Part shown: one piece after another, positions 1-64,000 of the stretch
Layout of the letters: every line of letters begins with the position of its first letter
How positions within the stretch are numbered: the first letter of the stretch is position 1
Virus record (IMG/VR): IMGVR_UViG_3300034279_001861
Location: 111,161 to 175,160 of that record
DNA length: 64,000 bases
Origin: a virus
Strand: one strand, 5' to 3'
The notes under the pieces: model-generated
What the model saw: the letters and a program-made list of their open reading frames with translations, nothing else
Told to the model about the DNA's origin: nothing
Database searches by the model: none
Made by a program: the position numbers and the translations under genes

Positions 1-21
1 AAAAACGCTTTTAGCCTGTGG

Positions 22-438
22 CTAGCGGCTGTTAGCTGTATCCAGTACCGCTTGAGCCGCAGAAACCACCTTGAGCACATGCAGATTTACTTGTTCAGGT
101 TGTGCGGTTTCTGTGGGCTGTTCTGGTTCGATCCCAAGCATAGCACATGTCTCCAAGTACTTCTGCGCATGCGGAGTTACTTGTTCAGGTTGTGCGGTTT
201 CTGCGGGCGGTTCCGGTTTGAACGGATACACAAAAAGTGTATCTGCTGCATTCGTGTTGTTGCGGATTGCGAACTTCACGCTGCGAGACCTGAGCTCGTG
301 GCGGATCTCTTCTTGCGAAGCTCCGTCTTTCCGCAACGCAAATTCCAGCCCGATTGAATCAGCTGGCAGACTGTGGGCCTGCCTTGCGATTCTATCGAAC
401 CACTCCTTGCGATTCTTTTTCCTCATTGAACCTATCAT
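22..438 (-). CDS. Hypothetical protein with duplicated ETAQPEQV segment
   Basis: Function not recognised. The chosen start (ATG at 438, protein begins MIGSMRKKN) is preceded by AAGGA at a 7-base spacing; the frame is open further upstream to 495 but has no ribosome site there. The N-terminal half is basic and mixed. The C-terminal third is Pro/Glu/Gln-rich and carries two copies of ETAQPEQV. In DNA this is a 27-base direct repeat at 87-113 and 177-203. It is the last gene in reading order in the window, just after the tRNA. Low complexity at the end suggests a flexible tail; 138 aa. Confidence 0.6.
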   Translation of the reverse strand: MIGSMRKKNRKEWFDRIARQAHSLPADSIGLEFALRKDGASQEEIRHELRSRSVKFAIRNNTNAADTLFVYPFKPEPPAETAQPEQVTPHAQKYLETCAMLGIEPEQPTETAQPEQVNLHVLKVVSAAQAVLDTANSR

Positions 439-495
439 ACTCAATTCCTTTGAAAAAGGTTTAACGAACAAAGCAACATCAAAGATGTCACACAA

Positions 496-569
496 TGGGA
501 CTGCCCGGACTTGAACCGAGAACCGAGAGATTATGAGTCTCCTGCTCTAACCTATTGAGCTACAGTCCC
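496..569 (-). tRNA. tRNA with CAU anticodon (Met, or Ile2)
   Basis: The minus strand folds into a full cloverleaf: a 7-bp acceptor stem GGGACTG/CAGTCCC, U8-A9, a GCTC/GAGC D stem, and an anticodon stem GGAGA/TCTCT with loop CTCATAA. The variable loop is 5 bases and the T stem CTCGG/CCGGG carries loop TTCAAGT. The discriminator is A and no CCA is encoded. The G1-C72 pair and the lack of a GGG/CCC anticodon stem argue against an initiator tRNA. CAU could read AUG, or AUA if C34 is modified to lysidine; sequence alone does not settle this. It sits between the last DUF6197-like gene and the terminal small gene. Confidence 0.93.
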
Positions 570-577
570 AATCGAAA

Positions 578-838
578 CTAGATGTCTAGCTCTTTAAGAA
601 CAGCAAGGACTTCTTCTTTAGTACGTTCAGGATCATCATTCCAGTCAATTACTCTCATCCCCAAATGTTCTTTGAGTTTAGGGTAGTTCAAGTCCAAAGT
701 ACCAGTAGCTTTCAGTAACCCTACTGCGCAAAAGCTACAAGCTTGAGGATCATTAACTTCTACCCAGTGATCGAATGCGTTTCTTGCTAACGCTCCTTGA
801 CACCAGTCTTTTTCTTCTAACAGTTGCCAAGCTTTCAT
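578..838 (-). CDS. DUF6197-like small protein, copy 1
   Basis: 86 aa. It matches the pattern I know from the DUF6197 family: an N-terminal WCQ, a central F-C motif, then WND, RTKEEV and a final helix ending KELDI. Function of the family is unknown. It is nearly identical to the copy at 2803-3063. Its start overlaps the stop of the preceding copy (ATGA), and that gene supplies AAGGAG as ribosome site. As the last member of its triplet, it ends with AAAGAG and a TAG stop instead of AAGGAG and ATATGA, consistent with no gene being coupled after it; the tRNA follows. Confidence 0.85.
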   Translation of the reverse strand: MKAWQLLEEKDWCQGALARNAFDHWVEVNDPQACSFCAVGLLKATGTLDLNYPKLKEHLGMRVIDWNDDPERTKEEVLAVLKELDI

Positions 839-1107
839 ATGTCTAGCTCCTTAAGTAAAGCGATGACTTCTTCCTTAGTGCGGTCGGGATGGTCGTTCCA
901 TTCCGTAATTTGCAAAGTGGAGTAAAGCGAGAGGTGATGTTCTAATTTTTTAAGTGCAGGGCTACCCGCACCTACCCGTTCTAAAGCTCCGCGGGTGCAA
1001 AAACTACAAGCCATAGCACTATCAATAGGAGCCGGAAGGCCTTCTGCATTTCTTGCCCATGCGTATTGACACCAGCCTTTTTCTTCTAACAATTCCCAAG
1101 CTTTCAT
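835..1107 (-). CDS. DUF6197-like small protein, copy 2
   Basis: 90 aa; middle member of the first triplet. Shows the family marks: a WCQ motif near residue 12, the SFC centre, WNDHPDRTKEEV and the KELDI end. The middle (about residues 20-65) differs strongly from the sister copies while both ends are almost invariant. The codons for the terminal Lys-Glu (AAGGAG) also form the Shine-Dalgarno site for the next gene, whose ATG overlaps the TGA stop. Function unknown. Confidence 0.85.
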   Translation of the reverse strand: MKAWELLEEKGWCQYAWARNAEGLPAPIDSAMACSFCTRGALERVGAGSPALKKLEHHLSLYSTLQITEWNDHPDRTKEEVIALLKELDI

Positions 1108-1409
1108 ATATCAAGCTCCTTAAGCAAAGCGATGACTTCTTCTTTGGTACGTTCAGGATGGTCGTTCCAAACTGAAATTAACGCATGTTGATCTGTTGCC
1201 TGCAATTTATCTTGCACGCTATTAACATCGTCATACACACCAATGGCGTCTACAGCTCCGTATTTCGATGTGTGTTTTCTGTCTATCGCTCCGAAAATAC
1301 AAAAGCTAACGGCTTTGTCGCTAATCGGGGAACAAGACCGCCCTTTGTCGCTTCTTGCGTTAACCTTTTGACACCAGCCGTTTTGCTCGATGATTTGCCA
1401 AGCCTTCAT
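1104..1409 (-). CDS. DUF6197-like small protein, copy 3
   Basis: 101 aa; first member of its triplet in reading order, with its own Shine-Dalgarno (AAGGAG, 8 bases before ATG). Carries WCQ, SFC, WNDHPERTKEEV and KELDI. The central loop is about 10-15 residues longer than in copies 1 and 2 and resembles the copy at 3060-3380 around its RKH motif. Coupled to copy 2 by an ATGA overlap. Function unknown. Confidence 0.85.
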   Translation of the reverse strand: MKAWQIIEQNGWCQKVNARSDKGRSCSPISDKAVSFCIFGAIDRKHTSKYGAVDAIGVYDDVNSVQDKLQATDQHALISVWNDHPERTKEEVIALLKELDI

Positions 1410-1440
1410 AAGCTAAACTCCTTAAGTAAAAAGAAAACAA

Positions 1441-1740
1441 TTAGCTACAGAAATGATGTTCAGTAAGTGAATGCCGCTTCATCATGTCTTGTTCGACCAT
1501 TTCTGCCCACTTTTCAAATTCACCGTTATCAAACGAATCTTCAACATCCAGAAAAGGAAAAACCCAACCCAGTTTATTGAAATTAGAACTGCAAATTTGA
1601 GGACCAAGATGACTTGGTCTTGCTGACGTGAATGGGCATTCGCAGTATTCACCGAGCAAGAACATGTATTCTGACAAGTACTGGTGTGGTAGATTTGGAA
1701 CTACTGTCCTTGCCCAAAAGATATTATCCGATTTTCTCAT
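1441..1740 (-). CDS. Hypothetical protein
   Basis: 99 aa, no family recognised. It has four cysteines and several aromatic residues, so a compact globular fold is likely. The ribosome site is weak (GGAT some 13 bases upstream), leaving the start uncertain. It lies between the DUF6197-like triplet and another unknown gene, with only 17 bases to the latter. Frame length and operon position support a real gene. Confidence 0.55.
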   Translation of the reverse strand: MRKSDNIFWARTVVPNLPHQYLSEYMFLLGEYCECPFTSARPSHLGPQICSSNFNKLGWVFPFLDVEDSFDNGEFEKWAEMVEQDMMKRHSLTEHHFCS

Positions 1741-1757
1741 TTTGACACGTTATCCGT

Positions 1758-2108
1758 TTAGAATCCGTTTAGAATCGCCTTGTCGATGTTAGCTGCGGCA
1801 GCCGCTTCAGCGGCGATACAATCGGCGTTCGCTTGTTCCGACCACTCGCTGAAATCTTTCATCTTTTGCGTGTGATCAGTTTCTGTCTCTTGCTCGCGGA
1901 TACAATCAGTATAGTCCGCAATAAATTCTTTAGCCCTTTCAAGTAAAAAAGCTGCTTCTTCAAGCGTACTGAGCATTTGCGAAAACCCAGACACGTCATC
2001 GTAATCGTTGTCAACAAACCAGTTACGAACGTCTTCAATTGATGCTATATCTTTTCTCAAGGCGTATTGTTGACGACGTAGCAGAATTTTCAGAGTATCT
2101 TTAGACAT
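1758..2108 (-). CDS. Hypothetical helical protein
   Basis: 116 aa, not recognised. Predicted by eye to be almost entirely helical, acidic in the middle (QETETDHTQKMKDFSEW) with an alanine-rich stretch near the C terminus. AAGGA lies 8 bases before the ATG. The gap upstream (2109-2169) holds a small hairpin that is also found at 2766-2781. Confidence 0.65.
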   Translation of the reverse strand: MSKDTLKILLRRQQYALRKDIASIEDVRNWFVDNDYDDVSGFSQMLSTLEEAAFLLERAKEFIADYTDCIREQETETDHTQKMKDFSEWSEQANADCIAAEAAAAANIDKAILNGF

Positions 2109-2137
2109 AGAAATATTCCTTAACAGAAAGAAAAAAA

Positions 2138-2153
2138 CCGGAGCCTATCCCGA
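2138..2153 (-). repeat. Short intergenic hairpin, copy A (possible weak terminator)
   Basis: On the minus strand TCGG and CCGG enclose the 8-base loop GATAGGCT, followed directly by a T-run of seven. The same hairpin with loop TATAGGCT recurs at 2766-2781. The loop ATAGGCT and the CCGG arm are kept, while surrounding bases differ. Confidence 0.4.
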
Positions 2154-2169
2154 CATGGTTGGGGTGGGT

Positions 2170-2535
2170 TTACTCGGACTCGCAAGAGGTTTGCTCGGCC
2201 TGCCGATTGATTTGGCAGCGTAACCACGATCGACCACAGGCGTCGAGGAAATAAATCAAACTTGGCTCTCCGGCGTAGGCTAGTCGGAACCCGATCAATT
2301 CTACCTGCGACCACGGATCTGTCGGGAAATTCTTAACCCTAGCTTCGACCGGCTTGTGCGTCTTGACAATCGAATGTGTGATCTTGACAAGATCGTCGAG
2401 GTTTAGGTCCTCCCAGCAAGATTTCGTAACTTGATCCACCAGCGGAGCCAATGCCCTTTCTGCTGCTCCTTGTCCGTTGTCACGGTCATACAGCTGCGGA
2501 TTTAACGTATCTTTTCCTAGATCTACTTTCATCAC
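2170..2535 (-). CDS. C-terminal part of a split conserved small phage protein
   Basis: Begins (GTG or the next ATG) with MKVDL, then LYDRDNGQGAAERA. From memory this segment, with RVMKVDLSGD and YDRDNG, is the second half of a widespread small phage/plasmid protein whose first half is the gene at 2554-2736. The two frames are the same frame: a single TAA and six codons (D-Y-L-R-G-R) separate them, which are just the residues expected in an unbroken family member. No convincing ribosome site of its own; translation may restart after the stop. The remaining ~90 residues are unrecognised. Function unknown. Confidence 0.65.
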   Translation of the reverse strand: MMKVDLGKDTLNPQLYDRDNGQGAAERALAPLVDQVTKSCWEDLNLDDLVKITHSIVKTHKPVEARVKNFPTDPWSQVELIGFRLAYAGEPSLIYFLDACGRSWLRCQINRQAEQTSCESE

Positions 2536-2553
2536 ACGACCCCTTAAATAGTC

Positions 2554-2736
2554 TTAATACTGGCCGCCTCTGTTGACTGTGCTAATGCCGCTGGTGTACT
2601 GTCTTGCGTCTTCCACCGTCATGGGGACCGCACCGGACTCATCCAAAAAACCCATTCCCTGTTGCTTGCTTGCGTTAAACAGTGCCGCTAGTACTTCCGC
2701 TTTGTCCAACTTGCTAATATCAATTGTGTTGCTCAT
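2554..2736 (-). CDS. N-terminal part of a split conserved small phage protein
   Basis: 60 aa. It has the family pattern ISKLDKAEVLAALFNASK, QGMGFL and MTVEDAR. Intact relatives, as I remember them, run on through a YFDYLxGRVMKVDL segment; here a TAA replaces the residue before DYLRGRV and the rest is continued in frame by the gene at 2170-2535. GGGAA lies about 9 bases before the ATG. It may be a split but functional pair, a nonsense mutant, or a sequencing error. TAA is a normal stop in this genome, so whole-genome recoding is unlikely. Confidence 0.65.
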   Translation of the reverse strand: MSNTIDISKLDKAEVLAALFNASKQQGMGFLDESGAVPMTVEDARQYTSGISTVNRGGQY

Positions 2737-2765
2737 TTTATAGTTCCCAAAAAAGTGTTAGTAAA

Positions 2766-2781
2766 CCGGAGCCTATACCGG
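2766..2781 (-). repeat. Short intergenic hairpin, copy B
   Basis: CCGG-TATAGGCT-CCGG on the minus strand, followed by TTT; sister of the hairpin at 2138-2153. It lies between the second DUF6197-like triplet and the split gene. Confidence 0.4.
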
Positions 2782-2802
2782 CAGAAGGCAGTTAGAACTA
2801 GA

Positions 2803-3063
2803 CTAGATGTCTAGCTCTTTAAGAACAGCAAGGACTTCTTCCTTAGTACGTTCAGGATGGTCGTTCCAGTCAACTACATTCATCCCTAAATGTTCTTTGA
2901 GTTTAGGGTAGTTCAAGTCACAAGTACCAGTAGCTTCCAGTAACCCTACCACGCAAAATCTACGAGCCTGAGGATCGTGAACTCTTACACTTTGACCGCT
3001 TGCGTTTCTTGCGTAATCTCCTTGACACCAGTCTTTTTCTTCTAACAATTCCCAAGCTTTCAT
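2803..3063 (-). CDS. DUF6197-like small protein, copy 4
   Basis: 86 aa, almost the same as copy 1 at 578-838 in protein and DNA, including the AAAGAG end with TAG stop. It is the last member of the second triplet, as copy 1 is of the first, so a block duplication or gene conversion joined the two positions. Family marks: WCQ, RFC, WNDHPERTKEEV, KELDI. Function unknown. Confidence 0.85.
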   Translation of the reverse strand: MKAWELLEEKDWCQGDYARNASGQSVRVHDPQARRFCVVGLLEATGTCDLNYPKLKEHLGMNVVDWNDHPERTKEEVLAVLKELDI

Positions 3064-3380
3064 ATATCAAGCTCCTTAAGCAAAGCGATGACTTCTTCTT
3101 TGGTACGTTCAAGCTCGTCGTTCCAATTTATCAAACAGTCGTCGCGACCTAGAAACTCCAACTTTTCCTCGGCTTTGCCGATGTCAAAATATGCCGCTAA
3201 GTTTGCAGTATCGGTTTCCCACGGACCAAAAGTTTTAGCTGAGTGCTTTCGAAGAATGGCTCCGACGGCACAAAAGCTAATGGCAGTCGTATCGACAGGC
3301 CTACAAGTTAAGTCTAGTTCGTTTTTTGCCATGCGACCTTGGCACCAGCCGTACTTTTCAAGTATTTCAAAGGCTTTCAT
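3060..3380 (-). CDS. DUF6197-like small protein, copy 5
   Basis: 106 aa, the longest copy, with an enlarged central region (about residues 45-80). Family marks WCQ, SFC, WNDELERTKEEV and KELDI are present. Joined to copy 4 by ATGA overlap, with AAGGAG from its own terminal codons serving the next start. Function unknown. Confidence 0.85.
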   Translation of the reverse strand: MKAFEILEKYGWCQGRMAKNELDLTCRPVDTTAISFCAVGAILRKHSAKTFGPWETDTANLAAYFDIGKAEEKLEFLGRDDCLINWNDELERTKEEVIALLKELDI

Positions 3381-3664
3381 ATGTCAAGCTCCTTGAGTAA
3401 CGCAACAACTTCTTCTTTGGTACGGCTAGAATGATCGTTCCAAACTGAAAGGCTTGCACTGCTTCCAAAACCAAGTTTACGGCAGGCTTTAGCAAGGTCT
3501 TCCGTTAGAGTAGTGCGTGAGCATCGATTCTTTCGATATATCGCACCTATTAAACAAAAGTTAGCTGCAGTTTTGTCGTTAATACTACAGCCAACCCCTG
3601 TTTCGTCTGTTGCCAGGTTTTCTTGGCACCAGCCGTACTTTTCAAGTAGCTCGAAGGCTTTCAT
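3377..3664 (-). CDS. DUF6197-like small protein, copy 6
   Basis: 95 aa; first member of the second triplet. Its ribosome site GGAG, 7 bases before ATG, lies within the last codons of the upstream gene at 3666-4184. WCQ, NFC, WNDHSSRTKEEV and KELDI are visible. The most diverged of the six in the middle. Function unknown. Confidence 0.85.
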   Translation of the reverse strand: MKAFELLEKYGWCQENLATDETGVGCSINDKTAANFCLIGAIYRKNRCSRTTLTEDLAKACRKLGFGSSASLSVWNDHSSRTKEEVVALLKELDI

Positions 3665-3665
3665 A

Positions 3666-4184
3666 TCAGTCTCCGTAGATAGGTAAAAGTAAACTGTCGC
3701 TGTCGCGAAGAGTATATTTTTGGCAAATGGCGATAACCCATTTAAAGTCTCGCTTAGAAATTAAAAGCACCTCGCCGCGACCAGTCATACCGACAGCTGT
3801 CCAGCCTTTGTTAAGGTACAGTCGCAAAGAAGTTTCGTCCGCTTCAGGCCACAAGGCCTGAAAGTAGCTCAAAACAATCTTAGACTGCACTGGGTCTTCG
3901 GTTGAAAACATCATCAGGTACCTAACAGGATTTTTCATATCTTCCCAGTAGGATCCATGAATTGGAATTTTGAAATTTTGAGGCTTCTCCTGATAGTCAG
4001 AATTGAGACGGATCGCTTTTTCCCTTAGCTCGCAGATATCGTTTCGTCGCATTTCGGGATCAAGTGTTTCTACGATCACGTCTACAAATTTCTTGTAGCG
4101 ATCTACTGTGCATTTCAAACACGGTAGACCGCTGATTTTGTCGCAACAGTTAGAGCAAAGATTTCTAAAACTAGCGTCGTTCAT
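3666..4184 (-). CDS. Hypothetical protein with N-terminal CxxC pairs
   Basis: 172 aa. The N terminus has two cysteine pairs (CSNCC and CLKC about 12 residues apart), a likely zinc-binding knuckle. The rest is unrecognised and mixed alpha/beta. AAAAGGGG precedes the ATG by about 10 bases. It overlaps the end of the gene at 4171-4407 and its last codons carry the ribosome site for the DUF6197-like triplet, so it is part of that transcript. Confidence 0.65.
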   Translation of the reverse strand: MNDASFRNLCSNCCDKISGLPCLKCTVDRYKKFVDVIVETLDPEMRRNDICELREKAIRLNSDYQEKPQNFKIPIHGSYWEDMKNPVRYLMMFSTEDPVQSKIVLSYFQALWPEADETSLRLYLNKGWTAVGMTGRGEVLLISKRDFKWVIAICQKYTLRDSDSLLLPIYGD

Positions 4185-4407
4185 TTCTTTTTTCCCCTTT
4201 TATTACCACGTCTTTAGCGACACCAAATCCGCACAGTTTGGCAAACATTTCCTGCCAATCGAAAGCTTTTTCGTTCCACTCTCCGTCGATTTGTAATGGA
4301 TGCGGGTTTAGAAGCTCTTCAAAATGGGCAAAAAGGTCGTGTTTGTCCGGTGCTTTCGACTTGCCGACTAGCTCCGCCGCTTTTTCAAGCGTCATTGTCG
4401 TTTTCAT
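4171..4407 (-). CDS. Hypothetical small protein
   Basis: 78 aa, starting at MKTTMTLEKAAEL. This start is chosen because GGAGG lies 8 bases upstream and the ATG overlaps the TGA of the preceding gene (ATGA). Longer in-frame starts would lie inside that gene. It is basic at the C terminus. Not recognised. Confidence 0.65.
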   Translation of the reverse strand: MKTTMTLEKAAELVGKSKAPDKHDLFAHFEELLNPHPLQIDGEWNEKAFDWQEMFAKLCGFGVAKDVVIKGEKRNERR

Positions 4408-4631
4408 TTCTTTTTCCTCCATGGAACTTGAATTTCTGCAACTCTGCGGTTGGCTTCTGCACATTGTTTGTCGATACCGTCAAGCTCGGCAATAAGCCTT
4501 TCAGCAATATCGCCAAAATAAATTCGTATAAGCCTTTTGAGAATCTGGCGATCTCCGTGAGGCCAAACCAGACCGGCCTGCTTTAAGCTGTTTATGACAG
4601 CTTCGAGAACGATTGAATCTGTACTTTCCAT
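4404..4631 (-). CDS. Hypothetical small helical protein
   Basis: 75 aa, largely helical by eye, with a lysine-rich end (PWRKKK). The codons for this end also hold the GGAGG that serves the next gene. The start at 4631 is almost adjacent to the stop of the gene at 4633-5157. Not recognised. Confidence 0.6.
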   Translation of the reverse strand: MESTDSIVLEAVINSLKQAGLVWPHGDRQILKRLIRIYFGDIAERLIAELDGIDKQCAEANRRVAEIQVPWRKKK

Positions 4632-4632
4632 G

Positions 4633-5157
4633 TCATTTGCTTTCTAAGTATTGATAGGCGGGACTAAGCTCGCGATCGTTCCAGTAGGTACCTACGATCA
4701 TGCGATGCTGATCAACTGGTGTTTCGACTTTTATCGAAAGACCAGCTGCAATTTTTTCTTCAACAGCTGCGTTAAGTTTTTCAGAACGCAAACGGTATGA
4801 ATCCCAACAAAAGCGGCGATAGTCCTCTAGGGGTAGAGATCCAGCATAAACTGCTGTTATCGATTTACAGTTACGGGCAACCCTTTTGACAACCAAATGC
4901 GTCCAGTCAGCGGGAGGTATTTCGTCTACGAAAACGATAATACCAATTGGTTTTCGAAGCCGATTCCAGACAGTCGCTTCAAATAGCCAGTTGGAGATAA
5001 ATTCCAATCTAACCATGTAGTTTCCCTTGTCCGTTTGGACAAAAGGAACTTCGGCAACACAAATACCTTCGGTCGTGTGAACGGCAAAATCCCGCCACAG
5101 GCAGGTGCCAGGCTTTAACCTGGACACCAGCTCTTCTAAGTTTTGTAGTTTTTCCAC
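4633..5157 (-). CDS. Hypothetical protein
   Basis: 174 aa if started at GTG 5157, directly after the TAA of the preceding gene; a TTG at 5187 would overlap that gene by 29 bases. Neither has a strong ribosome site, so the start is uncertain. The body is mixed alpha/beta with a hydrophobic strand (GIIVFVDEI). No known motif. Confidence 0.6.
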   Translation of the reverse strand: MEKLQNLEELVSRLKPGTCLWRDFAVHTTEGICVAEVPFVQTDKGNYMVRLEFISNWLFEATVWNRLRKPIGIIVFVDEIPPADWTHLVVKRVARNCKSITAVYAGSLPLEDYRRFCWDSYRLRSEKLNAAVEEKIAAGLSIKVETPVDQHRMIVGTYWNDRELSPAYQYLESK

Positions 5158-5158
5158 G

Positions 5159-5536
5159 TTATTTCTTTGGGTCCATGAAAATGACAATGAAAAAAACTTC
5201 TAGTGACATGCGGGATTCAAACTTTGCAACCCACTCAAGCTCCTCGGCTGACAAAGTTTCCTTTGTCTTATTGAGGATAGTAATCTCGCTGTCTTTAAGT
5301 TCTCGAAGTTTGCGATCCAGAATCTTGTTCATCGATCTGCGAAAGACAGGGCCTGGTTCGCCTCTCTGAATAACAAATCCCAACCAGAAAGCGTCCTGAA
5401 ACGCGTGCACTGTGTTAGTGACGAGCTTTTCGTTGCGAACTTCTTTAACCGGTGCTCCCGGCTTGTCCTGGACCTGCATCGCAGAAAGCGTGAAAAGACT
5501 AGACAAAGTAAACAGAATCAAAATGATCGTACGCAT
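5159..5536 (-). CDS. Secreted or inner-membrane-anchored hypothetical protein
   Basis: 125 aa. The N terminus MRTIILILFTLSSLFTLSA is a typical Sec signal with possible cleavage after Ala19. The start at 5536 has AAGGA 7 bases upstream; the longer frame to 5581 would run into the structured RNA region. The mature part is charged and helical with a hydrophobic C-terminal strand (VFFIVIFM). It is the first gene after the RNA region. It might act in the envelope during lysis or exclusion, but nothing specific is seen. Confidence 0.65.
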   Translation of the reverse strand: MRTIILILFTLSSLFTLSAMQVQDKPGAPVKEVRNEKLVTNTVHAFQDAFWLGFVIQRGEPGPVFRRSMNKILDRKLRELKDSEITILNKTKETLSAEELEWVAKFESRMSLEVFFIVIFMDPKK

Positions 5537-5565
5537 GATTTTTCCTTGTGAATGTAAATTAAAGA

Positions 5566-6350
5566 TTACCGCAGCATTCACTGAATGCGGTAAGCTTGTG
5601 TCCTCTGCATTTGCCAGGGCTTGGAACCTGCCTCACCGTGAGGGCTGCATTACACGCCGCAACTCTGCAAAGATCCTCACTGATCTTTACGCTTGCGGCA
5701 GGTCGGTCATGTAACTTGACCGGTGGTATAGAGTGAGCTATGCATTTTTCTACCTGTATGCTCAGGCTCTTAGCGTAGAAGTACGGGCAAGTTTCCGCTC
5801 TGCCTAGCGATCCGTTCTTCCACGGATTATTACTGGCCCCTTCGCGGTAGCTTTGCGTCGGACTCTCTCCGCGTGACTTGTCGTTACTGATCAAGTCCAC
5901 TGCTGACGTTTTTTAGTGTCGTCAGTACCACGTTACCTTTGGTTTAGCGAGAAGGTATTTCTCGGAACGTTTACTGCTTTTTAGCTCCGCCTTGAGATTG
6001 TTATAGACAACGCAAGACGCCAACATAAAAGCCCACAGAAATTTAGGGCTAGTTGTCGGAACAGTTTTCACTTTCTGGGGAATGCCCTTTCGGACTTTAG
6101 TTCAACCCCGAAACCGTGCCACGTGTACCTTTACACGCCACACAGTAATGCTTTACAAGACCCATAAAGAGAAGATCTTGGTAAGGACGACACAAGTGCT
6201 AGCCGCCCGCAAATATCGCAAAGACAAAAGACGCTGTTACCCTCAGCTTGATTTTTACATCAAGCGAGTGCGGCCTTTGCGATACTCGACTTAAGCCAGT
6301 GAAAATACGTTTGCTTTTGTATTTCGACCGACTTGCAAACGATAAGTCGT
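5566..6350 (-). ncRNA. Large structured noncoding RNA candidate (GOLLD/ROOL-like)
   Basis: About 785 bases without a credible gene, tiled by at least 19 local helices on the minus strand. Examples: CGACTT/AAGTCG (6329-6349), a 10-bp TATCGCAAAG/CTTTGCGATA enclosing a further hairpin (6214-6284), and ACGGTTT/AAACTGT enclosing GGGG/CCCC and a GAAA-capped stem (6061-6117). Others are CTGACG/CGTCAG (5903-5925), GCCGCAA/TTGCGGC enclosing AAAGATC/GATCTTT (5656-5699), and TTACCGCA/TGCGGTAA (5566-5593). G-U wobble pairs and the GNRA loop fit only the minus strand. Phages are known to carry giant ornate RNAs of this size (GOLLD, ROOL); assignment to either is inference. Ends are approximate. Confidence 0.6.
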
Positions 6351-6390
6351 CTGCATATTATTATGACTCGTTTTTAACGAAAATTAAGCA

Positions 6391-6687
6391 CTAAAAAGTA
6401 TACTCTACAACCTTACCATTTTGGGCTACTCTCAGTCTAACCTTATCAGCACTAAGCATTTCTTTAAGTCGCTTCTTTTTCTCCACACCCATGTTGATGA
6501 TAGATTGCTTGATCGTCTGCATGGTCTGCACACGTCTGGCTGCTGCCTTGTTACAAGGTTTACAACTTTTCTTCGCAACCGGTGCGGCACCGCTTGCGAG
6601 GAACGGAAACTCTCGTACGAAGTTAGGATTTGTAGCGAGCGTGAGCAACACCGTATCTTCAAGTGTAAGTAGCTTGTGTGTAGCCAT
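6391..6687 (-). CDS. Hypothetical basic protein with CKPC motif
   Basis: 98 aa, lysine/arginine-rich with a single CKPC motif in the middle and a predicted helical core. The start is coupled to the gene before it by TAATG. It is the last gene before the structured RNA. Might bind nucleic acid or metal, but this is a guess from charge only. Confidence 0.65.
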   Translation of the reverse strand: MATHKLLTLEDTVLLTLATNPNFVREFPFLASGAAPVAKKSCKPCNKAAARRVQTMQTIKQSIINMGVEKKKRLKEMLSADKVRLRVAQNGKVVEYTF

Positions 6688-7124
6688 TAGTTTGAGCTCG
6701 AGGTAGATGTGTCAGGAGCATCCGGTATCCAAACGACTTGTGTTGTTTTCAGTGTATCTAGACGGTTCATTGCTTTGATCAAAATTTCGACTTCGTGCTT
6801 GATCTCATCCCATATGGCCTGTGCCTGGGCCGACGAGGCAACGTCTAGCTCGACATAACTAAGACGGTAGTACGGCCAACCTTGATCTGGGTCCGGGGCA
6901 CCAGCAGGATAGTCGGCTAACTGGGGAGGTCCAGCTACCGCTTCAAATACGTCTGTACTTAGATCGGTGTACGGGCTAGGTGTGTTGTGTCTGTAGATAA
7001 AAACATTTCCGTCTATATCGTTGCCCTCGAAGTCTGTGACATCTATACGTAAACGATAAGCACCGTAGTTTGGAAAAACAACAGTGCCTGTTTCTGCTTT
7101 TGTAAGTTGTATTCGTCTAGCCAT
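6687..7124 (-). CDS. Hypothetical beta-rich protein, probable virion component
   Basis: 145 aa, with alternating strands at the N terminus (VVFPNYGAYRLRIDV), a Pro/Tyr-rich middle, a C-terminal helix and a Ser/Thr tail. GAGG precedes the ATG. Not recognised. Position at the end of the appendage/glycosyltransferase block suggests a virion or accessory role. Confidence 0.6.
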   Translation of the reverse strand: MARRIQLTKAETGTVVFPNYGAYRLRIDVTDFEGNDIDGNVFIYRHNTPSPYTDLSTDVFEAVAGPPQLADYPAGAPDPDQGWPYYRLSYVELDVASSAQAQAIWDEIKHEVEILIKAMNRLDTLKTTQVVWIPDAPDTSTSSSN

Positions 7125-7139
7125 TGCCTCAGCCTCGGT

Positions 7140-7754
7140 TTAGATATCGAGCAACGATTTCATTATCTCTAGTTTTGGTTTTTTTGCAATATTGCAGGCT
7201 TGCGACGTACAGTGAATTAGTTGGTCGTACACCGGGTATTCTGCCACTGTAAATTTTTTGGTAAACGCAATAAGCCCAGTCGCCAGCATAATCATATCGG
7301 AAGTGTGGGGTCTATCGTGGATTTGAATAAAGTGCTCATACTGTGCGGCTAAGTTACAGAATTCGCGACAAACTCGCAGGTAGTTTTCTGCGGAGCCTGA
7401 CACGGTGCAAGGTACGTGACCGCAGTGGACGACGAGTTCCGAGGATTCAAAAGCATCTGATTGTGTCAGCCCGGTGTTCACGACATCATAGTCTATCATG
7501 ACCCCACCTCCAATTTCAGCCATTGCCAACCATCGCATATAGCAATGATAGTCGTACTTGCCTGGATTTACAGTTGGTAGCCTGGAGACAGTATCGACAT
7601 ATTGTTGGTAGAAAGTAGATCTTCTTGCAACAGCTTCGCCTATAACTTCTAATTGCCAACCATTACGCTCCCAAGATTGGCGACAAACTTCTATTTGGTC
7701 TGGTTGGCCTGTAAGTTGGCTTACAGGTTCGTAGTAGGTAAAAACACGTTTCAT
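7140..7754 (-). CDS. DXD glycosyltransferase (GT32-like)
   Basis: 204 aa. The motif RWLAMAEIGGGVMIDYDVV (residues 74-92) matches the sugar-binding DXD region of GT32/capsular-polysaccharide transferases, where Asp88 and Asp90 would hold a metal and the nucleotide sugar. The fold is short for the family and the C-terminal acceptor domain is minimal. It follows directly after the two-domain glycosyltransferase at 7757-9739, so both may modify the same substrate, plausibly a fibre protein encoded just upstream. Substrate unknown. Confidence 0.75.
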   Translation of the reverse strand: MKRVFTYYEPVSQLTGQPDQIEVCRQSWERNGWQLEVIGEAVARRSTFYQQYVDTVSRLPTVNPGKYDYHCYMRWLAMAEIGGGVMIDYDVVNTGLTQSDAFESSELVVHCGHVPCTVSGSAENYLRVCREFCNLAAQYEHFIQIHDRPHTSDMIMLATGLIAFTKKFTVAEYPVYDQLIHCTSQACNIAKKPKLEIMKSLLDI

Positions 7755-7756
7755 AG

Positions 7757-9739
7757 CTATCTCTTAATCTGTGATATATCGAAGTCAGGATCCCACGGAA
7801 AACGCTGGCTTGCTCCGCGTCTACCGCCTTGTTCTCGAGAAGGACAAGCTATCAAACTTTTATTCTTGTTCCATTGTTTTATACCAAAACCGGCTTGGTG
7901 TACTTGTTCGCCAATTGTGATGTCTCCGCCGTTGTGTAGTAGCCTACAGTCAGGCACATCGGCCTGTCGCATAGCCTCCGTTTCCAGAGCCCAGCACCAG
8001 CCTACAGCAAAGTCGATCACAGAACCATTGGAAACTTCTTCTTTCCCCGTCTTTGTACGTAAGTGCTTGCCCTTATGCCACATAGCATCCTTAAACCACT
8101 TGTCAGGACGATGCCCTGCCCCCGCATAAACGCTGAGATCGTGATACATAATATTACCATAAAGCCTAAATCCGCTTTTATGATTAGCTACTATTGTTGT
8201 ACAAAGATCTCCCAACCAAGCGGGGTTAGCTACCCAAGTGTCATCGTCAAACCACATTAAATACTTAGTAGTAATAGGATGAGATTCGTCATAAAACATT
8301 TGACGCATTACGGGATACTTGAAGTCGTTAGTATCGTGCTTGTATATCTTAGTAACTGGCACTGTCTTTAGATAATCGAGTGTAGCTTTCGGTACTTGGT
8401 TTGTAGCAACTCTAAGATCTAATTGGTCGTTCGGTACTGTTCTAAGTATTCCGTTTATACATCTTGTAGCGAGCTGCGTATGCTGTCCGTAGCAAAGTAC
8501 AAAAACTGTAATCTTTCCGCCTAGTATCGGATCGCTTAAACCTGGTACAGCCTTAAATATACTTCCAACTTGATTTGCTTTTAGTTCTAACGGATGAACT
8601 TTTTGATGTGTTTTTTGTGTTACATTAGGTCTAGATGGTTCTCTAACCATTTTTACATCGTGCGGCTTATGCTCTACGAGCTCTACCGCAGGTATCACAA
8701 TGTTATGTCTTACCTCTTCCTGTGCGGTAGTAGGTTGCAACACTCCAGATTGATAGTAAGACATGACCGCGGCTACAACTTCGTCAGAACTAAGCATATC
8801 GTGACAGCCTGCTACCGCGTGCGTAGTCGCGGGCTTAACTGGTTTCTGACATAGCAGATGTATTTTGCGACTGCGATCAGTCGGATCAAGCGGCACTACT
8901 CTATTTTTCCAGCAACCGTAGCTCTCGCAGCACGGTAGCTTTCCAACGGTGTGCAAGTACTTGTGCGGTATAGTTACTGCTTCTGCGTTAGCTCCGAACG
9001 CCTGATACTCGTCAGTGTAAGCTTCAAACCAAGGTTCTTCTCTACCGCCCGCGTACACCACGCACGGTTTATCGAATGCGGCTGCGATATGCATAGCACC
9101 TGTAATCCCGCATATAACGCCGTCGGAGTGCAGTATTATGTTCCACAGGTCTCTTACATTATCTGTCTGACCTACAAGGTTAAGCGTACGCTCGAGCGGC
9201 GGGTGTATATGATTGGTTTGAGTAGCACCAACCTGAACGCAATGTATGTTATCGTTTAACAGTTTATCTACGACTTCTTGCATGCGGTGAGAATGCCAGT
9301 GTTTAACAGTAGCGTCTAACTTACCGCCTGATACCACAACCCAATATCTACCTGTCAGCCTTCTAACCCTTTCATCGTCTGACAGGTGTAAGTCAGCTTT
9401 AGGTTTTGTCACGGGTACTTTTATACCGGTTTTGACTTCGAAATCATGATGGTACCAAGCCAGTATATGTCTTTTGTTGCCCTGTGAATCGATACCGTGC
9501 TGTTTAATTGCTTTACCCCAATCAAGGGTGACTAGCTTGGCTTTTGACCTTTGGCTTTCAGAAAACTTTACAACATACGGATTGTTCCACCATACGTTAG
9601 TAAAGTTGGTACTAACCTCAGTCTCGTACTTGCCCGGATAGGCCGCATGCAGATCACGTATAAGTGCCGTAAAAAGAACAGTGTCGCCCAGAGCGTGCGG
9701 GTGACCGTGCCTAACTATTAGTGGAATTTTGCCTTGCAT
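7757..9739 (-). CDS. Two-domain glycosyltransferase: GT9-like plus GT-A (GT2-like)
   Basis: About 660 aa. The N-terminal ~300 residues look like GT9 (heptosyltransferase type): GDTVLFTALIRDL at the start and GITGAMHIAAAFDKPCV in the donor site. A Cys-rich linker and low-homology stretch follow. The C-terminal ~250 residues form a GT-A domain with WFDDDTW as metal/nucleotide motif and a late NGGDITIGEQ acceptor-loop segment. The start is uncertain: a 12-base tandem duplication repeats the start codon, giving MQGKMQGK; only the second ATG has AAGG at good spacing. The two domains may add successive sugars. Confidence 0.8.
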   Translation of the reverse strand: MQGKIPLIVRHGHPHALGDTVLFTALIRDLHAAYPGKYETEVSTNFTNVWWNNPYVVKFSESQRSKAKLVTLDWGKAIKQHGIDSQGNKRHILAWYHHDFEVKTGIKVPVTKPKADLHLSDDERVRRLTGRYWVVVSGGKLDATVKHWHSHRMQEVVDKLLNDNIHCVQVGATQTNHIHPPLERTLNLVGQTDNVRDLWNIILHSDGVICGITGAMHIAAAFDKPCVVYAGGREEPWFEAYTDEYQAFGANAEAVTIPHKYLHTVGKLPCCESYGCWKNRVVPLDPTDRSRKIHLLCQKPVKPATTHAVAGCHDMLSSDEVVAAVMSYYQSGVLQPTTAQEEVRHNIVIPAVELVEHKPHDVKMVREPSRPNVTQKTHQKVHPLELKANQVGSIFKAVPGLSDPILGGKITVFVLCYGQHTQLATRCINGILRTVPNDQLDLRVATNQVPKATLDYLKTVPVTKIYKHDTNDFKYPVMRQMFYDESHPITTKYLMWFDDDTWVANPAWLGDLCTTIVANHKSGFRLYGNIMYHDLSVYAGAGHRPDKWFKDAMWHKGKHLRTKTGKEEVSNGSVIDFAVGWCWALETEAMRQADVPDCRLLHNGGDITIGEQVHQAGFGIKQWNKNKSLIACPSREQGGRRGASQRFPWDPDFDISQIKR

Positions 9740-10061
9740 TTTGCCTTGCATTTTGTTCTATCTTTGACTTTTTCTCGGGCTTTGATAACAGCTGAACCAG
9801 TTCGCGGCAAATATTTTGCAAGTTTTCTGCGTGTTTGTCGATTGTAGCTCGCAAGAATTCGTCGGACTCCAATACAACAGGCAATACCGCAAACGGCTTG
9901 CATTGTTGTTCGTAGGCCTGTTTACTTCGCCAACACGTAAAGACACAGCACACGTTTCCAGTATCAAGCTTAATGCTTAACTCGGTCATTAAGCAGTAAG
10001 CCTTAATGTCTCCAACATCTGTCGGATCGTGTAAGTTGACTTCCAGCACTAGTTCAGTCAT
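9711..10061 (-). CDS. Hypothetical protein
   Basis: 116 aa, not recognised; mixed fold with a charged helical C terminus. The last residues (NARQNARQN) read through the same 12-base tandem duplication that doubles the start of the next gene, so that duplication altered two genes at once. Overlap with the glycosyltransferase implies translational coupling. Confidence 0.55.
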   Translation of the reverse strand: MTELVLEVNLHDPTDVGDIKAYCLMTELSIKLDTGNVCCVFTCWRSKQAYEQQCKPFAVLPVVLESDEFLRATIDKHAENLQNICRELVQLLSKPEKKSKIEQNARQNARQNSTNS

Positions 10062-10084
10062 AGCTGCTCTTTCAAAAGTTTGGT

Positions 10085-10705
10085 TTACTTAGGTAAGTAC
10101 TTTAGCTTACCGTCGACACGTTGAATTTTAAAGTCGATGAATTTTTGCGATAGTCGCATAGACTGGTACACTGGAAAATTTTTAGGTGGTTTTTCTAAGT
10201 ACTCCTCAACAAAAAAACCGTCTTCGTCTAGCCTGTAGTATTTGACCGGACTTCTGACTAGCGTGATACCGGACCTAAGCGGAGAACACAACGCAAAAAG
10301 TCCAATATTTTGATTTTTACATTCTTCAGCGTAAGCACAGTCGCAAACAGACTGCGGCTCTTCACTGTGCGACATAGCCTGTCCTGAAGCAGCCGAACTT
10401 GTAAAATATATCGACTCGAATGCTTTACTGTTAAATATTTCATCTTCGTTGTAATAAAATCTGTAAGGTAAATTGTACGATTTTATTACATCTAAATGTG
10501 ACTTAGCGATAATAGGTGGTCGTGTACCAGGGTATGTTGTTAAAAACTCTGCGTCAGTTTCATTCGCAAACATATCAAAATAAGTTTTGATATCTGTTTG
10601 AATATTAGCCGGGTCGGTAAAATACATGAACAAAACAACTATCATGTTTTCTATGCGTTCGTATACAACCCAGTTTTTTTCGTCGATGTAATACTTATTT
10701 ATCAT
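10085..10705 (-). CDS. Hypothetical protein, A/T-rich
   Basis: 206 aa, not recognised; many Tyr, Phe and Asp residues. A cysteine cluster CDCAYAEEC lies in the middle. Its start overlaps the preceding gene by ATGA. The DNA is visibly richer in A/T than the flanking fibre genes, which may mean recent acquisition. Confidence 0.6.
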   Translation of the reverse strand: MINKYYIDEKNWVVYERIENMIVVLFMYFTDPANIQTDIKTYFDMFANETDAEFLTTYPGTRPPIIAKSHLDVIKSYNLPYRFYYNEDEIFNSKAFESIYFTSSAASGQAMSHSEEPQSVCDCAYAEECKNQNIGLFALCSPLRSGITLVRSPVKYYRLDEDGFFVEEYLEKPPKNFPVYQSMRLSQKFIDFKIQRVDGKLKYLPK

Positions 10706-11112
10706 GCTACGACCTGTACTGTAAATGTGTCTATAAGTGCGTTATTTGCATTGTTACGTACTTCTACTGTTTGCGGACTTACCTTAGCCGTCAAGGTGCT
10801 GTAACAAGTAAACTTAACCCACTGACCAGCTGTTACTGCGAACGTGCTGCCAGGGCTGTCGGCTACCTGTATCCATGGCGGCGTTGTTGGTTGCCCGTTT
10901 GGGTTTAAAGTTGCTTCAGAAGCTGCTACTTGATAGAAAAGTTGAATATTGGACGGGCTTGTCAAGTTTACAACTTTAAGTGTTACACCGTATGTAAGTA
11001 ATTTACTGGTGATAGTGCCGCTTGTTGTGCCTAAACTCCACTGTATAGCTTCCCAGTCTGGGTTAACAACGCTTGGTGGTTGTACGTTAAACAGACCAGC
11101 AAATGGTAACAT
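10702..11112 (-). CDS. Beta-sandwich virion protein, fibre-associated
   Basis: 136 aa from [10 protein letters not shown]. The start is set by a TAATG overlap with the stop of the collagen-like fibre gene. The sequence is almost all beta strand with Ser/Thr/Val-rich repeats and no charged helices, like an Ig-like fold. Coupling to the fibre gene suggests a fibre tip, chaperone or associated receptor-binding module. Family not identified. Confidence 0.6.
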   Translation of the reverse strand: MLPFAGLFNVQPPSVVNPDWEAIQWSLGTTSGTITSKLLTYGVTLKVVNLTSPSNIQLFYQVAASEATLNPNGQPTTPPWIQVADSPGSTFAVTAGQWVKFTCYSTLTAKVSPQTVEVRNNANNALIDTFTVQVVA

Positions 11113-13256
11113 TATATTGTTGTATCTCCAGCTAGTACAAAGTTGTTTGCACTTCTTTGGATCAGAGACACGACTGCCCATCTACCTGCTGTTTTAGTGT
11201 GACTTTGTCTGTTGTTTATGGTTGTACCCGACGCATTAAAAGTAACTTGACCTGTACCTGACTGTATCACAGTAACCGTAAAACCAACTGGTAAGCCTGT
11301 AGGTACCGTTATCGTTATAGCGTTACTGCATTCCAAGACTACACCGTTATCACCGGCTCCAAGTGTTCGCGATGCGTTAGCCTCGGTTACAATTATACCT
11401 GTACCTGTAACATACTTATTGGAAGTGATACCACCGGTGCTAAGCATATTAGTGCTAGCGTTGTAACTAAGAGCTGGCGACGTTGTATCGATGTTAGGCG
11501 TTTGATTACTCCCGCCCGCCGCCACAAATACAACGTAAAACAAAGAATCTGCGTCTGTGGCTGTTGCGTTTATAGCTGTGCTAGGACCCGTCGCACCGGT
11601 AGAGCCAGTTACTCCTGTGGCTCCTGTAGTCCCGGCAGCTCCGTTAGCACCTGTTGGTCCGGTAGCACCTACCGTCCCACTTATGCCTGTGGCACCTTGC
11701 GAACCTGTAGCCTGTAACGATAAGACAACTTGGTCTGACGCGGTGTAAGTTCCGTTTGTAACAATACTCTCTACACTAAAATCAAAATAGGTTGCTTCTT
11801 CAGTTACAGCGGTAATTCGATACAAGCCAAAGTTAGTCACGTTGTTTATCAACCACGTCTTTATAATGTCGCTAGCTTTAAACGTGTCTAACCATGCCGT
11901 CATATCTATGTCATTGTAATTTGACTTTTCAACGTAAATATGCTCGACAGCATCCAATACTGCGCTATCAAAATAAACTTGACCGTGGGAAGTTAACGCC
12001 ATTATCTTGGCAGATTCTATCTCAGTGTCTGCGTAGAAATAGCTGTCGTCACCTGTGTGTTTTAAAGGAAATACAGGGGCCTCTGGTGAAAGGTTGCTGT
12101 TAAACTCCCAGCTCATCAGAAAATCATTTTCGTCGGGTGTAGGCGGGCCGGACGGGCCGGGTGGTCCTGTTGGCCCTGTTGGGCCTGTTGGTCCCGAAGG
12201 CCCGGTTGAACCTTCGCAACAAGGCCCTTGTGGCCCAACGGCACCTTGCGGACCTGCAGGACCTATAGGTCCTTGTGGGCCTACGTCACCCTGAGGTCCT
12301 TGATAGCCTTGAGGTCCCCGATAGCCTTGAGGTCCCCGATAGCCTTGAGGTCCGCGGTATCCCTGCGGCCCGCGATAACCGTAAGGTCCACGGTATCCCT
12401 GCGGACCGCGGTACCCGGTTGCTCCCCGACCACCTAGCGGTCCTTGAGGCCCTGTTGGGCCTTGGTTACCGTCTGGGCCTGGATTGCCGTCTGGGCCTGG
12501 ATTACCGTCTGGGCCTGGGTTGCCATCTGGGCCTGGATTACCGTCTGGACCGCTAGGTCCGGCTGGGCCTTGTGGTCCTTCTGGCCCGCTTGGTCCCGCG
12601 GGTCCGGTGGGTCCGGCTGGGCCTTGTGGTCCGTTTGGTCCTACTGGTCCTTGTGGTCCTTCTGGCCCAACGGGTCCTTCCGGTCCGTCAGGCCCTTGCG
12701 GTCCGGCTGGGCCTTGTGGTCCTTCCGGACCTTCTGGACCTTCGGGTCCTTGCGGCCCCTGTGGGCCTTCTGGTCCTGTTGGACCCTGTGGACCTTGTGG
12801 GCCTAACTGCGGGCTGGGTATTCCAAGATTTAAATCAATAGAGAACGTACAATCGCCAGATTTTGTTACGTCAAGCGAGGCAAACGGAGCTCCGCCGGGG
12901 CCTACGGTACTTACAGTGGCACTTCCGCTAATTTCCGGGCAAGGAAAAGCAATATCCAGCGTAAAGGTGTAATCGCAGCATGCACCTTTAGTTATTATGA
13001 GACTAGCGTTTTCTCCACCAATTGGCACTACGGTGGTATCAACATCGCCCGCACCTATTACAGGACAAATAGGATCGGGATCTAGCATCGGAACCGGCAG
13101 CGACGGGCAATCGAAAATATCAGTCGGTGCCTGCGGTACCTGTGGATTAAGCAGCCAATTACCGCCAGGTATAGGAAAAATACAAGGCACATCGCATTTG
13201 ATAACATCAAATACAGGTGACTGAGGTCCTTGTGGACACGGAGTCGTCGGTGCCAT
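11112..13256 (-). CDS. Collagen-like tail or head fibre protein (GPx type)
   Basis: 714 aa. Residues 1-150 form a Cys/Pro-rich N-terminal domain, probably the attachment part. Residues ~152-375 are uninterrupted Gly-X-Y triplets, mostly GPQ, GPE, GPD and GYR, predicted to form a collagen triple helix. Residues ~376-515 form a globular insert. A short second collagen run (GATG type, ~515-556) leads to a C-terminal beta domain that resembles the end of the protein at 54572-55153. Collagen-like regions are known in phage fibres as rigid trimer stalks. Glycosyltransferases lie 1.4-4 kb downstream. Exact place on the virion unknown. Confidence 0.88.
12130..12803 (-). repeat. Tandem collagen-triplet DNA repeat
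   Basis: Imperfect 9- and 18-base repeats coding Gly-Pro-X. Three sub-blocks are visible: YRGPQG-type 18-mers near 12290-12420, GPDGNP-type 18-mers near 12470-12550, and GPxGPx elsewhere. Such arrays change length by slippage. Confidence 0.85.
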
Positions 13257-13267
13257 TCGTTATTTCC

Positions 13268-14302
13268 TTATAACGATATCGAATTAAATGAAAAATCACA
13301 TACGGACAAGTCATTTAGATTGATATCTACGATTAGTTTGTGGTTGACGATATCAGTCAGTATAGAGACACCGGACTCGCCGAAAAAGGTTAAAGTTGGT
13401 CCCTGCAACCCGTTGACAGACCTAAACACTTCGTTGCAATAAAAATCACCAGCCAGAAGTTCGTTTTCAGAACCTATTGGGGGTGTTTCACCTGGGAATA
13501 TAGCAATCTCGTTACACGGTTGGCCGTCACCTGTCCCGACACCTGGAGCGAACACCAACGTAGAAGCCGTTACATCCTGGTTGATTGAAATATTGAAACC
13601 TGCCTTGAACTTTACGTTACCAAGCAAACACACGTCATACACGTACGTCTGACCGACAGGAAAATCCCATTGGTTTTGCGGGCAGTTTTCAGGACGCAAA
13701 GCTCGAGTTCTGTCAGAGTTAGCTATGTTCAACGAAACAACCTGGCTATCGCTTAGATTTTGAATTAAGCAAGGTTCGACTATCCCCGAGTAAACGTCGG
13801 ATCTTGTTACGCTGTTGCCTGCGGCAATTCGGTTTGCAAGCAAAGGCATGTCACCGGAAACCATAAAACCAGACCATAAAGGTTCTCCGCAGTCCTCCGG
13901 GTAACCTGAATCAGACGCTGACGCTTCTAACGCTTCGGAAGCTGAAAGACTTATATCTGCTTGGTCGGCTGTTATGCTTTCAACAAACTCGGTTTCAAAC
14001 AAATCAGCATCAGCTGCCCTTGTGAAAATCAAAGGGGCGTGCAGTAAATTGCTCGCCGTGCATCGAAACTCAAATTCAAACAAGAAAGAGTTTACACGAG
14101 TTATACGGTATAGGAACACCTCATCAATGCTGGCGTCAAAACCCGACTCAGCACCCAGGATAAAACCGCAATCGACAACTACATTGTCCGGTAAACCTGG
14201 CATAGCAAATATGCCAGTTTCAGGCGTATTTACGCCGACGCTTCCTTCCCTGAAAGGATACGAACGATTCAAGTTGTCGTTAAAAAAATTAGGACGAGGC
14301 AT
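13268..14302 (-). CDS. Appendage protein, NG-PD-GN family member A
   Basis: 344 aa. The N terminus (NFFNDNLNRSYPF) matches that of the protein at 18440-19396 (EFLNHNSQRSYPL), and a C-terminal SVNGLQGPTLTF segment is the degenerate form of the motif shared by its four neighbours. Mostly beta, cysteine-containing, no membrane segment. It precedes the collagen-like fibre by 11 bases, so it may form the base or collar to which the fibre binds. Family unnamed to my knowledge. Confidence 0.7.
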   Translation of the reverse strand: MPRPNFFNDNLNRSYPFREGSVGVNTPETGIFAMPGLPDNVVVDCGFILGAESGFDASIDEVFLYRITRVNSFLFEFEFRCTASNLLHAPLIFTRAADADLFETEFVESITADQADISLSASEALEASASDSGYPEDCGEPLWSGFMVSGDMPLLANRIAAGNSVTRSDVYSGIVEPCLIQNLSDSQVVSLNIANSDRTRALRPENCPQNQWDFPVGQTYVYDVCLLGNVKFKAGFNISINQDVTASTLVFAPGVGTGDGQPCNEIAIFPGETPPIGSENELLAGDFYCNEVFRSVNGLQGPTLTFFGESGVSILTDIVNHKLIVDINLNDLSVCDFSFNSISL

Positions 14303-14303
14303 G

Positions 14304-15107
14304 TTATTTACTGATCAAAGATCCTTCTACAGAAAAAACTATGCCTGCGGGCGTCGTTCTTACACGTAAAGCTGGTTCTGACGTCAGGCTATCGTTCATT
14401 TGAATGTTGAAATTTCCTTGCTCGTCAGGGTAACAATCGTAAGTGCTTTCACCGTTTACGACACGTATAACTCGAATCGGATTGACAGGCACAAATAGAT
14501 CAGCCGGGTTGCATAATCTCTGTAAGTTCAACGGATCTCCTACAACGTCAACACGTATCACAGGCACTATTTGACCTTGCTTGTCTACATAATTCTCAGT
14601 TCTAAGTACAACACCGTCTTCGCCTACTAGCCAAACCTTACCAGAAGCAATTTGACCGTCGGCAACTTGCAAACCTGTAACACCCGGATAAGCAGCAGGA
14701 ACCTGGCAGTTTACGCAAAACTCAGTTTGACCTTGTTCAAAGGTATGCGTTCGAACTCCCCAAGTTGAAAGCAGTGCTAGTCTGTCTGGGCTAGACACAA
14801 GAATTCCACCAGGTCTACCGTAATCATCGACAAGTCGAACTACTGAATCTACAACAGGTAAAACCACTTCGCCATGCAATCTTGTCGGCAACTCACTGTC
14901 GCCCACATAAATTGTAAATTTGTCCGACTGAACTTTAACCTGGGATAAATAGTAACGACCACTACTTTCCGTAGAATAAATATGTGCATCTAAAAACGTG
15001 TCTTCCACAAAAAACACGTTACCGTTGCTTAGGCTTGCCGCAGGAACAAACGGATAATTTGTACTTCGTAAGGAGCGTAAGAGCTCGGGGTGTCTTATAT
15101 GTGTCAC
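14304..15107 (-). CDS. Appendage protein, NG-PD-GN family member B
   Basis: 267 aa, the shortest of the group. It opens with LRSTNYPFVPAASL, a variant of the RSYP start. Near the end it has VNGESTYDCYPDEQGNFNI, the family motif with a small insertion. The fold is predicted as beta-rich. It overlaps the upstream member C by 4 bases (ATGA). Likely a structural or adhesin protein. Confidence 0.7.
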   Translation of the reverse strand: MTHIRHPELLRSLRSTNYPFVPAASLSNGNVFFVEDTFLDAHIYSTESSGRYYLSQVKVQSDKFTIYVGDSELPTRLHGEVVLPVVDSVVRLVDDYGRPGGILVSSPDRLALLSTWGVRTHTFEQGQTEFCVNCQVPAAYPGVTGLQVADGQIASGKVWLVGEDGVVLRTENYVDKQGQIVPVIRVDVVGDPLNLQRLCNPADLFVPVNPIRVIRVVNGESTYDCYPDEQGNFNIQMNDSLTSEPALRVRTTPAGIVFSVEGSLISK

Positions 15108-16792
15108 GCTACTGCCTCGTCAATTCGCCAGTACGAAAAATAGCCTGCAGATCTTTTTGTGTAGAAGCCTGCGTTACCGGCGTCAGTTTCCCATAACGTT
15201 CCAGGCAAACTTGTAGATATTGCAACATCTACAAGTGCAGTATCCACGCTCTTAAGAACAGCCTGCAAATTAACGCTTGTCCTGGTTATCTCGTTGGGTG
15301 TAACCGTAAGCTCGAGATGATACCATTGATCTATAGCCGCCGACGGTACCGCTATTGTCGACAACGGTACTGCGTTTATACCGTTGAAGTAATACACTCC
15401 GAAAATTAAGTTATCGATGTCTAACAAAGCAAACACATACGTATACAGGTCGGCACTATTTAGTCGATAATTTACAATGATTCCGGCGTTATTTTTGCTG
15501 GCTGTACTTAGAGATATCACCTTCAAGTCTGTCGTGTATCTTCTGTAAAGCGATTGCGAATCCAATGTAAACAAGGATATGTTTGTTCTGGATAGGCTAG
15601 GAAGATTCGCTGTACCGTAGCTGTACGAAAAAAGACTAACGGAAGCAGACTGACTGTCGCTGATCGACGACTCACAACCGAAAGCGGTATTGTTAGGCGG
15701 CGGCCCAACGCAACAGAATGCTTCTTCCGGGCTGTCATCAGGAGACATTCCCCAAGTAGCCAAATCCATCGGCGAAAAACTGTATGCAAAACCGTCATCG
15801 AACGTGTCGCAGTATGGTAAAGACAAAAGCGTACTCATAGAATCGCTTATGCTTATGTCAGGTTGTACTGGTGGTTCTGGTGGGTCTGGATCTGGTATCA
15901 CAGCTGCCGGTACTTCAGACGGAAGTTTACCGGTGTCCAGCTCAGGCAGGAACGGCGGAGCACATGTGTCCGACAATCCATACTCGCAGTCTACAACTAC
16001 ACCGCAATCGGCTGCAGTTTTACCTACAATCGCACAGCCTTGAAACTCTAATGTAAGTGTACCGTCACAATCTGGCGACAATCCGTTAATGCTCTCAATT
16101 GGTTGCGGATCGACGCAAGATCGAGACCCGACGCGTCTACCGCATGGCCCAGCAAATTGCGAAAATACTGATTCCGTGTTCTGCGTTGCAGTCGCTGCTG
16201 GCGGCTCTTTTAACCTGAAAACAATAACGTTGTCGTACACGACTCCGCCAATGCTTCTAGCTTCCTTCACTATCTCTAACGGTTGCTCTGCGTTCAGTCT
16301 AACTAAACCAGATACGGCCTTTTCTATGTTGGCAATACCTAGCGTTTCTAATGGAGGTTTACGGATAGGCCTAGCTGCTTTTGCGGTGAGGCGAGTCTGC
16401 AAAGGCGAACTGAACACGCCTCTAAAAAGCTCGTCTGTATTACTTCCAAAAGTGATAAACCCAGCCACGCCACGTTCAAAAGTTTCTAACCTGTACGTGC
16501 GATACGGTGTCAAACTGGCTTTTTCTAAGCTGATGCCCGCTATCAGTTTACTTTGTTGGTTGGTGTTATCTAGTTGATCTGTAACCTCGATAAGTAGCGT
16601 TACAATAAATTCGCTACATGTCACAGCGCTTATAAAAGCGTATTTACCCAGATCCCGGTTCCAACGCAACTGCATGTCTGCGATCAAAGAGGACGATAGC
16701 CGGTGACCTTCGTTTGAGAGGCACGAAGCTGTATCGTCGATCGGATACGCATTTTGTTCGTTGATGTTGTACCAGTGATTGTTGCGTATCAC
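15104..16792 (-). CDS. Appendage protein, family member C, with lectin-like C-terminal domain
   Basis: 562 aa from GTG 16792, chosen because AGAGGA lies just upstream and the GTG overlaps the previous stop (TAGTG). The motif INGLSPDCDGTLTL lies near residue 240, followed by a Pro/Asp-rich linker. The last ~230 residues resemble a concanavalin A/LamG-type beta-sandwich (WYHLELTV, then GFYTKRSAGYFSYWRID), a fold that often binds sugars. This suggests carbohydrate binding at the host surface. Homology is judged by eye. Confidence 0.7.
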   Translation of the reverse strand: MIRNNHWYNINEQNAYPIDDTASCLSNEGHRLSSSLIADMQLRWNRDLGKYAFISAVTCSEFIVTLLIEVTDQLDNTNQQSKLIAGISLEKASLTPYRTYRLETFERGVAGFITFGSNTDELFRGVFSSPLQTRLTAKAARPIRKPPLETLGIANIEKAVSGLVRLNAEQPLEIVKEARSIGGVVYDNVIVFRLKEPPAATATQNTESVFSQFAGPCGRRVGSRSCVDPQPIESINGLSPDCDGTLTLEFQGCAIVGKTAADCGVVVDCEYGLSDTCAPPFLPELDTGKLPSEVPAAVIPDPDPPEPPVQPDISISDSMSTLLSLPYCDTFDDGFAYSFSPMDLATWGMSPDDSPEEAFCCVGPPPNNTAFGCESSISDSQSASVSLFSYSYGTANLPSLSRTNISLFTLDSQSLYRRYTTDLKVISLSTASKNNAGIIVNYRLNSADLYTYVFALLDIDNLIFGVYYFNGINAVPLSTIAVPSAAIDQWYHLELTVTPNEITRTSVNLQAVLKSVDTALVDVAISTSLPGTLWETDAGNAGFYTKRSAGYFSYWRIDEAVA

Positions 16793-18438
16793 TATTCTTC
16801 CTCTGGGGCACAATTACACGACAAACAACTTGTACTTCCACTCATAGTCTGTCGCTCAGATATAGTGTTACCATAAACAACATCAGGCACAGTTATACCC
16901 GCAACTCCGCAAAAAGAAACTATGTCTCCGATAAGATCGCTAGCAATATTTGTCTTAGGCTGACATTGTCCGCTTTCGGCTACTTGGTTTTCCCAGTACG
17001 CGACTACGCCAATAGATACCGAATAAGCCCCAGGACCAGCTGCAAAACAGTCAGGTAGGCACTGTTTACCGTAGAGTGTAGTTACCGACTGTGGATCAGC
17101 GTAATCAACGGTAAAAAGCAATATGTGATTCTCTGCGTCTACGGCTTGAGCCGCCACAGGCTCTGGTTTGTAACAGGTGGTTGGACCCTCTAAATACGTG
17201 TTCGGACAACTGAAAGCATCTGTGCCATACGTTATCGCACCGAACAGCCTTGGTATAAAGAAAATTTGTATTTTCAAATTGATAAGACAACAGTTTGTCG
17301 GGTTACAAACGGCGACACCCCAGCGTACTTTGCAGTCGGTGTCCGTGGCAATGTTAACGCGAATAAAGTCACTTTCCCGCAATTGCTTTTCAGCCAGCCA
17401 ACGATCTTTATTAGCCCTGTAAAAGTCTCTAGCATCCTCAGCTGTGTGCGCTATGTCTCGATAAAGAAGCCACTGTCGCTTTATGCCTTGGTAGGTCCTG
17501 GCGTAGTATTCACAGTCGCAGCAGTTTCTACAATCATTACCAAATTTAACGGTAGCTCTAGCTTGATTAGGCGACAGAATGCCAGAAGAGTAGTTAAACG
17601 TTCTAGGGGTTGAACTAGAAAGCGAAAGCGGTCGCTGCGTTCTTATACACCCTTCACTGTCTAACGTAAAGTTGTTATGACTGTCGCTTCGAACTTTGTT
17701 GACCGTTCTTAAGACTGTAGCTGTATCCACACAACCTGGAAATACGCCCAGACCTGAACCGGGCTCAGCTGACAGTTGAAGCTTAGTCGATTTCCTGACG
17801 CCGTCCACTAATCCAACCGAACCAAACAGGTTTAACGTCGGAGAGTCAGCCACTATAGGTTCCGGCAACTCTATCGTGAAATTATAGCCGTTCTGAAGCG
17901 TTAAAGCCTTGGCGGCAACTGTCTCATTGCCAATTTTAATCGACTTAATCCTGGACGGTAATTCGTAGCCGCATTCCACGTACAACTCACCGTTAACTGG
18001 TTCTATGTTGTTATCGTACGTTAGAATCAGACTATCGGTCACATCTTCCGGAGTCCATTGTGTGTGTATCACACAACGACACACAGCGTCCTGTGTTGCC
18101 CATTCAATTACCCTTAAACGGCTGTTCCATTCTTTTACTGTGTAATTAGTTGCAATCGTCGAGTCGAAAACCACGTTACCTTCAGTATCTTCGACAACTA
18201 GATCGTAGGCGTGCGTTGGTGTAGGTCGATCCGGGAAAGCCGGTACGGAATTTGTCCCAAACCCGTAAAGCCAAGCCAACTTAAGCGGATACTTTACCTG
18301 GTTATTGTTCTCGAAAGAGACAAAAAAGTCCGTAAACAGACGATAGATATCACTGGACGGGGATATAAAAGGATAGAGGTTCCCACTATTGGGCGGTTGA
18401 TTAAGTCCTATCGGTTGTCTACCGCGTGGATGCGTCAT
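16792..18438 (-). CDS. Appendage protein, NG-PD-GN family member D
   Basis: 548 aa. It carries the diverged motif TVNKVRSDSHNNFTLDSEGC near its middle. Cysteine-rich C-terminal part (for example FGNDCRNCCDCEYY, and a final SCLSCNC) suggests disulfides or metal binding in an exposed protein. Start at 18438 is two bases from the end of member E. Function inferred only from the paralogous neighbours. Confidence 0.7.
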   Translation of the reverse strand: MTHPRGRQPIGLNQPPNSGNLYPFISPSSDIYRLFTDFFVSFENNNQVKYPLKLAWLYGFGTNSVPAFPDRPTPTHAYDLVVEDTEGNVVFDSTIATNYTVKEWNSRLRVIEWATQDAVCRCVIHTQWTPEDVTDSLILTYDNNIEPVNGELYVECGYELPSRIKSIKIGNETVAAKALTLQNGYNFTIELPEPIVADSPTLNLFGSVGLVDGVRKSTKLQLSAEPGSGLGVFPGCVDTATVLRTVNKVRSDSHNNFTLDSEGCIRTQRPLSLSSSTPRTFNYSSGILSPNQARATVKFGNDCRNCCDCEYYARTYQGIKRQWLLYRDIAHTAEDARDFYRANKDRWLAEKQLRESDFIRVNIATDTDCKVRWGVAVCNPTNCCLINLKIQIFFIPRLFGAITYGTDAFSCPNTYLEGPTTCYKPEPVAAQAVDAENHILLFTVDYADPQSVTTLYGKQCLPDCFAAGPGAYSVSIGVVAYWENQVAESGQCQPKTNIASDLIGDIVSFCGVAGITVPDVVYGNTISERQTMSGSTSCLSCNCAPEEE

Positions 18439-18439
18439 A

Positions 18440-19396
18440 TTAGTCCTCGCAGTTTATACAACGTCGATCACCCAATCTTGCACCCAGTACCGTAGCGTTA
18501 AACGCAGAATTCTCGGCTGACAGCCGGTCTACAAACTGCTGCAACGATATGCGTTGCGAATTGAAGAGCTCGAGATTTTGTGTAATTGCCTCTAGTTCAG
18601 GGCAACCGCAGCACGGAGCACAGCAAGAATCCGTCAGCTGCAAGCCGTTTGCTACGCTGGAAAACGTCAAGCAGTCGTCGCCGACTAAATTAAAATTGCC
18701 ATCCGGAGCGGGCGCAATACCGTTGATTGTTTTGATGCAAGGAGCGTTCGAGGCTTCGCCGGTGCAGGTGCAGTCCGAGATAGTACCTTCGCCGCTGATT
18801 GCACTTATGACCACCTTAGTCTCTAAGAGCGTATTTATAGTAGTCAGCTGTATGTTTCGGCCTGCAACAAGCTCGATATCGCCGTACAGTCTATCCCCTA
18901 AAATACCGTTGGAGCTAGCGACACGGATAGAAGATATGCCTCTAATCATCGGACGAATACACTGAGGCTCGATCCGAGTGTCCGCCAGATTAAAGTTGAA
19001 AAGACCTGTTGGTTGTAGCTGGATAGTATCAAGCCTGCTTACAACGACTTTGCCTGTAACGTCGTCAAACGGGTCGATTCCGCCAAGCGTAAACACTTTG
19101 TTGCGTGTAAACTGGTATGAAGGTATCAATGTGGAAGCCACATCTACGATACCCACACCGGAATCGCACGACATAATTAGCTGTACACCTGAGGCATATA
19201 AACCTATCTGCCGTATAAAAAAAGTTCCGGTCGACATATCCATTGCTGGAGATATCGGAAGATCTAACCCAACTAAAAAGTCGTCTGGAATTACAAACGA
19301 ACCTGTAGTATCCGTTTTCGTAGCGTCTGCTGCTAACGGGTAACTTCGCTGCGAGTTGTGATTTAGGAATTCTAGATTCCAGTTTGCTAGTGGCAT
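18440..19396 (-). CDS. Appendage protein, NG-PD-GN family member E
   Basis: 318 aa. N terminus LEFLNHNSQRSYPLAADAT; the best copy of the shared motif (INGIAPAPDGNFNLVGDDC) lies near residue 220. A C-terminal cysteine cluster (CCAPCCGC) precedes a helix. The motif resembles the VNG-xx-PD-xx-GNV pattern found in many phage tail-fibre proteins, supporting a virion-surface role. Confidence 0.72.
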   Translation of the reverse strand: MPLANWNLEFLNHNSQRSYPLAADATKTDTTGSFVIPDDFLVGLDLPISPAMDMSTGTFFIRQIGLYASGVQLIMSCDSGVGIVDVASTLIPSYQFTRNKVFTLGGIDPFDDVTGKVVVSRLDTIQLQPTGLFNFNLADTRIEPQCIRPMIRGISSIRVASSNGILGDRLYGDIELVAGRNIQLTTINTLLETKVVISAISGEGTISDCTCTGEASNAPCIKTINGIAPAPDGNFNLVGDDCLTFSSVANGLQLTDSCCAPCCGCPELEAITQNLELFNSQRISLQQFVDRLSAENSAFNATVLGARLGDRRCINCED

Positions 19397-19404
19397 CTAA
19401 GCTC

Positions 19405-21219
19405 CTAGGAGGTCAGAACTCCAATCTGCTGCATTATACCTACTTCACCTGCATAATTGTCACTAGGATCAGCTGGATTACGCAGAACTTTGATGTACAC
19501 AATGTCACCTGGATTCACAGCAATTGCAGAACTTAAAGCTTCGACGGCTTGATTGGTAGCCACGGTAGCGACAGTTACTATCGTAAGCGATGTGTAGCTC
19601 TGCGTTACTGTAACTGGCGTAGTCAAACCAGCAGGCGGTCTTGCTGTTTTAAAAAAGCTTACAGTTAATTGTGGCAACGTGCCTGTCGACTTGCCTAAAA
19701 TACGCGGTCTAAACCGTAGATTGGAATTAGCTGGAGCGTCTCCTGGTACTTCAAACTTTACAACGTAGCTTGTCTGCGTGTCGTTAGGCATACCAAGGTA
19801 CATGACCGGGAAACTTTCTTCAGTCACACCCTCGAGACGTACAAGCTGACTTGAAAGCTCCTGTGACGGTTGGCTGAGCACGCCAACGCCTATCCTTCCT
19901 TGATGGTACGTCGTAGCTCCGACTACAAAAGTCGAATCACTACTCAGTAGGACGTTGTTTGAAGTAGCGTAGACACCCTCTACGACCTTACCGCTATTGA
20001 ATTTGTTTTCGACAGGATCGAATGCCTTGATAACGGTAAAGCCAGAAGTGTTCGTTGCTCCGTTCATCAAAGCTAAATCTAAGTCGATATCCAGGTCACC
20101 CGTAGAGGCCACATCTGCCTTACCGGAACAAAGTACTTTTAGTCTAGGATCTAAAGACCTAAGGCTGGTAACCGAGCTATTATCAGTGGCGAAACCAACT
20201 TTTGTGAAGTACAGCTTAATAATTATAGGTTTAGATGCCGGGTCGCACTCCGAGTAACCGCTACTCATGGAAACAGAAGTATCGAGATCTGTAGCCCAAG
20301 GTACTTCGTCGTAACAATCGCTCATCCACCAAATACCGTCGCGATTAACAACGACGAGATCAGACAGAAGTTGTTGACCGTACCATTTACGCTCTGCCGA
20401 TGTATCCCATATGCTAGGCCGCTGCATGATTACCGAGGCTGATTGCAAGGGTATGGGCGGAAAAACATTTTGTAACGAAACATCCGCAGTCAAGTTATAG
20501 CCAAACTTCGCCCCTGACGGTGCCTTATCGTCGAACACGGGATCGTCAGCCGGTAGCCATCCCGGAAGATCGGAGTCGGGCGATGTGATCACATGCGGGT
20601 CGCCTGAGCTAGGTGGTGTGACTTGACCGGCGGGTGCAGCCACGAGGTCAAACACATAGTGTCTGTGATTCTCAAGAAAATCAACAAATGACGGATTTAC
20701 AAAAACATTACCGTCGTTGTCGGTCTTACAAACAGGAATTGACAGCGGTGGTGACTGTCGAACAAGTTTACCTGTGCTTACGCTTGACAGATACCAAAGT
20801 CCCGCAGGTACGTTGTTATCGTTATCTAAGTCGTTCCCAACAGCAGCAGTCAGATCTATTTTTGCGTAACCGAAAAGTAAGATGTCGGCAAGTGTTGCGT
20901 TTAGCTTTTCAGCAACGATTCCCCACACCTGAGACTGGTTAGGTACAACAAGATAACCGGTCGCTTCGTCGGACTCGCTAGTAGCGAACGCCGGTTCAAA
21001 TCTAGAAGTCGAGGGATTGAAAAATACAGGCTGACCAACCTGCAACGTCGAAATAACTGTCTGCGACCTGGCATAAACCGTCGATCCAATGTTAGCAGCT
21101 TCAAGCAAGCTTAAAACATACTTTAGATTCTGGTCTAGCTGGCTAAGCGGACGGTTAGCAGTGCCAGGAGCTACAGGCTCGTTTTCTTTGATATACTGAA
21201 TAAAACGTGTTAAGCCCAT
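19405..21219 (-). CDS. Large beta-rich tail appendage protein
   Basis: 604 aa, not assigned to a family. The N-terminal ~60 residues are helical with LSQLDQNLKYVLSLLEAA and could trimerise or dock. The rest is beta-rich with aromatic and Ser/Thr-rich stretches. An ENHRHYVFDL segment near residue 190 is reminiscent of metal-binding fibre histidines, but only one such motif is present. It lies between the gpI-like gene and the appendage family, the usual place for fibre or baseplate-periphery genes. Confidence 0.65.
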   Translation of the reverse strand: MGLTRFIQYIKENEPVAPGTANRPLSQLDQNLKYVLSLLEAANIGSTVYARSQTVISTLQVGQPVFFNPSTSRFEPAFATSESDEATGYLVVPNQSQVWGIVAEKLNATLADILLFGYAKIDLTAAVGNDLDNDNNVPAGLWYLSSVSTGKLVRQSPPLSIPVCKTDNDGNVFVNPSFVDFLENHRHYVFDLVAAPAGQVTPPSSGDPHVITSPDSDLPGWLPADDPVFDDKAPSGAKFGYNLTADVSLQNVFPPIPLQSASVIMQRPSIWDTSAERKWYGQQLLSDLVVVNRDGIWWMSDCYDEVPWATDLDTSVSMSSGYSECDPASKPIIIKLYFTKVGFATDNSSVTSLRSLDPRLKVLCSGKADVASTGDLDIDLDLALMNGATNTSGFTVIKAFDPVENKFNSGKVVEGVYATSNNVLLSSDSTFVVGATTYHQGRIGVGVLSQPSQELSSQLVRLEGVTEESFPVMYLGMPNDTQTSYVVKFEVPGDAPANSNLRFRPRILGKSTGTLPQLTVSFFKTARPPAGLTTPVTVTQSYTSLTIVTVATVATNQAVEALSSAIAVNPGDIVYIKVLRNPADPSDNYAGEVGIMQQIGVLTS

Positions 21220-21228
21220 TTGCTACTC

Positions 21229-21822
21229 CTAGCTCAAAGTGGTTTCCCATTCGATTCCGATCTGACTAGACGGCAGCTTTTGTTGCTGGTCAGCCGGTTC
21301 ATAGTACCAACTGCTGTATATCAAGTCTTGAGTTGCGTCAGTATCGTCTACAATCGCAACTAAACTACCGCCGAAAACAACCGAATTGGCCGCAGCTGAG
21401 AACGATTTACCGTGAACACCGACCGAGCCGCTACTTCTTGCAAAGTACGACATCTTGTTATTTATAAGACCGTTGCCTTCGGAACTGAGCTCAGCCGCTG
21501 TAACTGGAACACGTAGATAATCTCGGTTAGAGCTTAACGCCAAACTGTTATAGTAGTTTACATCGCGAGTTCGATCAAAAACTGGAGGGCTCACTGGGTC
21601 ACCCGGATTGTCGGTGTTTTCGAATTCCAAATACATACCACTAATGCGATAACGGCTATCGCCGCTAGTCAACAGCTTCGCGACAATAGTCGCCCATTGG
21701 TATACGATCAAGTTGTGCTTAAACTCGGTTACCGGCTTCCAGATTAGCTCAGTTGCGATAAGATCTTCGGCGGTATATGCGCGAACACGTCCTGATACCT
21801 TTATTGCCGTGGCTTCTATCAT
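21229..21822 (-). CDS. Tail or baseplate protein, unassigned
   Basis: 197 aa from MIEATAIKVSGRV, coupled by TAATG to the gene before it; GGAAGG lies in the last codons of that gene. Beta-rich with a FARSSGSVGVHG loop. Its position directly after the gpI-like baseplate protein suggests a fibre-attachment protein. No family recognised. Confidence 0.6.
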   Translation of the reverse strand: MIEATAIKVSGRVRAYTAEDLIATELIWKPVTEFKHNLIVYQWATIVAKLLTSGDSRYRISGMYLEFENTDNPGDPVSPPVFDRTRDVNYYNSLALSSNRDYLRVPVTAAELSSEGNGLINNKMSYFARSSGSVGVHGKSFSAAANSVVFGGSLVAIVDDTDATQDLIYSSWYYEPADQQQKLPSSQIGIEWETTLS

Positions 21823-23381
21823 TAAATGCACCTTCCACCTATAGTTTTAACTTTTGAAGTTTCTGTTACGTAAACGTCTGAGTTTAACGACTCTGAGACA
21901 GTTAAGCACTGGAAACTTTCAAAACTTTCAGAGTAACCTGGAGCTATTTCCGTACCTGCAGTTTCCATGACAATCGGGCTATCAGCGTAAACCAAGTCTA
22001 CCAGCAGTAGCATCAGGGTATGCGGCGGCATAATTTTTCTAAGCTGGGTTACCGGAACAAATTCTAGCCGATTTTGCAATTTGCTTCCAGGTTTAACTTT
22101 GACAATGAAAAGGTTAAACTTTAACAGATTGTCGATCAAAAACTTTAGAGGGTTGATCTCCACGGGAAGCGAAGACGCTGTTGGTTGACCGATCGGGTTT
22201 TCACGTACATCCAGTAGCATGGCAAGTGTCTCGTTTTTTGCAATGCCGCTCGTATGCACGTCGTGCCAGAACTTGGTTACATCGTTCGGAAATCCGCCTA
22301 TTTCCCAGGTGACCTTCGTATAACCATCCTCGGCTAATTCCACATTTAGCGGAACATTTTTGTTAGAAAACACAAGGCCGTCGTAGAAGCCTTTGGTCAG
22401 CATGTTGGTATCTATTGTCAAAGCATCTACGCCGCAATTGATGTCAAACCCTCTGTTGAATTCAACAACCTCGAAAGTGTCGGTGAGTGCCTGTCCCGCG
22501 TAAACAGTTTGACCGATTGAAACTACTGCGTTTGCTGTAGCTGGAAACGTGTAAACGTGTGCGTCTGTGATAATCTGCAAACCGTTTGTGTCGTTAGCTA
22601 CTAACTCCACGATTTCTTCGCCGTTAATTACTAACGGAACACCAAACGCTGCGGCTAAAGCTTGTTGCTGCGATCTTACGCTTGTACCTTCGTTAAAACT
22701 ATCGAGTATCGCATTTACAAACGACTTGTAACCAGGGCTAGAACGCATAGGCAGTGAAAGAACGTAACCGAATTGATCGTAAATGTAGTCCCAATCCCAT
22801 TTGCTGCGATAGAGCCACAGCGTTATTTCTCTGTCGACAATTTCGCCAACGTTGTTTAACACTTCTCTCTTAGGGATATCTGGGTTATCAAACGGATTGC
22901 TACGTAAAACTACAGTGCTGTCTTCCAGCCAGAAATCAATACCGTTAATTAGTTGAACAGCTGAATCTGTAATTCTTTCAAAGATAACGCCACACTCTTT
23001 TAGTTCTTTTGGCTTGCTTACTGCGTAATAATTAGAGTCTGGTATCTGCCCGTAAAACAATTCAGCCTGACTCTTGTAACTGTACTGAGTACCCGTTTTG
23101 TACACGGCCAGTAGACTTGTGTCCGTATTCAGCTCGGATTGCCTTACTTTAATCGCATACCAGTCGTCTTGATGATAAACAGGCACGTTTTTACGTGAAA
23201 CGCTGTTCACAAGCTCTAAGAATTGAGAATTAGCCTGTTGTGAAAGCTGACCGACTACTGAGCCTATGTCTTTAACCAGTGCGTTACCCTGGTACAAAGT
23301 AGCCCAGAAGCTACCTAGCAGCCCTAGCAGCGAATCCGGCTTGTCGAAATCATTCTGCGGGTACCGGTAAAGTTTCGTCAT
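21822..23381 (-). CDS. Putative baseplate/tail-fibre attachment protein (gpI-like position)
   Basis: 519 aa. The N-terminal third has the helical pattern (LLGLLGSFWATLYQGNALVKDIG) seen in proteins that connect the baseplate wedge to fibres in large myophages. The middle has a strand-rich region, and the C terminus is Ser/Glu-rich. In P2-like tails the J gene is followed by I and then fibres; here J (27142-28809) is separated from this gene by the protease/lipoprotein cassette. The functional call rests mostly on position. Confidence 0.55.
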   Translation of the reverse strand: MTKLYRYPQNDFDKPDSLLGLLGSFWATLYQGNALVKDIGSVVGQLSQQANSQFLELVNSVSRKNVPVYHQDDWYAIKVRQSELNTDTSLLAVYKTGTQYSYKSQAELFYGQIPDSNYYAVSKPKELKECGVIFERITDSAVQLINGIDFWLEDSTVVLRSNPFDNPDIPKREVLNNVGEIVDREITLWLYRSKWDWDYIYDQFGYVLSLPMRSSPGYKSFVNAILDSFNEGTSVRSQQQALAAAFGVPLVINGEEIVELVANDTNGLQIITDAHVYTFPATANAVVSIGQTVYAGQALTDTFEVVEFNRGFDINCGVDALTIDTNMLTKGFYDGLVFSNKNVPLNVELAEDGYTKVTWEIGGFPNDVTKFWHDVHTSGIAKNETLAMLLDVRENPIGQPTASSLPVEINPLKFLIDNLLKFNLFIVKVKPGSKLQNRLEFVPVTQLRKIMPPHTLMLLLVDLVYADSPIVMETAGTEIAPGYSESFESFQCLTVSESLNSDVYVTETSKVKTIGGRCI

Positions 23382-23703
23382 CGGCCTTTTCGCTAAATAT
23401 CTTGTCTAGGAAATAGTCTATAGCAAGCTTCATTGTAGCCGATAGCAGCACTTGCAGTAATAGTGTTAGAAGTACTCCACCTGTTACGAACTTATAAGCT
23501 TTACGCTGCATTTGTTCGCGGGACGCTCGCGGATTTTCTTGCCACGCGTGTTTTACGGCTTCCATCGCCCTTGTAGCGTCTTTACGTTTCTTTTCGATTC
23601 TCAACAGTGCCCGCTGGTCGTTCTTGCTAACGGCCTGCATATAGGTAATTGCACTTATTCCGTTTTCATCGCAGAACTGTTCGCACAACACGCTCCAATC
23701 CAT
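23350..23703 (-). CDS. Small membrane protein
   Basis: 117 aa from MDWSVLCEQF, with GGAG 7 bases upstream. Residues ~40-70 are a highly charged helix, followed by one long hydrophobic segment (about 71-98) and a charged end. This could be a bitopic or hairpin membrane protein, for example holin-like or spanin-like. No sequence match is known to me. It overlaps the gpI-like gene by 32 bases. Confidence 0.6.
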   Translation of the reverse strand: MDWSVLCEQFCDENGISAITYMQAVSKNDQRALLRIEKKRKDATRAMEAVKHAWQENPRASREQMQRKAYKFVTGGVLLTLLLQVLLSATMKLAIDYFLDKIFSEKADDETLPVPAE

Positions 23704-23704
23704 G

Positions 23705-23992
23705 TTAATTCTCCGGTTTAAGCAGCACATCTACGGGCGAGTTATCTATTTCAACTTTGAGCCCGTTTCCAATATTCTTTATTGTCGAAATCGTAGTCTG
23801 AACAGACATCGGCCCTACTTTCAGTTTGATTTTAACGGGAGGTTCAAACTTCATTATTCCTCCGCTGATTGTAATCTTTTGCAGTTTTGAAAAGTCTACG
23901 CTCTTTCCGTCAAAGTTTACGCAGCCTGTTTCCAGCAACTTTGTAACCGCTTCGTGCAGCTTTTCAGGTATCTCAATCGGGTAGTTGAACAT
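23705..23992 (-). CDS. Hypothetical small protein in the envelope cassette
   Basis: 95 aa; a helical N terminus then a run of beta strands (KITISG, VKIKLKVG, TTISTIKNI). No signal sequence or cysteine clusters. Start overlaps the stop of the lipoprotein gene, so the two are made together. Not recognised. Confidence 0.6.
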   Translation of the reverse strand: MFNYPIEIPEKLHEAVTKLLETGCVNFDGKSVDFSKLQKITISGGIMKFEPPVKIKLKVGPMSVQTTISTIKNIGNGLKVEIDNSPVDVLLKPEN

Positions 23993-24576
23993 TATTGGGG
24001 ACAGACCTGACCTGGTGGGCAGGTGCTATAGCTGCGAGCTCGCCGAAATATAGTTGTAGGTTGTCTTGGTACGTAGTACTGAGCTGGAGCTACAACCGAA
24101 GATGACCTAGCTGGAGCACCGTAAGCGGAATAACCGTTATGTAGATTATCGTGCATAGTCTGTAGCTCTTGCATAGTTTTACCGTCTACATTCAAGCCGT
24201 GTACGCTTCTCAGGTGATTTGCCAGTTCGACAAGCGTATAATTCCAGTTGCCCTCAACATTCCAGCTAGATCCCGGCATCCGTGTTACGCCTTTTTCCAC
24301 AGCCGTAACGGCAGCAACTTCCGTTTTAACGCTTTCAAGCGTTGACTTTTTCTCTTTAGCCTTAGCTTGAAGCTCAGTAACAGCCTGCTCTATGCGGTCA
24401 AGTGTGGACCGGTAACCTTGCAACTCTGTCATCGTCTCAGCGTGAGACTTTTGTACCGAGTCTGCGACTGCTAGGTTAAACCTTTCAAGCATGTCATCGT
24501 TAAGTGGTTTTGACTGTGGTACGCAACCTACAAGACAAAGCAACGCTAAAACTAAAAAGCTATTCAGCAATTTCAT
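23992..24576 (-). CDS. Lipoprotein with coiled coil
   Basis: 194 aa from MKLLNSFLVL, preceded by GAGG at 9 bases. The signal ends in a lipobox (LVGC, Cys18), so the protein should be lipid-anchored in the cell envelope. Residues ~25-90 are a heptad-rich helix. A C-terminal region has GNWNYTLVELANHL and LHNGY, then a Pro/Tyr/Arg-rich tail with CPPGQVC. The start lies inside the protease gene. It might serve as a spanin-like or host-modification lipoprotein; that is inference. Confidence 0.75.
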   Translation of the reverse strand: MKLLNSFLVLALLCLVGCVPQSKPLNDDMLERFNLAVADSVQKSHAETMTELQGYRSTLDRIEQAVTELQAKAKEKKSTLESVKTEVAAVTAVEKGVTRMPGSSWNVEGNWNYTLVELANHLRSVHGLNVDGKTMQELQTMHDNLHNGYSAYGAPARSSSVVAPAQYYVPRQPTTIFRRARSYSTCPPGQVCPQ

Positions 24577-25465
24577 CGTCAAAGTCCTCAAGCTCGGAGT
24601 TATCGTCCAGTTCGGCCCAGTTTTCAGTTACCTCTTTTTCGATTTCCGGTTCTGTTTGTTTTTCTTCCGGCTTCATGGTGATCTTAAAATATGGGGAGTT
24701 TTGATACCAGTCAACAGGAACCGGTTCTTTTGACCCCATAAGACCTATTGCCGTAGTCCAGCTGTGCGACAACATCTGTTGCCAAGCTGTAGGTGTAATA
24801 AGATACGTGCCATCGCCGTGTGAGTTCATTGCACGCAAATCACCGTCACGCGTGTAACCTAGAATGCACATAGCATGCCCGCCTCTACCGGGAATGAACC
24901 TCCGTATCACGCGATTAGACGGAATGGTCGAATTACCGTAAGCTATACCAAAATTGATAGCACCTCCACCACCGATAAAATTCAACGTTTCTTCGTGATC
25001 TCTAGTACACTGCCACGCAGACAAGGCTTTATAAGGTGCGCCTGCCTTATAGTTGGCTTCACTCAAAATCTTGTTGCGAGCGTCGCGGCCTGGATACGAA
25101 GTTGGATAACCAGTCATGCTTTCAGGCGGACAACCAGTTTCCAAGGCTAGTTTAGCTCCGCCGGATATCGTTGAACCGTTATCGGACCCAAGCAGCCCGT
25201 CGATTCTTTGCGTAGCTAGGTAGGCAAATATACGAGATAACTGCACCTTTATGCCGGTAACAAGAGCACAACGCTCAAGCACAGACGAAAGTGAATTGCC
25301 CTGGCAACTTCCAATTTGCAGTTGATTTTCGTCGCGGTGCCAATCTAGCGTAACCTCTGCAGGACGGCTGAAAACTCGCCAGGCAGCGTTATGCATTGGA
25401 AGAATAGGAAGCGATTTTAGAAAATTTCGGTCTTCTCGTTCGTAGTTGTAACTGTTACCTAGCAT
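24560..25465 (-). CDS. Papain-like (C1-type) cysteine protease
   Basis: 301 aa from MLGNSYNYER, set by TAATG coupling to the previous gene. Catalytic features: Q-I-G-S-C-Q-G-N (Cys54), RGGHAMCILGY (His197) and MNSHGDG (Asn214), in the papain order. There is no signal peptide and no evident inhibitory pro-domain; the C-terminal ~50 residues are strongly acidic. It could act on virion proteins or host cell-surface peptides. It lies in a cassette with a second protease, a lipoprotein and membrane proteins. Confidence 0.82.
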   Translation of the reverse strand: MLGNSYNYEREDRNFLKSLPILPMHNAAWRVFSRPAEVTLDWHRDENQLQIGSCQGNSLSSVLERCALVTGIKVQLSRIFAYLATQRIDGLLGSDNGSTISGGAKLALETGCPPESMTGYPTSYPGRDARNKILSEANYKAGAPYKALSAWQCTRDHEETLNFIGGGGAINFGIAYGNSTIPSNRVIRRFIPGRGGHAMCILGYTRDGDLRAMNSHGDGTYLITPTAWQQMLSHSWTTAIGLMGSKEPVPVDWYQNSPYFKITMKPEEKQTEPEIEKEVTENWAELDDNSELEDFDDEIAE

Positions 25466-25851
25466 TATTTCGTGTAACTCCTCAGCAAGGATTCGTGAGC
25501 TTCTTTCGACCAACCGCCTTTCGTCTTAAAATACTCAGCCTCAGACTTTGCTAGCTTTTCAAAAGCTAATTTTCTAGCTGGTTCCTGCCCGGCTGCTTGA
25601 AACTCCCACGCCGCCTTTTCTGTGTCGAGCTCACCGGAAGCGAGCTTGTCCGCAGTAGTAATCTGGTGAACACGCCATAGCTGTTCATATGTTTTGAAAG
25701 CGTCGGCGGCTAAATCTGCTTTTAGTTGCGAGGACCTAGTTGTAAACCAATTTGTCGGAACTAAAAGAAAAACGCCCAGCAAACCGCAGATCAAAAGAGA
25801 CCACGGAAAGCCAGGCGTAGCTTTGTTATCTGCTGTCCATGCAGTTGACAT
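25465..25851 (-). CDS. Single-pass membrane protein
   Basis: 128 aa. A hydrophobic stretch at residues 15-36 (WSLLICGLLGVFLLV core) follows a short polar start, then a long helical charged region. This fits an N-in bitopic protein with a periplasmic or exterior coiled tail. Translationally coupled to the papain-like protease. Confidence 0.65.
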   Translation of the reverse strand: MSTAWTADNKATPGFPWSLLICGLLGVFLLVPTNWFTTRSSQLKADLAADAFKTYEQLWRVHQITTADKLASGELDTEKAAWEFQAAGQEPARKLAFEKLAKSEAEYFKTKGGWSKEAHESLLRSYTK

Positions 25852-25862
25852 TAAAAATACCT

Positions 25863-26207
25863 CTATTGTTTGTTGTGATTGGCCAACTTGGCTTCCGCAA
25901 TAGCAACCTCTGCTTCAGTCAGTTCAGACTTCGCATAATTCCACCATACCTCGGGGCCAGCGTTAGGTGCTGTTTTTTCGATTATCTGAAGATGTTCGGC
26001 AAAGCCAACTGGTGGCGGAGCGTCGCTGCTACGCCCGGATTCTTTTCGTTTGTGTTCGTCGGCAGGTAAGTTTGCTGCCATCAATCTACTTTTCGGCATC
26101 AAGTATCGGTAGCCGTTAAAACCAGCAAAACTAAGCAAACTGACAGCTGCAAGTCCTTTCACGGCATTAACGATAGTTTCCATGTCCAGTGTAAGTTCGG
26201 CTAACAT
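25863..26207 (-). CDS. Small membrane-associated protein
   Basis: 114 aa from MLAELTLDME; AAGGA lies 6 bases before this ATG. One hydrophobic segment at about residues 12-31 (IVNAVKGLAAVSLLSFAGF), then a Lys/Pro-rich linker and a C-terminal helix. Together with the gene after it, a two-component membrane pair is possible. Family not recognised. Confidence 0.62.
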   Translation of the reverse strand: MLAELTLDMETIVNAVKGLAAVSLLSFAGFNGYRYLMPKSRLMAANLPADEHKRKESGRSSDAPPPVGFAEHLQIIEKTAPNAGPEVWWNYAKSELTEAEVAIAEAKLANHNKQ

Positions 26208-26217
26208 AGTATTCCTT

Positions 26218-27141
26218 TCAATTGGTAACAATTAACTTTTGACCTGGCTTCAATTTAACTTTTATCGTGTCCTTGGTTTGGCTTACGTTAGACACTAACT
26301 TTGCCGGGTTTTGGTTTAAACCGTAAAGCTTTTGGATTCTAGGAATGTCGTCAACTGGCTGCGGGGTAGCCACAAACGGGTTGTAGTAAGGAGCCATCAA
26401 CGCTTGCTTTTTGTCGGAATGTGCCAACCCCAACAAGTGACCAAACTCATGACACGCTACGTTTGATAACAGTATACCTCGTTCTCCTTTGTTCGCCACC
26501 CACGTTTCGTCTAAATCAAATCGCATCAAAAGCTTTTCGTTTTTGCCTCTAGGCATGTAAGCCCAGGCCAAGGTGCCGCCTTTACCGTCGAATTGATGCG
26601 TGACACCTTTACCTGTAGTGATAACGATATCGGCAAGTTTAGCATCTTTAGCCTCAGTGATGTTTAAACCGCAAGCATCATCCCAAGCCTTAAAAGCTTC
26701 TTGGAAAATACGTTTTTGTTCAGTTTTTGAAACTTTGCCTGTCACGTAATTGGCAATAGTATACGTAAGTCCAGTTTTGTTCCACCTGTCACGTTTTTCA
26801 GCTACAACCTCAGCTGCGCGTAAAAATTCAACGTGTTTCTCGTTAGACTTGTCCAATTTGTCAGGGCACCCGCATCTAGGCGTATGCATAGCCTTAAGCG
26901 TCTCCTCGGTCAGCACGCCGTCAGCTTTTATGCCGAAATAACGTTGAAAAAGCTTAATTCCAGCGTGAATGTCGTCTACGCTTATATTTTTCAGCAGTTC
27001 AACGGTCAAGTAGCCAAAAAACACAAGATAGTCAGTGGCAAACGTGATTGCTTGCGGTGTTTGCTTGTTTTTCGTTGCAGCTAGGTTGGATTTTGCAAGA
27101 ATACGTACAACTTCGGCTTTACCACTTGTTTTCTTTGGCAT
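26218..27141 (-). CDS. Matrix-metalloproteinase homologue with peptidoglycan-binding prodomain
   Basis: 307 aa, family M10A by motif. Residues ~30-86 form a PG-binding-1/MMP prodomain fold (GIKLFQRYFGIKADGVLTEET). Residues 88-94, PRCGCPD, are the cysteine-switch motif that keeps animal and plant MMPs latent through Cys90 binding the active-site zinc. The catalytic domain has HEFGHLLGLAH (His231, Glu232, His235, His241) and the Met-turn ALMAPYY (Met249), plus DDIPRIQKLYG at its end. There is no signal peptide or hemopexin domain. Between the baseplate J gene and membrane genes, it may be a virion or lysis protease. Confidence 0.9.
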   Translation of the reverse strand: MPKKTSGKAEVVRILAKSNLAATKNKQTPQAITFATDYLVFFGYLTVELLKNISVDDIHAGIKLFQRYFGIKADGVLTEETLKAMHTPRCGCPDKLDKSNEKHVEFLRAAEVVAEKRDRWNKTGLTYTIANYVTGKVSKTEQKRIFQEAFKAWDDACGLNITEAKDAKLADIVITTGKGVTHQFDGKGGTLAWAYMPRGKNEKLLMRFDLDETWVANKGERGILLSNVACHEFGHLLGLAHSDKKQALMAPYYNPFVATPQPVDDIPRIQKLYGLNQNPAKLVSNVSQTKDTIKVKLKPGQKLIVTN

Positions 27142-28809
27142 TTAGGTTGCAACCGGTATGGAAGAAACAATGTTCAGATTCACGTTTGACGTTTCGGCGA
27201 AAAACTGAACTGTCTTAGAAGTTACCATTTTTTCAGGTAGTTCTGGAATTAGCAAGGCGTCATCACTTCTGACGTACTTAATTGTACCGTCCGGCATGCG
27301 AATTCGACCTAGGATATCAAGTTCAGTTACGTTTAGTCTGCCCTGCAAGAAATTATGAACTGTATCGACAATCGCCGAACCAGGTAAAACACCTTGGAAA
27401 TCTATCGCGTTAATTTCATCAATAATCGCTGCACGAATAGGATCTAGCAAGGGGGCTACGTCGTCCGCAGCTTTGTTTATAGTGAGCGTGACGCTGACAA
27501 AACAAGGAACAGGTGCTTTAATCAGAGCGTCAGCTCCGTAATGTCTGATGTCCCGGCTAGAAACTAAATCCTGCAGTTCTTTGATGTAAGGTACACCGGT
27601 TATCTCGTAAATGTAATCGGCAGCCTGGCCTACAGCCAAGTCTGCAACGGGAGTAACCGTGTCTTCGAATCGGACTATAGCGTTTTGAAAAGCCGTATAA
27701 GCCCCTTCTTCAACTGTGGCGATGTCTGGAAGAAAACCAGCTCCGGTTAAATCGATAGACCGAGTATCGGAAACAATGTTAAAACCTGACACAACAAAAG
27801 CAGCATCAGATCTACGAATCTTGTCTATCTCATAAAAACCAGGTAACACTGAAGCGGGTACAGTAAACTGCCACTGGCTTGTACCTGTAACCGTTGACAC
27901 GCTAATGCAAGTAGCTGACGCGACAGCCGTTTTCCTTTGTATTGCAGACTGCCCTCTGATATACCAATCAACCCTACCGCCAGTAAGCGTCGGAAAAATT
28001 GTGTGCTTATCTCGCAGCATTTCCGGGTCACCACAACCAACTATAGACTGGTTTGTAATCGAAGCAAATTGCGGCAAGCTCCGAAGGTAGGCCCGCATGT
28101 TTGTTCGGTTAGATAAAGCTTTTGCTGAAATACCCAGCTGCAATTCGTTCAGCAGTTCTTCGTTTGTTTCGGTATTCGTTCCGTCTTCAAACGAAGAAGT
28201 CGCGTAGCTTGTCGCGTAATTGACAATTGACCGATTAGGTACAATCAGGTCGCCTGCGTTGAGTTTGCGGTCAGCACCAATATCCGCGGCTTCTACTTCA
28301 ATCGTAAAAGCGTAATTACCGTTGCTAAGCGGTGTTAGCAGTCGGTCGTTTTCGCTTAAAATCTGAGCAGATGCAATACGGCCTACAAATGTTGCTGTTG
28401 TTAGATATTGAAAACCATTGGCTTCGAAAATACTGTTTTGAGGTATAGTGAGCGGTCTTAGTTCTGAGAGCTCTATGGTAACCGGGCCAACAGCTTTTGT
28501 TCCGGGCTTACGTACAATACCCCAGTTAGAAAGCACCTCGCTGACGACTGTATCATCGGCCAACGTTGGATCTTCCTGAATTTTTTGAAGGCTTCTGGCG
28601 GACTGATAGCGTTCTAAATTGGCACGAATAGCCGCGTCTAATACAGCGTGATAGTAAGCCAATGTATCTTTGAAAACGCCACGACGTAAATCCAATGCCG
28701 GATTAAGCTCTTGTAGCTGCGAGACAAGCCTGTCAAGCGTCTGCTGAACATCTGCGGAGTCAAGTTGAGTGAGATCAGCTATTTCAAAGTCAGAGTAAGT
28801 TAAAGTCAT
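27142..28809 (-). CDS. Baseplate J-like protein
   Basis: 555 aa. The order of elements fits the baseplate J/gp6-like family: an N-terminal helical part (LDLRRGVFKDTLAYYHAVLDAAIRA), a central strand region with RPLTIPQNSIFEANGFQY, then a C-terminal part with VTLTINKAADD and AIIDEINAIDF. Such proteins form the baseplate wedge that links the hub to fibres. It follows the gp25-like gene by two bases, a common pairing. Confidence 0.82.
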   Translation of the reverse strand: MTLTYSDFEIADLTQLDSADVQQTLDRLVSQLQELNPALDLRRGVFKDTLAYYHAVLDAAIRANLERYQSARSLQKIQEDPTLADDTVVSEVLSNWGIVRKPGTKAVGPVTIELSELRPLTIPQNSIFEANGFQYLTTATFVGRIASAQILSENDRLLTPLSNGNYAFTIEVEAADIGADRKLNAGDLIVPNRSIVNYATSYATSSFEDGTNTETNEELLNELQLGISAKALSNRTNMRAYLRSLPQFASITNQSIVGCGDPEMLRDKHTIFPTLTGGRVDWYIRGQSAIQRKTAVASATCISVSTVTGTSQWQFTVPASVLPGFYEIDKIRRSDAAFVVSGFNIVSDTRSIDLTGAGFLPDIATVEEGAYTAFQNAIVRFEDTVTPVADLAVGQAADYIYEITGVPYIKELQDLVSSRDIRHYGADALIKAPVPCFVSVTLTINKAADDVAPLLDPIRAAIIDEINAIDFQGVLPGSAIVDTVHNFLQGRLNVTELDILGRIRMPDGTIKYVRSDDALLIPELPEKMVTSKTVQFFAETSNVNLNIVSSIPVAT

Positions 28810-28811
28810 GG

Positions 28812-29297
28812 TTATACTGCTGGTATCCGTAATGGGAATAAAACTTCGCGGGATTCACCGGCTACGCTGTTTAGCTGTATCCTAAGGTTAACGGTATCAC
28901 CTATGAAAGATGCCTCTAGCAATTCAGACGAATCATATCTTTCGTCAGCCGGAAAAGACGGGTCATCTTCCAGCCGTAAATTAGTGCGTAAATCAAGCTC
29001 GCTGGAAGCGAAAATTTGAAACAAATCAGCGGATGTTCTAGCTATACCGTGCCTAAGCTGTGTCATGAAAAAGGTGCCACGGTTTATGTCGTAGACCAAA
29101 GAACCTTTTTCCGTAAGAAGTTCTAGTAGGAATCTCTGGGCTAGTTTAGCTGGTCCTGCAATGAGCGCTCCGCTTAAGCCTTCCTGCACCAAGGCAGGAA
29201 CAACCTGTGTGTCACCGGCAGGCTGAGCTCCGTCGTATAACAGAAAATCAACAAGTTTTCCTTTATACTGTTGGATACTACTTGAAAAGTATTTCAT
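28812..29297 (-). CDS. gp25-like baseplate wedge protein
   Basis: 161 aa. LAQRFLLELLTEKGSLVYDINRG is the usual pattern of gp25/GPW-type wedge proteins just before J, with LRTNLRLEDD and VNLRIQL later. No lysozyme activity is implied. It overlaps the upstream gene by ATGA. Confidence 0.65.
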   Translation of the reverse strand: MKYFSSSIQQYKGKLVDFLLYDGAQPAGDTQVVPALVQEGLSGALIAGPAKLAQRFLLELLTEKGSLVYDINRGTFFMTQLRHGIARTSADLFQIFASSELDLRTNLRLEDDPSFPADERYDSSELLEASFIGDTVNLRIQLNSVAGESREVLFPLRIPAV

Positions 29298-29758
29298 ACA
29301 GCACCTCCGTCGCCGGTTGAACCTTGAGCAATCAGTTCTGTAAAGTATCTAATAGGCAATCCCGCAATAACGCCGTTGTCGCTGCCGTGACCCAGCTCTC
29401 GCCCGGCTAAATGTGCGACAGCTCGCGGAAACGTTTGAAATCTAGCGCGATAAGCACGTTCGAGTTGTTGCATGTAATCGATTTGCGACGGTAGCACAAT
29501 GAGGTCGGATGAATTACCTATACTCCCGGCTGTCGCCGCTTTTATAAGCGCATCTTCAGCCTTGTCAGAATTAAACAGCTTATGAATGTTCTTTAAACCT
29601 TCTTGCGTGGTGACGTCCACGTTAATGCTGCCTATCTCTGGTCGCAGCCATTTTATGGGTTTGTTTTGTCGACGAGCCGTAGCTGCCTGCTTTTTTAGTT
29701 GTGCTAATCTAACCAAAACCTTGCTTAGATTAGGGTCTATGAGACTTTGCTGTGGCAT
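29294..29758 (-). CDS. Hypothetical baseplate-region protein
   Basis: 154 aa, N-terminal basic helix, then mixed fold with a Gly-rich end. Not recognised. The location between a sigma-like factor and the gp25-like gene, with a 4-base overlap to the latter, suggests a virion component or assembly factor. Confidence 0.6.
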   Translation of the reverse strand: MPQQSLIDPNLSKVLVRLAQLKKQAATARRQNKPIKWLRPEIGSINVDVTTQEGLKNIHKLFNSDKAEDALIKAATAGSIGNSSDLIVLPSQIDYMQQLERAYRARFQTFPRAVAHLAGRELGHGSDNGVIAGLPIRYFTELIAQGSTGDGGAV

Positions 29759-29759
29759 A

Positions 29760-30497
29760 CTATTGCGATATAAAAGGTGATAGGGCTTGTTCTTGATCTA
29801 GCAACTTTTGTATTTTCATTTTACGTTGAGTTATTGCCGCCGGAGTCCTATTCAGTGCTTTTGCGATGTCCAAGTTAGACATTTTTCGACGGTTATTCAT
29901 ACCCAGCGTCATTTCTAGAATTTGCTGGTCCGTAGGCTCCAGGTCTTGATACACAATTTGTAACCATAGATCCTCAGCTCCCGTGTCACCAGGAAGCCTA
30001 CCCGCTATACCGCCAGAGTTGGGGTCAAGGCTCTCGGCCTGACCTGTACTGAAACCCGGCTGATACTTCCGAATCTTAGCAATTCTAGGGATAGATATTC
30101 GCATAAAGTCTGACAATTCTGCATCTGTGGGTTCTCGACCTATTTCGTCAGCAAGTTCTTGTGTTGCCGCTCTTAGCTTCTGACTCTCGAGTATCACCCG
30201 TTCAGGTGCGTTGATGACCTGCCCTTGCTGTCTGGATATTCGTCGCAAACCTTGCATATTAGTTACGATATGCGATCGAAGTCTGGACCGCTTTGGATCG
30301 TACTTATTGGCAGCTTCCAAAGCCAGAAGCCGAGCCCTGCTGCGTAAAAGCGGGCTGTCGTTACCGTAAGCCTGCAAACCCTGGTTAATCACCGGGTCTA
30401 TAGTCTTCAGAAAAGCTGCGTTGCCCTCCGGTGTTTTATTTGCTTGCCAGGTTTCATAAGCTGGCCGAAACTCATCTTCTAAATAATCGGTTGGCAT
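29760..30497 (-). CDS. Sigma-70-family-like transcription factor
   Basis: 245 aa. Residues ~60-100 (YDPKRSRLRSHIVTNMQGL) recall region 2. LADEIGREPTDAELSDFM is typical of region 3, and LEPTDQQILEMTLG with SNLDIAKALNRTPAAITQRK is a region 4 helix-turn-helix. Such a protein could steer host polymerase to late promoters. It is unusual that it sits inside the baseplate operon. The promoter-melting part of region 2 is poorly conserved, so another DNA-binding role is possible. Start: ATG at 30497, next to a GTG at 30500. Confidence 0.78.
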   Translation of the reverse strand: MPTDYLEDEFRPAYETWQANKTPEGNAAFLKTIDPVINQGLQAYGNDSPLLRSRARLLALEAANKYDPKRSRLRSHIVTNMQGLRRISRQQGQVINAPERVILESQKLRAATQELADEIGREPTDAELSDFMRISIPRIAKIRKYQPGFSTGQAESLDPNSGGIAGRLPGDTGAEDLWLQIVYQDLEPTDQQILEMTLGMNNRRKMSNLDIAKALNRTPAAITQRKMKIQKLLDQEQALSPFISQ

Positions 30498-30512
30498 CAC
30501 GATAGTTTACTT

Positions 30513-32225
30513 CTACTTGTTTAAGGCTTTACGTTCGACTTCGGTAAGCGATTCAAAACCAGGGATAAGCGGAGCGTAATTAAAGTATTTTACACCATAA
30601 AAAGGGTGCGAAGACATCGAAAAGCGAGATAGTTTGTTTTCTTCGTCTGTTCGTAAGTTAGTTAAATTAAACGATGTTGTCGCACTTGCTTCTTGTGCGT
30701 TTATAGTGACGGTAACGCGATTTACAAAACCGTAAATGTCTGTGGCGAAATCGTCTATACCTGCAGTTTTAGTTGCAGTATCGGCTTTAATGATAACTGT
30801 GCTACCCGGAGCAATGTCAAAACGAAGCTTGCCTGTTATTGTTCCGCCGCGATCCTGTAACGCGTTTGCAGCGTAAATCATTTGAGCGTATTTGTTAGAA
30901 GCATCATTCCAGTTTACAACGTTATCTTCCGCTTTTTCGTCAACTGCTCGATTATTACTACCTACCGCCGTATTTACTACCTGTGTAAGAAGTTTGTTTA
31001 CACTTCCGTTACCGTTTACAGCCTTGATATCAAGTATTTCCGTAGCCGACAGCCAGTCTGGAGCAGGGACGAATAACCACATACCATCGACTACACCGTC
31101 TAAGCTTGCTGTGTAAGTACCGGCAACGCACTGTTTTTCGTTGATAGGTAGTGTACCCATGTGTTGCTCATGCATAACGCCTACGCCGAAAAGAGGTCGC
31201 TGCGATCGAACTGAAAGGTTGATATCAGCAGTGTCTGATGTCCAAATAACGGCCCCGGCTTCTCTTGACATATCAAAAGCAGGTACAAGCAACGCCGAAT
31301 TAGTTTGCGGAACTACAGCTAAGCCTATGTCGGTTATGAGCGATCCAATAAGCGCATGCCACATGCTTGTACCAGCAAAAGATGCGTTTAGACGGCCACC
31401 AATGCTTTTCGCTAAGGCTGTTTTAGAGTCTAAGTCGACCTCAAAAGGATAGTCTCGAATGTACGCCGGTTTAGCCGCGGCTAAGTTCGAAAAACCCTTC
31501 CACTCCAGCACACCGTTTAAAGCCTGCAGAGCTCGAGTATTTGCAAGCAAATTATCAACTAGTTGCGGTGGCGGCGAGCTGTCGCACCAGGCCGACGAGG
31601 CCTGTAACAAATTGTCTGACGATATTTTTGTTAGTACGTCGAGCAACGCTTTGGACATGTCAAGAGTCATTGCAACCGGCAGACCGCTAATGTATCGGCT
31701 AGCTGCATCCATGTGGGTCTTACCTCCAGCACCTTCGTGCAAGATAGGAAGCATGAGATCGTGCGGCGCACCTGGTACCACATCTCGACTACCGCAGGAA
31801 GACAAAGCTAAATCGATCAAGGTGTTTGCAAAACTGAGCATCAAAGAAATGCTGCCGTTGTTTCTTCGATAAGAAACGCCGCTGACATAGCCGGTAAAAA
31901 GGATATGTTCACCAGCTGGAAATTGTTGTTTGGCTGAGCCTAAACCGCCAGTCGACCAGTCGCCTAAGGCACCTACTAGCTTAACAACCACAGGTTCCAT
32001 TTGCTTCAGTTCTTTAGCAACCTCGTAGACCGCAGACGGTTTACCAGTTCGTGCATCTCTACCTAACGGTACAGCAGCAGTTGCCGTTGGAATAGAGTTT
32101 AGAGCGTAATTCATTGAAAAAGTAGCTAAGGGTAATTGAACGCCCGCGACTTCTGCTACGACTTTTCCGCCGCCGCTTTTACCGGATAAATCAACGACTG
32201 CGAACGTATTGGCTTTACCGCCCAT
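30513..32225 (-). CDS. Putative baseplate hub protein
   Basis: 570 aa. Beta-rich with N-terminal strand pairs (TFAVVDLSG, VVAEVAGVQLPLATF) and a C-terminal NRVTVTINAQEASATTSFNLTNL segment. Its order after tape measure and two small tail proteins and before gp25/J fits the hub (gpD/gp27-like) position. The name rests on position and general look; no signature motif is visible. Confidence 0.55.
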   Translation of the reverse strand: MGGKANTFAVVDLSGKSGGGKVVAEVAGVQLPLATFSMNYALNSIPTATAAVPLGRDARTGKPSAVYEVAKELKQMEPVVVKLVGALGDWSTGGLGSAKQQFPAGEHILFTGYVSGVSYRRNNGSISLMLSFANTLIDLALSSCGSRDVVPGAPHDLMLPILHEGAGGKTHMDAASRYISGLPVAMTLDMSKALLDVLTKISSDNLLQASSAWCDSSPPPQLVDNLLANTRALQALNGVLEWKGFSNLAAAKPAYIRDYPFEVDLDSKTALAKSIGGRLNASFAGTSMWHALIGSLITDIGLAVVPQTNSALLVPAFDMSREAGAVIWTSDTADINLSVRSQRPLFGVGVMHEQHMGTLPINEKQCVAGTYTASLDGVVDGMWLFVPAPDWLSATEILDIKAVNGNGSVNKLLTQVVNTAVGSNNRAVDEKAEDNVVNWNDASNKYAQMIYAANALQDRGGTITGKLRFDIAPGSTVIIKADTATKTAGIDDFATDIYGFVNRVTVTINAQEASATTSFNLTNLRTDEENKLSRFSMSSHPFYGVKYFNYAPLIPGFESLTEVERKALNK

Positions 32226-33006
32226 TGCGAGTGTCCTCTGTGCGGTAAATATAGGCCATGACTATTCCACCTAGCCGATAAGCGAACTCGGGATGATCTT
32301 TCCAACAATTGTAAAACGTCAAATAAGGTTCTGCAGGTGCAACGCCAAAAAGCTGAAGGACGTTATCCTGACCTATACTTCTAAGGGACGCATCTAGCGT
32401 GTGTAAGGCCTGACTAGGTCTGTAGTAGCCTTGAATACGCCAGCTTGAACCTTCGGACAACTCGTTTACTTTGATCGCATAATCCGAATACGGCAAACTT
32501 ACTTCTTGACTAAGACCGTTGATAAATGTTAGTTCAGTAGTCGTATTAGCTTCAGGCATGATTGTTCTTTGTACAACCAAATCTCCACCAGTCACTGAAA
32601 CCAGGTAGGAATATTCACATCTTCCCGAAGCATCCGGTTCTATGTCTTTTCCGTTTAGATAGAGTTCAGAGCCAGAGTTTACTTTCCGCGGACTAATAGC
32701 TGGACGAAACAAATTATCAGCTATAAGCTGTCGGCTAAAAGCCTGATAAGTAATTCTTGAGTCAAGGGCTTCCACGTAAGACTGCAATTCGGTGGCTCCC
32801 ACAAGCCTTAAAAGTTGGCTGCTTCTGTAGTTGAGCATCATGCGGTCAGGACTAACACCAAAAAGCCTAGCTCTAACAATCTGCAAGTAAGTTGGCAACA
32901 CCACAGGCTTGAAATCTTCCGGGATTAGCTCGTCGCCAGGATAAACTAACTGAGAGCCGCCCACGCCGGATTGGTTAAGAAGTAAAGTTCTTGCGTGATT
33001 ATGCAT
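32215..33006 (-). CDS. Tail/baseplate structural protein, unassigned
   Basis: 263 aa, mixed alpha/beta with no recognised motif. It overlaps the hub candidate by 11 bases and the previous gene by one (TAATG-like). Its place between tape measure and hub suggests a tail-tip or hub-associated protein. Confidence 0.6.
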   Translation of the reverse strand: MHNHARTLLLNQSGVGGSQLVYPGDELIPEDFKPVVLPTYLQIVRARLFGVSPDRMMLNYRSSQLLRLVGATELQSYVEALDSRITYQAFSRQLIADNLFRPAISPRKVNSGSELYLNGKDIEPDASGRCEYSYLVSVTGGDLVVQRTIMPEANTTTELTFINGLSQEVSLPYSDYAIKVNELSEGSSWRIQGYYRPSQALHTLDASLRSIGQDNVLQLFGVAPAEPYLTFYNCWKDHPEFAYRLGGIVMAYIYRTEDTRNGR

Positions 33007-33521
33007 TAGAAAACCGAATCGGGTAAAAGAGATATTGTCAGTTGAAAGTTGACTGTTCTATGCACTGGATCTTGTACACTACCTGACAGCGATGTTATAA
33101 AACCGGCAAAAGCTTTACTTCGACCTATCGTTACAAAAACAGGGTCTTTACGCGCCGATATTCTGTTTTTCTCGTACCAGTTGATCATTTCTTCGATACC
33201 GTGTTTAAAGTTGCGAAGACCAGGATTGAGCTGCGCGACTGTACCTCCGCTAATAGCACACTTGTCAGCAAAGCTGATACCATCTATAACAACTTGACCC
33301 ATGCGGTCGCCAAATACGTACATGTAAACGTCGTTAGCTATCGTATGCAGAAACTGGAAGTTACCACCAGCAGAAACACCTACACGTGTAAAAATACTGT
33401 TGTGCACCTGATAATTAACTCGAGTATTACCTACAAGCGATACCAGTGATAGTGAGCCAGCCGCCACAGCGTCATTGATTGCAGCAACTCTTCCAGTGTT
33501 TTGTGCGAATATTAACGGCAT
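33006..33521 (-). CDS. Tail tip protein, tube-like fold candidate
   Basis: 171 aa, beta-rich with DRMGQVVIDGISFADKC and a C-terminal HRTVNFQLTISLLPDS strand, reminiscent of tube-like proteins that cap the tail below the tape measure (as T4 gp48/gp54 do in their phage). It directly follows the tape-measure gene. Assignment is by fold impression and place. Confidence 0.5.
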   Translation of the reverse strand: MPLIFAQNTGRVAAINDAVAAGSLSLVSLVGNTRVNYQVHNSIFTRVGVSAGGNFQFLHTIANDVYMYVFGDRMGQVVIDGISFADKCAISGGTVAQLNPGLRNFKHGIEEMINWYEKNRISARKDPVFVTIGRSKAFAGFITSLSGSVQDPVHRTVNFQLTISLLPDSVF

Positions 33522-36500
33522 CTAGTTGACTCCCAGTGCACCGGTTGTGCTTTGAAATGTTCCGTTGCCGTTTACGACATCTCCAACAATTTTTAAAACG
33601 CCGTCAATGGATACTGTCGATGTACTTTCACTAGCAGTTTCTGTGGCTATATCTCGGCTAGCAACAGCTGACATTTCTTTCGCCAGTTTGTCCGTAGTGT
33701 ACGGATCCGTGCTTTCGGCCATTCCCAGAAATTCAGTTTGACGCATAGACTGTTCTAGATCGCCCACCGACATGTTGTATTCTTTAGCCAGAGCTTTCAT
33801 CTTTTCTTTGTCGCCTTTAGCTGCGTTGTACTTATCGGTAAGTATATCAAGCTTTTCAATACCGCCTGTGCCGCCAACAGTTTTGTTTTTGTCTAGCCGT
33901 TTAAGAATACCGGAAAGCATTTTTTGATTAGCTGCCGACGTAGACTCGTCGCTTTTGTCTTTTAATTGCAGCTTATCTGCCAATGCCTTTCTTGATTCTG
34001 ATGTATCTAGCCCGAAAGCATCGGCCAAAGTGTTTAGCTCAGCTGTAGCTAATACTTTGGCTTGTTCTTCAGCTTCCCTGGCTCTTGCTTCTTTTTCCAA
34101 CACAACAGCTTCGTCGACTTTTTCTCTGGCTTCTTCCTCGCTCAAGCCCTTACCTCTTAATGTTTCCATACTAGTTCTGTAACCAGACGCTCTATTTTCA
34201 AGTAGTCCAATCGCACCTTGGTTTGCTAGTTGCTTCTGATATTCAGTTTCGTCTTCAACATTGCCAGGCGTCAGACCCATGGCTCGCATGCCTGCATTTC
34301 TGTCCTGCATTGCCAAGTTGCGTTTAGCCTTTATCGCGGCAACTGAAGACTCGGCTCGACGTCTTACTTCCGGATCTTTAGACTGTAAGTCCGCGTTAAA
34401 ACTAGATAGCTCGCGGTCTGTAGAAGAAATAATCGCTTCGGCATTTCTAGTGTTTTTAAGCACTTCCTTGTCGGAAATAGCTCTTACCGACGATGGCATT
34501 TTACCTGACCTGACAGCATCAAGATACTGCTCAGGTGTCATACCGAGTTTTTTAGCTTCTTCAGAGTAATCGCCTAGTGTGAGTTTAGCCAGGTTCTGTG
34601 TTGCACCTAATCCGCTTGTTTCAATAGCGTTACCCGCAGCAGCAATCGCAGTGTCTAATTCCGTTTTTAGCTGCTGCGATCTTTCCTGTAGTCGTTGTCG
34701 TTCTTCAGGAGTTGTAGCTTCGGTAAATTGTGATTCAAGTTCCCTTGCTTGGTTGTACAACGACCTTACTCGCTCTAAAGGTCCGCCAATTGTCTGTTGT
34801 TCAGCGATGAACGTGTTTCCAAACAAATCTTGCAGTAAAGTATCCATGTTAACATCTTGGCCGCCTGCAGCTCGGTCTGCTTGCCGCATAATCGCAGAAC
34901 CTATACGCCCTTGGATACCGCCAGCACCTTGCAACTTGGCCATGGAAGAGTTTGTCGCACTGCGAACAGCCGCAGCTTGCTGTGCGGCACCTCTGGCCTG
35001 AGAAACATGCTTACCATGTACCTGCGAGTAAGCGGTGAACGATTCAAATCCGTAATTTTGAATTGTCTGCTCCGCTTGCCCAAATTGGCCCGCAGCCATG
35101 GCACGTGCTTGCTCGTCAGACAAGTTAAGATTATACGTACCAGCTTCAGCTCTAATAGCTTCAGCCATCGCTCCGATACGTAGTTCCGGATTTTGCATTT
35201 CTGCTGGAGACAACGCGTTAAGTGCTCCAAGCCCGGCAGCACTAATTGATTTAGCTGCGGCAGCTCGCTGTGTGTTGTCTTGTATACCTGTACGAAGTGC
35301 TGTCTCGCCTGCCAGCCTGAAACTCATAGTCTGGTTCAGTTTTTGGTTTATTTCTCTTCGCTGAAGCTGAAAAGCTGTGGCTTGCATTTCCGGATTTTCT
35401 GACAACGCGCGGAAGTTTGAAGTTCTATCGTTTAACATCATGTTAAATGTATTAGCGTCACCTCCAGCTATACCGCCCTGGGCAGCAAGTGCTCTAAACT
35501 CAGTAAGCTTGGACGGCATCTGCATTGTCACACCGTTAAACGTGTAAGTCTCTTGACCGGCAGCTGCCGCAGCCATAATAGCTTGAAGCTGCCGCCCTGC
35601 GGAGTTGTTTGCAAAGCCACCGGCTTGCTGTACTCTGAGCAAAGCACCCATAGCCTGGGATGTTTCAGATCCTAGGCCGCGGCTGAATAGACTCATTGTG
35701 CTTTGCTCAGCTTGCTGTCGATTAAGTGCACCGAATCCAGTTGCTCCGCCCGCTTGTGAGAATGCAATACCGCCAGCAATACCAGCTGACACAGTTGCAG
35801 GGTTAAAGTTCGCTGCGTGCGATCCCATGATTGACGTATTCATTGCATTAGCAGTCTGGCTCATCGCCATAATCTGGTCTATGCTTTTGCCCGACATCTG
35901 GCTCATAGCCTGCATATCTCTAACCATGTTTGCTAGGGATGCTGGATCAAACTTCTGCATCTGCCCGCCAGTTAAAGCTTTTAGAGCTCCAATAAGCTGC
36001 GGGACCGGTGCGTTTGGGTTACCGGCTTCGCCAAATACTTCTCGCATTGCCGAGATAGCTTCAACGTAGTCCTGCAACTGATTTGTAATTTGCTGTGCGT
36101 CTGCTTTAGTTAGTCGTTCCTGTATCGCGGAATCTTTACGTAGCTTTCCCAGTTGCTCGTTGCTTAGCTTATTAACGTCACCTGCAAGTAAACCTGAATT
36201 GATTCCGGTTCTAGCGGCTACTTCGTTCATATCGACGCCGGAACGTTGAGCGTTTAAAACGGCGTCTAAAGTACGATCTCGCAAGCTTGCAGTTGGTCCG
36301 GCTAAACCTTCTGAAGACAACGCACGATAGATTTGTCCTACGTCTCCAGCCCGCAATCCTTGCATTCTTGCGATGTTATCCTCAGCAAACATGTTACTAA
36401 AGACGTTTTTAATCATCGAGGTGTTTGCTTCAGCACCCATACCGTAACGACCCGTAGTAGGATCGATACGATAGCGGTTTGCTTCCATCATTTGTGCCGC

Positions 36501-37061
36501 CATGGACTGCACACTACCGGCAGGTCCTGACATCACGTCCAGAAATTCAGATCCTCCTGGAACCGTCATAGAAATCAGCGGACTATACTGCGCAATATTG
36601 CTGGCCATTTGCTGTGCCGCAAAACGCTGACTAGCGTTCATTGGTATACCGGCAATTGCAGCACTGCCGCGAAAAAACTGATACATGTTAGTAGCGTCTT
36701 GACTTGCTACGCCGCTCATTACGTTGAGCTGCGTCATTTGCATTTGCCTAGCGTCAATAGCCTGCTGCATTGACGCGGCGTTACCGATTGACATAAGCCC
36801 GGCTTGTTGTAATCGGTTCGACAAGTAAGTGTTACCCGCCAGGTTAAGTAATTGGCCCGGCAGTCCGTAATTATTCAAGCCAAAGGGAGCCAACGGGGAA
36901 GTGTCCACAGTTCCAGCACCCGCTATAGCCGGGCCGTACATACCTGCCGTAGCAGCTAGGTTGTTCCCGCCGGGTCCCGGCACGCCGAAACCCGGAAAAC
37001 CGGAATAACCAGTTTGCTGCATTAGATACAGCTGTATGTTAGGGTCGGTTATGTGGTTCAT
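33522..37061 (-). CDS. Tape-measure protein candidate
   Basis: 1179 aa. The N-terminal ~45 residues are Gly/Pro-rich. The rest is overwhelmingly helical and rich in Ala, Gln, Met and Glu, with long heptad stretches and no obvious transmembrane segment. It directly follows the frameshifting chaperone pair (ATGA overlap), the classical arrangement for a tape measure. At about 1.5 angstroms per residue it would span a tail of roughly 1700-1800 angstroms (inference). The C-terminal ~60 residues are strand-rich and could contact the hub. Confidence 0.8.
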   Translation of the reverse strand: MNHITDPNIQLYLMQQTGYSGFPGFGVPGPGGNNLAATAGMYGPAIAGAGTVDTSPLAPFGLNNYGLPGQLLNLAGNTYLSNRLQQAGLMSIGNAASMQQAIDARQMQMTQLNVMSGVASQDATNMYQFFRGSAAIAGIPMNASQRFAAQQMASNIAQYSPLISMTVPGGSEFLDVMSGPAGSVQSMAAQMMEANRYRIDPTTGRYGMGAEANTSMIKNVFSNMFAEDNIARMQGLRAGDVGQIYRALSSEGLAGPTASLRDRTLDAVLNAQRSGVDMNEVAARTGINSGLLAGDVNKLSNEQLGKLRKDSAIQERLTKADAQQITNQLQDYVEAISAMREVFGEAGNPNAPVPQLIGALKALTGGQMQKFDPASLANMVRDMQAMSQMSGKSIDQIMAMSQTANAMNTSIMGSHAANFNPATVSAGIAGGIAFSQAGGATGFGALNRQQAEQSTMSLFSRGLGSETSQAMGALLRVQQAGGFANNSAGRQLQAIMAAAAAGQETYTFNGVTMQMPSKLTEFRALAAQGGIAGGDANTFNMMLNDRTSNFRALSENPEMQATAFQLQRREINQKLNQTMSFRLAGETALRTGIQDNTQRAAAAKSISAAGLGALNALSPAEMQNPELRIGAMAEAIRAEAGTYNLNLSDEQARAMAAGQFGQAEQTIQNYGFESFTAYSQVHGKHVSQARGAAQQAAAVRSATNSSMAKLQGAGGIQGRIGSAIMRQADRAAGGQDVNMDTLLQDLFGNTFIAEQQTIGGPLERVRSLYNQARELESQFTEATTPEERQRLQERSQQLKTELDTAIAAAGNAIETSGLGATQNLAKLTLGDYSEEAKKLGMTPEQYLDAVRSGKMPSSVRAISDKEVLKNTRNAEAIISSTDRELSSFNADLQSKDPEVRRRAESSVAAIKAKRNLAMQDRNAGMRAMGLTPGNVEDETEYQKQLANQGAIGLLENRASGYRTSMETLRGKGLSEEEAREKVDEAVVLEKEARAREAEEQAKVLATAELNTLADAFGLDTSESRKALADKLQLKDKSDESTSAANQKMLSGILKRLDKNKTVGGTGGIEKLDILTDKYNAAKGDKEKMKALAKEYNMSVGDLEQSMRQTEFLGMAESTDPYTTDKLAKEMSAVASRDIATETASESTSTVSIDGVLKIVGDVVNGNGTFQSTTGALGVN

Positions 37062-37606
37062 CTACTGCGTCCTTGCTGCTTTAAACGTTTTCGACGTATT
37101 TCTTCTGCGGCTGCGTGAAAATTGTTAAGCCTAGCTTGCTCTTCCTGTGCCTGGGTTTCCCTTTCTTCGCGTTTACCCTTAGTAGCTTGTCTAACTTCGT
37201 CTTCCCACTTTTCTCTTGCGGCAGCATCGCTGGGATCCCAACCTGTAAGTTGTTTCCATTGTACTTTATATTCTTCATGCTCGCTGCGGCGATATTTTTC
37301 TTCCAGCATTTCTGCCCAAGGTTGTTTGGCTTGCCGTAGCGTTCTATACCTCTCAAGCGTGTTTTTGTGTTCGGTTCCTGCATCCATTTTAGGATTAGCA
37401 AGCAAAGCCAAGCTCAAACTGTACAAGTTACCAATCAGCTCTTCGTGTTCCTGTGCTGCGAGAGTCCGAATGACGTAACGCCATTTAAGCCACCACCCGT
37501 GATCTTTTACGTCAGCTTTGGAAAAGTCTAACGAACCACGGACAGCGGCTTTAAGCGTCAGAGCTGCGTCACGATCTCGTTCCAAAAATTTTCGTCGTCG
37601 ATGCAA
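37058..37606 (-). CDS. Tail assembly chaperone, frameshift extension (gpT-like)
   Basis: The frame has no ATG and no ribosome site near its 5' end; only a TTG lies at 37606 inside the previous gene. Its reading frame is -1 relative to that gene, and the overlap contains A_AAT_TTT. Slippage there gives a fused product that enters this frame at the TTG codon 37585 and adds 175 residues: a helical, charged, Trp-containing domain (HGWWLKWRYVIRTL) and a Glu/Arg-rich coiled coil. In lambda-like tails the fused form recruits the tape measure. Separate translation is unlikely. Confidence 0.75.
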   Translation of the reverse strand: MHRRRKFLERDRDAALTLKAAVRGSLDFSKADVKDHGWWLKWRYVIRTLAAQEHEELIGNLYSLSLALLANPKMDAGTEHKNTLERYRTLRQAKQPWAEMLEEKYRRSEHEEYKVQWKQLTGWDPSDAAAREKWEDEVRQATKGKREERETQAQEEQARLNNFHAAAEEIRRKRLKQQGRSR

Positions 37607-38427
37607 ACCTCCAGTTTAGCTACAAGCTGGTTAAACTTTGAGCAGTAGTGCGAAACAATTCGTTGTAAATGTTCTGTGCTTAGAATGTGCTTCAACACGT
37701 ACCTTTCGATTTGCGGTATAAGCGGTTCTTCAGCATCGTAATCAGGTTGTTCGGCTAAAAATGCTTCCCAAGATTTCTCGCAAGCCGTATTGGTTTTTTT
37801 AGATAAACCGTCAGGTAAGTTTATGTGCATAGCTCCAAGAGACGCGTTTAACGTTTGAAGCTGCAAAAATAACCGCTGACGATTTAAGTAATCGTAGTAT
37901 TCCTGTGTATTTAGAATTCGCCCTGCTGCCTGTTCTGCGTATGCTGCAGCGTATAAGGCGTCGAGCTCGTTTACGGTCAGGCCGCGAAACGCCATTTTTA
38001 ATTTGCCGCCAAGAGTTTCGTAGCCCTTGGTAAATACCTTCTGCCCCAATACCGACACAATAAAGGTAAGTTTGTCCTGCTTATCTGGTGGAGCAAGCGG
38101 TGGATTTCGTTGATCCCAACCGCAGTGCACACATACAGGCGCTATTGAGTCTGTTTTTTGTTCTTCTACTATTTCAGGCGGGGCCGCCGGAGGCGGCGGT
38201 GCAAAGTCTTGTATTTCAGGCACGAAAGAAGCTGCAGGCTGCTTTGGTGATTCAACTTCAGCCTGAATTACAGGCACCGGTTCTGCTGTAAATACAACTG
38301 TCGAGTCGGCGGCTACGGGCTGCGATCCGGTAAAACCTTGCTCCGTAAGTAATTGATCCAGGGTAACACCCTTAGCTTTAGCTACGGCTTCCAGCAATTC
38401 TTTTTCAGCTTTAAACTTGTTACTCAT
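37558..38427 (-). CDS. Tail assembly chaperone (gpG-like)
   Basis: 289 aa from MSNKFKAEKE, with AGGA 7 bases upstream. Order of parts: helical N terminus, a Pro/Ala/Glu-rich linker (~60-100), a CVHCGW zinc-knuckle half-site near residue 125, then a helical domain. It ends soon after the slippery site, within DDENFWNEIVTQL. It lies directly before the tape measure as expected for a chaperone that coats the unfolded tape measure. Normal termination gives 289 aa; -1 slippage gives about 456 aa. Confidence 0.75.
   Translation of the reverse strand: MSNKFKAEKELLEAVAKAKGVTLDQLLTEQGFTGSQPVAADSTVVFTAEPVPVIQAEVESPKQPAASFVPEIQDFAPPPPAAPPEIVEEQKTDSIAPVCVHCGWDQRNPPLAPPDKQDKLTFIVSVLGQKVFTKGYETLGGKLKMAFRGLTVNELDALYAAAYAEQAAGRILNTQEYYDYLNRQRLFLQLQTLNASLGAMHINLPDGLSKKTNTACEKSWEAFLAEQPDYDAEEPLIPQIERYVLKHILSTEHLQRIVSHYCSKFNQLVAKLEVCIDDENFWNEIVTQL
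37585..37591 (-). promoter_or_regulatory. Programmed -1 frameshift slippery site A_AAT_TTT
   Basis: In the zero frame the codons are GAA AAT TTT TGG. The heptamer A_AAT_TTT fits the X_XXY_YYZ rule (X=A, Y=T, Z=T), and a fifth T follows. The -1 frame after it is open for 176 codons, and the zero frame ends 9 codons later. I did not find a clear downstream stimulatory hairpin. Confidence 0.75.
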
Positions 38428-38435
38428 TGTTTTTC

Positions 38436-41243
38436 CTATAGTTTGTAGTTTCCGTCGCAAACACTTTGCTTCCACGGTTTGAAAACAGGTTCTTCGTAAT
38501 TTGACTGATAGTCCGAGCGATTCTTAGCTGTTTTGTTTGATTTGTCGAACAAAACAAAATCGTCAGTGCTACTGTAAGCCAAGAACGTTTCGTCGCCAGC
38601 CCAATTTTTCTTTCCAGGCCAAGGATAAAGATTATTTCCCTGATAAAAGACTGGCTTTTCTTCCCAGGTTGCCGAAGATACCTGGGTAAGCCCCATACGG
38701 TCTAGCTGCTGCCAGCGAGTCTCCAGCAAGAAGAATTTTCCTTCGTCGTAACCGTAAGCCGTTCCGTTTTGACTGCTGTCACGGTACGAGAAACCGAGCT
38801 CGTCTAACAAGAAAGTATTGTTACCTATACTGTTAGAAGCCCAAATACGTTCTTGCAGATACTTAATCGACGTCTGGCCAACGGTATTAAAACCAGGTAC
38901 TGATTCCTCGTAAGCGCTAATGAAATCGCGAATATCTGTAGGTATGTTATTTTGTGAACTGTCGCCGACTATACCTCTTCGACACGCCATTGAACCTATA
39001 GCGAAAATACTAGCCGCCGAGTAGAGACTACCCTCTACGCCCAACGCTCCGTTCTCGGTAATTACAACATTCTTAGTAAATACAGTAGGGCCGTTAATCT
39101 TAGAGAAAGACGGACCAAAGAAGTGAGATTTAGTAACCGAAGCCTCGCCTTGGCCGGGTGTGCTGTGGTAGATTCCCATGCCAACGCTGTTTAAAAAGAT
39201 GTGCTGCCTCGCGTAATTGATAAAGTCACCTCGCCCGCTGCCGCAATCTATGATGTACGTACCATAACCTTCGGCAAGTTCTTTCGTCACACCAGTTCGC
39301 ACATAGTTATCCTGAGAAATCGTATTAACCGAAGCACCCTTAGCGAGCAGTGTAATACCAGAGGACTGAACTTCTTCGCCAATCTTCTGCTGATAGTCTT
39401 GCGTTGCACCTTGACTCTTAGTCTCGAGAAGTATGCCGCCGTACCCGCTGTTACCTGCGAGTAGTTGCATATTGTTCTCGGCTTTAATGCGAACATCGTT
39501 ATCGCTAGCCGAAATGTCCACGTTAGATTTTGCACGTAGAATAACGTCGTTTGCCATGTTCACAATACGTGAACCGGACAAGACCATAACATCACCGCCA
39601 GCTTCCAGCCTAATCTGGCCGCCAGTCATAGTGATCTGCGAGCCGAAACCGTCTGCAAGAATAATGCTGCCGTCCTCTTCCAAGCGGAAAAAAGACGCAG
39701 TGTTGTAGTAATTAGCTTCACCGTAACGTTTATCGATTTCTAGTTTTTTAGGTTCCGCTTGCACGTATGCTTGTGACATACTGCCGCGGTAGAACTCGAC
39801 ACCTGTAGTTATTTCACTACCAGTGAATTTCTCCTGCGGATAGTGGTAGTCTCTTGAATGGTAAGCAAAAGCGTGTGTCGCTTTCCAGTTGAATTGATGC
39901 GCAATCATGTCTAAGACACCAGCTGCCCGGAGCATTGATGGAACAGTATCTTCCGCTGCTGAATTCCAGTCTTTTACTTTGTGCTCGTTGCCGTTACCGT
40001 ACAGACCGCTGAATTTATAGTTGTTGTTTTCAGTTAGATCGTCACCCTTCGGATCTTCTGGTTTTCTCTTTTCCTGAGGAACTGGAATTGCAGGATACTT
40101 TACGATCGAATAACTTTTTGCGGTACGAACACCGTAGCTACCGTCGAGACTAAGACTCTCATGAAATAACCCTAAATCCGTATTTAGCGCAGCTTGTGTT
40201 GCCAACCTGACTCCGCTGGTCTTGGCAGGCCGCATCAAGAATCGCTGATAGCCTTGGCCCAGGTACCCACCGTACTCAGTCAATCTGTGAATAGGTGTTT
40301 GATCTGGATTGGATACGTCAATTTCAGCGAGTGGAAAGTCACGATCAAGTTGAACTTTTGCCGGGTTATTGCTGCTTGTGAAGTCTGCGTCTGGCCCGTA
40401 CATCCCGGTGGCTTCCCAGGGATATATCGCGTGGCCTGTTCGCGAGTAAATCTCACCTTCGTCAAGCCGCTGCGACAAATGTGTTGCGTACGATTGAACG
40501 TCAAGCGAAACACCAGCCAGCTTAACATAGTCATCGAAGTAGTTTAGAAACAACCCTGTAGCTTCGTTAACTCGCAAATAAGCCTGAAACGAATCGATAA
40601 GTAAACCAATACCGGTTTCAGACATACGGACATACTCGCCGATCGTCCCGTCAATAGGCCTACCGGCGGTGTGAGCTCGAATACCTAGCCCGTCCGCAGA
40701 CGAGTTTATTAGGTTAACATAAGCTGGAATTTGCTTGATGCCGGTGTTACCGCCTTGCTGTATGATTTCTGAAGGGTTAAACAAATCAGACCAAACTGGC
40801 GACGGTACGACGTTTAAGATGTAAGCTATAAACGAGCTTTTGGGTTTCCACAGGATGACGCTCGAGTTAGGCGGAATGACTTCCCCACTTCGAACACCAA
40901 GCGGCGTCATAGCGTTGTGGCTGCCTGCAACCGCCATGCACTTGCCTTGTCTACCTGCAAGCTGCACAACGTAACAGTGAAGGTAAGGTATAGAGAATAA
41001 AACCTTACCCATTCGCAACGGAGTGTCGTCCTGAAACGTGTGGCTTTGCATGACTGCAAGCCGCTTAGGATCCTCTGCAACAGTTCCTGTTATCGACTGA
41101 CTAAGAACAGAAGTAGCGTCCTGCAGCTTAGAGAAGAGGCTGTACAGGAAAGCATAGTCGCTAGGTGCCGCACCAGTCTGCTTGGAGTCCAAGACCGCAG
41201 GGTTACTATTAACGTTTTGTGCTGAGTTCCACGGAAGTGGCAT
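38436..41243 (-). CDS. Baseplate central spike / VgrG-like protein with beta-helix
   Basis: 935 aa. An N-terminal ~150-residue part includes an OB-like barrel (GKVLFSIPYLHCYVVQL). Residues ~520-595 alternate short strands with G, D and N turns (IRLEAGGDVMVLSG, NVDISASDNDVRIKAE), typical of the triple-stranded beta-helix in gp5/VgrG spikes. A C-terminal ~200-residue domain is rich in aromatic residues and may be enzymatic or a tip. It has its own terminator upstream, at the end of the tail tube gene. AAGGTGAG precedes the ATG. Confidence 0.72.
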   Translation of the reverse strand: MPLPWNSAQNVNSNPAVLDSKQTGAAPSDYAFLYSLFSKLQDATSVLSQSITGTVAEDPKRLAVMQSHTFQDDTPLRMGKVLFSIPYLHCYVVQLAGRQGKCMAVAGSHNAMTPLGVRSGEVIPPNSSVILWKPKSSFIAYILNVVPSPVWSDLFNPSEIIQQGGNTGIKQIPAYVNLINSSADGLGIRAHTAGRPIDGTIGEYVRMSETGIGLLIDSFQAYLRVNEATGLFLNYFDDYVKLAGVSLDVQSYATHLSQRLDEGEIYSRTGHAIYPWEATGMYGPDADFTSSNNPAKVQLDRDFPLAEIDVSNPDQTPIHRLTEYGGYLGQGYQRFLMRPAKTSGVRLATQAALNTDLGLFHESLSLDGSYGVRTAKSYSIVKYPAIPVPQEKRKPEDPKGDDLTENNNYKFSGLYGNGNEHKVKDWNSAAEDTVPSMLRAAGVLDMIAHQFNWKATHAFAYHSRDYHYPQEKFTGSEITTGVEFYRGSMSQAYVQAEPKKLEIDKRYGEANYYNTASFFRLEEDGSIILADGFGSQITMTGGQIRLEAGGDVMVLSGSRIVNMANDVILRAKSNVDISASDNDVRIKAENNMQLLAGNSGYGGILLETKSQGATQDYQQKIGEEVQSSGITLLAKGASVNTISQDNYVRTGVTKELAEGYGTYIIDCGSGRGDFINYARQHIFLNSVGMGIYHSTPGQGEASVTKSHFFGPSFSKINGPTVFTKNVVITENGALGVEGSLYSAASIFAIGSMACRRGIVGDSSQNNIPTDIRDFISAYEESVPGFNTVGQTSIKYLQERIWASNSIGNNTFLLDELGFSYRDSSQNGTAYGYDEGKFFLLETRWQQLDRMGLTQVSSATWEEKPVFYQGNNLYPWPGKKNWAGDETFLAYSSTDDFVLFDKSNKTAKNRSDYQSNYEEPVFKPWKQSVCDGNYKL

Positions 41244-41333
41244 AATTTATATCTCACCTTACGGTGCGTTTGGAGCTACTTGAAACCAGGATAGCATTCT
41301 AACAGCTAGGCTGGTTTTGCATCAGTGCTCAAT

Positions 41334-41367
41334 AAAAAAGGCTAGCTCATTTTTACACAAGCTAGCC
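41334..41367 (-). terminator. Rho-independent terminator after the tail tube gene
   Basis: Minus strand: GGCTAGCT, 12-base loop, AGCTAGCC (8 bp perfect), then six T. It lies 24 bases beyond the tube stop codon and would set tube and sheath apart from the spike transcript. Confidence 0.88.
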
Positions 41368-41390
41368 TGAAATTGCTATCTTAGTTCTGC

Positions 41391-41942
41391 TTAAGCGACT
41401 TCATCGCAGCTCAAGTTTGCGAACATTAAAGCGATGTTTTCGTTGACAATCATGTCCTGAGCCCCTACGCCAACGGTCAACCCTACCATCGTAGCGGCCT
41501 GAACCGTGTACTTGACCGTGTTAGCTACGGCATTACCGACCGCATTGCTGAAGTCTAAGACTTGGGTAGGCGTAGCACCCTGTCCGGCTTGACCGCAACC
41601 ACCTGAGAAAGTAAACGTCAAATCTTGCGGAGAGCACACGTTACCCAACTCTGCGTAAAAAGCACACAAAGCACCGGACTGAGGCCCGAGCACCCGAGCA
41701 ACGCTGGCGTTACCTTGAGTTCTTCCGCCGACATAGAAAACAGGAACAAAACCACCAGCACTAGCACTGGCAGCTCCGCCATTTGAAACGTCGTAAATTC
41801 TAGCTACTTGTTGCGAGAAGTTGATTTGCACGTTTTGTACAACGCCTAAAGGCGTAGTACTACCTGCAATTGTCATAGCGGCCAAGTCGGAAGCAAAAGA
41901 GCCCGCAAAACCTGTACGCTGCCTTGAGTATACGTCAGCCAT
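41391..41942 (-). CDS. Tail tube protein
   Basis: 183 aa, Ala/Gly/Val-rich beta protein with an N-terminal basic arm. It lies immediately after the sheath gene and before a terminator, as tube genes usually do in contractile tails. Size fits the tube monomer (T4 gp19 is similar in size). A perfect 8-bp hairpin stands just before its ribosome site (AGAGG). Confidence 0.75.
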   Translation of the reverse strand: MADVYSRQRTGFAGSFASDLAAMTIAGSTTPLGVVQNVQINFSQQVARIYDVSNGGAASASAGGFVPVFYVGGRTQGNASVARVLGPQSGALCAFYAELGNVCSPQDLTFTFSGGCGQAGQGATPTQVLDFSNAVGNAVANTVKYTVQAATMVGLTVGVGAQDMIVNENIALMFANLSCDEVA

Positions 41943-41954
41943 TTTTACCTCTTA

Positions 41955-41974
41955 GTCGCAGCATAGGCTGCGAC
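41955..41974 (-). promoter_or_regulatory. Leader hairpin of tail tube gene
   Basis: GTCGCAGC-CTAT-GCTGCGAC, an 8-bp stem with a 4-base loop, ends a few bases before the AGAGG ribosome site. A second stem ATTCCGA/TCGGAAT lies at 41996-42015. They may protect or process the highly needed tube message; no T-run follows. Confidence 0.5.
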
Positions 41975-42026
41975 GGTTAGTCACAAAGGAAAGTAATTCC
42001 GAATGTTATCGGAATACTGCAACGTT

Positions 42027-44855
42027 TTAAATAACCTGATGCACTTCAATGTTGTTTGTCGCGTACGGCACAGTGTAAGTGACATACAAAACATAGCGAT
42101 CTTTGAAGACTTCAGAAATAAAGAACCTGTCAATCGTAGCATCGATAAGCTGACCACCAAGTTGCGGCGTCGAGCGTTCAGTCTTAAGAAGACGGAACAA
42201 CTTGTCAGCTCCGCCAAGGATGATATCTCGCATGGAAGGTGTAACGTTAGTTACGCCGATCCAAGGTGCGAAGTAATCCTTGACACGGTAGCTGATGCTA
42301 TCGACGTTGCGGGTAATCATTTCTTCACGTTGATTGATGTCTTCGTAATCGCCAGTTGTTAGAGCGTGACGCGTGTAAAGTTCGCCGTCACGGCTTTGCG
42401 TAACAATCCAGACTCCAGACTTGGCCATGTTGTCAAGCTGCAGCTTGTTGAACCGAGTTGAACGAGGTACAGCCGAGAATCCGGCGACTTGAACGTTCGT
42501 CAATCCCTGTTGCGGTAGTACAGCAGATGCGAGGCCAGCTAAAGCACAGTTCAAAAAGTAACCTTCTTGAATCAAACCGGCACCTTCAATCTTGTCAGGC
42601 CAAACAGCTCGAATACGTCTGTCGTTGTAGGCTCCGGCCACTTTGGCAATGGCCTCAGATTCCTCGCTAAGTGACAAGTTACGCCAGACTTCGATTTTAG
42701 CTGGAACCGACTGCGGAGCTGCAGGACCTGCCGCGACTCGTAGTTGGTTTTCGGACTGTACTTCCTCGACGACGTATTCGCTGTAAGTAAAGTTGCCGAA
42801 ACCGTCACCTGTGTAAATAGCTCGAACAATGTCACCTGCTCGCACTTTGTTCTTGATGAAGTCGGAGTTGGCGGCAGGTACTCGACAAATCGTGTATTGC
42901 GTGCCGCCAGTAGCCGGATCGTCTTCAAACACAGCCAATGCGTTTTGACTGTCGGAAGTTGTTGCCGACAAATACCCTGTAACTGTAGATCCTGCCGACA
43001 CCACAGGAATCTCTGGAATACCGGCAAGGTTAAACCATCCAGTTCGCCATTGCCCCTCGGTTGGCGACGATGCCCCGTTTACATGAGCCTGATACAAGCT
43101 TAAAACAGCGGGGTCGCGAGTAAGCGGTACTAGTCCGTAAACATCATCTCGAGTCGTAGCGACTTCAAGAACTTCTGCCCAGGCATCTAAATCCGAAGGG
43201 TCAGTAACAGCTGTGTAAAGTACTGGCGTACCGTTGCTGTTAGACACGCCTTGAAAAACTCCCCACTTCAACGGGTTGTCAGGAGTCAATGGGCCGCTGA
43301 TCTGATCGATATCGCTGACGTTCGAAAGACCGCCAATCTGATTCGCCAAACCAGGTAACCAAGCACGGTACTCGACGTAAAGCACCCCGTAGTCAAGCTC
43401 GGACGAAGCATAAACCTCGAGAGGCAAAGCTACACCGCTGTCGGTCCAACTTGCGTCGTAAGCGATCATCCCTGACTTTACAGTAAACTCAGTAGTCGAC
43501 TGTTCCCAGTTGGTAAGCGGAGCCATACCAATACGGTCGGCTGCGACTTCCAAAAGCGGTTTTCGAATGTAAAGGTCGATACCGACTTCGTCACTAGTTG
43601 CAAACGTTGAATCAAGGTTGTGTCCAAGTACAACAGTACGGACTGGCCCGTTGCTAATACCTTGAACGGCAACGTAAAACCTATCGCCTTTATTTAACTT
43701 GTTAGATGCACCAAACTCGATTGTGACACCGCGTGTGCCGATGTTAATGTCGACGCCAACTGCGGTAACCGTGTGAGGGCCACTTTGGTCAGTACCACCA
43801 ACAGTTGTTACAGAAATTTCAGGCAAACTAGCGAAACTACCGCCCTTAGTTACGGTAACAATGTAAGTAGTGTCTTCTCGGCTGCTGTAAGTGCCACCGG
43901 AGCTTGCAGTCGTTGCCGTGAATGCTTGGGTAACTGTAGCCGTAAATTCCTGACCTGCGATCAAATCGTCGGGACTGACGTTGTCGTTGTCGGCTGAAAG
44001 CGAACACGCCGCGGTATCAGCATCGGAGAAAGTCACCGTGAGCCCGCGGCTACCAATAGCCGTTGGAACACCGTTCGCCGAAGGAGTTACGTTGACTTGA
44101 TCATCAGTGCCGCTAGCAGAAAGTACAAGCAGACGAGCCGTAGTGTGATCACCACCTACCGAACTATCTAAGACCTTGATTGTGTAAGTCTCACTAACCC
44201 TACCGGCTGGTGTACCGTCGTAGGTGCAACCGTTAACGGAAGCTGTCACGCAATTAAGTGCACCGGCTGTTTGCGAGACGGTGTGTGCGCAGCTTTGTGT
44301 GTCTGCGTTTGCAGCTTCAATAGTCACAGGCGAGATAGAGGCCGCAACTTGATCAGCGACTAAAGATTGAACGTACGTCCAAAGCGTGATCGGGTCACCT
44401 AGTGTCCCGGCCCCAGTTGGAACGCCCCGCACTCTAATAACGTCGCCGACTCTTACGTCACGGTCATAAAAATCAGGATCTCGAGCATAAGCTCCGCTAG
44501 AAGCAAAGTTGATCGAGGCAGCTCGAATGCGATTTTTTACGCCAGCTACAACTTCGACGTCGCTACCAGCACTTAGTGGATCGCTAAAATACTTGAGCAA
44601 CGCATTTTCAACGTAAAGCTTGGTGTAGTCAGTGTCGATTTTGCTGCCAGCAGGTCTGTTAGGCCAGGCGTAGGTTTCATCAGATACGTTATCGTAAAGC
44701 CCCAGTCGCCCGTCCTCACGTTCGTCAGTTTGATCTTGGCGTACAAGATGTGCGTGCCCGCCAGAGATGTGCGAACAAAGCGGGTTTGCCGCAACTGCAG
44801 GCTGGTTGGTAAAGTCTTGGTAAACCAATACTTGTGGTAGAACGTAGTTTGCCAT
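42027..44855 (-). CDS. Tail sheath protein
   Basis: 942 aa. The C-terminal region has the sheath signature order: AYNDRRIRAVWPDKIEG, LPQQGLTNVQVAGF, DNMAKSGVWIVTQ, then SYRVKDYFAPWIG and a final strand DRYVLYVTYTVPY. The N-terminal half contains extra beta domains rich in Thr/Val/Gly (about residues 150-400), probably displayed on the outside of the sheath. The protein polymerises around the tube and contracts on injection. Confidence 0.85.
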   Translation of the reverse strand: MANYVLPQVLVYQDFTNQPAVAANPLCSHISGGHAHLVRQDQTDEREDGRLGLYDNVSDETYAWPNRPAGSKIDTDYTKLYVENALLKYFSDPLSAGSDVEVVAGVKNRIRAASINFASSGAYARDPDFYDRDVRVGDVIRVRGVPTGAGTLGDPITLWTYVQSLVADQVAASISPVTIEAANADTQSCAHTVSQTAGALNCVTASVNGCTYDGTPAGRVSETYTIKVLDSSVGGDHTTARLLVLSASGTDDQVNVTPSANGVPTAIGSRGLTVTFSDADTAACSLSADNDNVSPDDLIAGQEFTATVTQAFTATTASSGGTYSSREDTTYIVTVTKGGSFASLPEISVTTVGGTDQSGPHTVTAVGVDINIGTRGVTIEFGASNKLNKGDRFYVAVQGISNGPVRTVVLGHNLDSTFATSDEVGIDLYIRKPLLEVAADRIGMAPLTNWEQSTTEFTVKSGMIAYDASWTDSGVALPLEVYASSELDYGVLYVEYRAWLPGLANQIGGLSNVSDIDQISGPLTPDNPLKWGVFQGVSNSNGTPVLYTAVTDPSDLDAWAEVLEVATTRDDVYGLVPLTRDPAVLSLYQAHVNGASSPTEGQWRTGWFNLAGIPEIPVVSAGSTVTGYLSATTSDSQNALAVFEDDPATGGTQYTICRVPAANSDFIKNKVRAGDIVRAIYTGDGFGNFTYSEYVVEEVQSENQLRVAAGPAAPQSVPAKIEVWRNLSLSEESEAIAKVAGAYNDRRIRAVWPDKIEGAGLIQEGYFLNCALAGLASAVLPQQGLTNVQVAGFSAVPRSTRFNKLQLDNMAKSGVWIVTQSRDGELYTRHALTTGDYEDINQREEMITRNVDSISYRVKDYFAPWIGVTNVTPSMRDIILGGADKLFRLLKTERSTPQLGGQLIDATIDRFFISEVFKDRYVLYVTYTVPYATNNIEVHQVI

Positions 44856-44872
44856 CTTGTCCTCGTTTTTGA

Positions 44873-45598
44873 TTAAGGTCCTTGGTATCGACTTTTTAAT
44901 GAAATGTCGTTTTCACCAAGAAAACTGGATAGTGAAACAGCTTGCAGCGGTAGTGATTCTTCTCGCAACTCCCAGGTGTGCTCGTAAGCCCAGCTGACAG
45001 TGATCGGTACAACGTAGTTTTCAGTAGATTCTTCTAATTCCTGAATCGCACCAACTTCGGTCACATTAAACTGCCGTAAATCAAGTTTCTTCCGTATTAT
45101 CGGCGAAAACTCAAGTAACTGGTTTTGTACCTCGGTTGCGAGCACTTCAGTAGAAGCCCCTGTTTGATGTATGCAAAAAAGCGTGTGCGAACCCACAAAA
45201 TGTGTGGAATATCGCGTTATAGCACCCTTTTCGTTTTTGTAGGCGACCAATCCTTCACCCTGAATTTGATGGGCAAAACCCATAGCCAAATTTCGGAAAG
45301 AATTGCGTTTGATCATAATCGCAGGACGTTTTTCAACTATATCGCCCCGAAATCTATGAACAGTTTCGATCAATATACCGGAATCAGGTTGCTCTTTCCA
45401 TAGATATTGTTTGAGCTCTGGCATCAATATGTTTTGAGAACTAGACCACTGACGTATAAGAAAATCTCTAAAGAAACCCGTTATAAGTATTGGCTGCCAA
45501 TTGTTCTGACACAAGAAATCGAAATTAACCGTACTTTGCGTACCGTAGTTATCTTTAGACGGCTGAGGATCCGGCGTTGGGCACCAATCAGTGGTCAT
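44873..45598 (-). CDS. Tail terminator/neck protein candidate
   Basis: 241 aa, mixed fold with helical pair LATEVQNQLLEFSPIIRKKLDLRQF followed by strands. Location directly before the sheath gene is typical of tail terminators or neck proteins. No signature motif recognised. Confidence 0.55.
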   Translation of the reverse strand: MTTDWCPTPDPQPSKDNYGTQSTVNFDFLCQNNWQPILITGFFRDFLIRQWSSSQNILMPELKQYLWKEQPDSGILIETVHRFRGDIVEKRPAIMIKRNSFRNLAMGFAHQIQGEGLVAYKNEKGAITRYSTHFVGSHTLFCIHQTGASTEVLATEVQNQLLEFSPIIRKKLDLRQFNVTEVGAIQELEESTENYVVPITVSWAYEHTWELREESLPLQAVSLSSFLGENDISLKSRYQGP

Positions 45599-45807
45599 TT
45601 ACGTTTATCCATTTGTTGAATAACAAGTTCCGGATCGTAATCCCATTTTTTCATATTTAGCTTAGTAACAAACGGATTACTGCCTTTAGAATTAGTCTTT
45701 TCTTTTGCTTTTTCTGCTAAATGTGAAGCCTTGGCGTGCTCCTCGTTTTGAGGCAAACCTAGAGGATAATGCAAACCCGACGGAGCAAATCTAGGGATAT
45801 GTGTCAT
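45595..45807 (-). CDS. Small neck-region protein
   Basis: 70 aa from MTHIPRFAPSG, coupled to the previous gene by TGATG and to the next by ATGA. Lysine-rich and probably partly disordered. Not recognised. Confidence 0.6.
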   Translation of the reverse strand: MTHIPRFAPSGLHYPLGLPQNEEHAKASHLAEKAKEKTNSKGSNPFVTKLNMKKWDYDPELVIQQMDKRK

Positions 45808-46730
45808 CAGCAACGCTCCTGCAACCAGGCGTCTTGCTGCGGAATAGGTATACGGTAAGCTACATCTGTAAACGGGGCTGGTCTAAGATTAACCTGCGCA
45901 ATAATAGGAACACCCCGCATTTCATAAATATTTTGCGTCGCTTCAATGTAATACCTAATATCAGTTTTTCTTGAAACCCATACGTCTTGCTCGCTGATAA
46001 TAGGCAACATAAGCATCCTGGCTCTGATTTGAATGTCTTGGACCGTTCCTCTAACAGCTTGGTCGTCGACGTTTAGCTTGCTGGCACTTGGGGACAGATC
46101 AGCCCATACGCAAGCCAGCGGATAGTAATAACCGCACTGTTTGCCTGTACCCCAGCACTGGGGGCAGTACGGGTCGGTTATTTCCATTGTCTGCGGATCA
46201 AGACAACGTGGGCAGTTTGCACCTGTCATTCTACGTTTTAGTAAGTAGCCGTCTTGCGAGGTGTATCCAAATCTAAGCTTTTCTTTGCGGGCGATTTCTC
46301 TAGCCAGCCGCCAGTCTCTAGGATCTAATATGCCAGTTTGAGAAGCCGGGTCTGAGAAATAAGTCTGACTCGGCGTTATTAACTTGACTCTATAATATGT
46401 TGCAAGTGTTTTAGTAAAAGCTCGCTGTTGCGGGTCTAGTGCGTAGCAAGTGTTCTCTACAGCTAGGCCTACGTCTTGCCAATCGTCGGCATCTGGATTT
46501 CCTGTAGCTCCTACCTGCAATTGAAAAAGCCAAGGCTGCAAATCGTTAAATGAAGAAAGCAGCTGCCACATGACCCGAGTGCCGCCACGCATCAGATAAG
46601 ATACGTGTACCATGTCAAACACGTTTTCGCAGCTAGGTGGACAAGGTTTAGCTTCGCAAGATATGTAGCGGTTTTGCTTTACCTTGCTCGAGTTGTCCAC
46701 TCCGGGTGAAGTACTTCCGTTTAACGTCAT
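45807..46730 (-). CDS. Neck protein with zinc ribbon
   Basis: 307 aa. Two cysteine pairs, CPRC and CPQC, 19 residues apart and followed by WGTGKQCGYYYPL, form a zinc ribbon that I know from neck/head-completion proteins of large myophages. The N-terminal region (residues 40-120) is an Ig-like strand domain. It sits between a connector candidate and the tail terminator, matching a role at the head-tail joint. Confidence 0.65.
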   Translation of the reverse strand: MTLNGSTSPGVDNSSKVKQNRYISCEAKPCPPSCENVFDMVHVSYLMRGGTRVMWQLLSSFNDLQPWLFQLQVGATGNPDADDWQDVGLAVENTCYALDPQQRAFTKTLATYYRVKLITPSQTYFSDPASQTGILDPRDWRLAREIARKEKLRFGYTSQDGYLLKRRMTGANCPRCLDPQTMEITDPYCPQCWGTGKQCGYYYPLACVWADLSPSASKLNVDDQAVRGTVQDIQIRARMLMLPIISEQDVWVSRKTDIRYYIEATQNIYEMRGVPIIAQVNLRPAPFTDVAYRIPIPQQDAWLQERC

Positions 46731-46737
46731 ACGTTAC

Positions 46738-47724
46738 CTAGTAAAAAAGACCGGAGTATGGTGAACCTAGCGAACCGCTAAAAGCTGCAATGTTAATCTC
46801 AATCTTCTTCGCCTTGACATTTTCTTGAAACATTTGCAGCATTCGACTGCTAGCTGCAATGTACTGTTGTTCTTTGTTTTTGTCGTCAATAGACATACCG
46901 CCAGCACTGTAAGCCAGCTGATTTCTTCGGTAGTGATTAGCTGCAATATCAAACAAATAAGCCTGAATGCCTTGCAACCAAAGTTCTCGAAACGGAAAAT
47001 TCTTAGTTGTTAAAAGCGTATTTAGCGGAGGTGGAATCTCGTTCCAATACTGCAAGGGACGCATCACAGCCTGTATAATTTCCGCCGAATCAAACTCGAC
47101 GTCATCAATGAGCATATTGTCGGCACCGCTGTTGTCTCGAACGGAAAGACGGATTTCCTCAATAGTAGGCGGGCCAACGTTTCTAAAATTCAAATCTGAA
47201 TTTACACCGAAAAGACCGCGTCTGACAAAGGTGCAGCATTGATTGCTAAAAAGCATGCTACCGTCAGGTGCAAAAAACGACCACTCTTCCAGGTAAATTC
47301 CAGGAAATCTAACTATCGAGTCAGGCAGAATGTTTGCGCGTACGATACCCTCGGACATATCCAGCACTTCGGTATCTATCTGCACAATTGGATCGTTGAC
47401 AGGGTCGTATCCTGACAACTCTCGCATGCGAAGAACCACGCCGCAGCCTGGGTTCCCAACTGGATCAAAATCGCCTGAGCTCTGGCTTGTCGTGCTCGAG
47501 CAATTGCTCACACAATCTTGTAAATTAATCGGCTGGCCTTCTGGATTTTTGAAATTCCATATTAGCCTCGCGGCCTGGCCCATTTGAACTTCGTGGCATT
47601 GAAGCTTAGGTAGAACAGGACAACCGTCAACAACGGTTTGCCTTGGCTTGATAATATTCTGCTGTTCGCAGTCGGCACCTGGTAATGGTACCGGCAACTC
47701 TACAGGTGTTCCCTCAAGTGGCAT
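46738..47724 (-). CDS. Head-tail connector candidate
   Basis: 328 aa. Cys-rich N-terminal half with strand pattern; the C-terminal ~130 residues are helical (WNEIPPPLNTLL, FPFRELWLQGIQAYLFDIAANHY), a form common in head-completion adaptors. The call rests on order in the neck block. Confidence 0.55.
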   Translation of the reverse strand: MPLEGTPVELPVPLPGADCEQQNIIKPRQTVVDGCPVLPKLQCHEVQMGQAARLIWNFKNPEGQPINLQDCVSNCSSTTSQSSGDFDPVGNPGCGVVLRMRELSGYDPVNDPIVQIDTEVLDMSEGIVRANILPDSIVRFPGIYLEEWSFFAPDGSMLFSNQCCTFVRRGLFGVNSDLNFRNVGPPTIEEIRLSVRDNSGADNMLIDDVEFDSAEIIQAVMRPLQYWNEIPPPLNTLLTTKNFPFRELWLQGIQAYLFDIAANHYRRNQLAYSAGGMSIDDKNKEQQYIAASSRMLQMFQENVKAKKIEINIAAFSGSLGSPYSGLFY

Positions 47725-47732
47725 CGCTACTC

Positions 47733-48326
47733 CTAAGCACTAGGCAGCTTAGTGACAGAAATTTCATCCGGATCAAAACTAACAACCACACGATACGCAT
47801 CCGGCCCGGCTACACCTGACCTGTAATAACGGAAAACGTAAATACCTGGATCTAGGTAAAAAGGCAAAACCCATGTACCATTAGCACGTTGGCGTGTGTC
47901 CCGTAGTCGGTACGTACCGTCTTTTTTACCCGCAATGTACAGCGAATGCAAGAAAACTTCTATCGTTGCATCTTCGATAGGAACACCGTCGATGTCGTAG
48001 CGAAGATTATTAGTACCGCCGTAGTTGACGTCGACGAGCACCTTATGTGGGTCTTTAGCGGGGTCGGTAAGCTGATCAAGCTCCCACCACTCGCTTGCGA
48101 TAAAGTAATCCGGATCATTAAGCCGGACAACGAAGCGTCCAATTGGATTTGCAACATCCATTACATAATCACCGTCACCTAGCGAGCTGACGTTGAAACG
48201 ATAAAGTGTAGGTCTACCGGTTACAGCTGTACCAGGAATAGCCGAGCCTACAGCTATGTCAGTGTCTCTATCGTACGGCTGGATAGTTGGAAACTTGTTA
48301 GGCGGTAGTGTCAGCTCAAGCAGCAT
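47733..48326 (-). CDS. Ig-like virion protein at start of neck block
   Basis: 197 aa from MLLELTLPPN, with GAGG 7 bases upstream of ATG (an upstream in-frame ATG at 48356 lacks one). Beta-rich, with a GTYRLRDTRQRANGTWVLPFYLDPGIYVFRY-like carboxypeptidase-regulatory/Ig pattern in the C-terminal half. Possibly a neck decoration or connector. A perfect TATAAT stands about 30 bases before the ATG. Confidence 0.6.
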   Translation of the reverse strand: MLLELTLPPNKFPTIQPYDRDTDIAVGSAIPGTAVTGRPTLYRFNVSSLGDGDYVMDVANPIGRFVVRLNDPDYFIASEWWELDQLTDPAKDPHKVLVDVNYGGTNNLRYDIDGVPIEDATIEVFLHSLYIAGKKDGTYRLRDTRQRANGTWVLPFYLDPGIYVFRYYRSGVAGPDAYRVVVSFDPDEISVTKLPSA

Positions 48327-48355
48327 TTTTGCCTCACTTGTGGGGTTAGCCGCCA

Positions 48356-48361
48356 ATTATA
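48356..48361 (-). promoter_or_regulatory. Possible -10 element before the neck operon
   Basis: TGGCTATAAT on the minus strand gives a perfect TATAAT. The only nearby -35 candidate is poor. The element lies in the 65-base gap after the GT4 gene. Confidence 0.25.
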
Positions 48362-48391
48362 GCCAAAGTAGCTATAAATAAGCGACAGTAA

Positions 48392-49480
48392 CTAGACTTC
48401 GCCAAGCTTGTACCAACCTTCTTTGCTGATATAGACATTCATCACGTCCGAAAAGTATTTGTTGTATTTAGGTGCAATCTTTTCTAAAGCAAACTGTTCA
48501 CCAAATTTACGACAATCTTCCGGTTTAATTTGATCAATAGTTTTGACAGCATTTACAAAATCGGCAAAAGTACGGCAGCGATAACCCGTTAAACCGTGAG
48601 GATTATTTTCCGTAAAAGCCCCCCAGTCCGTGGTGATTGTCGGGGTACCGGAAAGCAAGTTTTCTATTTGCACGCCGCCGAAAGGCTCAATATATTGGCT
48701 GGCTACAAAGCTAGCCTTTGCGTCTCGCATGAGCTTTTTTCGGGTTTCAACATCTGCGTAACCTACGTACTCTACGCACGACGGTAGTTTGTAGTTGTCG
48801 TCTTTTTGGCCTGCAATAACTAACTTTATACCTAGCTTTTCGGCAACTTGTATCGCAATATGTACACCTTTGCCTTCGTAAACACGCCCAAGATACAAGA
48901 AGTAGTCCTGCTTTTTGTCACTGTATTCGAACTCGGACAAATCGAAGTAGTTAGGAATAACTACCTCGTACCAATCCTGATTACAAGTTTTTACACCTTT
49001 AATTCCGCAGTAAGCGTGATAAATGGCGTAAGATTCGAAAACTTTCCATCTGGCCCAGTGACCATCGGCGTATCCTATGCCTGGTTCTACACATATTAAA
49101 TCAGGATGAGCGTCGCAAACTGGTCGTACACCAGACCCCCAAAACGGTAGGATAAAGTCTCTTGGTTGTTTTCGTTTAGTTATTTCAGCAATAGCGCGGC
49201 TGTAAAAGGTTTGATACGCGTGATCGTTGACATCAAACTTAAAAAAATGCTTACGCCAATCGTGACTTCCATAGGCCTGAGCTAGATCTGCGTTTGTTGT
49301 AACCGTAACGTGCTCGTTGCAGTCAAGCTGCGAATCTTCATGACCGTAATGAATGATGTGATGCCCGTGCATTCGCATCATCTTGGCAAACTTAACTACT
49401 TTTTGAGTATAGGCACACGCCACATAGTCTCGGTTAGAAACAGTGTGCGGTAGACCTAGTATGTGAAAACGAAAAGACAT
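48392..49480 (-). CDS. GT4-family glycosyltransferase
   Basis: 362 aa from [14 protein letters not shown] lies 7 bases before the ATG, while the longer open frame would overlap the previous gene. GT-B fold marks: [16 protein letters not shown] at the start of the C-terminal domain, then the donor-site [18 protein letters not shown], with the E-x7-E spacing of GT4 transferases. N-terminal histidine-rich acceptor region. It lies between a virion protein and the neck genes, suggesting it modifies virion proteins or host glycans. Confidence 0.85.
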
Positions 49481-49490
49481 AAAACATCCT

Positions 49491-49958
49491 CTACAATAGC
49501 GCAGGTAAAATCGCTGTCTTTTTGCGTACGTCTTCGACCGTCGTCTCATTTGCCACACTCGCCGGGAACGATACTGGAGCAGCAGCACTAGTCGGCTGCC
49601 CTGCGATCCTTGTGACGTTTGCATCTGTGTTTCTGTTCTCAATCGAAAATGTCCGAAGTATCGTTCTTGCCAGGTCTTTCCCATCGACTATCCCTGCCGT
49701 GAATACGACGTCGTAGTCTTTACCGCCCTCATATACCGCATCGGAAGTGTCGATCACCAGTTCATGGAACCCAGCTTTCCCATCATAATCTACGGCGGGT
49801 TGGGTTACTCCGGTAGTGAATTCTGTTGTCGAATCTTTGTAAATCGCGACTGTTGGATTTACTGTTGGGGTAGCAGGCAAAATAGCTTGACTGAACGTGT
49901 TGAATTTGACACGGATCTGTTGGCCTTTTTTGAAATCTCCAATGTATTTGCCTGACAT
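49491..49958 (-). CDS. Phage virion protein of the 'SIENR' type
   Basis: 155 aa. The pattern [38 protein letters not shown], then [21 protein letters not shown] matches a widespread small phage protein I know only as hypothetical/structural, probably an Ig-like decoration or connector piece. The C terminus is Ala-rich. Confidence 0.65.
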
Positions 49959-49960
49959 GG

Positions 49961-50995
49961 TTACCCTATCAAAATGTTATCGATCGGAGAGTATGAGCCA
50001 CCGGCACCACCTGTTCCGTCATCTAAGCCGTCAATCACAACACCAATTTGTGGTAGAATTGTCGGAGTGTTAATCCAAGAGGTGCCGCTAGATCGGGTGA
50101 GCATGTGATCGGTAGCAATCGCAGTAGCGTAAGCCGCCACGGGAACTGTGGTGATATTGAACCTAGTTCCAGGAGGACCAGATGGAGCCCCTACGAGTCT
50201 GTACCATGTGTCTTTTTCTAGTACGACTGGAGAGGAAAAATTATATTGACTTACGACCGCACTTCTTTCAAAAAACTGATTAGAACTTACCGTTAATCTT
50301 CGTATTGGTGTTCCGTTTGGGGCAGTTGAATCGGCATAAAGGCTGTATGTTATATTAACATCAGGGTCATGCGTGGACCAGAATCCGGGGATTCTAGCTG
50401 TGTGTAGTAGTCGGAATCGAAGACCTTCCTCTCCAGTACTGTATTGAATTGTCGTCGAGCCGACTCCATAAGCCACTCCTCCTGGGGCGATAGGCCAATA
50501 TGTTCCGTCGGAATATCGCAGAGCAGCATAAGGTAATCTACCGGCAATACGTGAGTAAAGACCACCTGTACTAATTAGCGGGTAATTTACTTGCATTTGA
50601 CTTACAAGACTTGCCAAAGCAATTTGAACTGAAGTGCCTGAGTTGTGAGCCCATACTAGCCAAAGAAAATTGTCTGGCGTTACTGTAGCTCCTGAGGTCA
50701 ATGTTGACTCAACGGACGTGTTGCTTGTCAACGTACCGGTGATTACGTTTGTGTTTGCCCCAAATAGTGTTCCGCTTGGGCCTCCAGATCCTACAGTCTC
50801 AAGTCTAATATCGATTGTTGGGGAGCCAACTACCGTTCCAGTCTGCCAGTTTATTCCATTAATTATTCCTTCTTTCGGAGGTTGAAAATTAAACGCAATT
50901 TTAGACAAAGGACCTAACGCAGCAGAGGATATTGTTCCTGGTGTCGTTGTCGCAAGATAATTAACTAGCATTCGGTTGCAGGTGACGATTGTCAT
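49961..50995 (-). CDS. Beta-rich fibre or decoration protein
   Basis: 344 aa, Ser/Thr/Gly-rich, all beta by eye. Two similar halves seem present (residues ~10-170 and ~180-330), each with a W-x-V or WYRLVG strand pattern, so a duplicated jelly-roll is likely. Located beside collagen-like and glycosyltransferase genes. No family recognised. Confidence 0.6.
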   Translation of the reverse strand: MTIVTCNRMLVNYLATTTPGTISSAALGPLSKIAFNFQPPKEGIINGINWQTGTVVGSPTIDIRLETVGSGGPSGTLFGANTNVITGTLTSNTSVESTLTSGATVTPDNFLWLVWAHNSGTSVQIALASLVSQMQVNYPLISTGGLYSRIAGRLPYAALRYSDGTYWPIAPGGVAYGVGSTTIQYSTGEEGLRFRLLHTARIPGFWSTHDPDVNITYSLYADSTAPNGTPIRRLTVSSNQFFERSAVVSQYNFSSPVVLEKDTWYRLVGAPSGPPGTRFNITTVPVAAYATAIATDHMLTRSSGTSWINTPTILPQIGVVIDGLDDGTGGAGGSYSPIDNILIG

Positions 50996-51603
50996 TACAA
51001 CTCCGGTTCCAGCCCGAGGCCGTTATTGTCTATGTACTCGGTCCATGCCTCACGATATGCTTGGACCCGATCCAGTGCTCGCTCGATTCGCAGTTCACTC
51101 AATGCGACAAGTTTCATGTGGGCAACACAAGCTGTGATTTCTTCGAGGCTTGGGACTTCAATCTCGATTTGAAACTTTTCGATTCGCTCCTTGATTCGAG
51201 CTTGCTCCAACAGGCTGATGTTTCGCTTGACTTCGCGAGCAAGATGCCTAGCTCCTGGAACCAAGCCTACTTGGTCGAGCAAGTTGAACGTGTTTTGGAT
51301 GTCAACATCGTTCAAGGGCATCCCAGAAGATAACTGCGAGATAGCCCAAGTTTCCCCTTGCTGCAAGAGAACGTCTTGCAGCCGTTTGCACCCACCCCTA
51401 CCAAATCGCATTCCCGTCTCGGGAACCCAAACAGACGCTAGCCCCTTCCACGTAAAATCACCGGAGTTTTCAAATGGAATATCTTCGACCAGTAACGCAT
51501 CCAAGACTTCTTGCGAAGTCTTGGATTCCCAACCGGGGACTAAACGAATTAATACTTTCAGTTCTTCGGGGGTCAATTTAAGTTCTCCAAAAACTAGGCT
51601 CAT
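50995..51603 (-). CDS. Hypothetical helical protein
   Basis: 202 aa from MSLVFGELKL. Mostly helical; the middle repeats Leu-rich helices (LLEQARIKERIEKFQIEIEV). It overlaps the metzincin gene by 26 bases. The DNA lacks many of the short words common in neighbouring genes, giving an impression of foreign origin. Not recognised. Confidence 0.6.
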   Translation of the reverse strand: MSLVFGELKLTPEELKVLIRLVPGWESKTSQEVLDALLVEDIPFENSGDFTWKGLASVWVPETGMRFGRGGCKRLQDVLLQQGETWAISQLSSGMPLNDVDIQNTFNLLDQVGLVPGARHLAREVKRNISLLEQARIKERIEKFQIEIEVPSLEEITACVAHMKLVALSELRIERALDRVQAYREAWTEYIDNNGLGLEPEL

Positions 51604-52021
51604 GCCAGGGCCTAAGAGAGGATTTCCAAGGCAACCCACCAAACCACCGCATATCCTGCTGTGTAAAGTTTAGGTGCGGGTCGCCCAAAACCTCGCTCAT
51701 AACGTGCCCAGGCTGTTCCATGTGCCCACCACCCTTAACCAGCCAATGCCCAAACTCATGCACAATCGCAAGCACCATCTGGCTTTGGTTGATCCAAGTG
51801 TATGATGATTGAGCAAAGATGCGATTGCCTCTTTGCCACATCGGACTGCCTTGCTCATTGGTCAATAAAATCTGAAAATGCTGGCCTCGCTGGACTTGCA
51901 CGAACTGTACGTCCCAGTACCGGGTGATCTTCGCAAAAGCAGGGAGTATGCTTTTGACTGACCAGTTGCCGGTCTGAGCGATAGGTCGCGTTGCAAAGTT
52001 CCAAAGGATTTTCCTAGCCAT
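51578..52021 (-). CDS. Small metzincin-like zinc protease
   Basis: 147 aa from MARKILWNF, with GGAG 7 bases upstream. The motif VHEFGHWLVKGGGH (His88, Glu89, His92, His100) is followed by HVM (Met108) as Met-turn. In classical metzincins the third ligand is six residues after the second His; here it is eight, so His100 as ligand needs checking. The domain is about the minimum catalytic size, without prodomain or signal. A role in virion maturation or host-surface digestion is possible. Confidence 0.7.
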   Translation of the reverse strand: MARKILWNFATRPIAQTGNWSVKSILPAFAKITRYWDVQFVQVQRGQHFQILLTNEQGSPMWQRGNRIFAQSSYTWINQSQMVLAIVHEFGHWLVKGGGHMEQPGHVMSEVLGDPHLNFTQQDMRWFGGLPWKSSLRPWHEPSFWRT

Positions 52022-52033
52022 ATCAAACTCCAA

Positions 52034-53260
52034 TTATATTATAGTCTCAGTCACGCTTGTCAGCTGATTGGCACTATAAATAAAAGTTTTTCGGTAGACG
52101 CGACTAGGGCTGCCGTGCGTGTAATCTAATTGCGTAAGTAGCCCGGCACTATATGTAAATATTTTTGACGAACCGTCGGAGTAAGTTATAGTTGAAACGT
52201 TACCGTTGACGTCATAAGTAATCGCAGGTGCCGAGCCGATTATCTGATTATAACGAACCTGCCGCAACTCGGGTAGCGACAAAGTTTGAGACGCTGCAAA
52301 CGATAAAAGACCTGAAACATTACCAGTAGCGCCCGTGGCACCTGCAACCCCAGTTGCACCTTGGCTTCCTGTAGCACCAGTTGCACCCTGAACACCTTGG
52401 CTTCCTGTGGCACCTGTAGCACCCTGAACACCCTGGCTTCCTGTGGCACCTGTAGCACCCTGAACACCCTGGCTTCCCGTTGCACCTTGGCTTCCTGTGG
52501 CACCTGTAGCACCCTGAACACCCTGGCTTCCCGTTGCACCTTGGCTTCCTGTAGCACCAGTTGCACCCTGAACACCTTGGCTTCCTGTAGCACCAGTTGC
52601 ACCCTGAACACCCTGGCTTCCCGTTGCGCCTTGGCTTCCTGTAGCACCAGTTGCACCCTGAACACCTTGACTACCTGTAGCCCCGGTTAGACCTTGGCTT
52701 CCTGTAGCACCTTGACTACCTGTAGCCCCGGTTAGACCTTGACTACCTGTAGCCCCGGTTAGACCTTGGCTTCCTGTAGCACCTTGACTACCTGTAGCCC
52801 CGGTTAGACCTTGACTACCTGTAGCCCCGGTTAGACCTTGGCTTCCTGTGACACCAGTTGCACCCTGAACACCTTGGCTTCCCGTTGCACCTGTAGCACC
52901 CTGAACACCTTGGCTTCCCGTTGCACCTGTAGCCCCTGCTACACCCTGCGTACCCTGACTACCAGTTGCACCTTGGCTTCCTGTAGCCCCTGTAATACCG
53001 GTAGATCCTGTTATACCCTGACTACCAGTTGCACCAGTTGCACCCTGAACACCTTGGCTTCCTGTGGCACCTTGACTACCTGTAGCCCCGGTAGCACCGG
53101 TCAAACCCGTAGCTCCAGTCGCTCCGGCAGCATCTCCAATATAATCACGAACATCTTCGCCGTTAGTAAACGTAAGCAGCTGCCTACCAAATGCATCAGT
53201 GGTTAACTCGTCAATTTTAGTTAACTGATCTGAATAAGGCTGTGGTAGATAGTTCGTCAT
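52034..53260 (-). CDS. Collagen-like fibre protein (GATGxQG type)
   Basis: 408 aa. Residues 1-45 form an N-terminal anchor. Residues ~46-309 are Gly-X-Y triplets made mainly of GAT, GSQ, GVQ and GLT, unlike the Pro-rich collagen at 11112-13256. Residues ~310-408 form a cap with [15 protein letters not shown] and later repeats that look like short YD/RHS-type strands. Thr-rich bacterial and viral collagens can be glycosylated; a GT2-type enzyme is encoded right before it. Probably a head or tail fibre. Confidence 0.85.
52334..53125 (-). repeat. Tandem repeat coding for collagen triplets (18/27-base units)
   Basis: Nearly exact repeats of units such as GGxGTxCAGGGTGC and CAAGGTGCAACGGG, in changing order, over about 790 bases. 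Prone to length change and to assembly collapse. Confidence 0.85.
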
Positions 53261-53266
53261 CTGACC

Positions 53267-54496
53267 TTAGATGTGTTGAAGCCCAGGGTGTCTTTGTCCT
53301 TTCAAAGCTACAAGCTCAAAACGTAAAAACTTGAATCCTTTATTTTTGTGCCATTCTGACGGATAAAGTTCGGTGCAGTTTATCTCTTGAAACCGACACC
53401 TAATGTTACCGTTAGCTCTTGCAAAGTCTTTTCTTGTATAAGGATACATGCTTGTTGCACTGAAATGCGATTTCCACTCAACATCGGCGTAACCCATACC
53501 CGAGTGCACTTCAGGTACTATGATAGTCAAATACCCCCCCGGAACCAAAGAGCAATATGCGGCGTTCATAAACTCGCGAACATGAAAACCTGACAGCTTC
53601 TGTAGTTCAGTATCTGCGACAATGTGACCGAAATTGTTTTCGCCAAATCCCTGTAAAAGGTGATCTTCAGCATTCCATCCGGATTTGAGTAATTTCGAAA
53701 AATCGAGTTCTTCTAACTTGTTTCGTTTTAACCACTCTTTGATCAATCGTTGTAGATAAATAACTCGAAAATTACGTGTAGCTTTGCTTATCTGATCTGC
53801 ACGAGCATGTATTGTGTTGTTGTTAAAGAGCCGATAAAGATAATGACAACCACCAGTATGCGCAAAACTAGCACCGGTTAAATACGTTTTTATCATCAAC
53901 TCCTGGTCGTCGCAAACGGACAAATCAGGGTTGTGCCCTCCCGCTGCAAAATAGACCGAACGTTCCCAACATCTAACGTGATCAGGGCAGTAATAAATTT
54001 CTGCCAGCGATCTAGGTGTAATGTCGAAACATCGACTGGCTTTTAAAGCTCTCCCGTAAATTTTTACAGCGTAGCTCTCCCAACCGTGTTGCGGTGACCA
54101 GTTAAACGGCAAAAATCTATCGTTCGCCGAATCCGGAGCAAATTTGAATACTGCGTTATCTGAATAAACAAAACCTGCTCCTTCTTTAAACCTACTCTGA
54201 ATGCTAGCCAGCGTGTCCCCTGGGACAAGCAAATCGTCATGGTCTAGTTCGATAAAAGCATCACCACTAGCAGCTGTACAAAGCTTTCGCTTAATAGCTC
54301 CAATGTTGTAAAGTTCTCTGCCGCCTTCGATAATCTTTACTCTATTGTCCAATCTTACTGCTGTAGGAATTACCGTGTTTTTACCGTTAGGTAAAATAAC
54401 CCACTCCCAGTCTTGTAGCGTTTGCAGCTTTAAAGAATTGTGAGCTTCCAATAAATAGTCTGGTGCGTGTGTGGGTGTAAATATGCTGAGCTTCAT
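53267..54496 (-). CDS. GT2-family glycosyltransferase with methyltransferase-like C-terminal part
   Basis: 409 aa from MKLSIFTPTH; AAGGA lies 5 bases before ATG, just after a terminator. Residues 1-240 form a GT-A domain: SIFTPTHAPDYL, FIELDHDDLL (Asp85, Asp87, Asp88) and a CDDQELMIKTYL segment. Residues ~265-409 resemble the second half of a class I methyltransferase (LVPGGYLTIIVPEV, late strands). The usual SAM-binding GxG motif is not visible, so this part may be inactive or divergent. It probably modifies the collagen-like protein encoded next. Confidence 0.75.
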   Translation of the reverse strand: MKLSIFTPTHAPDYLLEAHNSLKLQTLQDWEWVILPNGKNTVIPTAVRLDNRVKIIEGGRELYNIGAIKRKLCTAASGDAFIELDHDDLLVPGDTLASIQSRFKEGAGFVYSDNAVFKFAPDSANDRFLPFNWSPQHGWESYAVKIYGRALKASRCFDITPRSLAEIYYCPDHVRCWERSVYFAAGGHNPDLSVCDDQELMIKTYLTGASFAHTGGCHYLYRLFNNNTIHARADQISKATRNFRVIYLQRLIKEWLKRNKLEELDFSKLLKSGWNAEDHLLQGFGENNFGHIVADTELQKLSGFHVREFMNAAYCSLVPGGYLTIIVPEVHSGMGYADVEWKSHFSATSMYPYTRKDFARANGNIRCRFQEINCTELYPSEWHKNKGFKFLRFELVALKGQRHPGLQHI

Positions 54497-54511
54497 GATT
54501 TCCTTTACCAA

Positions 54512-54546
54512 ATAAAAAACGACCGGTTATTGTAACCGGTCGTTTT
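54512..54546 (-). terminator. Strong Rho-independent terminator
   Basis: Minus strand: AAAACGACCGGTTA-CAA-TAACCGGTCGTTTT, 14 bp perfect, followed by further T. The stem is symmetric but the longer T-tail is on the minus strand. It separates the head genes from the decoration genes. Confidence 0.92.
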
Positions 54547-54571
54547 GTTCTGTCAGCAGGCCAGCTTACAA

Positions 54572-55153
54572 TTAAGTCACAGATGTCACAGTTTGTCCGC
54601 CCCACAGGTTCGGAATAACTAGCCACTTCGTACCATTTCCAACAACTCGGAAACTTCCGCCGACCTTCAAATTGCTCGAACTAAGTGCAACCGAATCGGC
54701 AGCAACGTCGTTCAGTATGACCATGATATCTGTTGTGACACAGGTGATAGTCATGTCCTGATTGGCTGCGTTATAGAAAGTAAATTCCAGGTGAGCCGTC
54801 GGTACAGTTGGCAATGTGAAAGTGATAGCCGCAGAACCAGAAGCAATAAAAACACGACCAGTGTCAGCAGCTGTAAGCACTCGGTTGGCAGTAACTGTTA
54901 CAAGCTCTGAGGTAACTGGTGGCGTCTGTACCAGTGTCAAGTCGCCGCTGTCTACAGCGGCCTCAAACGCGGCCTGTTCTCTTGCAAGAACACCGCCACC
55001 CACACCTTGATTACGCCCCAAAGAACTTCGGACGTCGCCAAAGACAATAAAGTCTTCGTTAATTCCCAACTCGCGTCCGTGCGGCGGAAGAAACCCGAAA
55101 AACTTTACCTTGCCCGACGTGTTTTTTACCGTCGAATACAAAACGTTAGACAT
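54572..55153 (-). CDS. Head decoration or fibre protein
   Basis: 193 aa. N-terminal half: KFFGFLPPHGRELGINEDFIVFGD, like head proteins with a small beta barrel. C-terminal half (NRVLTAADTGRVF, then ITFTLPTVP, FRVVGNGTKWLVI) matches the C-terminal domain of the collagen-like fibre at 11112-13256 ([23 protein letters not shown]). This domain type often trimerises at fibre tips. Last gene before the terminator. Confidence 0.65.
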   Translation of the reverse strand: MSNVLYSTVKNTSGKVKFFGFLPPHGRELGINEDFIVFGDVRSSLGRNQGVGGGVLAREQAAFEAAVDSGDLTLVQTPPVTSELVTVTANRVLTAADTGRVFIASGSAAITFTLPTVPTAHLEFTFYNAANQDMTITCVTTDIMVILNDVAADSVALSSSNLKVGGSFRVVGNGTKWLVIPNLWGGQTVTSVT

Positions 55154-55164
55154 TTCAAATCTCC

Positions 55165-55563
55165 TTAGGCGTTACCCGCTAGAGTTGCAGCTTCTTGGGC
55201 TTTCAGAGCCAGTACCGCGTTATACACGGATGGATCTTTAGCTAAAGTGGCAGCAGCTTGTTTGATTGCTTGATCTTCGGCAATAGCGGCTTGCTTTTGC
55301 CCGTAAGGCGTCGAGCTAACTACAGAGCCTAAAGCAGAAACGGCATCACCGAAGCGGCTTTGAGCAGAAGCTTGCTTGACAGGGTTTTCAACGGTGCGAA
55401 GCTGCGCAGCAATCTGTAGCAAGTCTGCAGCTTCTTTTTCGGTAGTCGGTTGAATACCATAGCTTGCAAGTTTGCCAAAGAATACTTGAGAATGCACGTT
55501 GTCGAACAAAGTGTTATAAGCATCATCTGCGTTTGGCAGAGCTGCTTGAGATTCTTTCGACAT
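55165..55563 (-). CDS. Hypothetical head-region protein
   Basis: 132 aa from MSKESQAALPNAD, GGAG 7 bases upstream. Ala-rich and helical, no recognised motif. Between two small genes following the major capsid protein. Confidence 0.6.
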   Translation of the reverse strand: MSKESQAALPNADDAYNTLFDNVHSQVFFGKLASYGIQPTTEKEAADLLQIAAQLRTVENPVKQASAQSRFGDAVSALGSVVSSTPYGQKQAAIAEDQAIKQAAATLAKDPSVYNAVLALKAQEAATLAGNA

Positions 55564-55586
55564 TCTAGGCTCCAAATGAAATAAAA

Positions 55587-55862
55587 TTAGTTTGCGTTGT
55601 TAAGGTAGGTTTCAACCCCGCCGCCAATAGCGTAAGGATCATAACCGTAAGTCCAGTTCCGACTACGCGGAAATGGTTTTGGCTGAGCTTGTTGAGCTGA
55701 GTGGTCTACAGTCCGCAACGTTTGCGTCAAATCTTCTTGGTAACTGCGGTTACCTCCTAGGTCTCTAGGATTAGTAACGTCGACAGCTTGCGAGACTTGC
55801 GAAAACGGCGGTCTCTGAGTAATGCTAACATCAGTGTATGGATCAGGAAAGGCAGCAGACAT
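55587..55862 (-). CDS. Small Pro/Tyr-rich head-region protein
   Basis: 91 aa, low in predicted structure and rich in Gln, Pro, Arg and Tyr. AAGGAG lies 8 bases before ATG. It begins just after the capsid terminator, so it may rely on read-through. Not recognised. Confidence 0.6.
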   Translation of the reverse strand: MSAAFPDPYTDVSITQRPPFSQVSQAVDVTNPRDLGGNRSYQEDLTQTLRTVDHSAQQAQPKPFPRSRNWTYGYDPYAIGGGVETYLNNAN

Positions 55863-55883
55863 TTAAATTGCTCCTTGACCCTC

Positions 55884-55913
55884 AAAAAGCCCCTGGGTAA
55901 GCCCAGGGGCTTT
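55884..55913 (-). terminator. Terminator after the major capsid gene
   Basis: AAAGCCCCTGGG and CCCAGGGGCTTT form a perfect 12-bp stem with a 4-base loop, with T-runs on both strands (five T on the minus strand). It lies 16 bases after the capsid stop codon and should enrich capsid message. Confidence 0.92.
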
Positions 55914-55928
55914 AAGACGGATCGCGTG

Positions 55929-56873
55929 TTACTCGAAGTCGACTCGAGCGAGACCTGAAGTATGACCGATTGTTCCACCGAGCGATTCGTAAGCGAAGAA
56001 CTCGATGAAGTAAGCTTCACGACGGATGTACATCGTGGTGTCTTCAAGCATATAGCTCTTACCGATAAACTTAGGATCGGCAAAGTGATACATGGTACCG
56101 GTTGGAACCAGACCCTTCTTGATGGTGATGACCCACTTAACACCCATGCATTCGCTGAGCGTCCAGCCGTTACGCATGATTTCTTCAGACAAATCACCAC
56201 CCATTTCGTTGCGTGTAAACTTCGCAACGTCTTTAATAGTGATGTTGTTAAGAAGAACACAGTGAACTTCAAGGTTCGACGGTGTGCTAGGCATAACCTT
56301 CAGGCTATCAAACAGCGTATCACGAGTGATACCGCCGGAGATAGTTCTGTACTGAACAACACCCGAGGTTGGGACGACGAGGTCAGGGCCAACAAGTGCA
56401 GTATTAACCGCGCTGAGGAACTTACCATCTTCTTCAGCCAACATGTCCTTAATAGCGTTGTCGCTAAGAACCTGACGAATGTCCATGTACCAAGTTCGAA
56501 GTTCATCAACGTCTTTGGTGAACTTAGGTGTCGTAATCCGATCAAAGGTAACCTTGTAACGGTCGCCCTTGATGTAAAGGTTGGTAGGAAGCGTAGCGAA
56601 AGGAATCGAAACAGCCGCAGGGCTGTTTGGTTCTTTATCTACGATCTTAACCGGTTTATCCGTGTCAACCTGACGATCAAGATCGTCGTTGCTGATTGGA
56701 ATAGGCGGCATGATGCGGCGAAAAAAACCATCTTCCCGCATTTTAGTGCGTGTGAAGTCGTTAACGGCGTCAACGGCTTGCTTGGTCAAAGAAGCGTCCG
56801 CGGAAGAAAGCTTTTCAAAAATCGCCTGGCTTGCCAGCAAGCTTTCTTCGCGAGTCATTTCAGCAGTAGTCAT
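55929..56873 (-). CDS. Major capsid protein
   Basis: 314 aa. The order of protease, scaffold, small head proteins, this gene and terminator is the usual one. Features that fit HK97-fold capsids: a helical N-terminal arm (~1-45), an E-loop-like region with FFRRIMPPIPIS, strands TDKPVKIVDKEP and NLYIKGDRYKVTFDR, and a spine helix region (WYMDIRQVLSDNAIKDML). GGAGG precedes ATG by 8 bases, with a small CGGATC/GATCCG stem upstream at about 56898-56912, fitting high expression. Confidence 0.8.
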   Translation of the reverse strand: MTTAEMTREESLLASQAIFEKLSSADASLTKQAVDAVNDFTRTKMREDGFFRRIMPPIPISNDDLDRQVDTDKPVKIVDKEPNSPAAVSIPFATLPTNLYIKGDRYKVTFDRITTPKFTKDVDELRTWYMDIRQVLSDNAIKDMLAEEDGKFLSAVNTALVGPDLVVPTSGVVQYRTISGGITRDTLFDSLKVMPSTPSNLEVHCVLLNNITIKDVAKFTRNEMGGDLSEEIMRNGWTLSECMGVKWVITIKKGLVPTGTMYHFADPKFIGKSYMLEDTTMYIRREAYFIEFFAYESLGGTIGHTSGLARVDFE

Positions 56874-56920
56874 TTTAAACCTCCGTGGTTAACCGGATCT
56901 AAGATCCGTTGAAATTAAAG

Positions 56921-57463
56921 TTAGGTAGTTGGAAAAACTGGGAAAGGCCAGAAAGCCAAAGCATTTTGACCGTAACCGTTGTCAACCACCCCGCGAGAAA
57001 CAAAGCCAACAATCATGTTGGTGTAAAGTGTGCCACCTCGCAGCTTACCTGGGGCAGCACTACCCGAAAGGTTTGCCGTCAGCGGTTGATTGATCGCATA
57101 CGACCCGCTTACGAAAGCAGTGCTAACAAGCTCGTAAGCTCCGATAGCAACCAAAGCCATGGCTTGACCAGTTGGGCTCATCGGAATGAAAACACCGCGG
57201 TCTGTCGAGGCATTGCCGCCTTCGTTAGAAACATCAGGATCGTCCGAGTTGTTAAACGAAAACATCGGCATTACCTTGGTGTTACCGACACCAAGAATAA
57301 AGTCGCCGCTGGAATTAAGCGAAACAACCGAACCAGCCAATACGGGCAAATCTCCCGATGGAATAGTCGCAGAAAATTTCGCATGATAGTCAACCGCATT
57401 CATTTGCGGCCAACCTTTAAGTGCGTTCAATGTGTTAGCAGTCATTTGCCGTGGAGCAGGCAT
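56921..57463 (-). CDS. Capsid decoration/stabilisation protein candidate
   Basis: 180 aa. A beta pattern with VLAGSVVSLNSSGDFILG and a Gly/Ala-rich C-terminal half recall small head-stabilising proteins that are encoded just before the capsid protein. Strong GGAGG site. Assignment by place and general look. Confidence 0.6.
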   Translation of the reverse strand: MPAPRQMTANTLNALKGWPQMNAVDYHAKFSATIPSGDLPVLAGSVVSLNSSGDFILGVGNTKVMPMFSFNNSDDPDVSNEGGNASTDRGVFIPMSPTGQAMALVAIGAYELVSTAFVSGSYAINQPLTANLSGSAAPGKLRGGTLYTNMIVGFVSRGVVDNGYGQNALAFWPFPVFPTT

Positions 57464-57505
57464 TTGTAAATCCTCCTGGATTTTGATTGATGGCTAAATA
57501 CGTAA

Positions 57506-57934
57506 TTAAGAACCTGGTGCTTGCAAAACACGCAGGAGAGCAATGTCAGAAGCCTTCTTTTGTGAAGAATGCCGTCCAACGTACGGATCGTTAAGACTGC
57601 TGTAATTTGCAGTTTTAACAACAGGGTCGTTAACAGGTTGGCCGAGCTCGCCAGCTAGTTTTTCATGTTGACCGCGATATTCGGCCATCTTTGTAATAGC
57701 AGTAACAAGCAAGTCCAGCGTTTGACCGTGGTCGGCAAGCATTGAGGCAGCGGCCTGCTTTTCATGCTTACCGGCACAGCCGTGTTGCAACATATGATCT
57801 AGAACAGTTTGCTGCTTAGAAGCAGCCGACTTTTCTTGAGCTCGATAACGTTGCGTATCACCAACCAATCGATCAGCAAGTACCGACGACGCGGCAATGT
57901 ACTGAATCATCATCGAGGCAATTTTGGTGTTCAT
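57506..57934 (-). CDS. Hypothetical head-region protein
   Basis: 142 aa, helical, rich in Ala/His/Gln. Between scaffold and decoration candidates, so perhaps an internal head protein. Not recognised. Confidence 0.6.
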   Translation of the reverse strand: MNTKIASMMIQYIAASSVLADRLVGDTQRYRAQEKSAASKQQTVLDHMLQHGCAGKHEKQAAASMLADHGQTLDLLVTAITKMAEYRGQHEKLAGELGQPVNDPVVKTANYSSLNDPYVGRHSSQKKASDIALLRVLQAPGS

Positions 57935-57964
57935 AAAGGAATGTCTCCAGTTTTGAAATTGAAA

Positions 57965-59281
57965 TTAAGAACGAGAACGGCTCAAGACTTCTTGAATGTA
58001 GTCTCGTACTTGTTGTTTAGCGGCTCCCTTTTTAGCAGCTGCAGCTTTGGCATGCGCCTCAACTTCCATCCCCGGAGCAGCTTCGGCTTTTTCCTTTTCA
58101 GGAGGGGCACCTGCTGGAGCTCCGGGAGGCGTACCACCGGCAGCATCGGGAGGCATACCACCGCCAGCACCGCCACCAGCCATGGCTGCTTCTAGTTCTT
58201 CCGGCGAAATTCCTAGCTGCTCGAGCAAGGCAATAAGCTGCTCGATGTCAGCCTCACCGCCACCAGCCATAGCTGCAGCATCGCCCGGAGGTCCGCCAGC
58301 GGCCATCGCAGGGTCCATGCCTGGGTCCATGCCAGGAGCACCGCCGCCACCCATAGCTGCAGGATCAATGCCACCGGGCATTTCACCCATAGCTTGCTTT
58401 TGAATTTCTCGCGTATACTCAGTTAGAAACGAAGCAACTTTGTCGGCGTCGTCTGAAGCCACTTTAATAATTTGCTCGAGTGAATGACTAACCAAGGCAT
58501 CCGCGGCCTTCTTATCGAAGTTGCCGCTAAGCAATCCGGCTAGTTCCCACCCGGCTTGAGAAGCCGCGTCGACAGCTGACTTTTCGTCGTCATCGTCGTC
58601 ATCGTCGTCAGACTTTTCACCACTTCGAAGAGCCGACAAATCAGAACCGTCAATTTTGCCGTTGTTGTTAACGTCAAGTTTCCCTTGTGCTCCGGTCAGC
58701 TCGGCTTTCTTAAGCAAAGCCAACTGAGCCAAAAGCTCGTTTCCAAGCTGGGCGGTGTAACTTGAAAGCTTTTCAATTGACATTGAAGCATACTTGTAAC
58801 CGTCTAGTTCGCCGTTGTTGGTTCGAGCAGGGTGGCTCGTATTACCTAAACGACCGCCAGCCGCGTCTTCCTTTTCAGCCTTAGCCGAGCCAGTTTCAAC
58901 ACCTGGATCTTCGCCAGTAGGTTGCTTCTTTGTTCCGATTTGAAGTTGGTCGCCTGCTGCGGTTCCTGGCGGATTAACAGAACCGTCTTCAGACTTGCCG
59001 TCAACGGCTCGCTTAGCGGCAGCTTTTTTTGCGGCAATATTGTCAGAAGTGCTGTCGACAGAGGGCTTACCTTGGTCAGCCTTAACATCAGCGGTATTCT
59101 CGGCAGAGCGATCGCCTTCGGAAGCTTCTTCTGTCGAGTCGTCGACATCCTTAACAGGGTGAGTTGTGGCACCGCCGATGCTACCCGGCTCAGTGTGAGC
59201 TTCAGCGGCATACTTGACATTGCTTTTAACTGCCTGCAAGAATTGTTCGATTGTTGCTATCGAGTTTGCAGATTTGGACAT
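57965..59281 (-). CDS. Scaffold-like protein with dockerin-type calcium loop
   Basis: 438 aa, highly charged and low complexity, Ala/Gly/Pro/Asp-rich. Residues 203-217, DVNNNGKIDGSDLSA, form a dockerin/EF-hand-like calcium loop; poly-Asp covers 225-232. A Gly/Met/Pro-rich section (~300-400) and a basic C-terminal helix (QVRDYIQEVLSRSRS) follow; such helices bind capsid in known scaffolds. Located between the prohead protease and capsid gene, so a scaffold role is likely. Confidence 0.68.
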   Translation of the reverse strand: MSKSANSIATIEQFLQAVKSNVKYAAEAHTEPGSIGGATTHPVKDVDDSTEEASEGDRSAENTADVKADQGKPSVDSTSDNIAAKKAAAKRAVDGKSEDGSVNPPGTAAGDQLQIGTKKQPTGEDPGVETGSAKAEKEDAAGGRLGNTSHPARTNNGELDGYKYASMSIEKLSSYTAQLGNELLAQLALLKKAELTGAQGKLDVNNNGKIDGSDLSALRSGEKSDDDDDDDDEKSAVDAASQAGWELAGLLSGNFDKKAADALVSHSLEQIIKVASDDADKVASFLTEYTREIQKQAMGEMPGGIDPAAMGGGGAPGMDPGMDPAMAAGGPPGDAAAMAGGGEADIEQLIALLEQLGISPEELEAAMAGGGAGGGMPPDAAGGTPPGAPAGAPPEKEKAEAAPGMEVEAHAKAAAAKKGAAKQQVRDYIQEVLSRSRS

Positions 59282-59310
59282 TAAATACTCCTTGATCTAC
59301 GGTTAACCGT

Positions 59311-61935
59311 TTACACGCTAAAAAGTTGATTCTGACAGACGGCAAGCCGTGCTGTCAACGGGAAGTTCGGATTACAAGCAGCTGAACGCCAAAGGGCAGC
59401 CAGCTTGTACATTGCATAGTCTTTAGCTAACGCTTCGCCTTCTGTGTTGCATTCTGCGAGCTTCTCATAATGACAAATTTTAGGGGTTTGATAATTTCGA
59501 CAACAGCCCAACAAGCTTCTCTTATAAACAGATTCTTTAGAAAAAGAGAAATCTTCTGAAAAAGAAGCAGCTAGTAGATTAGCATTTGCTGTAGCTATTT
59601 TATCAATTAACGCAGAAGGTGATCGCTCTATACGTAAAGGCAGCGTCTCATCGGATGCCATTTTGCTGTAAATAGCAGGCAAAACAGCTTGTGCAGTTTT
59701 AAGGTGTTCTTCGGTTTTGGTTAGTCTACTGTAATCAGCGAGACTAAGAAAAATACAACGATCTGCCATAGCAGCCAGTTGGCTATCACAAGCAGCAGAG
59801 CCAAACGCTGCAAGTTTCTCTACAGGAAAAGGTTTTGTCAGTATGCCTACAAGCAAACTATCCGGTACGTTTGCAGCACCTTCCATAGAGGCAAGGGCAT
59901 AGCCGAGTCGGATTTGAGACGCGGTTTTCTCTGACCAAAACCCGTGTTGGCCGGACTGATAGAGGATTACATCAAGCGGCGCAGTAGAAGTGCTAGCCAG
60001 CTTAATATAATCCTGAAGTTCAAATACGCCGGAATCTGAAGCAGCTTTCGTGAAGTAATCGGCCTTAGCTCCGTAAGCAATACGATCAGCCGGTCTAAAC
60101 ACACGTGAAATATCAAACCACGTTGGATCTGGATTATCGACATGAAGATGGTGTAAGTCGCCAGCTACTTTGACCAATCGAGTAAGATTGTTTTTACAAC
60201 CACCGGCTGCACACTTCTCGCTAGTGCAATACTCGTCGCGAGTTCTCGCTGCATGTTTGCAGAACGAGCAAATATCGTTAGGCACGCGGCAATTGTGGCT
60301 GACAAAACCGCCAAGACTGTAGGACTCGTCTTCCTCGACTTCGAAGTTATATGTTTCGACATCCGTTACGTCTCTACTTTCAATATCAGCTATTCTGTAA
60401 GCGTAACGTTGGTCAGGACAAATCCGCATAGCTGCAGGTTTTTCTCGTAGCTGTTTTCTAGTTAACGTGTAGCTGGCGGCCTTCTGAGATCCTGAAGCCA
60501 ACTGCCACAAATCTAAATGGCTAACATTTAACGTATATTCTATCCCGCTATTTTCGTAACCGCTATTTTCACAAAGTGCGTGATCTATACGATAAATAGA
60601 AGTTGGAATGCCTACTGAGGCCAGCAAATCCCTGCCCTGTAGAACTAAATGCACGTTAGCGGAAGAAAAGTGCCCACCTTTGGCATCAGTCCAACCATCG
60701 CCGTCCAGCCAAGCGCCTAAAAAAGCTAACTTTATTTCGGTAGCAGCGTTAAATATTTCTGGCGGTATGCGTTTATTTTTACAGCCTCGGCCAACATACT
60801 GTCTTAAAAACTCAGAAAATTCGGTGCTGCGAACGATAACAGCTAAAGCTGCGTTGCTATTCTTTTTAGGCTCAATACTGACGGTTATGTCGGGGTAAAG
60901 AATTTCAACCAACCTAGGTAAACGTCTTGGAAGCGAATCTGTAAGATTGCAAGTAAACTCCGTACTACAGGCTTTTTCGCCGTTGTAGCTAAAACTACCT
61001 TCTGCCAAGTAATAACCTAATATAGCCGCAAGCGTCGGACAGCTCAAAGCAGCATAACCGTTAAAACGCGTTACAGGCTGATAAAAAAACCTGTCGCCTT
61101 TTTGCAAATGCTCCGCGTGAGTCCAGGCTGCAGGCTCGGCATCAAAAGCTTTTGTGTCTTTAAAATAACGTCTGGCTTTACCTTTAACGCTACTAGCAGC
61201 ACATGCAAATGTCTTTGCCAACATTGGGTGGTCGGCAGTTAACTCCAACGGTAAAGGCAATCCGTTGCATTTAAAAGTGTACGCTTTACCGGTATATCTA
61301 CGTCGATTAGTACCAGTTACTCGACGCCAGCGGCCTTTGTGCGTCCAAACATACATACCTGTTTTAATTTCAGCGATGGATAGATAGCCCTGATCTCTGG
61401 TCAAAACAGGATAAGTCGGATCCAGTACACAAGCCATGCTGACCGGGAAATCCTCTCCTCGAGCAATCTTTTCTACCTCAGTATCCGCTACCAAACCACC
61501 GTTACGGTCGGCGGCAGCCTTAGTGGCATTCAAAGCACAGAGAAGTTCAACACGCCGCATATCATCGTTGTACGCTGAAGCTTTCACGTGTCCATAAAAC
61601 GGATCGCCACGTTCTGGCTTGTTTTTATGGTTTCGAAAAAACTTAGCAAACTTTACAAACGTATCGTGATACTTTTTGCAAGTAGCTTCTTTGAAAGCAT
61701 CACCGTTGCGATTAGGCCCGTAAGCCTCGCTAGCTCCTAACGCAATTAAGTGAACAGGTATCTCGTCACTTGCAAACTTGTAATTGTCAATCTGCGGCAA
61801 AAAAGAATGACTAGCCGTCTTAAGAAAATCACGACGGTCATTGCCGATAAGCCCGCGGCTACCGATTTTAACAGGCACAACAATTTGCCTGTCGAACTCC
61901 CAACCTGACGGCGATACAAACTTGATATGAGCCAT
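59311..61935 (-). CDS. Prohead protease, intein-containing
   Basis: 874 aa precursor; 494 aa after splicing. Exteins: residues 1-168 and 549-874. The N-extein has GPNRNGDAFKEATC, FRNHKNKPERGDPFYGHVKAS and EDFPVSMAC, the pattern of prohead proteases in large phages; Ser166 could be the nucleophile (inference). The C-extein starts CRVPNDICSFCKHAA and has further cysteine pairs (a zinc site), then a long helical part. The order before the scaffold supports it. The intein sits at the most conserved part of the enzyme, at Cys549. Confidence 0.72.
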   Translation of the reverse strand: MAHIKFVSPSGWEFDRQIVVPVKIGSRGLIGNDRRDFLKTASHSFLPQIDNYKFASDEIPVHLIALGASEAYGPNRNGDAFKEATCKKYHDTFVKFAKFFRNHKNKPERGDPFYGHVKASAYNDDMRRVELLCALNATKAAADRNGGLVADTEVEKIARGEDFPVSMACVLDPTYPVLTRDQGYLSIAEIKTGMYVWTHKGRWRRVTGTNRRRYTGKAYTFKCNGLPLPLELTADHPMLAKTFACAASSVKGKARRYFKDTKAFDAEPAAWTHAEHLQKGDRFFYQPVTRFNGYAALSCPTLAAILGYYLAEGSFSYNGEKACSTEFTCNLTDSLPRRLPRLVEILYPDITVSIEPKKNSNAALAVIVRSTEFSEFLRQYVGRGCKNKRIPPEIFNAATEIKLAFLGAWLDGDGWTDAKGGHFSSANVHLVLQGRDLLASVGIPTSIYRIDHALCENSGYENSGIEYTLNVSHLDLWQLASGSQKAASYTLTRKQLREKPAAMRICPDQRYAYRIADIESRDVTDVETYNFEVEEDESYSLGGFVSHNCRVPNDICSFCKHAARTRDEYCTSEKCAAGGCKNNLTRLVKVAGDLHHLHVDNPDPTWFDISRVFRPADRIAYGAKADYFTKAASDSGVFELQDYIKLASTSTAPLDVILYQSGQHGFWSEKTASQIRLGYALASMEGAANVPDSLLVGILTKPFPVEKLAAFGSAACDSQLAAMADRCIFLSLADYSRLTKTEEHLKTAQAVLPAIYSKMASDETLPLRIERSPSALIDKIATANANLLAASFSEDFSFSKESVYKRSLLGCCRNYQTPKICHYEKLAECNTEGEALAKDYAMYKLAALWRSAACNPNFPLTARLAVCQNQLFSV
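60292..61431 (-). mobile_element. LAGLIDADG intein in the prohead protease
   Basis: Residues 169-548 of the precursor (380 aa). Splicing marks: Cys at position 1 (CVLDPTYPVLT, block A), TADHPML as block B (T-x-x-H), YNFEVEEDESYSLGG as block F and VSHN followed by Cys+1 as block G. Two LAGLIDADG-like helices, LGYYLAEGS (306-314) and LGAWLDGDG (406-414), keep their acidic residues. So both splicing and homing nuclease look intact. Confidence 0.93.
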
Positions 61936-61947
61936 GTTGGTTCCTGT

Positions 61948-63096
61948 TTAAGGCTTAGTTGCTGCGGGCGTTAAATCACGTAGCTGCTGCGTCGCTTGTT
62001 GTTGTGCGGCCAGATCTTTTCTATACTGTAGTAGACTCCAAATAGCACCGATAGCTGCCGGAATACCGCTAACGCCAAATCGAGCTAAATTACCGCGAAT
62101 GACAGGCGAAAACTTATGACCAGGTTGTTTAGGTACGTTGCTAAAAATGTTTTTATTACTTGCAACTGTTGCAGCTTGTTCCGCTTTTGCCGGGTCAACA
62201 CTCTGAATATACCCGGAAAGACTTGCAGCTGTTGGTTGTAAGGTGCGGGGTAAATTGGCAGCCAATATGTTAGTCATTTCGCGTTGCTGCTGGGCGTTTA
62301 ATGGTTGTAAATTTGCGGCGTAATTGGCTAGTTGAAATTGCTGCGTAGATCCTCCAGTAAGCTTAGGGTGCACAAAGTGATTCCAATTGACTGCGTTAGG
62401 ATTTTGCATCATCCAATGGGCTAAAGCCCGTCGATCTAATCCGTGCAAGCCCGGAACTTTACCTAGTAAATAACCTAAGGCTGGGCTAGAACCCGCACCA
62501 ATGCCTGCTGGTACTAAAGCACCTAACCCAGGACTTGAATTAGCGGTACTTTGTAAGGCTTTAACTCGATCAGATTTTAGCTCTGCCTCGGTTTTAGGCC
62601 CAGCCTGCATCGACTTTTCAGCTAAATCTGTAACTTTGTCTTCGACGCCTTTGGTAACGCTTCCTGGATTTAGTGCAAGACCTAGCCCACCGCCAAGCAG
62701 ACCGCCAGCGGTAGCACCCTGTAACAAACGACGTTTCCAGTCTTTCTCTTTACGAGAAGCAGCCAGACCGCCAGCACCCAGTGCACCAAGACCTGCACCG
62801 GCTAAGCCGTAACCGAGCGTGCTACGCAATCCAGGATCGGTGGTGACCCGATCCATCCCAGCGTTGTACGTGCCTTTAGCAAGTGAAGCAGCTTGTCCAG
62901 GCATAGCTTTAAGTGTATCCAAAAAGCCAGCAGCTTGCTTAACTACTTGCGTACCGGTAGAGTTCATCACAAAAGTATTCGCAAGAGCTGCGGGCGGCAT
63001 TCGTTGCACTGAGCCTTGATCCAAAGCTTGCTTCCTAAGCAAAAGCAACTTTAGACCTTGCTCGTAAGAAATATTAGCTAAGGATACTGGCTTCAT
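61948..63096 (-). CDS. Virion-associated protein with glycine-zipper segments
   Basis: 382 aa. Residues ~92-112 and ~125-145 are Gly/Ala/Leu-rich (GLAGAGLGALGAGG, GATAGGLLGGGLGLAL), typical of glycine-zipper membrane-inserting segments. Another hydrophobic stretch lies near residue 350. Such proteins can be internal virion proteins ejected to form a pore. It is encoded before the protease with a 23-base overlap to the upstream gene. Function inferred. Confidence 0.65.
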   Translation of the reverse strand: MKPVSLANISYEQGLKLLLLRKQALDQGSVQRMPPAALANTFVMNSTGTQVVKQAAGFLDTLKAMPGQAASLAKGTYNAGMDRVTTDPGLRSTLGYGLAGAGLGALGAGGLAASRKEKDWKRRLLQGATAGGLLGGGLGLALNPGSVTKGVEDKVTDLAEKSMQAGPKTEAELKSDRVKALQSTANSSPGLGALVPAGIGAGSSPALGYLLGKVPGLHGLDRRALAHWMMQNPNAVNWNHFVHPKLTGGSTQQFQLANYAANLQPLNAQQQREMTNILAANLPRTLQPTAASLSGYIQSVDPAKAEQAATVASNKNIFSNVPKQPGHKFSPVIRGNLARFGVSGIPAAIGAIWSLLQYRKDLAAQQQATQQLRDLTPAATKP

Positions 63097-64000
63097 TTCG
63101 CATCAACTGGGTTGGATTACTTTGGGTACGACGTAGGCCTTCTTCTAGCTTAAGGGTTTCACCCAATTCAAACGGTTCAATGTTACCCATGAGCCGTTTG
63201 CGAAGCAACGGGCCAAGTGCTGAGGGTTGGTCCGCAAGCCTAGGAGAAAGCTGAACAAGTTCGTTGTAAGCGTTTAAAACCTGGTCTGGTTCGTACTCGC
63301 TAACTGGGTTTTCCGGATCACTCATCATCTGAGTTAAAGCCGTTTGAGCTCGGATCTTACGAAGTTCGTTTAAGTGATCAGGACTGTCAAGGTTTTGGAT
63401 TTCAGATTCCAAAGCCGACTGACCGCCCTGAGCTACAGACTCCCCCAGATTTTTCGCTGCCCCCATTCCGAAACCACCGGCGACACCGCCTATGATCGAA
63501 CTCAGGTTTGCTTGCTTAGTTGTCTCAGGCTTGAGCTTGGCATACAAATCGTCAGCTACTTTAGTTGCTTTGGCCGCGACAACAATTTGCTTTGCAAGTT
63601 TGTCTTCAGCTGCTGCAAGCTTTTCAGCTTGAGCTATACAATCGTCAATCAAAACGTAGGGAGTCGCTGTGCGATTTACAGGAGCTTGAAAACCTGCCCA
63701 TGTCGGCTTGTGATCCGAAGCTTTCTTTTCGTTTGGAAACCTAGAAGCGACGTAACGCATAAGTGCACTACCTGGAGCTCCGTAATACACACCAGCGGCG
63801 TGTTCAACTTGAGCAAGCGGTAATCTGTCATAAGCAGATTTTTGAAAGTACGAAACAAGCAAATGCAACTTGTAGTTAAGTAAGTCTTCAGACGCTACCT
63901 TTTCCCGGTTAGCATCCTGCACAAGTCGCTGCTGATAATCTTTACCGTCAAAAGCTTTCTTAATATTGACGTCTTGTTGATAAACAGGATCAAAAGAAGC
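63074..64000 (-). CDS. Virion-associated protein, 5' end outside the window
   Basis: The frame is open to the window edge; no ATG lies in frame upstream of a GTG at 63922, so the true start probably lies beyond 64000. At least 308 residues are visible. Mostly helical, with an Ala/Lys-rich coiled region (~100-160), a glycine-rich segment (IIGGVAGGFGMGAAK) that recalls the next protein, and a C-terminal helical domain. No family recognised. Portal and terminase would be expected further upstream. Confidence 0.65.
   Translation of the reverse strand, partial: ASFDPVYQQDVNIKKAFDGKDYQQRLVQDANREKVASEDLLNYKLHLLVSYFQKSAYDRLPLAQVEHAAGVYYGAPGSALMRYVASRFPNEKKASDHKPTWAGFQAPVNRTATPYVLIDDCIAQAEKLAAAEDKLAKQIVVAAKATKVADDLYAKLKPETTKQANLSSIIGGVAGGFGMGAAKNLGESVAQGGQSALESEIQNLDSPDHLNELRKIRAQTALTQMMSDPENPVSEYEPDQVLNAYNELVQLSPRLADQPSALGPLLRKRLMGNIEPFELGETLKLEEGLRRTQSNPTQLMRNEASILS

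Follow-up and report, generated by a model that had tools for sequence, protein, structure and literature searches.

The phage DNA analysed here encodes a noncoding RNA core of approximately 700 nt with a multi-domain fold that is conserved across related phages, and a match to the type-P1 twister ribozyme lies at its 3' edge. The DNA is a stretch of 64,000 nt (positions 111,161 to 175,160 of the 175-kb IMG/VR record IMGVR_UViG_3300034279_001861), referred to as the window in the following, and the 700-nt core is located on its minus strand, with the 5' end at position 6354 and the last nucleotide at 5655. In the reading that we favour, with a probability of roughly 78%, this is a stand-alone, independently transcribed gene for a large structured RNA which is trimmed by the twister and carried as an accessory cassette.

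The initial annotation had described a gene-free stretch of about 785 bases (5566-6350) as unique in the window, which was borne out. The minus strand, on which the genes are encoded, has no ORF of at least 60 aa between 5901 and 6390 (490 nt), and the next-longest gap of this kind is 147 nt. The remainder of the region is overlapped by a 113-aa ORF with a GTG start (5559-5900, minus strand), but this ORF is not conserved, since the homologues contain scattered stop codons and numerous frame-shifting indels (length not divisible by three). All four aligned RNA sequences contain stop codons and indels, no reading frame is shared, and a protein conserved among the relatives was not found in any frame. 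The boundaries were nearly exact as well: the core spans 6354-5655, the twister 5656-5597 and a 3' hairpin 5593-5566.

Homologues were found by two routes. The major head protein led to related phages, one of which (G001, locus L052) carries the RNA; pattern scans of viral_contigs yielded L060 and L062 with patterns specific for the RNA, and L005 with a pattern for the twister core. Thus, the RNA is carried by four other IMG/VR phage contigs that represent three further distinct sequences, L062 being identical to G001 across the RNA. The most divergent homologue is that of L005 (78.0% identical), which likewise ends in a P1 twister. At the nucleotide level, the RNA is 85.8% identical in G001 and 78.0% in L005, compared to 75-76% and 63-65%, respectively, for the two adjacent genes; the nucleotide constraint is stronger on the RNA than on its coding neighbours, and this without a shared reading frame. 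Further RNA-specific patterns only returned the known members of viral_contigs again, plus chance matches (L080-L083), and a 15-nt pattern gave chance matches only in viral_contigs, two of which were checked and judged unrelated. One pattern scan of genome_contigs revealed two chance matches and no new member, and blastn against known phages gave nothing over the RNA core.

The gene directly upstream (6391-6687, minus strand) encodes a protein of 98 aa for which no match was found in Pfam or PHROGs; homologues are present in 8 of the 13 related records tested and at 17 loci of viral_contigs. It marks the insertion site in all relatives, and the RNA lies directly behind its homologue in all five carrier records. 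A covariance model built from the 5' domain of the RNA (R1) matched these five records with E-values not exceeding 1.1e-37. It gave no match in the 32 other phage records to which it was applied, among them relatives that retain the 98-aa gene. As the place is fixed and the other 32 records gave no R1 match, the RNA is accessory and bound to one genomic site. Related phages keep the upstream gene and the promoter-like element described below and have other sequence at the spot of the RNA.

Folding of the full-length sequence gave z-scores of -6.95 for the minus and -5.06 for the plus strand relative to dinucleotide shuffles. Tiles of 250 nt on the minus strand were unexceptional (z of -0.9 to -3.5), several coding tiles being lower, and since folding energy alone is no proof, we relied on comparative evidence. 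The lowest plus-strand z-scores in the window (12251-12750) belong to repeat DNA in the gene at 11112-13256 (minus strand), which, like the one at 52034-53260 (minus strand), encodes long collagen-like Gly-X-Y repeats, probably of fibre proteins; the protein from 11112-13256 matches Pfam Collagen. A helix count with two sequences had revealed few double changes and no strand preference. As this left the question undecided, more homologues were sought, and the covariation alignment comprised four distinct sequences (window, G001/L062, L060 and L005). In this alignment, 34 of 221 consensus pairs were changed on both sides with pairing kept, whereas shuffles gave 13.0 such pairs (sd 2.7) and slid partners 0-6, and 96.1% of the cells were paired; with four distinct sequences, the covariation comes from few lineages, mostly from L005. 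A stem search that used no prior structure revealed 11 covarying stems, whereas column-shuffled controls gave 0-2. The consensus fold comprises 32 helices, and its energy on the minus strand (-279.5 kcal/mol) was far below both that on the plus strand (-218.4 kcal/mol) and the average of column shuffles (-211.5); the minus strand is therefore the strand of the RNA. These findings show a conserved multi-domain fold of an RNA of about 700 nt across related phages. They also confirm what had been proposed from the window sequence, i.e. dense structure with at least 19 helices, a GNRA tetraloop and the minus strand as the RNA; the compensatory changes that were to be looked for in related phages are abundant.

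The first hairpin of the RNA, helix 1 (6354-6347 with 6342-6335), has double changes in four of its eight pairs, and helix 2 (6333-6319 with 6308-6294) in three pairs. The clearest covariation was found in helix 3 (6290-6273 with 6225-6209), which is a long element of the 5' domain, encloses helices 4 and 5 and contains five double-change pairs; CGCAAA/TTTGCG in the window is replaced by TCTAGT/ACTAGA in L005. The GNRA hairpin at 6095-6084 reads GUCC-GAAA-GGGC in the window and GUCU-GAAA-AGAC in G001 and L060, the stem covarying from C-G to U-A; within the four-sequence alignment it is absent from L005. Three of the six pairs of helix 22 (5925-5920 with 5908-5903) have double changes. In the last domain (5700-5655), helices 31 and 32 have one and three such pairs and close directly against the twister. 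Pairing of 6198-6195 with 6072-6069 (CACU/AGUG in three sequences, CGUU/AACG in L005) would form a pseudoknot. This pairing is among the 11 covarying stems of the search without a prior structure, but the candidate is weak, as shuffling the columns also yields 0-2 stems of equal grade. All these features are on the minus strand.

The last part of the interval, for which the initial annotation had correctly given a large structured RNA but missed the ribozyme, is filled by the type-P1 twister (5656-5597, minus strand). It matched RF03160 over the full model (1-68 of 68) with 55.8 bits and an E-value of 1.3e-11; in the whole 175-kb record, where it is the sole twister-P1, the E-value was 5.3e-13. 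The score does not reach the Rfam gathering score of 67.2 bits, which is a curation threshold and not a structural feature, and the other P1 twisters in the phage contigs examined were likewise below the cut-off (51-62 bits). The conserved core (UAA.GC.GCC ... GGU.CCAAGCCC ... AAA.GC.GAGG) is intact and the P1 pairing is present with one outer mismatch; the last closing helix of the RNA (helix 31) abuts the ribozyme. A P1 twister is found at the equivalent place of L005 (58.4 bits). Twisters cleave at a U-A step (PMC6154101), and together with the intact core this places the predicted cut site between U5652 and A5651, which would leave an RNA of about 703 nt. The RNA is unlikely to be circularised, because the record has only one twister-P1 and no ribozyme was recognised at the 5' end of the RNA.

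In three of the five carrier records (G001, L062 and L060), no recognisable twister is present and a different tail takes its place, so the RNA does not depend on a twister. The unrelated tail (L052, 1795-1910; L060, 3504-3620) consists of GCACC/GGUGC and AUGAAUCA/UGAUUCAU in pseudoknot order, with one arm mismatch in L060, followed by a terminator-like hairpin. The tails of L052 and L060 gave no Rfam ribozyme match, and they are possibly an uncatalogued ribozyme or an end-protecting structure.

Most of the other contigs found with the twister pattern have the twister in a gap between two genes, just as the window has it after the RNA and ahead of the next gene; in most, it lies within about a dozen nt behind the upstream ORF and shortly before the start of the next gene. 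From this position, the twister looks like punctuation between units. The 60-nt tail of the window resembles other RF03160 members in that it fits the full model with an intact core, but it is located at the 3' edge of a conserved 700-nt RNA, whereas in most other contigs found with the twister pattern the ribozyme follows the stop codon of a protein gene. In L005, the ornate RNA and its twister are followed by three more P1 twisters between small units, each of which precedes a copy of a recurrent terminator-like hairpin (type GAGCCCTTGGATTCGTGAATGGTCCAAGGGCTC). This array (1880-5482, minus strand) contains the repeated hairpin GAGCCC..GGATTCGTGAATGGTCC..GGGCTC and the leader CATTCACAAGGA, and short structured stretches precede two of the three further P1 twisters. 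L054, from the relative G003, has a noncoding stretch of about 380 nt with inverted repeats (2240-2625) near the equivalent genomic place; it contains a type-P5 twister (38.1 bits, above the cut-off) and, ahead of the next gene, a hairpin, and is a different structured RNA. Another contig, L008 (IMGVR_UViG_3300021255_001139), has six matches to self-cleaving ribozymes within 2.3 kb (1842-4105): a type-II hammerhead, RAGATH-5 (which stays below its cut-off), one type-P1 and three type-P5 twisters. They are located in the gaps that separate small genes or at the ends of these genes, and most of them shortly precede the ribosome-binding site of the next gene. RAGATH stands for RNAs Associated with Genes Associated with Twister and Hammerhead ribozymes. 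Such phage clusters (L008, L003) likewise have self-cleaving ribozymes of several classes between small genes, but those are small intergenic ribozymes, unlike the large RNA with a ribozyme tail described here.

A promoter-like element, CTTAATTTTCGTTAAAAACGAGTCATAATAATATG, at 6388-6354 (minus strand) immediately follows the 98-aa gene and its stop codon. It is found there (CTAAAT..CGTGTCATWATWATATG) in most relatives, regardless of what comes next, and, also given as CTTAAT..AAAAACGAGTCATAATAATATG, it recurs ahead of other units in L054. A sigma-70 consensus scan did not flag it; from its position and recurrence we infer that the element is a phage promoter and that the RNA starts at helix 1. 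Behind the twister, a terminator-like hairpin (TTACCGCA...TGCGGTAA in the window; 5593-5566, minus strand) is also kept in G001, L060 and L062, where it is followed by T-rich sequence; the window copy was not flagged by a terminator consensus scan. The downstream gene (5159-5536, minus strand, start at 5536) encodes a protein of 125 aa with an N-terminus that resembles a signal peptide by eye and without a family match in Pfam or PHROGs. G001 has a copy that is 52% identical and L060 also has a copy, both further from the RNA than in the window. Elsewhere on the minus strand of the window, two runs of three tandem DUF6197 (PF19698) paralogues are located at 578-1409 and 2803-3664, and an 874-aa protein (59311-61935) appears intein-like by eye (..YPVLTRDQGYLSI.. 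to ..SLGGFVSHNC), with phrog_36001 matching residues 179-550.

GOLLD, ROOL or a new class had been suggested for the RNA, and the covariance-model search proposed at that time matched neither of the two families; a new class fits. With gathering thresholds, Rfam revealed only a tRNA in the whole window. A scan of the region against 4227 families at E<=5 gave the twister-P1 and one chance-level match (E 0.77) and hence no match to GOLLD (RF02032), ROOL (RF03087), group I and II introns, HEARO, OLE or raiA. Elsewhere in the records, GOLLD gave chance matches of at most 10.4 bits compared to a cut-off of 150; a ROOL search of four records was without a match, in a run in which the positive control was also silent. 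According to PMC12286853, phages and prophages carry GOLLD as a large ornate noncoding RNA, which often exceeds 800 nt and is sometimes found near a Met-tRNA, and ROOL is phage-borne with a complex fold (ROOL env-120, 659 nt). The RNA of the window is similar in kind to GOLLD, and to ROOL also in size, but it differs from both in that no covariance model matches and a twister follows its roughly 700 nt. Searches of the open-access literature, which covers few subscription journals, yielded no large ornate RNA that ends in a ribozyme. Large phage RNAs and twisters are known kinds of RNA; what appears to be new is an ornate RNA with a twister as processor of its 3' end. With no Rfam family for the core and this combination not found in the literature, the core is classified as a new RNA family and not as a member of GOLLD or ROOL.

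It is very improbable that the RNA is nevertheless a GOLLD or ROOL too divergent for the current covariance models. Its size and phage setting are similar and a Met-tRNA gene lies about 5 kb away in the window, as GOLLD env-38 lies downstream of a Met-tRNA (excerpts of PMC12286853), but neither model matched the region even at E<=5, GOLLD only giving its chance matches elsewhere, and a 3' twister is not described for either family in these excerpts. Least credible of all is that a protein gene, either unannotated or in recent decay, occupies the region and that its DNA folds well by chance: the 113-aa ORF exists and single-sequence folding of the tiles does not stand out in the window, but no frame is conserved, indels break the frames, covariation is strong and nucleotide conservation exceeds that of the neighbouring genes.

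Less remote, but still unlikely, is the reading in which the RNA belongs to the mRNA of the downstream gene as a long 5' leader that would control its expression, with the twister setting the 5' end or the stability of this mRNA. A leader would fit the type-P5 twister of L054, which lies just behind a promoter-like element and ahead of a gene, the twisters just before ribosome-binding sites in other contigs found with the twister pattern, and the 3' hairpin of the window, which is a weak terminator. Yet the gene that follows is not constant, being the 125-aa gene in the window but an unrelated one in each of G001, L060 and L005, while the RNA stays. In addition, the twister cut would strip all 700 nt from the mRNA, and the RNA of G001, L062 and L005 has a strong terminator-like hairpin behind it. 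The RNA is probably independent of the downstream gene.

In the favoured reading as a stand-alone, twister-trimmed RNA gene, the minus strand would be transcribed from the phage promoter just behind the 98-aa gene, with a start near 6354, and the transcript would adopt the multi-domain structure of about 700 nt that the covariation demonstrates. After the last domain, the twister, as judged from its intact core, would cut between U5652 and A5651 and thereby separate the RNA from the 3' hairpin, from the ribozyme itself and from any transcript that continues into the following gene. As a tentative guess by analogy with GOLLD and ROOL, for which such roles have been proposed (PMC12286853), its most likely use in infected cells may be that of a scaffold, cage or decoy made of RNA. 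The mature RNA would have about 703 nt and a 2',3'-cyclic phosphate just past the closing helix, and the product would be a folded RNA and not a protein. More doubtful is a new class of giant phage RNAs with interchangeable self-processing 3' modules, i.e. the twister in two lineages and the pseudoknot-like tail of G001 and L060, which might then be a new self-cleaving ribozyme.

GOLLD and ROOL form RNA cages, and to our knowledge only few large ornate RNAs are known from bacteria and phages. A further unrelated member, as proposed here, widens this class. In addition, the linkage to the twister would give a concrete job to a ribozyme with few established natural roles, namely to provide a large noncoding RNA with a defined 3' end.

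Follow-up and report, generated by a model that had tools for sequence, protein, structure and literature searches.

Matrix metalloproteinases (MMPs) that act in animal tissue are textbook zymogens, controlled through a prodomain and a cysteine switch. Karilysin, the bacterial MMP of Tannerella forsythia, uses an aspartate switch. Its propeptide is short and has no cysteine switch. For phages, literature searches for MMPs turned up only the Listeria prophage metzincin Mtz/Tim. This phage-associated protease has the extended HExxHxxGxxH motif and is tied to weakening of the host wall. It differs from the enzyme described here in its Sec signal and its separate TIMP-like lipoprotein partner, and the term cysteine switch is absent from the paper (PMC8235301). 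The word "phage" does not occur in a recent survey of MMP gene transfer (PMC12587646).

The stretch of DNA analysed here (the window; 64,000 nucleotides) corresponds to positions 111161-175160 of a virus record of 175,160 bases, with one copy of a proMMP gene. Its features are listed in Table 1. An initial annotation, made from the letters, had described the ORF as a phage-encoded MMP with an intact switch. Its coordinates are exact, the strand, which it did not give, is minus, and the switch, zinc-binding and Met-turn motifs lie where it placed them. The assignment to M10 is also far beyond chance. Peptidase_M10 matches residues 119-274 at 125.5 bits (E 2.4e-36; Pfam gathering cut-off, 24 bits), and phmmer finds proMMP-1 in the PDB at 6.9e-30, with both prodomain and switch inside the alignment. 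His231, Glu232, His235, His241 and Met249 are invariant across 24 M10 sequences, which gives the HExxHxxGxxH motif and the Met-turn methionine. As in M10A pro-MMPs, the prodomain carries the PRCGxPD switch, here PRCGCPD. The N-terminal domain had been called a prodomain of peptidoglycan-binding type; PG_binding_1 does match residues 35-85 (30.3 bits, E 4.9e-7), but the structure model superposes this region on proMMP prodomains, making it an ordinary MMP prodomain. The ORF is thus a full pro-matrixin composed of prodomain, switch and catalytic domain. Its fast-evolving parts are the C-terminal tail together with residues 1-29. Because open, syntenic homologues occur in independent contigs, a sequencing or chimera artefact is excluded. 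Bacterial contamination was also rejected, since many contigs have the gene surrounded by phage tail genes and exact-pattern scans of 84,980 bacterial and archaeal genomes gave no close relative.

Table 1. Features of the proMMP gene and its surroundings in the window.
Feature	Coordinates	Strand	Basis or remark
proMMP gene (phage matrixin)	26218..27141	minus	307 aa; PF00413 2.4e-36, PF01471 4.9e-7
Prodomain, residues 30-94	26860..27054	minus	superposition on proMMP prodomains; dN/dS 0.07-0.11
Cysteine switch PRCGCPD, residues 88-94 (Cys90, second Cys92)	26860..26880	minus	Cys90 21/21, Cys92 18/21
Catalytic domain, residues 118-274	26320..26790	minus	Pfam and PDB matches
Zinc-binding HEFGHLLGLAH, residues 231-241	26419..26451	minus	ligands and glutamate invariant, 24 M10 sequences
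Met-turn ALMAPYY, residues 247-253	26383..26403	minus	M249 invariant
Short C-terminal tail, residues 275-307 and stop	26218..26319	minus	two strands predicted (model)
Baseplate J-like protein, directly upstream of MMP gene	27142..28809	minus	PF04865 2.3e-10, phrog_6 2.2e-14
122-aa protein, one N-terminal hydrophobic segment	25863..26231	minus	hydropathy; conserved in cassette
128-aa protein, one N-terminal hydrophobic segment	25465..25851	minus	hydropathy
Papain-like cysteine protease (GSCQG ... GGHAM ... NSHGDG)	24560..25513	minus	profile match to Xylella cysteine protease 3ois, 6.7e-17
Lipoprotein-like protein, lipobox LVGC, 199 aa	23992..24591	minus	sequence and hydropathy; weak Rz-spanin match 0.041
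519-aa tail-operon protein	21822..23381	minus	directly follows baseplate J in cassette-free relatives
714-aa protein, 65 Gly-X-Y triplets in one run	11112..13256	minus	downstream, same strand; possible partner or substrate
Collagen-like gene, run of 90 Gly-X-Y triplets	52034-53260	minus	second in window

Structure prediction, one of the checks proposed in the initial annotation, yielded a model in the MMP pro-form (Z 26-27, 2.0-2.1 Å). The AlphaFold2 model was built from 24 aligned sequences and has a pLDDT of 84 and a pTM of 0.81, with a pLDDT of 93 in the switch block, residues 81-90; resting on a deeper alignment, it supersedes a first model of pLDDT 74. Prodomain and catalytic domain superpose as a single piece, with proMMP-like packing, on proMMP-9 (Z 27.4, 2.1 Å, 218 residues), proMMP-3 (Z 26.9, 2.0 Å, 219 residues), proMMP-10 (Z 26.8, 2.1 Å, 221 residues) and proMMP-1 (Z 26.5, 2.0 Å, 213 residues). 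Cys90 is thereby predicted to sit where the switch cysteine of proMMP-1, -3 and -9 sits, on the zinc.

Conservation of the switch was followed in the 21 phage M10 proteins that have a PRCG-type segment (20 distinct sequences, the window's included). Both Cys90 and Arg89 are present in all 21. The second cysteine, Cys92, forms a CXC motif in 18 (CGC, or CAC in L018, where L numbers denote records of the comparison) and is replaced by Phe in L014 and by Val in L020 and L042. The same position is Leu, Gln or Val, and never Cys, in the alignment's four switch-bearing matrixins of bacterial or bacterial-like type. Switch-bearing phage homologues occupy several starred branches of the MMP tree, and the first copy in L044 keeps PRCGCPD although its helical prodomain is absent. 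The dN/dS of the prodomain is 0.07-0.09 for the window against L001 and L003, and 0.11 for L010/L012. Against L001 and L003 its pN is 0.08-0.09, compared with a similar 0.10 for the catalytic domain. These sequence comparisons show purifying selection on the prodomain. Sequence and model together give the latency reading good support, and it is highly probable that the phage proMMP is in fact latent. The original proposal of latency is strengthened by the conserved switch and the pro-form model, but its appeal to a eukaryotic MMP logic was too narrow, as matrixins of Paenibacillus and Streptomyces show.

The presence of the switch is associated with the absence of an export signal. None of the 21 switch-bearing phage M10s has a signal or transmembrane segment, as judged by hydropathy and not by a trained predictor, while all four phage M10s lacking a canonical switch have one (L023, L024, L042 copy 1 and L044 copy 2). 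In this small, hydropathy-based set of related sequences, the switch accompanies the M10 enzymes that stay in the cytosol, which is the direction expected if it protects the producing cell. Two records hold both forms close together (L042, genes 6264-7610 and 7962-8732; L044, genes 7857-8429 and 8991-9629), and in each pair one gene has a switch and no signal and the other a signal and no canonical switch. L023:9470-10555 and L024:9608-10495 encode another type of phage M10, which is membrane-anchored, lacks prodomain and switch, and adjoins a CxxCH gene.

The MMP gene directly follows the baseplate J gene in 12 records (the window, L001-L003, L008-L014 and L059) and lies in other neighbourhoods in nine more. 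Six relatives (L057, L060, L061, L062, L065 and L066) have the 519-aa tail gene immediately after J. Since these flanking genes abut where the MMP is absent, the MMP belongs to an accessory cassette that has been inserted there. The window's cassette also holds two small membrane proteins, the papain-like protease, the lipoprotein-like gene and two small genes. A sigma-factor-like protein is encoded among the baseplate genes (29760-30500, minus; phrog_351, 1e-9), and its position is conserved in those baseplate relatives that were examined. Elsewhere in the window, an 874-aa ORF (59311-61935, minus) has an internal LAGLIDADG-like domain (8.9e-7) and is possibly an intein or homing insert.

In L013, L014, L059, L018 and L020 the gene next after the MMP is a different one, for a secreted protein with a single CxxCH. 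In a first set of records, itself rich in M10, relatives of this protein were encoded at most about 2.6 kb from an M10 gene in nine of nine. L101 and an uncultured phage of 595 kb carry the CxxCH gene after a papain-like gene, with no MMP seen nearby. The family, encoded immediately downstream of or close to a protease gene of either the MMP or the papain-like type, has no Pfam or NCBIfam name; members include L013:10975-12744, L059:8620-10194, L018:11138-13054, L020:11119-12834, L084:5629-7464 and L101:5602-7455. Protease types thus seem to alternate within one kind of cassette. The secreted CxxCH proteins of the relatives and their small, Arg-rich secreted proteins recall the Planctomycetes, which may be the hosts. 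L088:12016-12297 and L090:9677-9994, from the same phage genome, are nearly pure Ala-Thr repeat ORFs and probably simple-sequence DNA.

The best explanation, and a probable one, is that the enzyme is a zymogen, latent in the cytosol, which leaves with or inside the virion and then cleaves proteins beyond the cell that made it. Lacking an export signal, the proMMP would be synthesised in the host cytosol. There the catalytic zinc, bound by His231, His235 and His241, would be capped by Cys90 of PRCGCPD, and the enzyme would stay off while the cell lives. The proMMP would then exit the cell alongside, or within, the tail or baseplate. Outside, it would be switched on once the Cys-Zn bond is lost, whether by cleavage of the prodomain, by self-cleavage or by oxidation, and the active MMP would cleave its protein substrates there, most likely on the surface of the next host; envelope proteins at exit are the alternative target. 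That activity is released only outside the cell is likely. An association of the MMP with the virion, suggested by the operon position, has an even chance of being correct, and surface proteins of the next host are a possible but doubtful target. A possible reason for the device is that the protease is made inside a cell where its activity is not tolerated. Counting against this explanation are the cassette neighbours with transmembrane segments or a lipobox, as in a lysis or host-surface cassette, the nine records with the MMP in other neighbourhoods, and the L044 switch without a helical prodomain.

In a variant of this mechanism, the zymogen is armed by redox change. The reducing cytosol would keep Cys90 on the zinc, and a Cys90-Cys92 disulfide formed outside the cell would uncap the zinc without cleavage, so that a tail-borne protease would be armed by its exit. 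A potential of -167 mV is quoted for the free CGC disulfide (Woycechowsky and Raines 2003, cited in PMC4316792). This falls in the range where cytosol and outside differ and would fit redox arming of the CGC motif. Activation of proMMP-9 by oxidants is among the reports in PMC9405048. The three phage homologues lacking Cys92 count against the variant, which is rather unlikely.

The neighbouring genes suggest another role. The MMP, the two small membrane proteins, the papain-like protease and the lipoprotein could jointly open the envelope late in infection, with the switch delaying the MMP until the membrane is breached. The transmembrane segments and lipobox of these neighbours, the weak Rz-spanin match (0.041) and the insertion of the cassette as a block between two tail genes agree with such a role, for which there is a precedent in the prophage metzincin and lipoprotein partner that sensitise Listeria to phage lysis (PMC8235301). 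None of the cassette genes was found to encode a muralytic domain, however, and cassette content varies widely between phages while the MMP stays. A lysis cassette, delayed switch included, is an unlikely reading.

The initial annotation had suggested that the papain-like protease encoded nearby arms the MMP by cutting off its prodomain. The two genes share one cassette, which is kept in eight records, and all eight records holding this papain-like family are MMP-positive. The family is missing from 15 of the 23 M10-positive records scanned, among them L009 with another kind of papain-like gene, and related cassettes without an MMP also contain genes of the papain-like type. The two genes are thus not always found together, and the alternation of protease types in the cassette argues against an obligate cascade from papain-like protease to MMP. 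The suggestion is not borne out, and such a cascade is improbable.

The collagen-like genes of Table 1, the first of them about 14 kb downstream of the MMP gene, raise the question of whether the MMP trims the phage's own Gly-X-Y fibres. Collagen-like genes above the Pfam cut-off are present in 11 of 12 records with a tail-operon MMP, versus none of 10 baseplate relatives without one. On the baseplate J tree, though, each trait changes only twice, giving one or two independent pairs, which is not significant, and shared descent explains the association. Moreover, L013 has the MMP and no collagen, and collagen genes above the cut-off are absent from all nine MMP phages outside the tail-operon group. 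Fibre processing is very improbable; the collagen-like proteins are a lead as MMP substrates. Near the second collagen-like gene lie two glycosyltransferase genes (48392-49684 and 53267-54511). The Pfam name PG_binding_1 would allow the N-terminal domain to be a wall-binding targeting module with latency a relic, but the switch cysteine invariant in 21 proteins, the strong purifying selection on the prodomain and the pro-form superposition make this extremely improbable.

Relatives of the proMMP occur in about 20 other viral contigs of uncultured phages; three relatives from IMG/VR scans have 81-82% identity, and further ones grade down to about 35-40%. The M10 of L080, from an M10 scan of baseplate relatives, is the same gene as in L059. 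Among 50,697 records of annotated phages there was a single match, weak and switch-less. No close relative came from two scans that covered 84,980 genomes of bacteria and archaea with exact peptide patterns, which would miss distant ones. A phylogeny, also proposed in the initial annotation, separates the phage M10s from five bacterial or bacterial-like matrixins, the support being moderate (88/86), and puts the four phage M10s without a switch on the phage side as well. Capture of an animal gene is unnecessary, since switch-bearing bacterial matrixins exist; with few outgroups in the tree, the donor is not placeable. As cysteine-switch MMPs exist in bacteria, the phage gene is not an animal gene as such.

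The latency device of animal MMPs is thus carried by bacterial viruses, fixed in a branch of large phages and located in a tail operon. MMP evolution gains a phage branch that the gene transfer survey leaves unmentioned. Biochemistry gains a small MMP that lacks the structural-zinc ligands and has a possible redox switch.

The phage protein shares with animal proMMPs (MMP-1, -3, -9 and -10; MEROPS M10A) the prodomain fold, PRCGxPD, HExxHxxGxxH, the Met-turn and the pro-form. Unlike them, it has no signal peptide, hemopexin domain or structural-zinc ligands. By hydropathy, no hydrophobic core precedes the prodomain, and no hemopexin-like domain, a part of most animal-type MMPs, is matched by Pfam in the 33 residues beyond the catalytic domain. 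The animal-type structural zinc site (HxD ... LAH ... xHF) is lost in all 21 phage proteins, where LAH is LAW (LAY in L020) and xHF is xRF, xKF or xEF, and the S-loop is shortened. The phage protein also differs in having Cys as the x of PRCGxPD, ALMAP for ALMYP, and Asn before VACHE. This Asn, four residues before the first zinc histidine, is found in 20 of the 21 and corresponds to Arg214 of MMP-1, the floor of S1'. Its conservation suggests one specificity common to the phage enzymes.

Other viral and phage enzymes resemble the protein in its catalytic part. The MMPs of insect viruses (granulovirus, ascovirus, entomopoxvirus and iridovirus) are virus-borne M10 enzymes and structural matches in BFVD, but these viruses infect eukaryotes, and the matches do not imply that the phage proteins descend from them. 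The Lactobacillus phage 3-521 matrixin has an M10-like catalytic fold but no PRCG switch, and the Maribacter phage Colly_1 matrixin, also M10-like in its catalytic fold, is a remote match, by fold only. Karilysin has the bacterial MMP catalytic fold (Z 19.6 to the model). The bacterial matrixins from Paenibacillus and from Streptomyces plasmids have a PG_binding-type prodomain, PRCG(L/V)PD or DRCGQPD, an M10 domain and no signal segment, as do the phage proteins. In contrast to the phage proteins, the bacterial switch matrixins retain the histidines of LAH/LGH and VHF and lie outside the phage branch (88/86), and the two from Paenibacillus have long C-terminal repeat domains. The phage matrixins are a real, undescribed phage branch of this known enzyme family.
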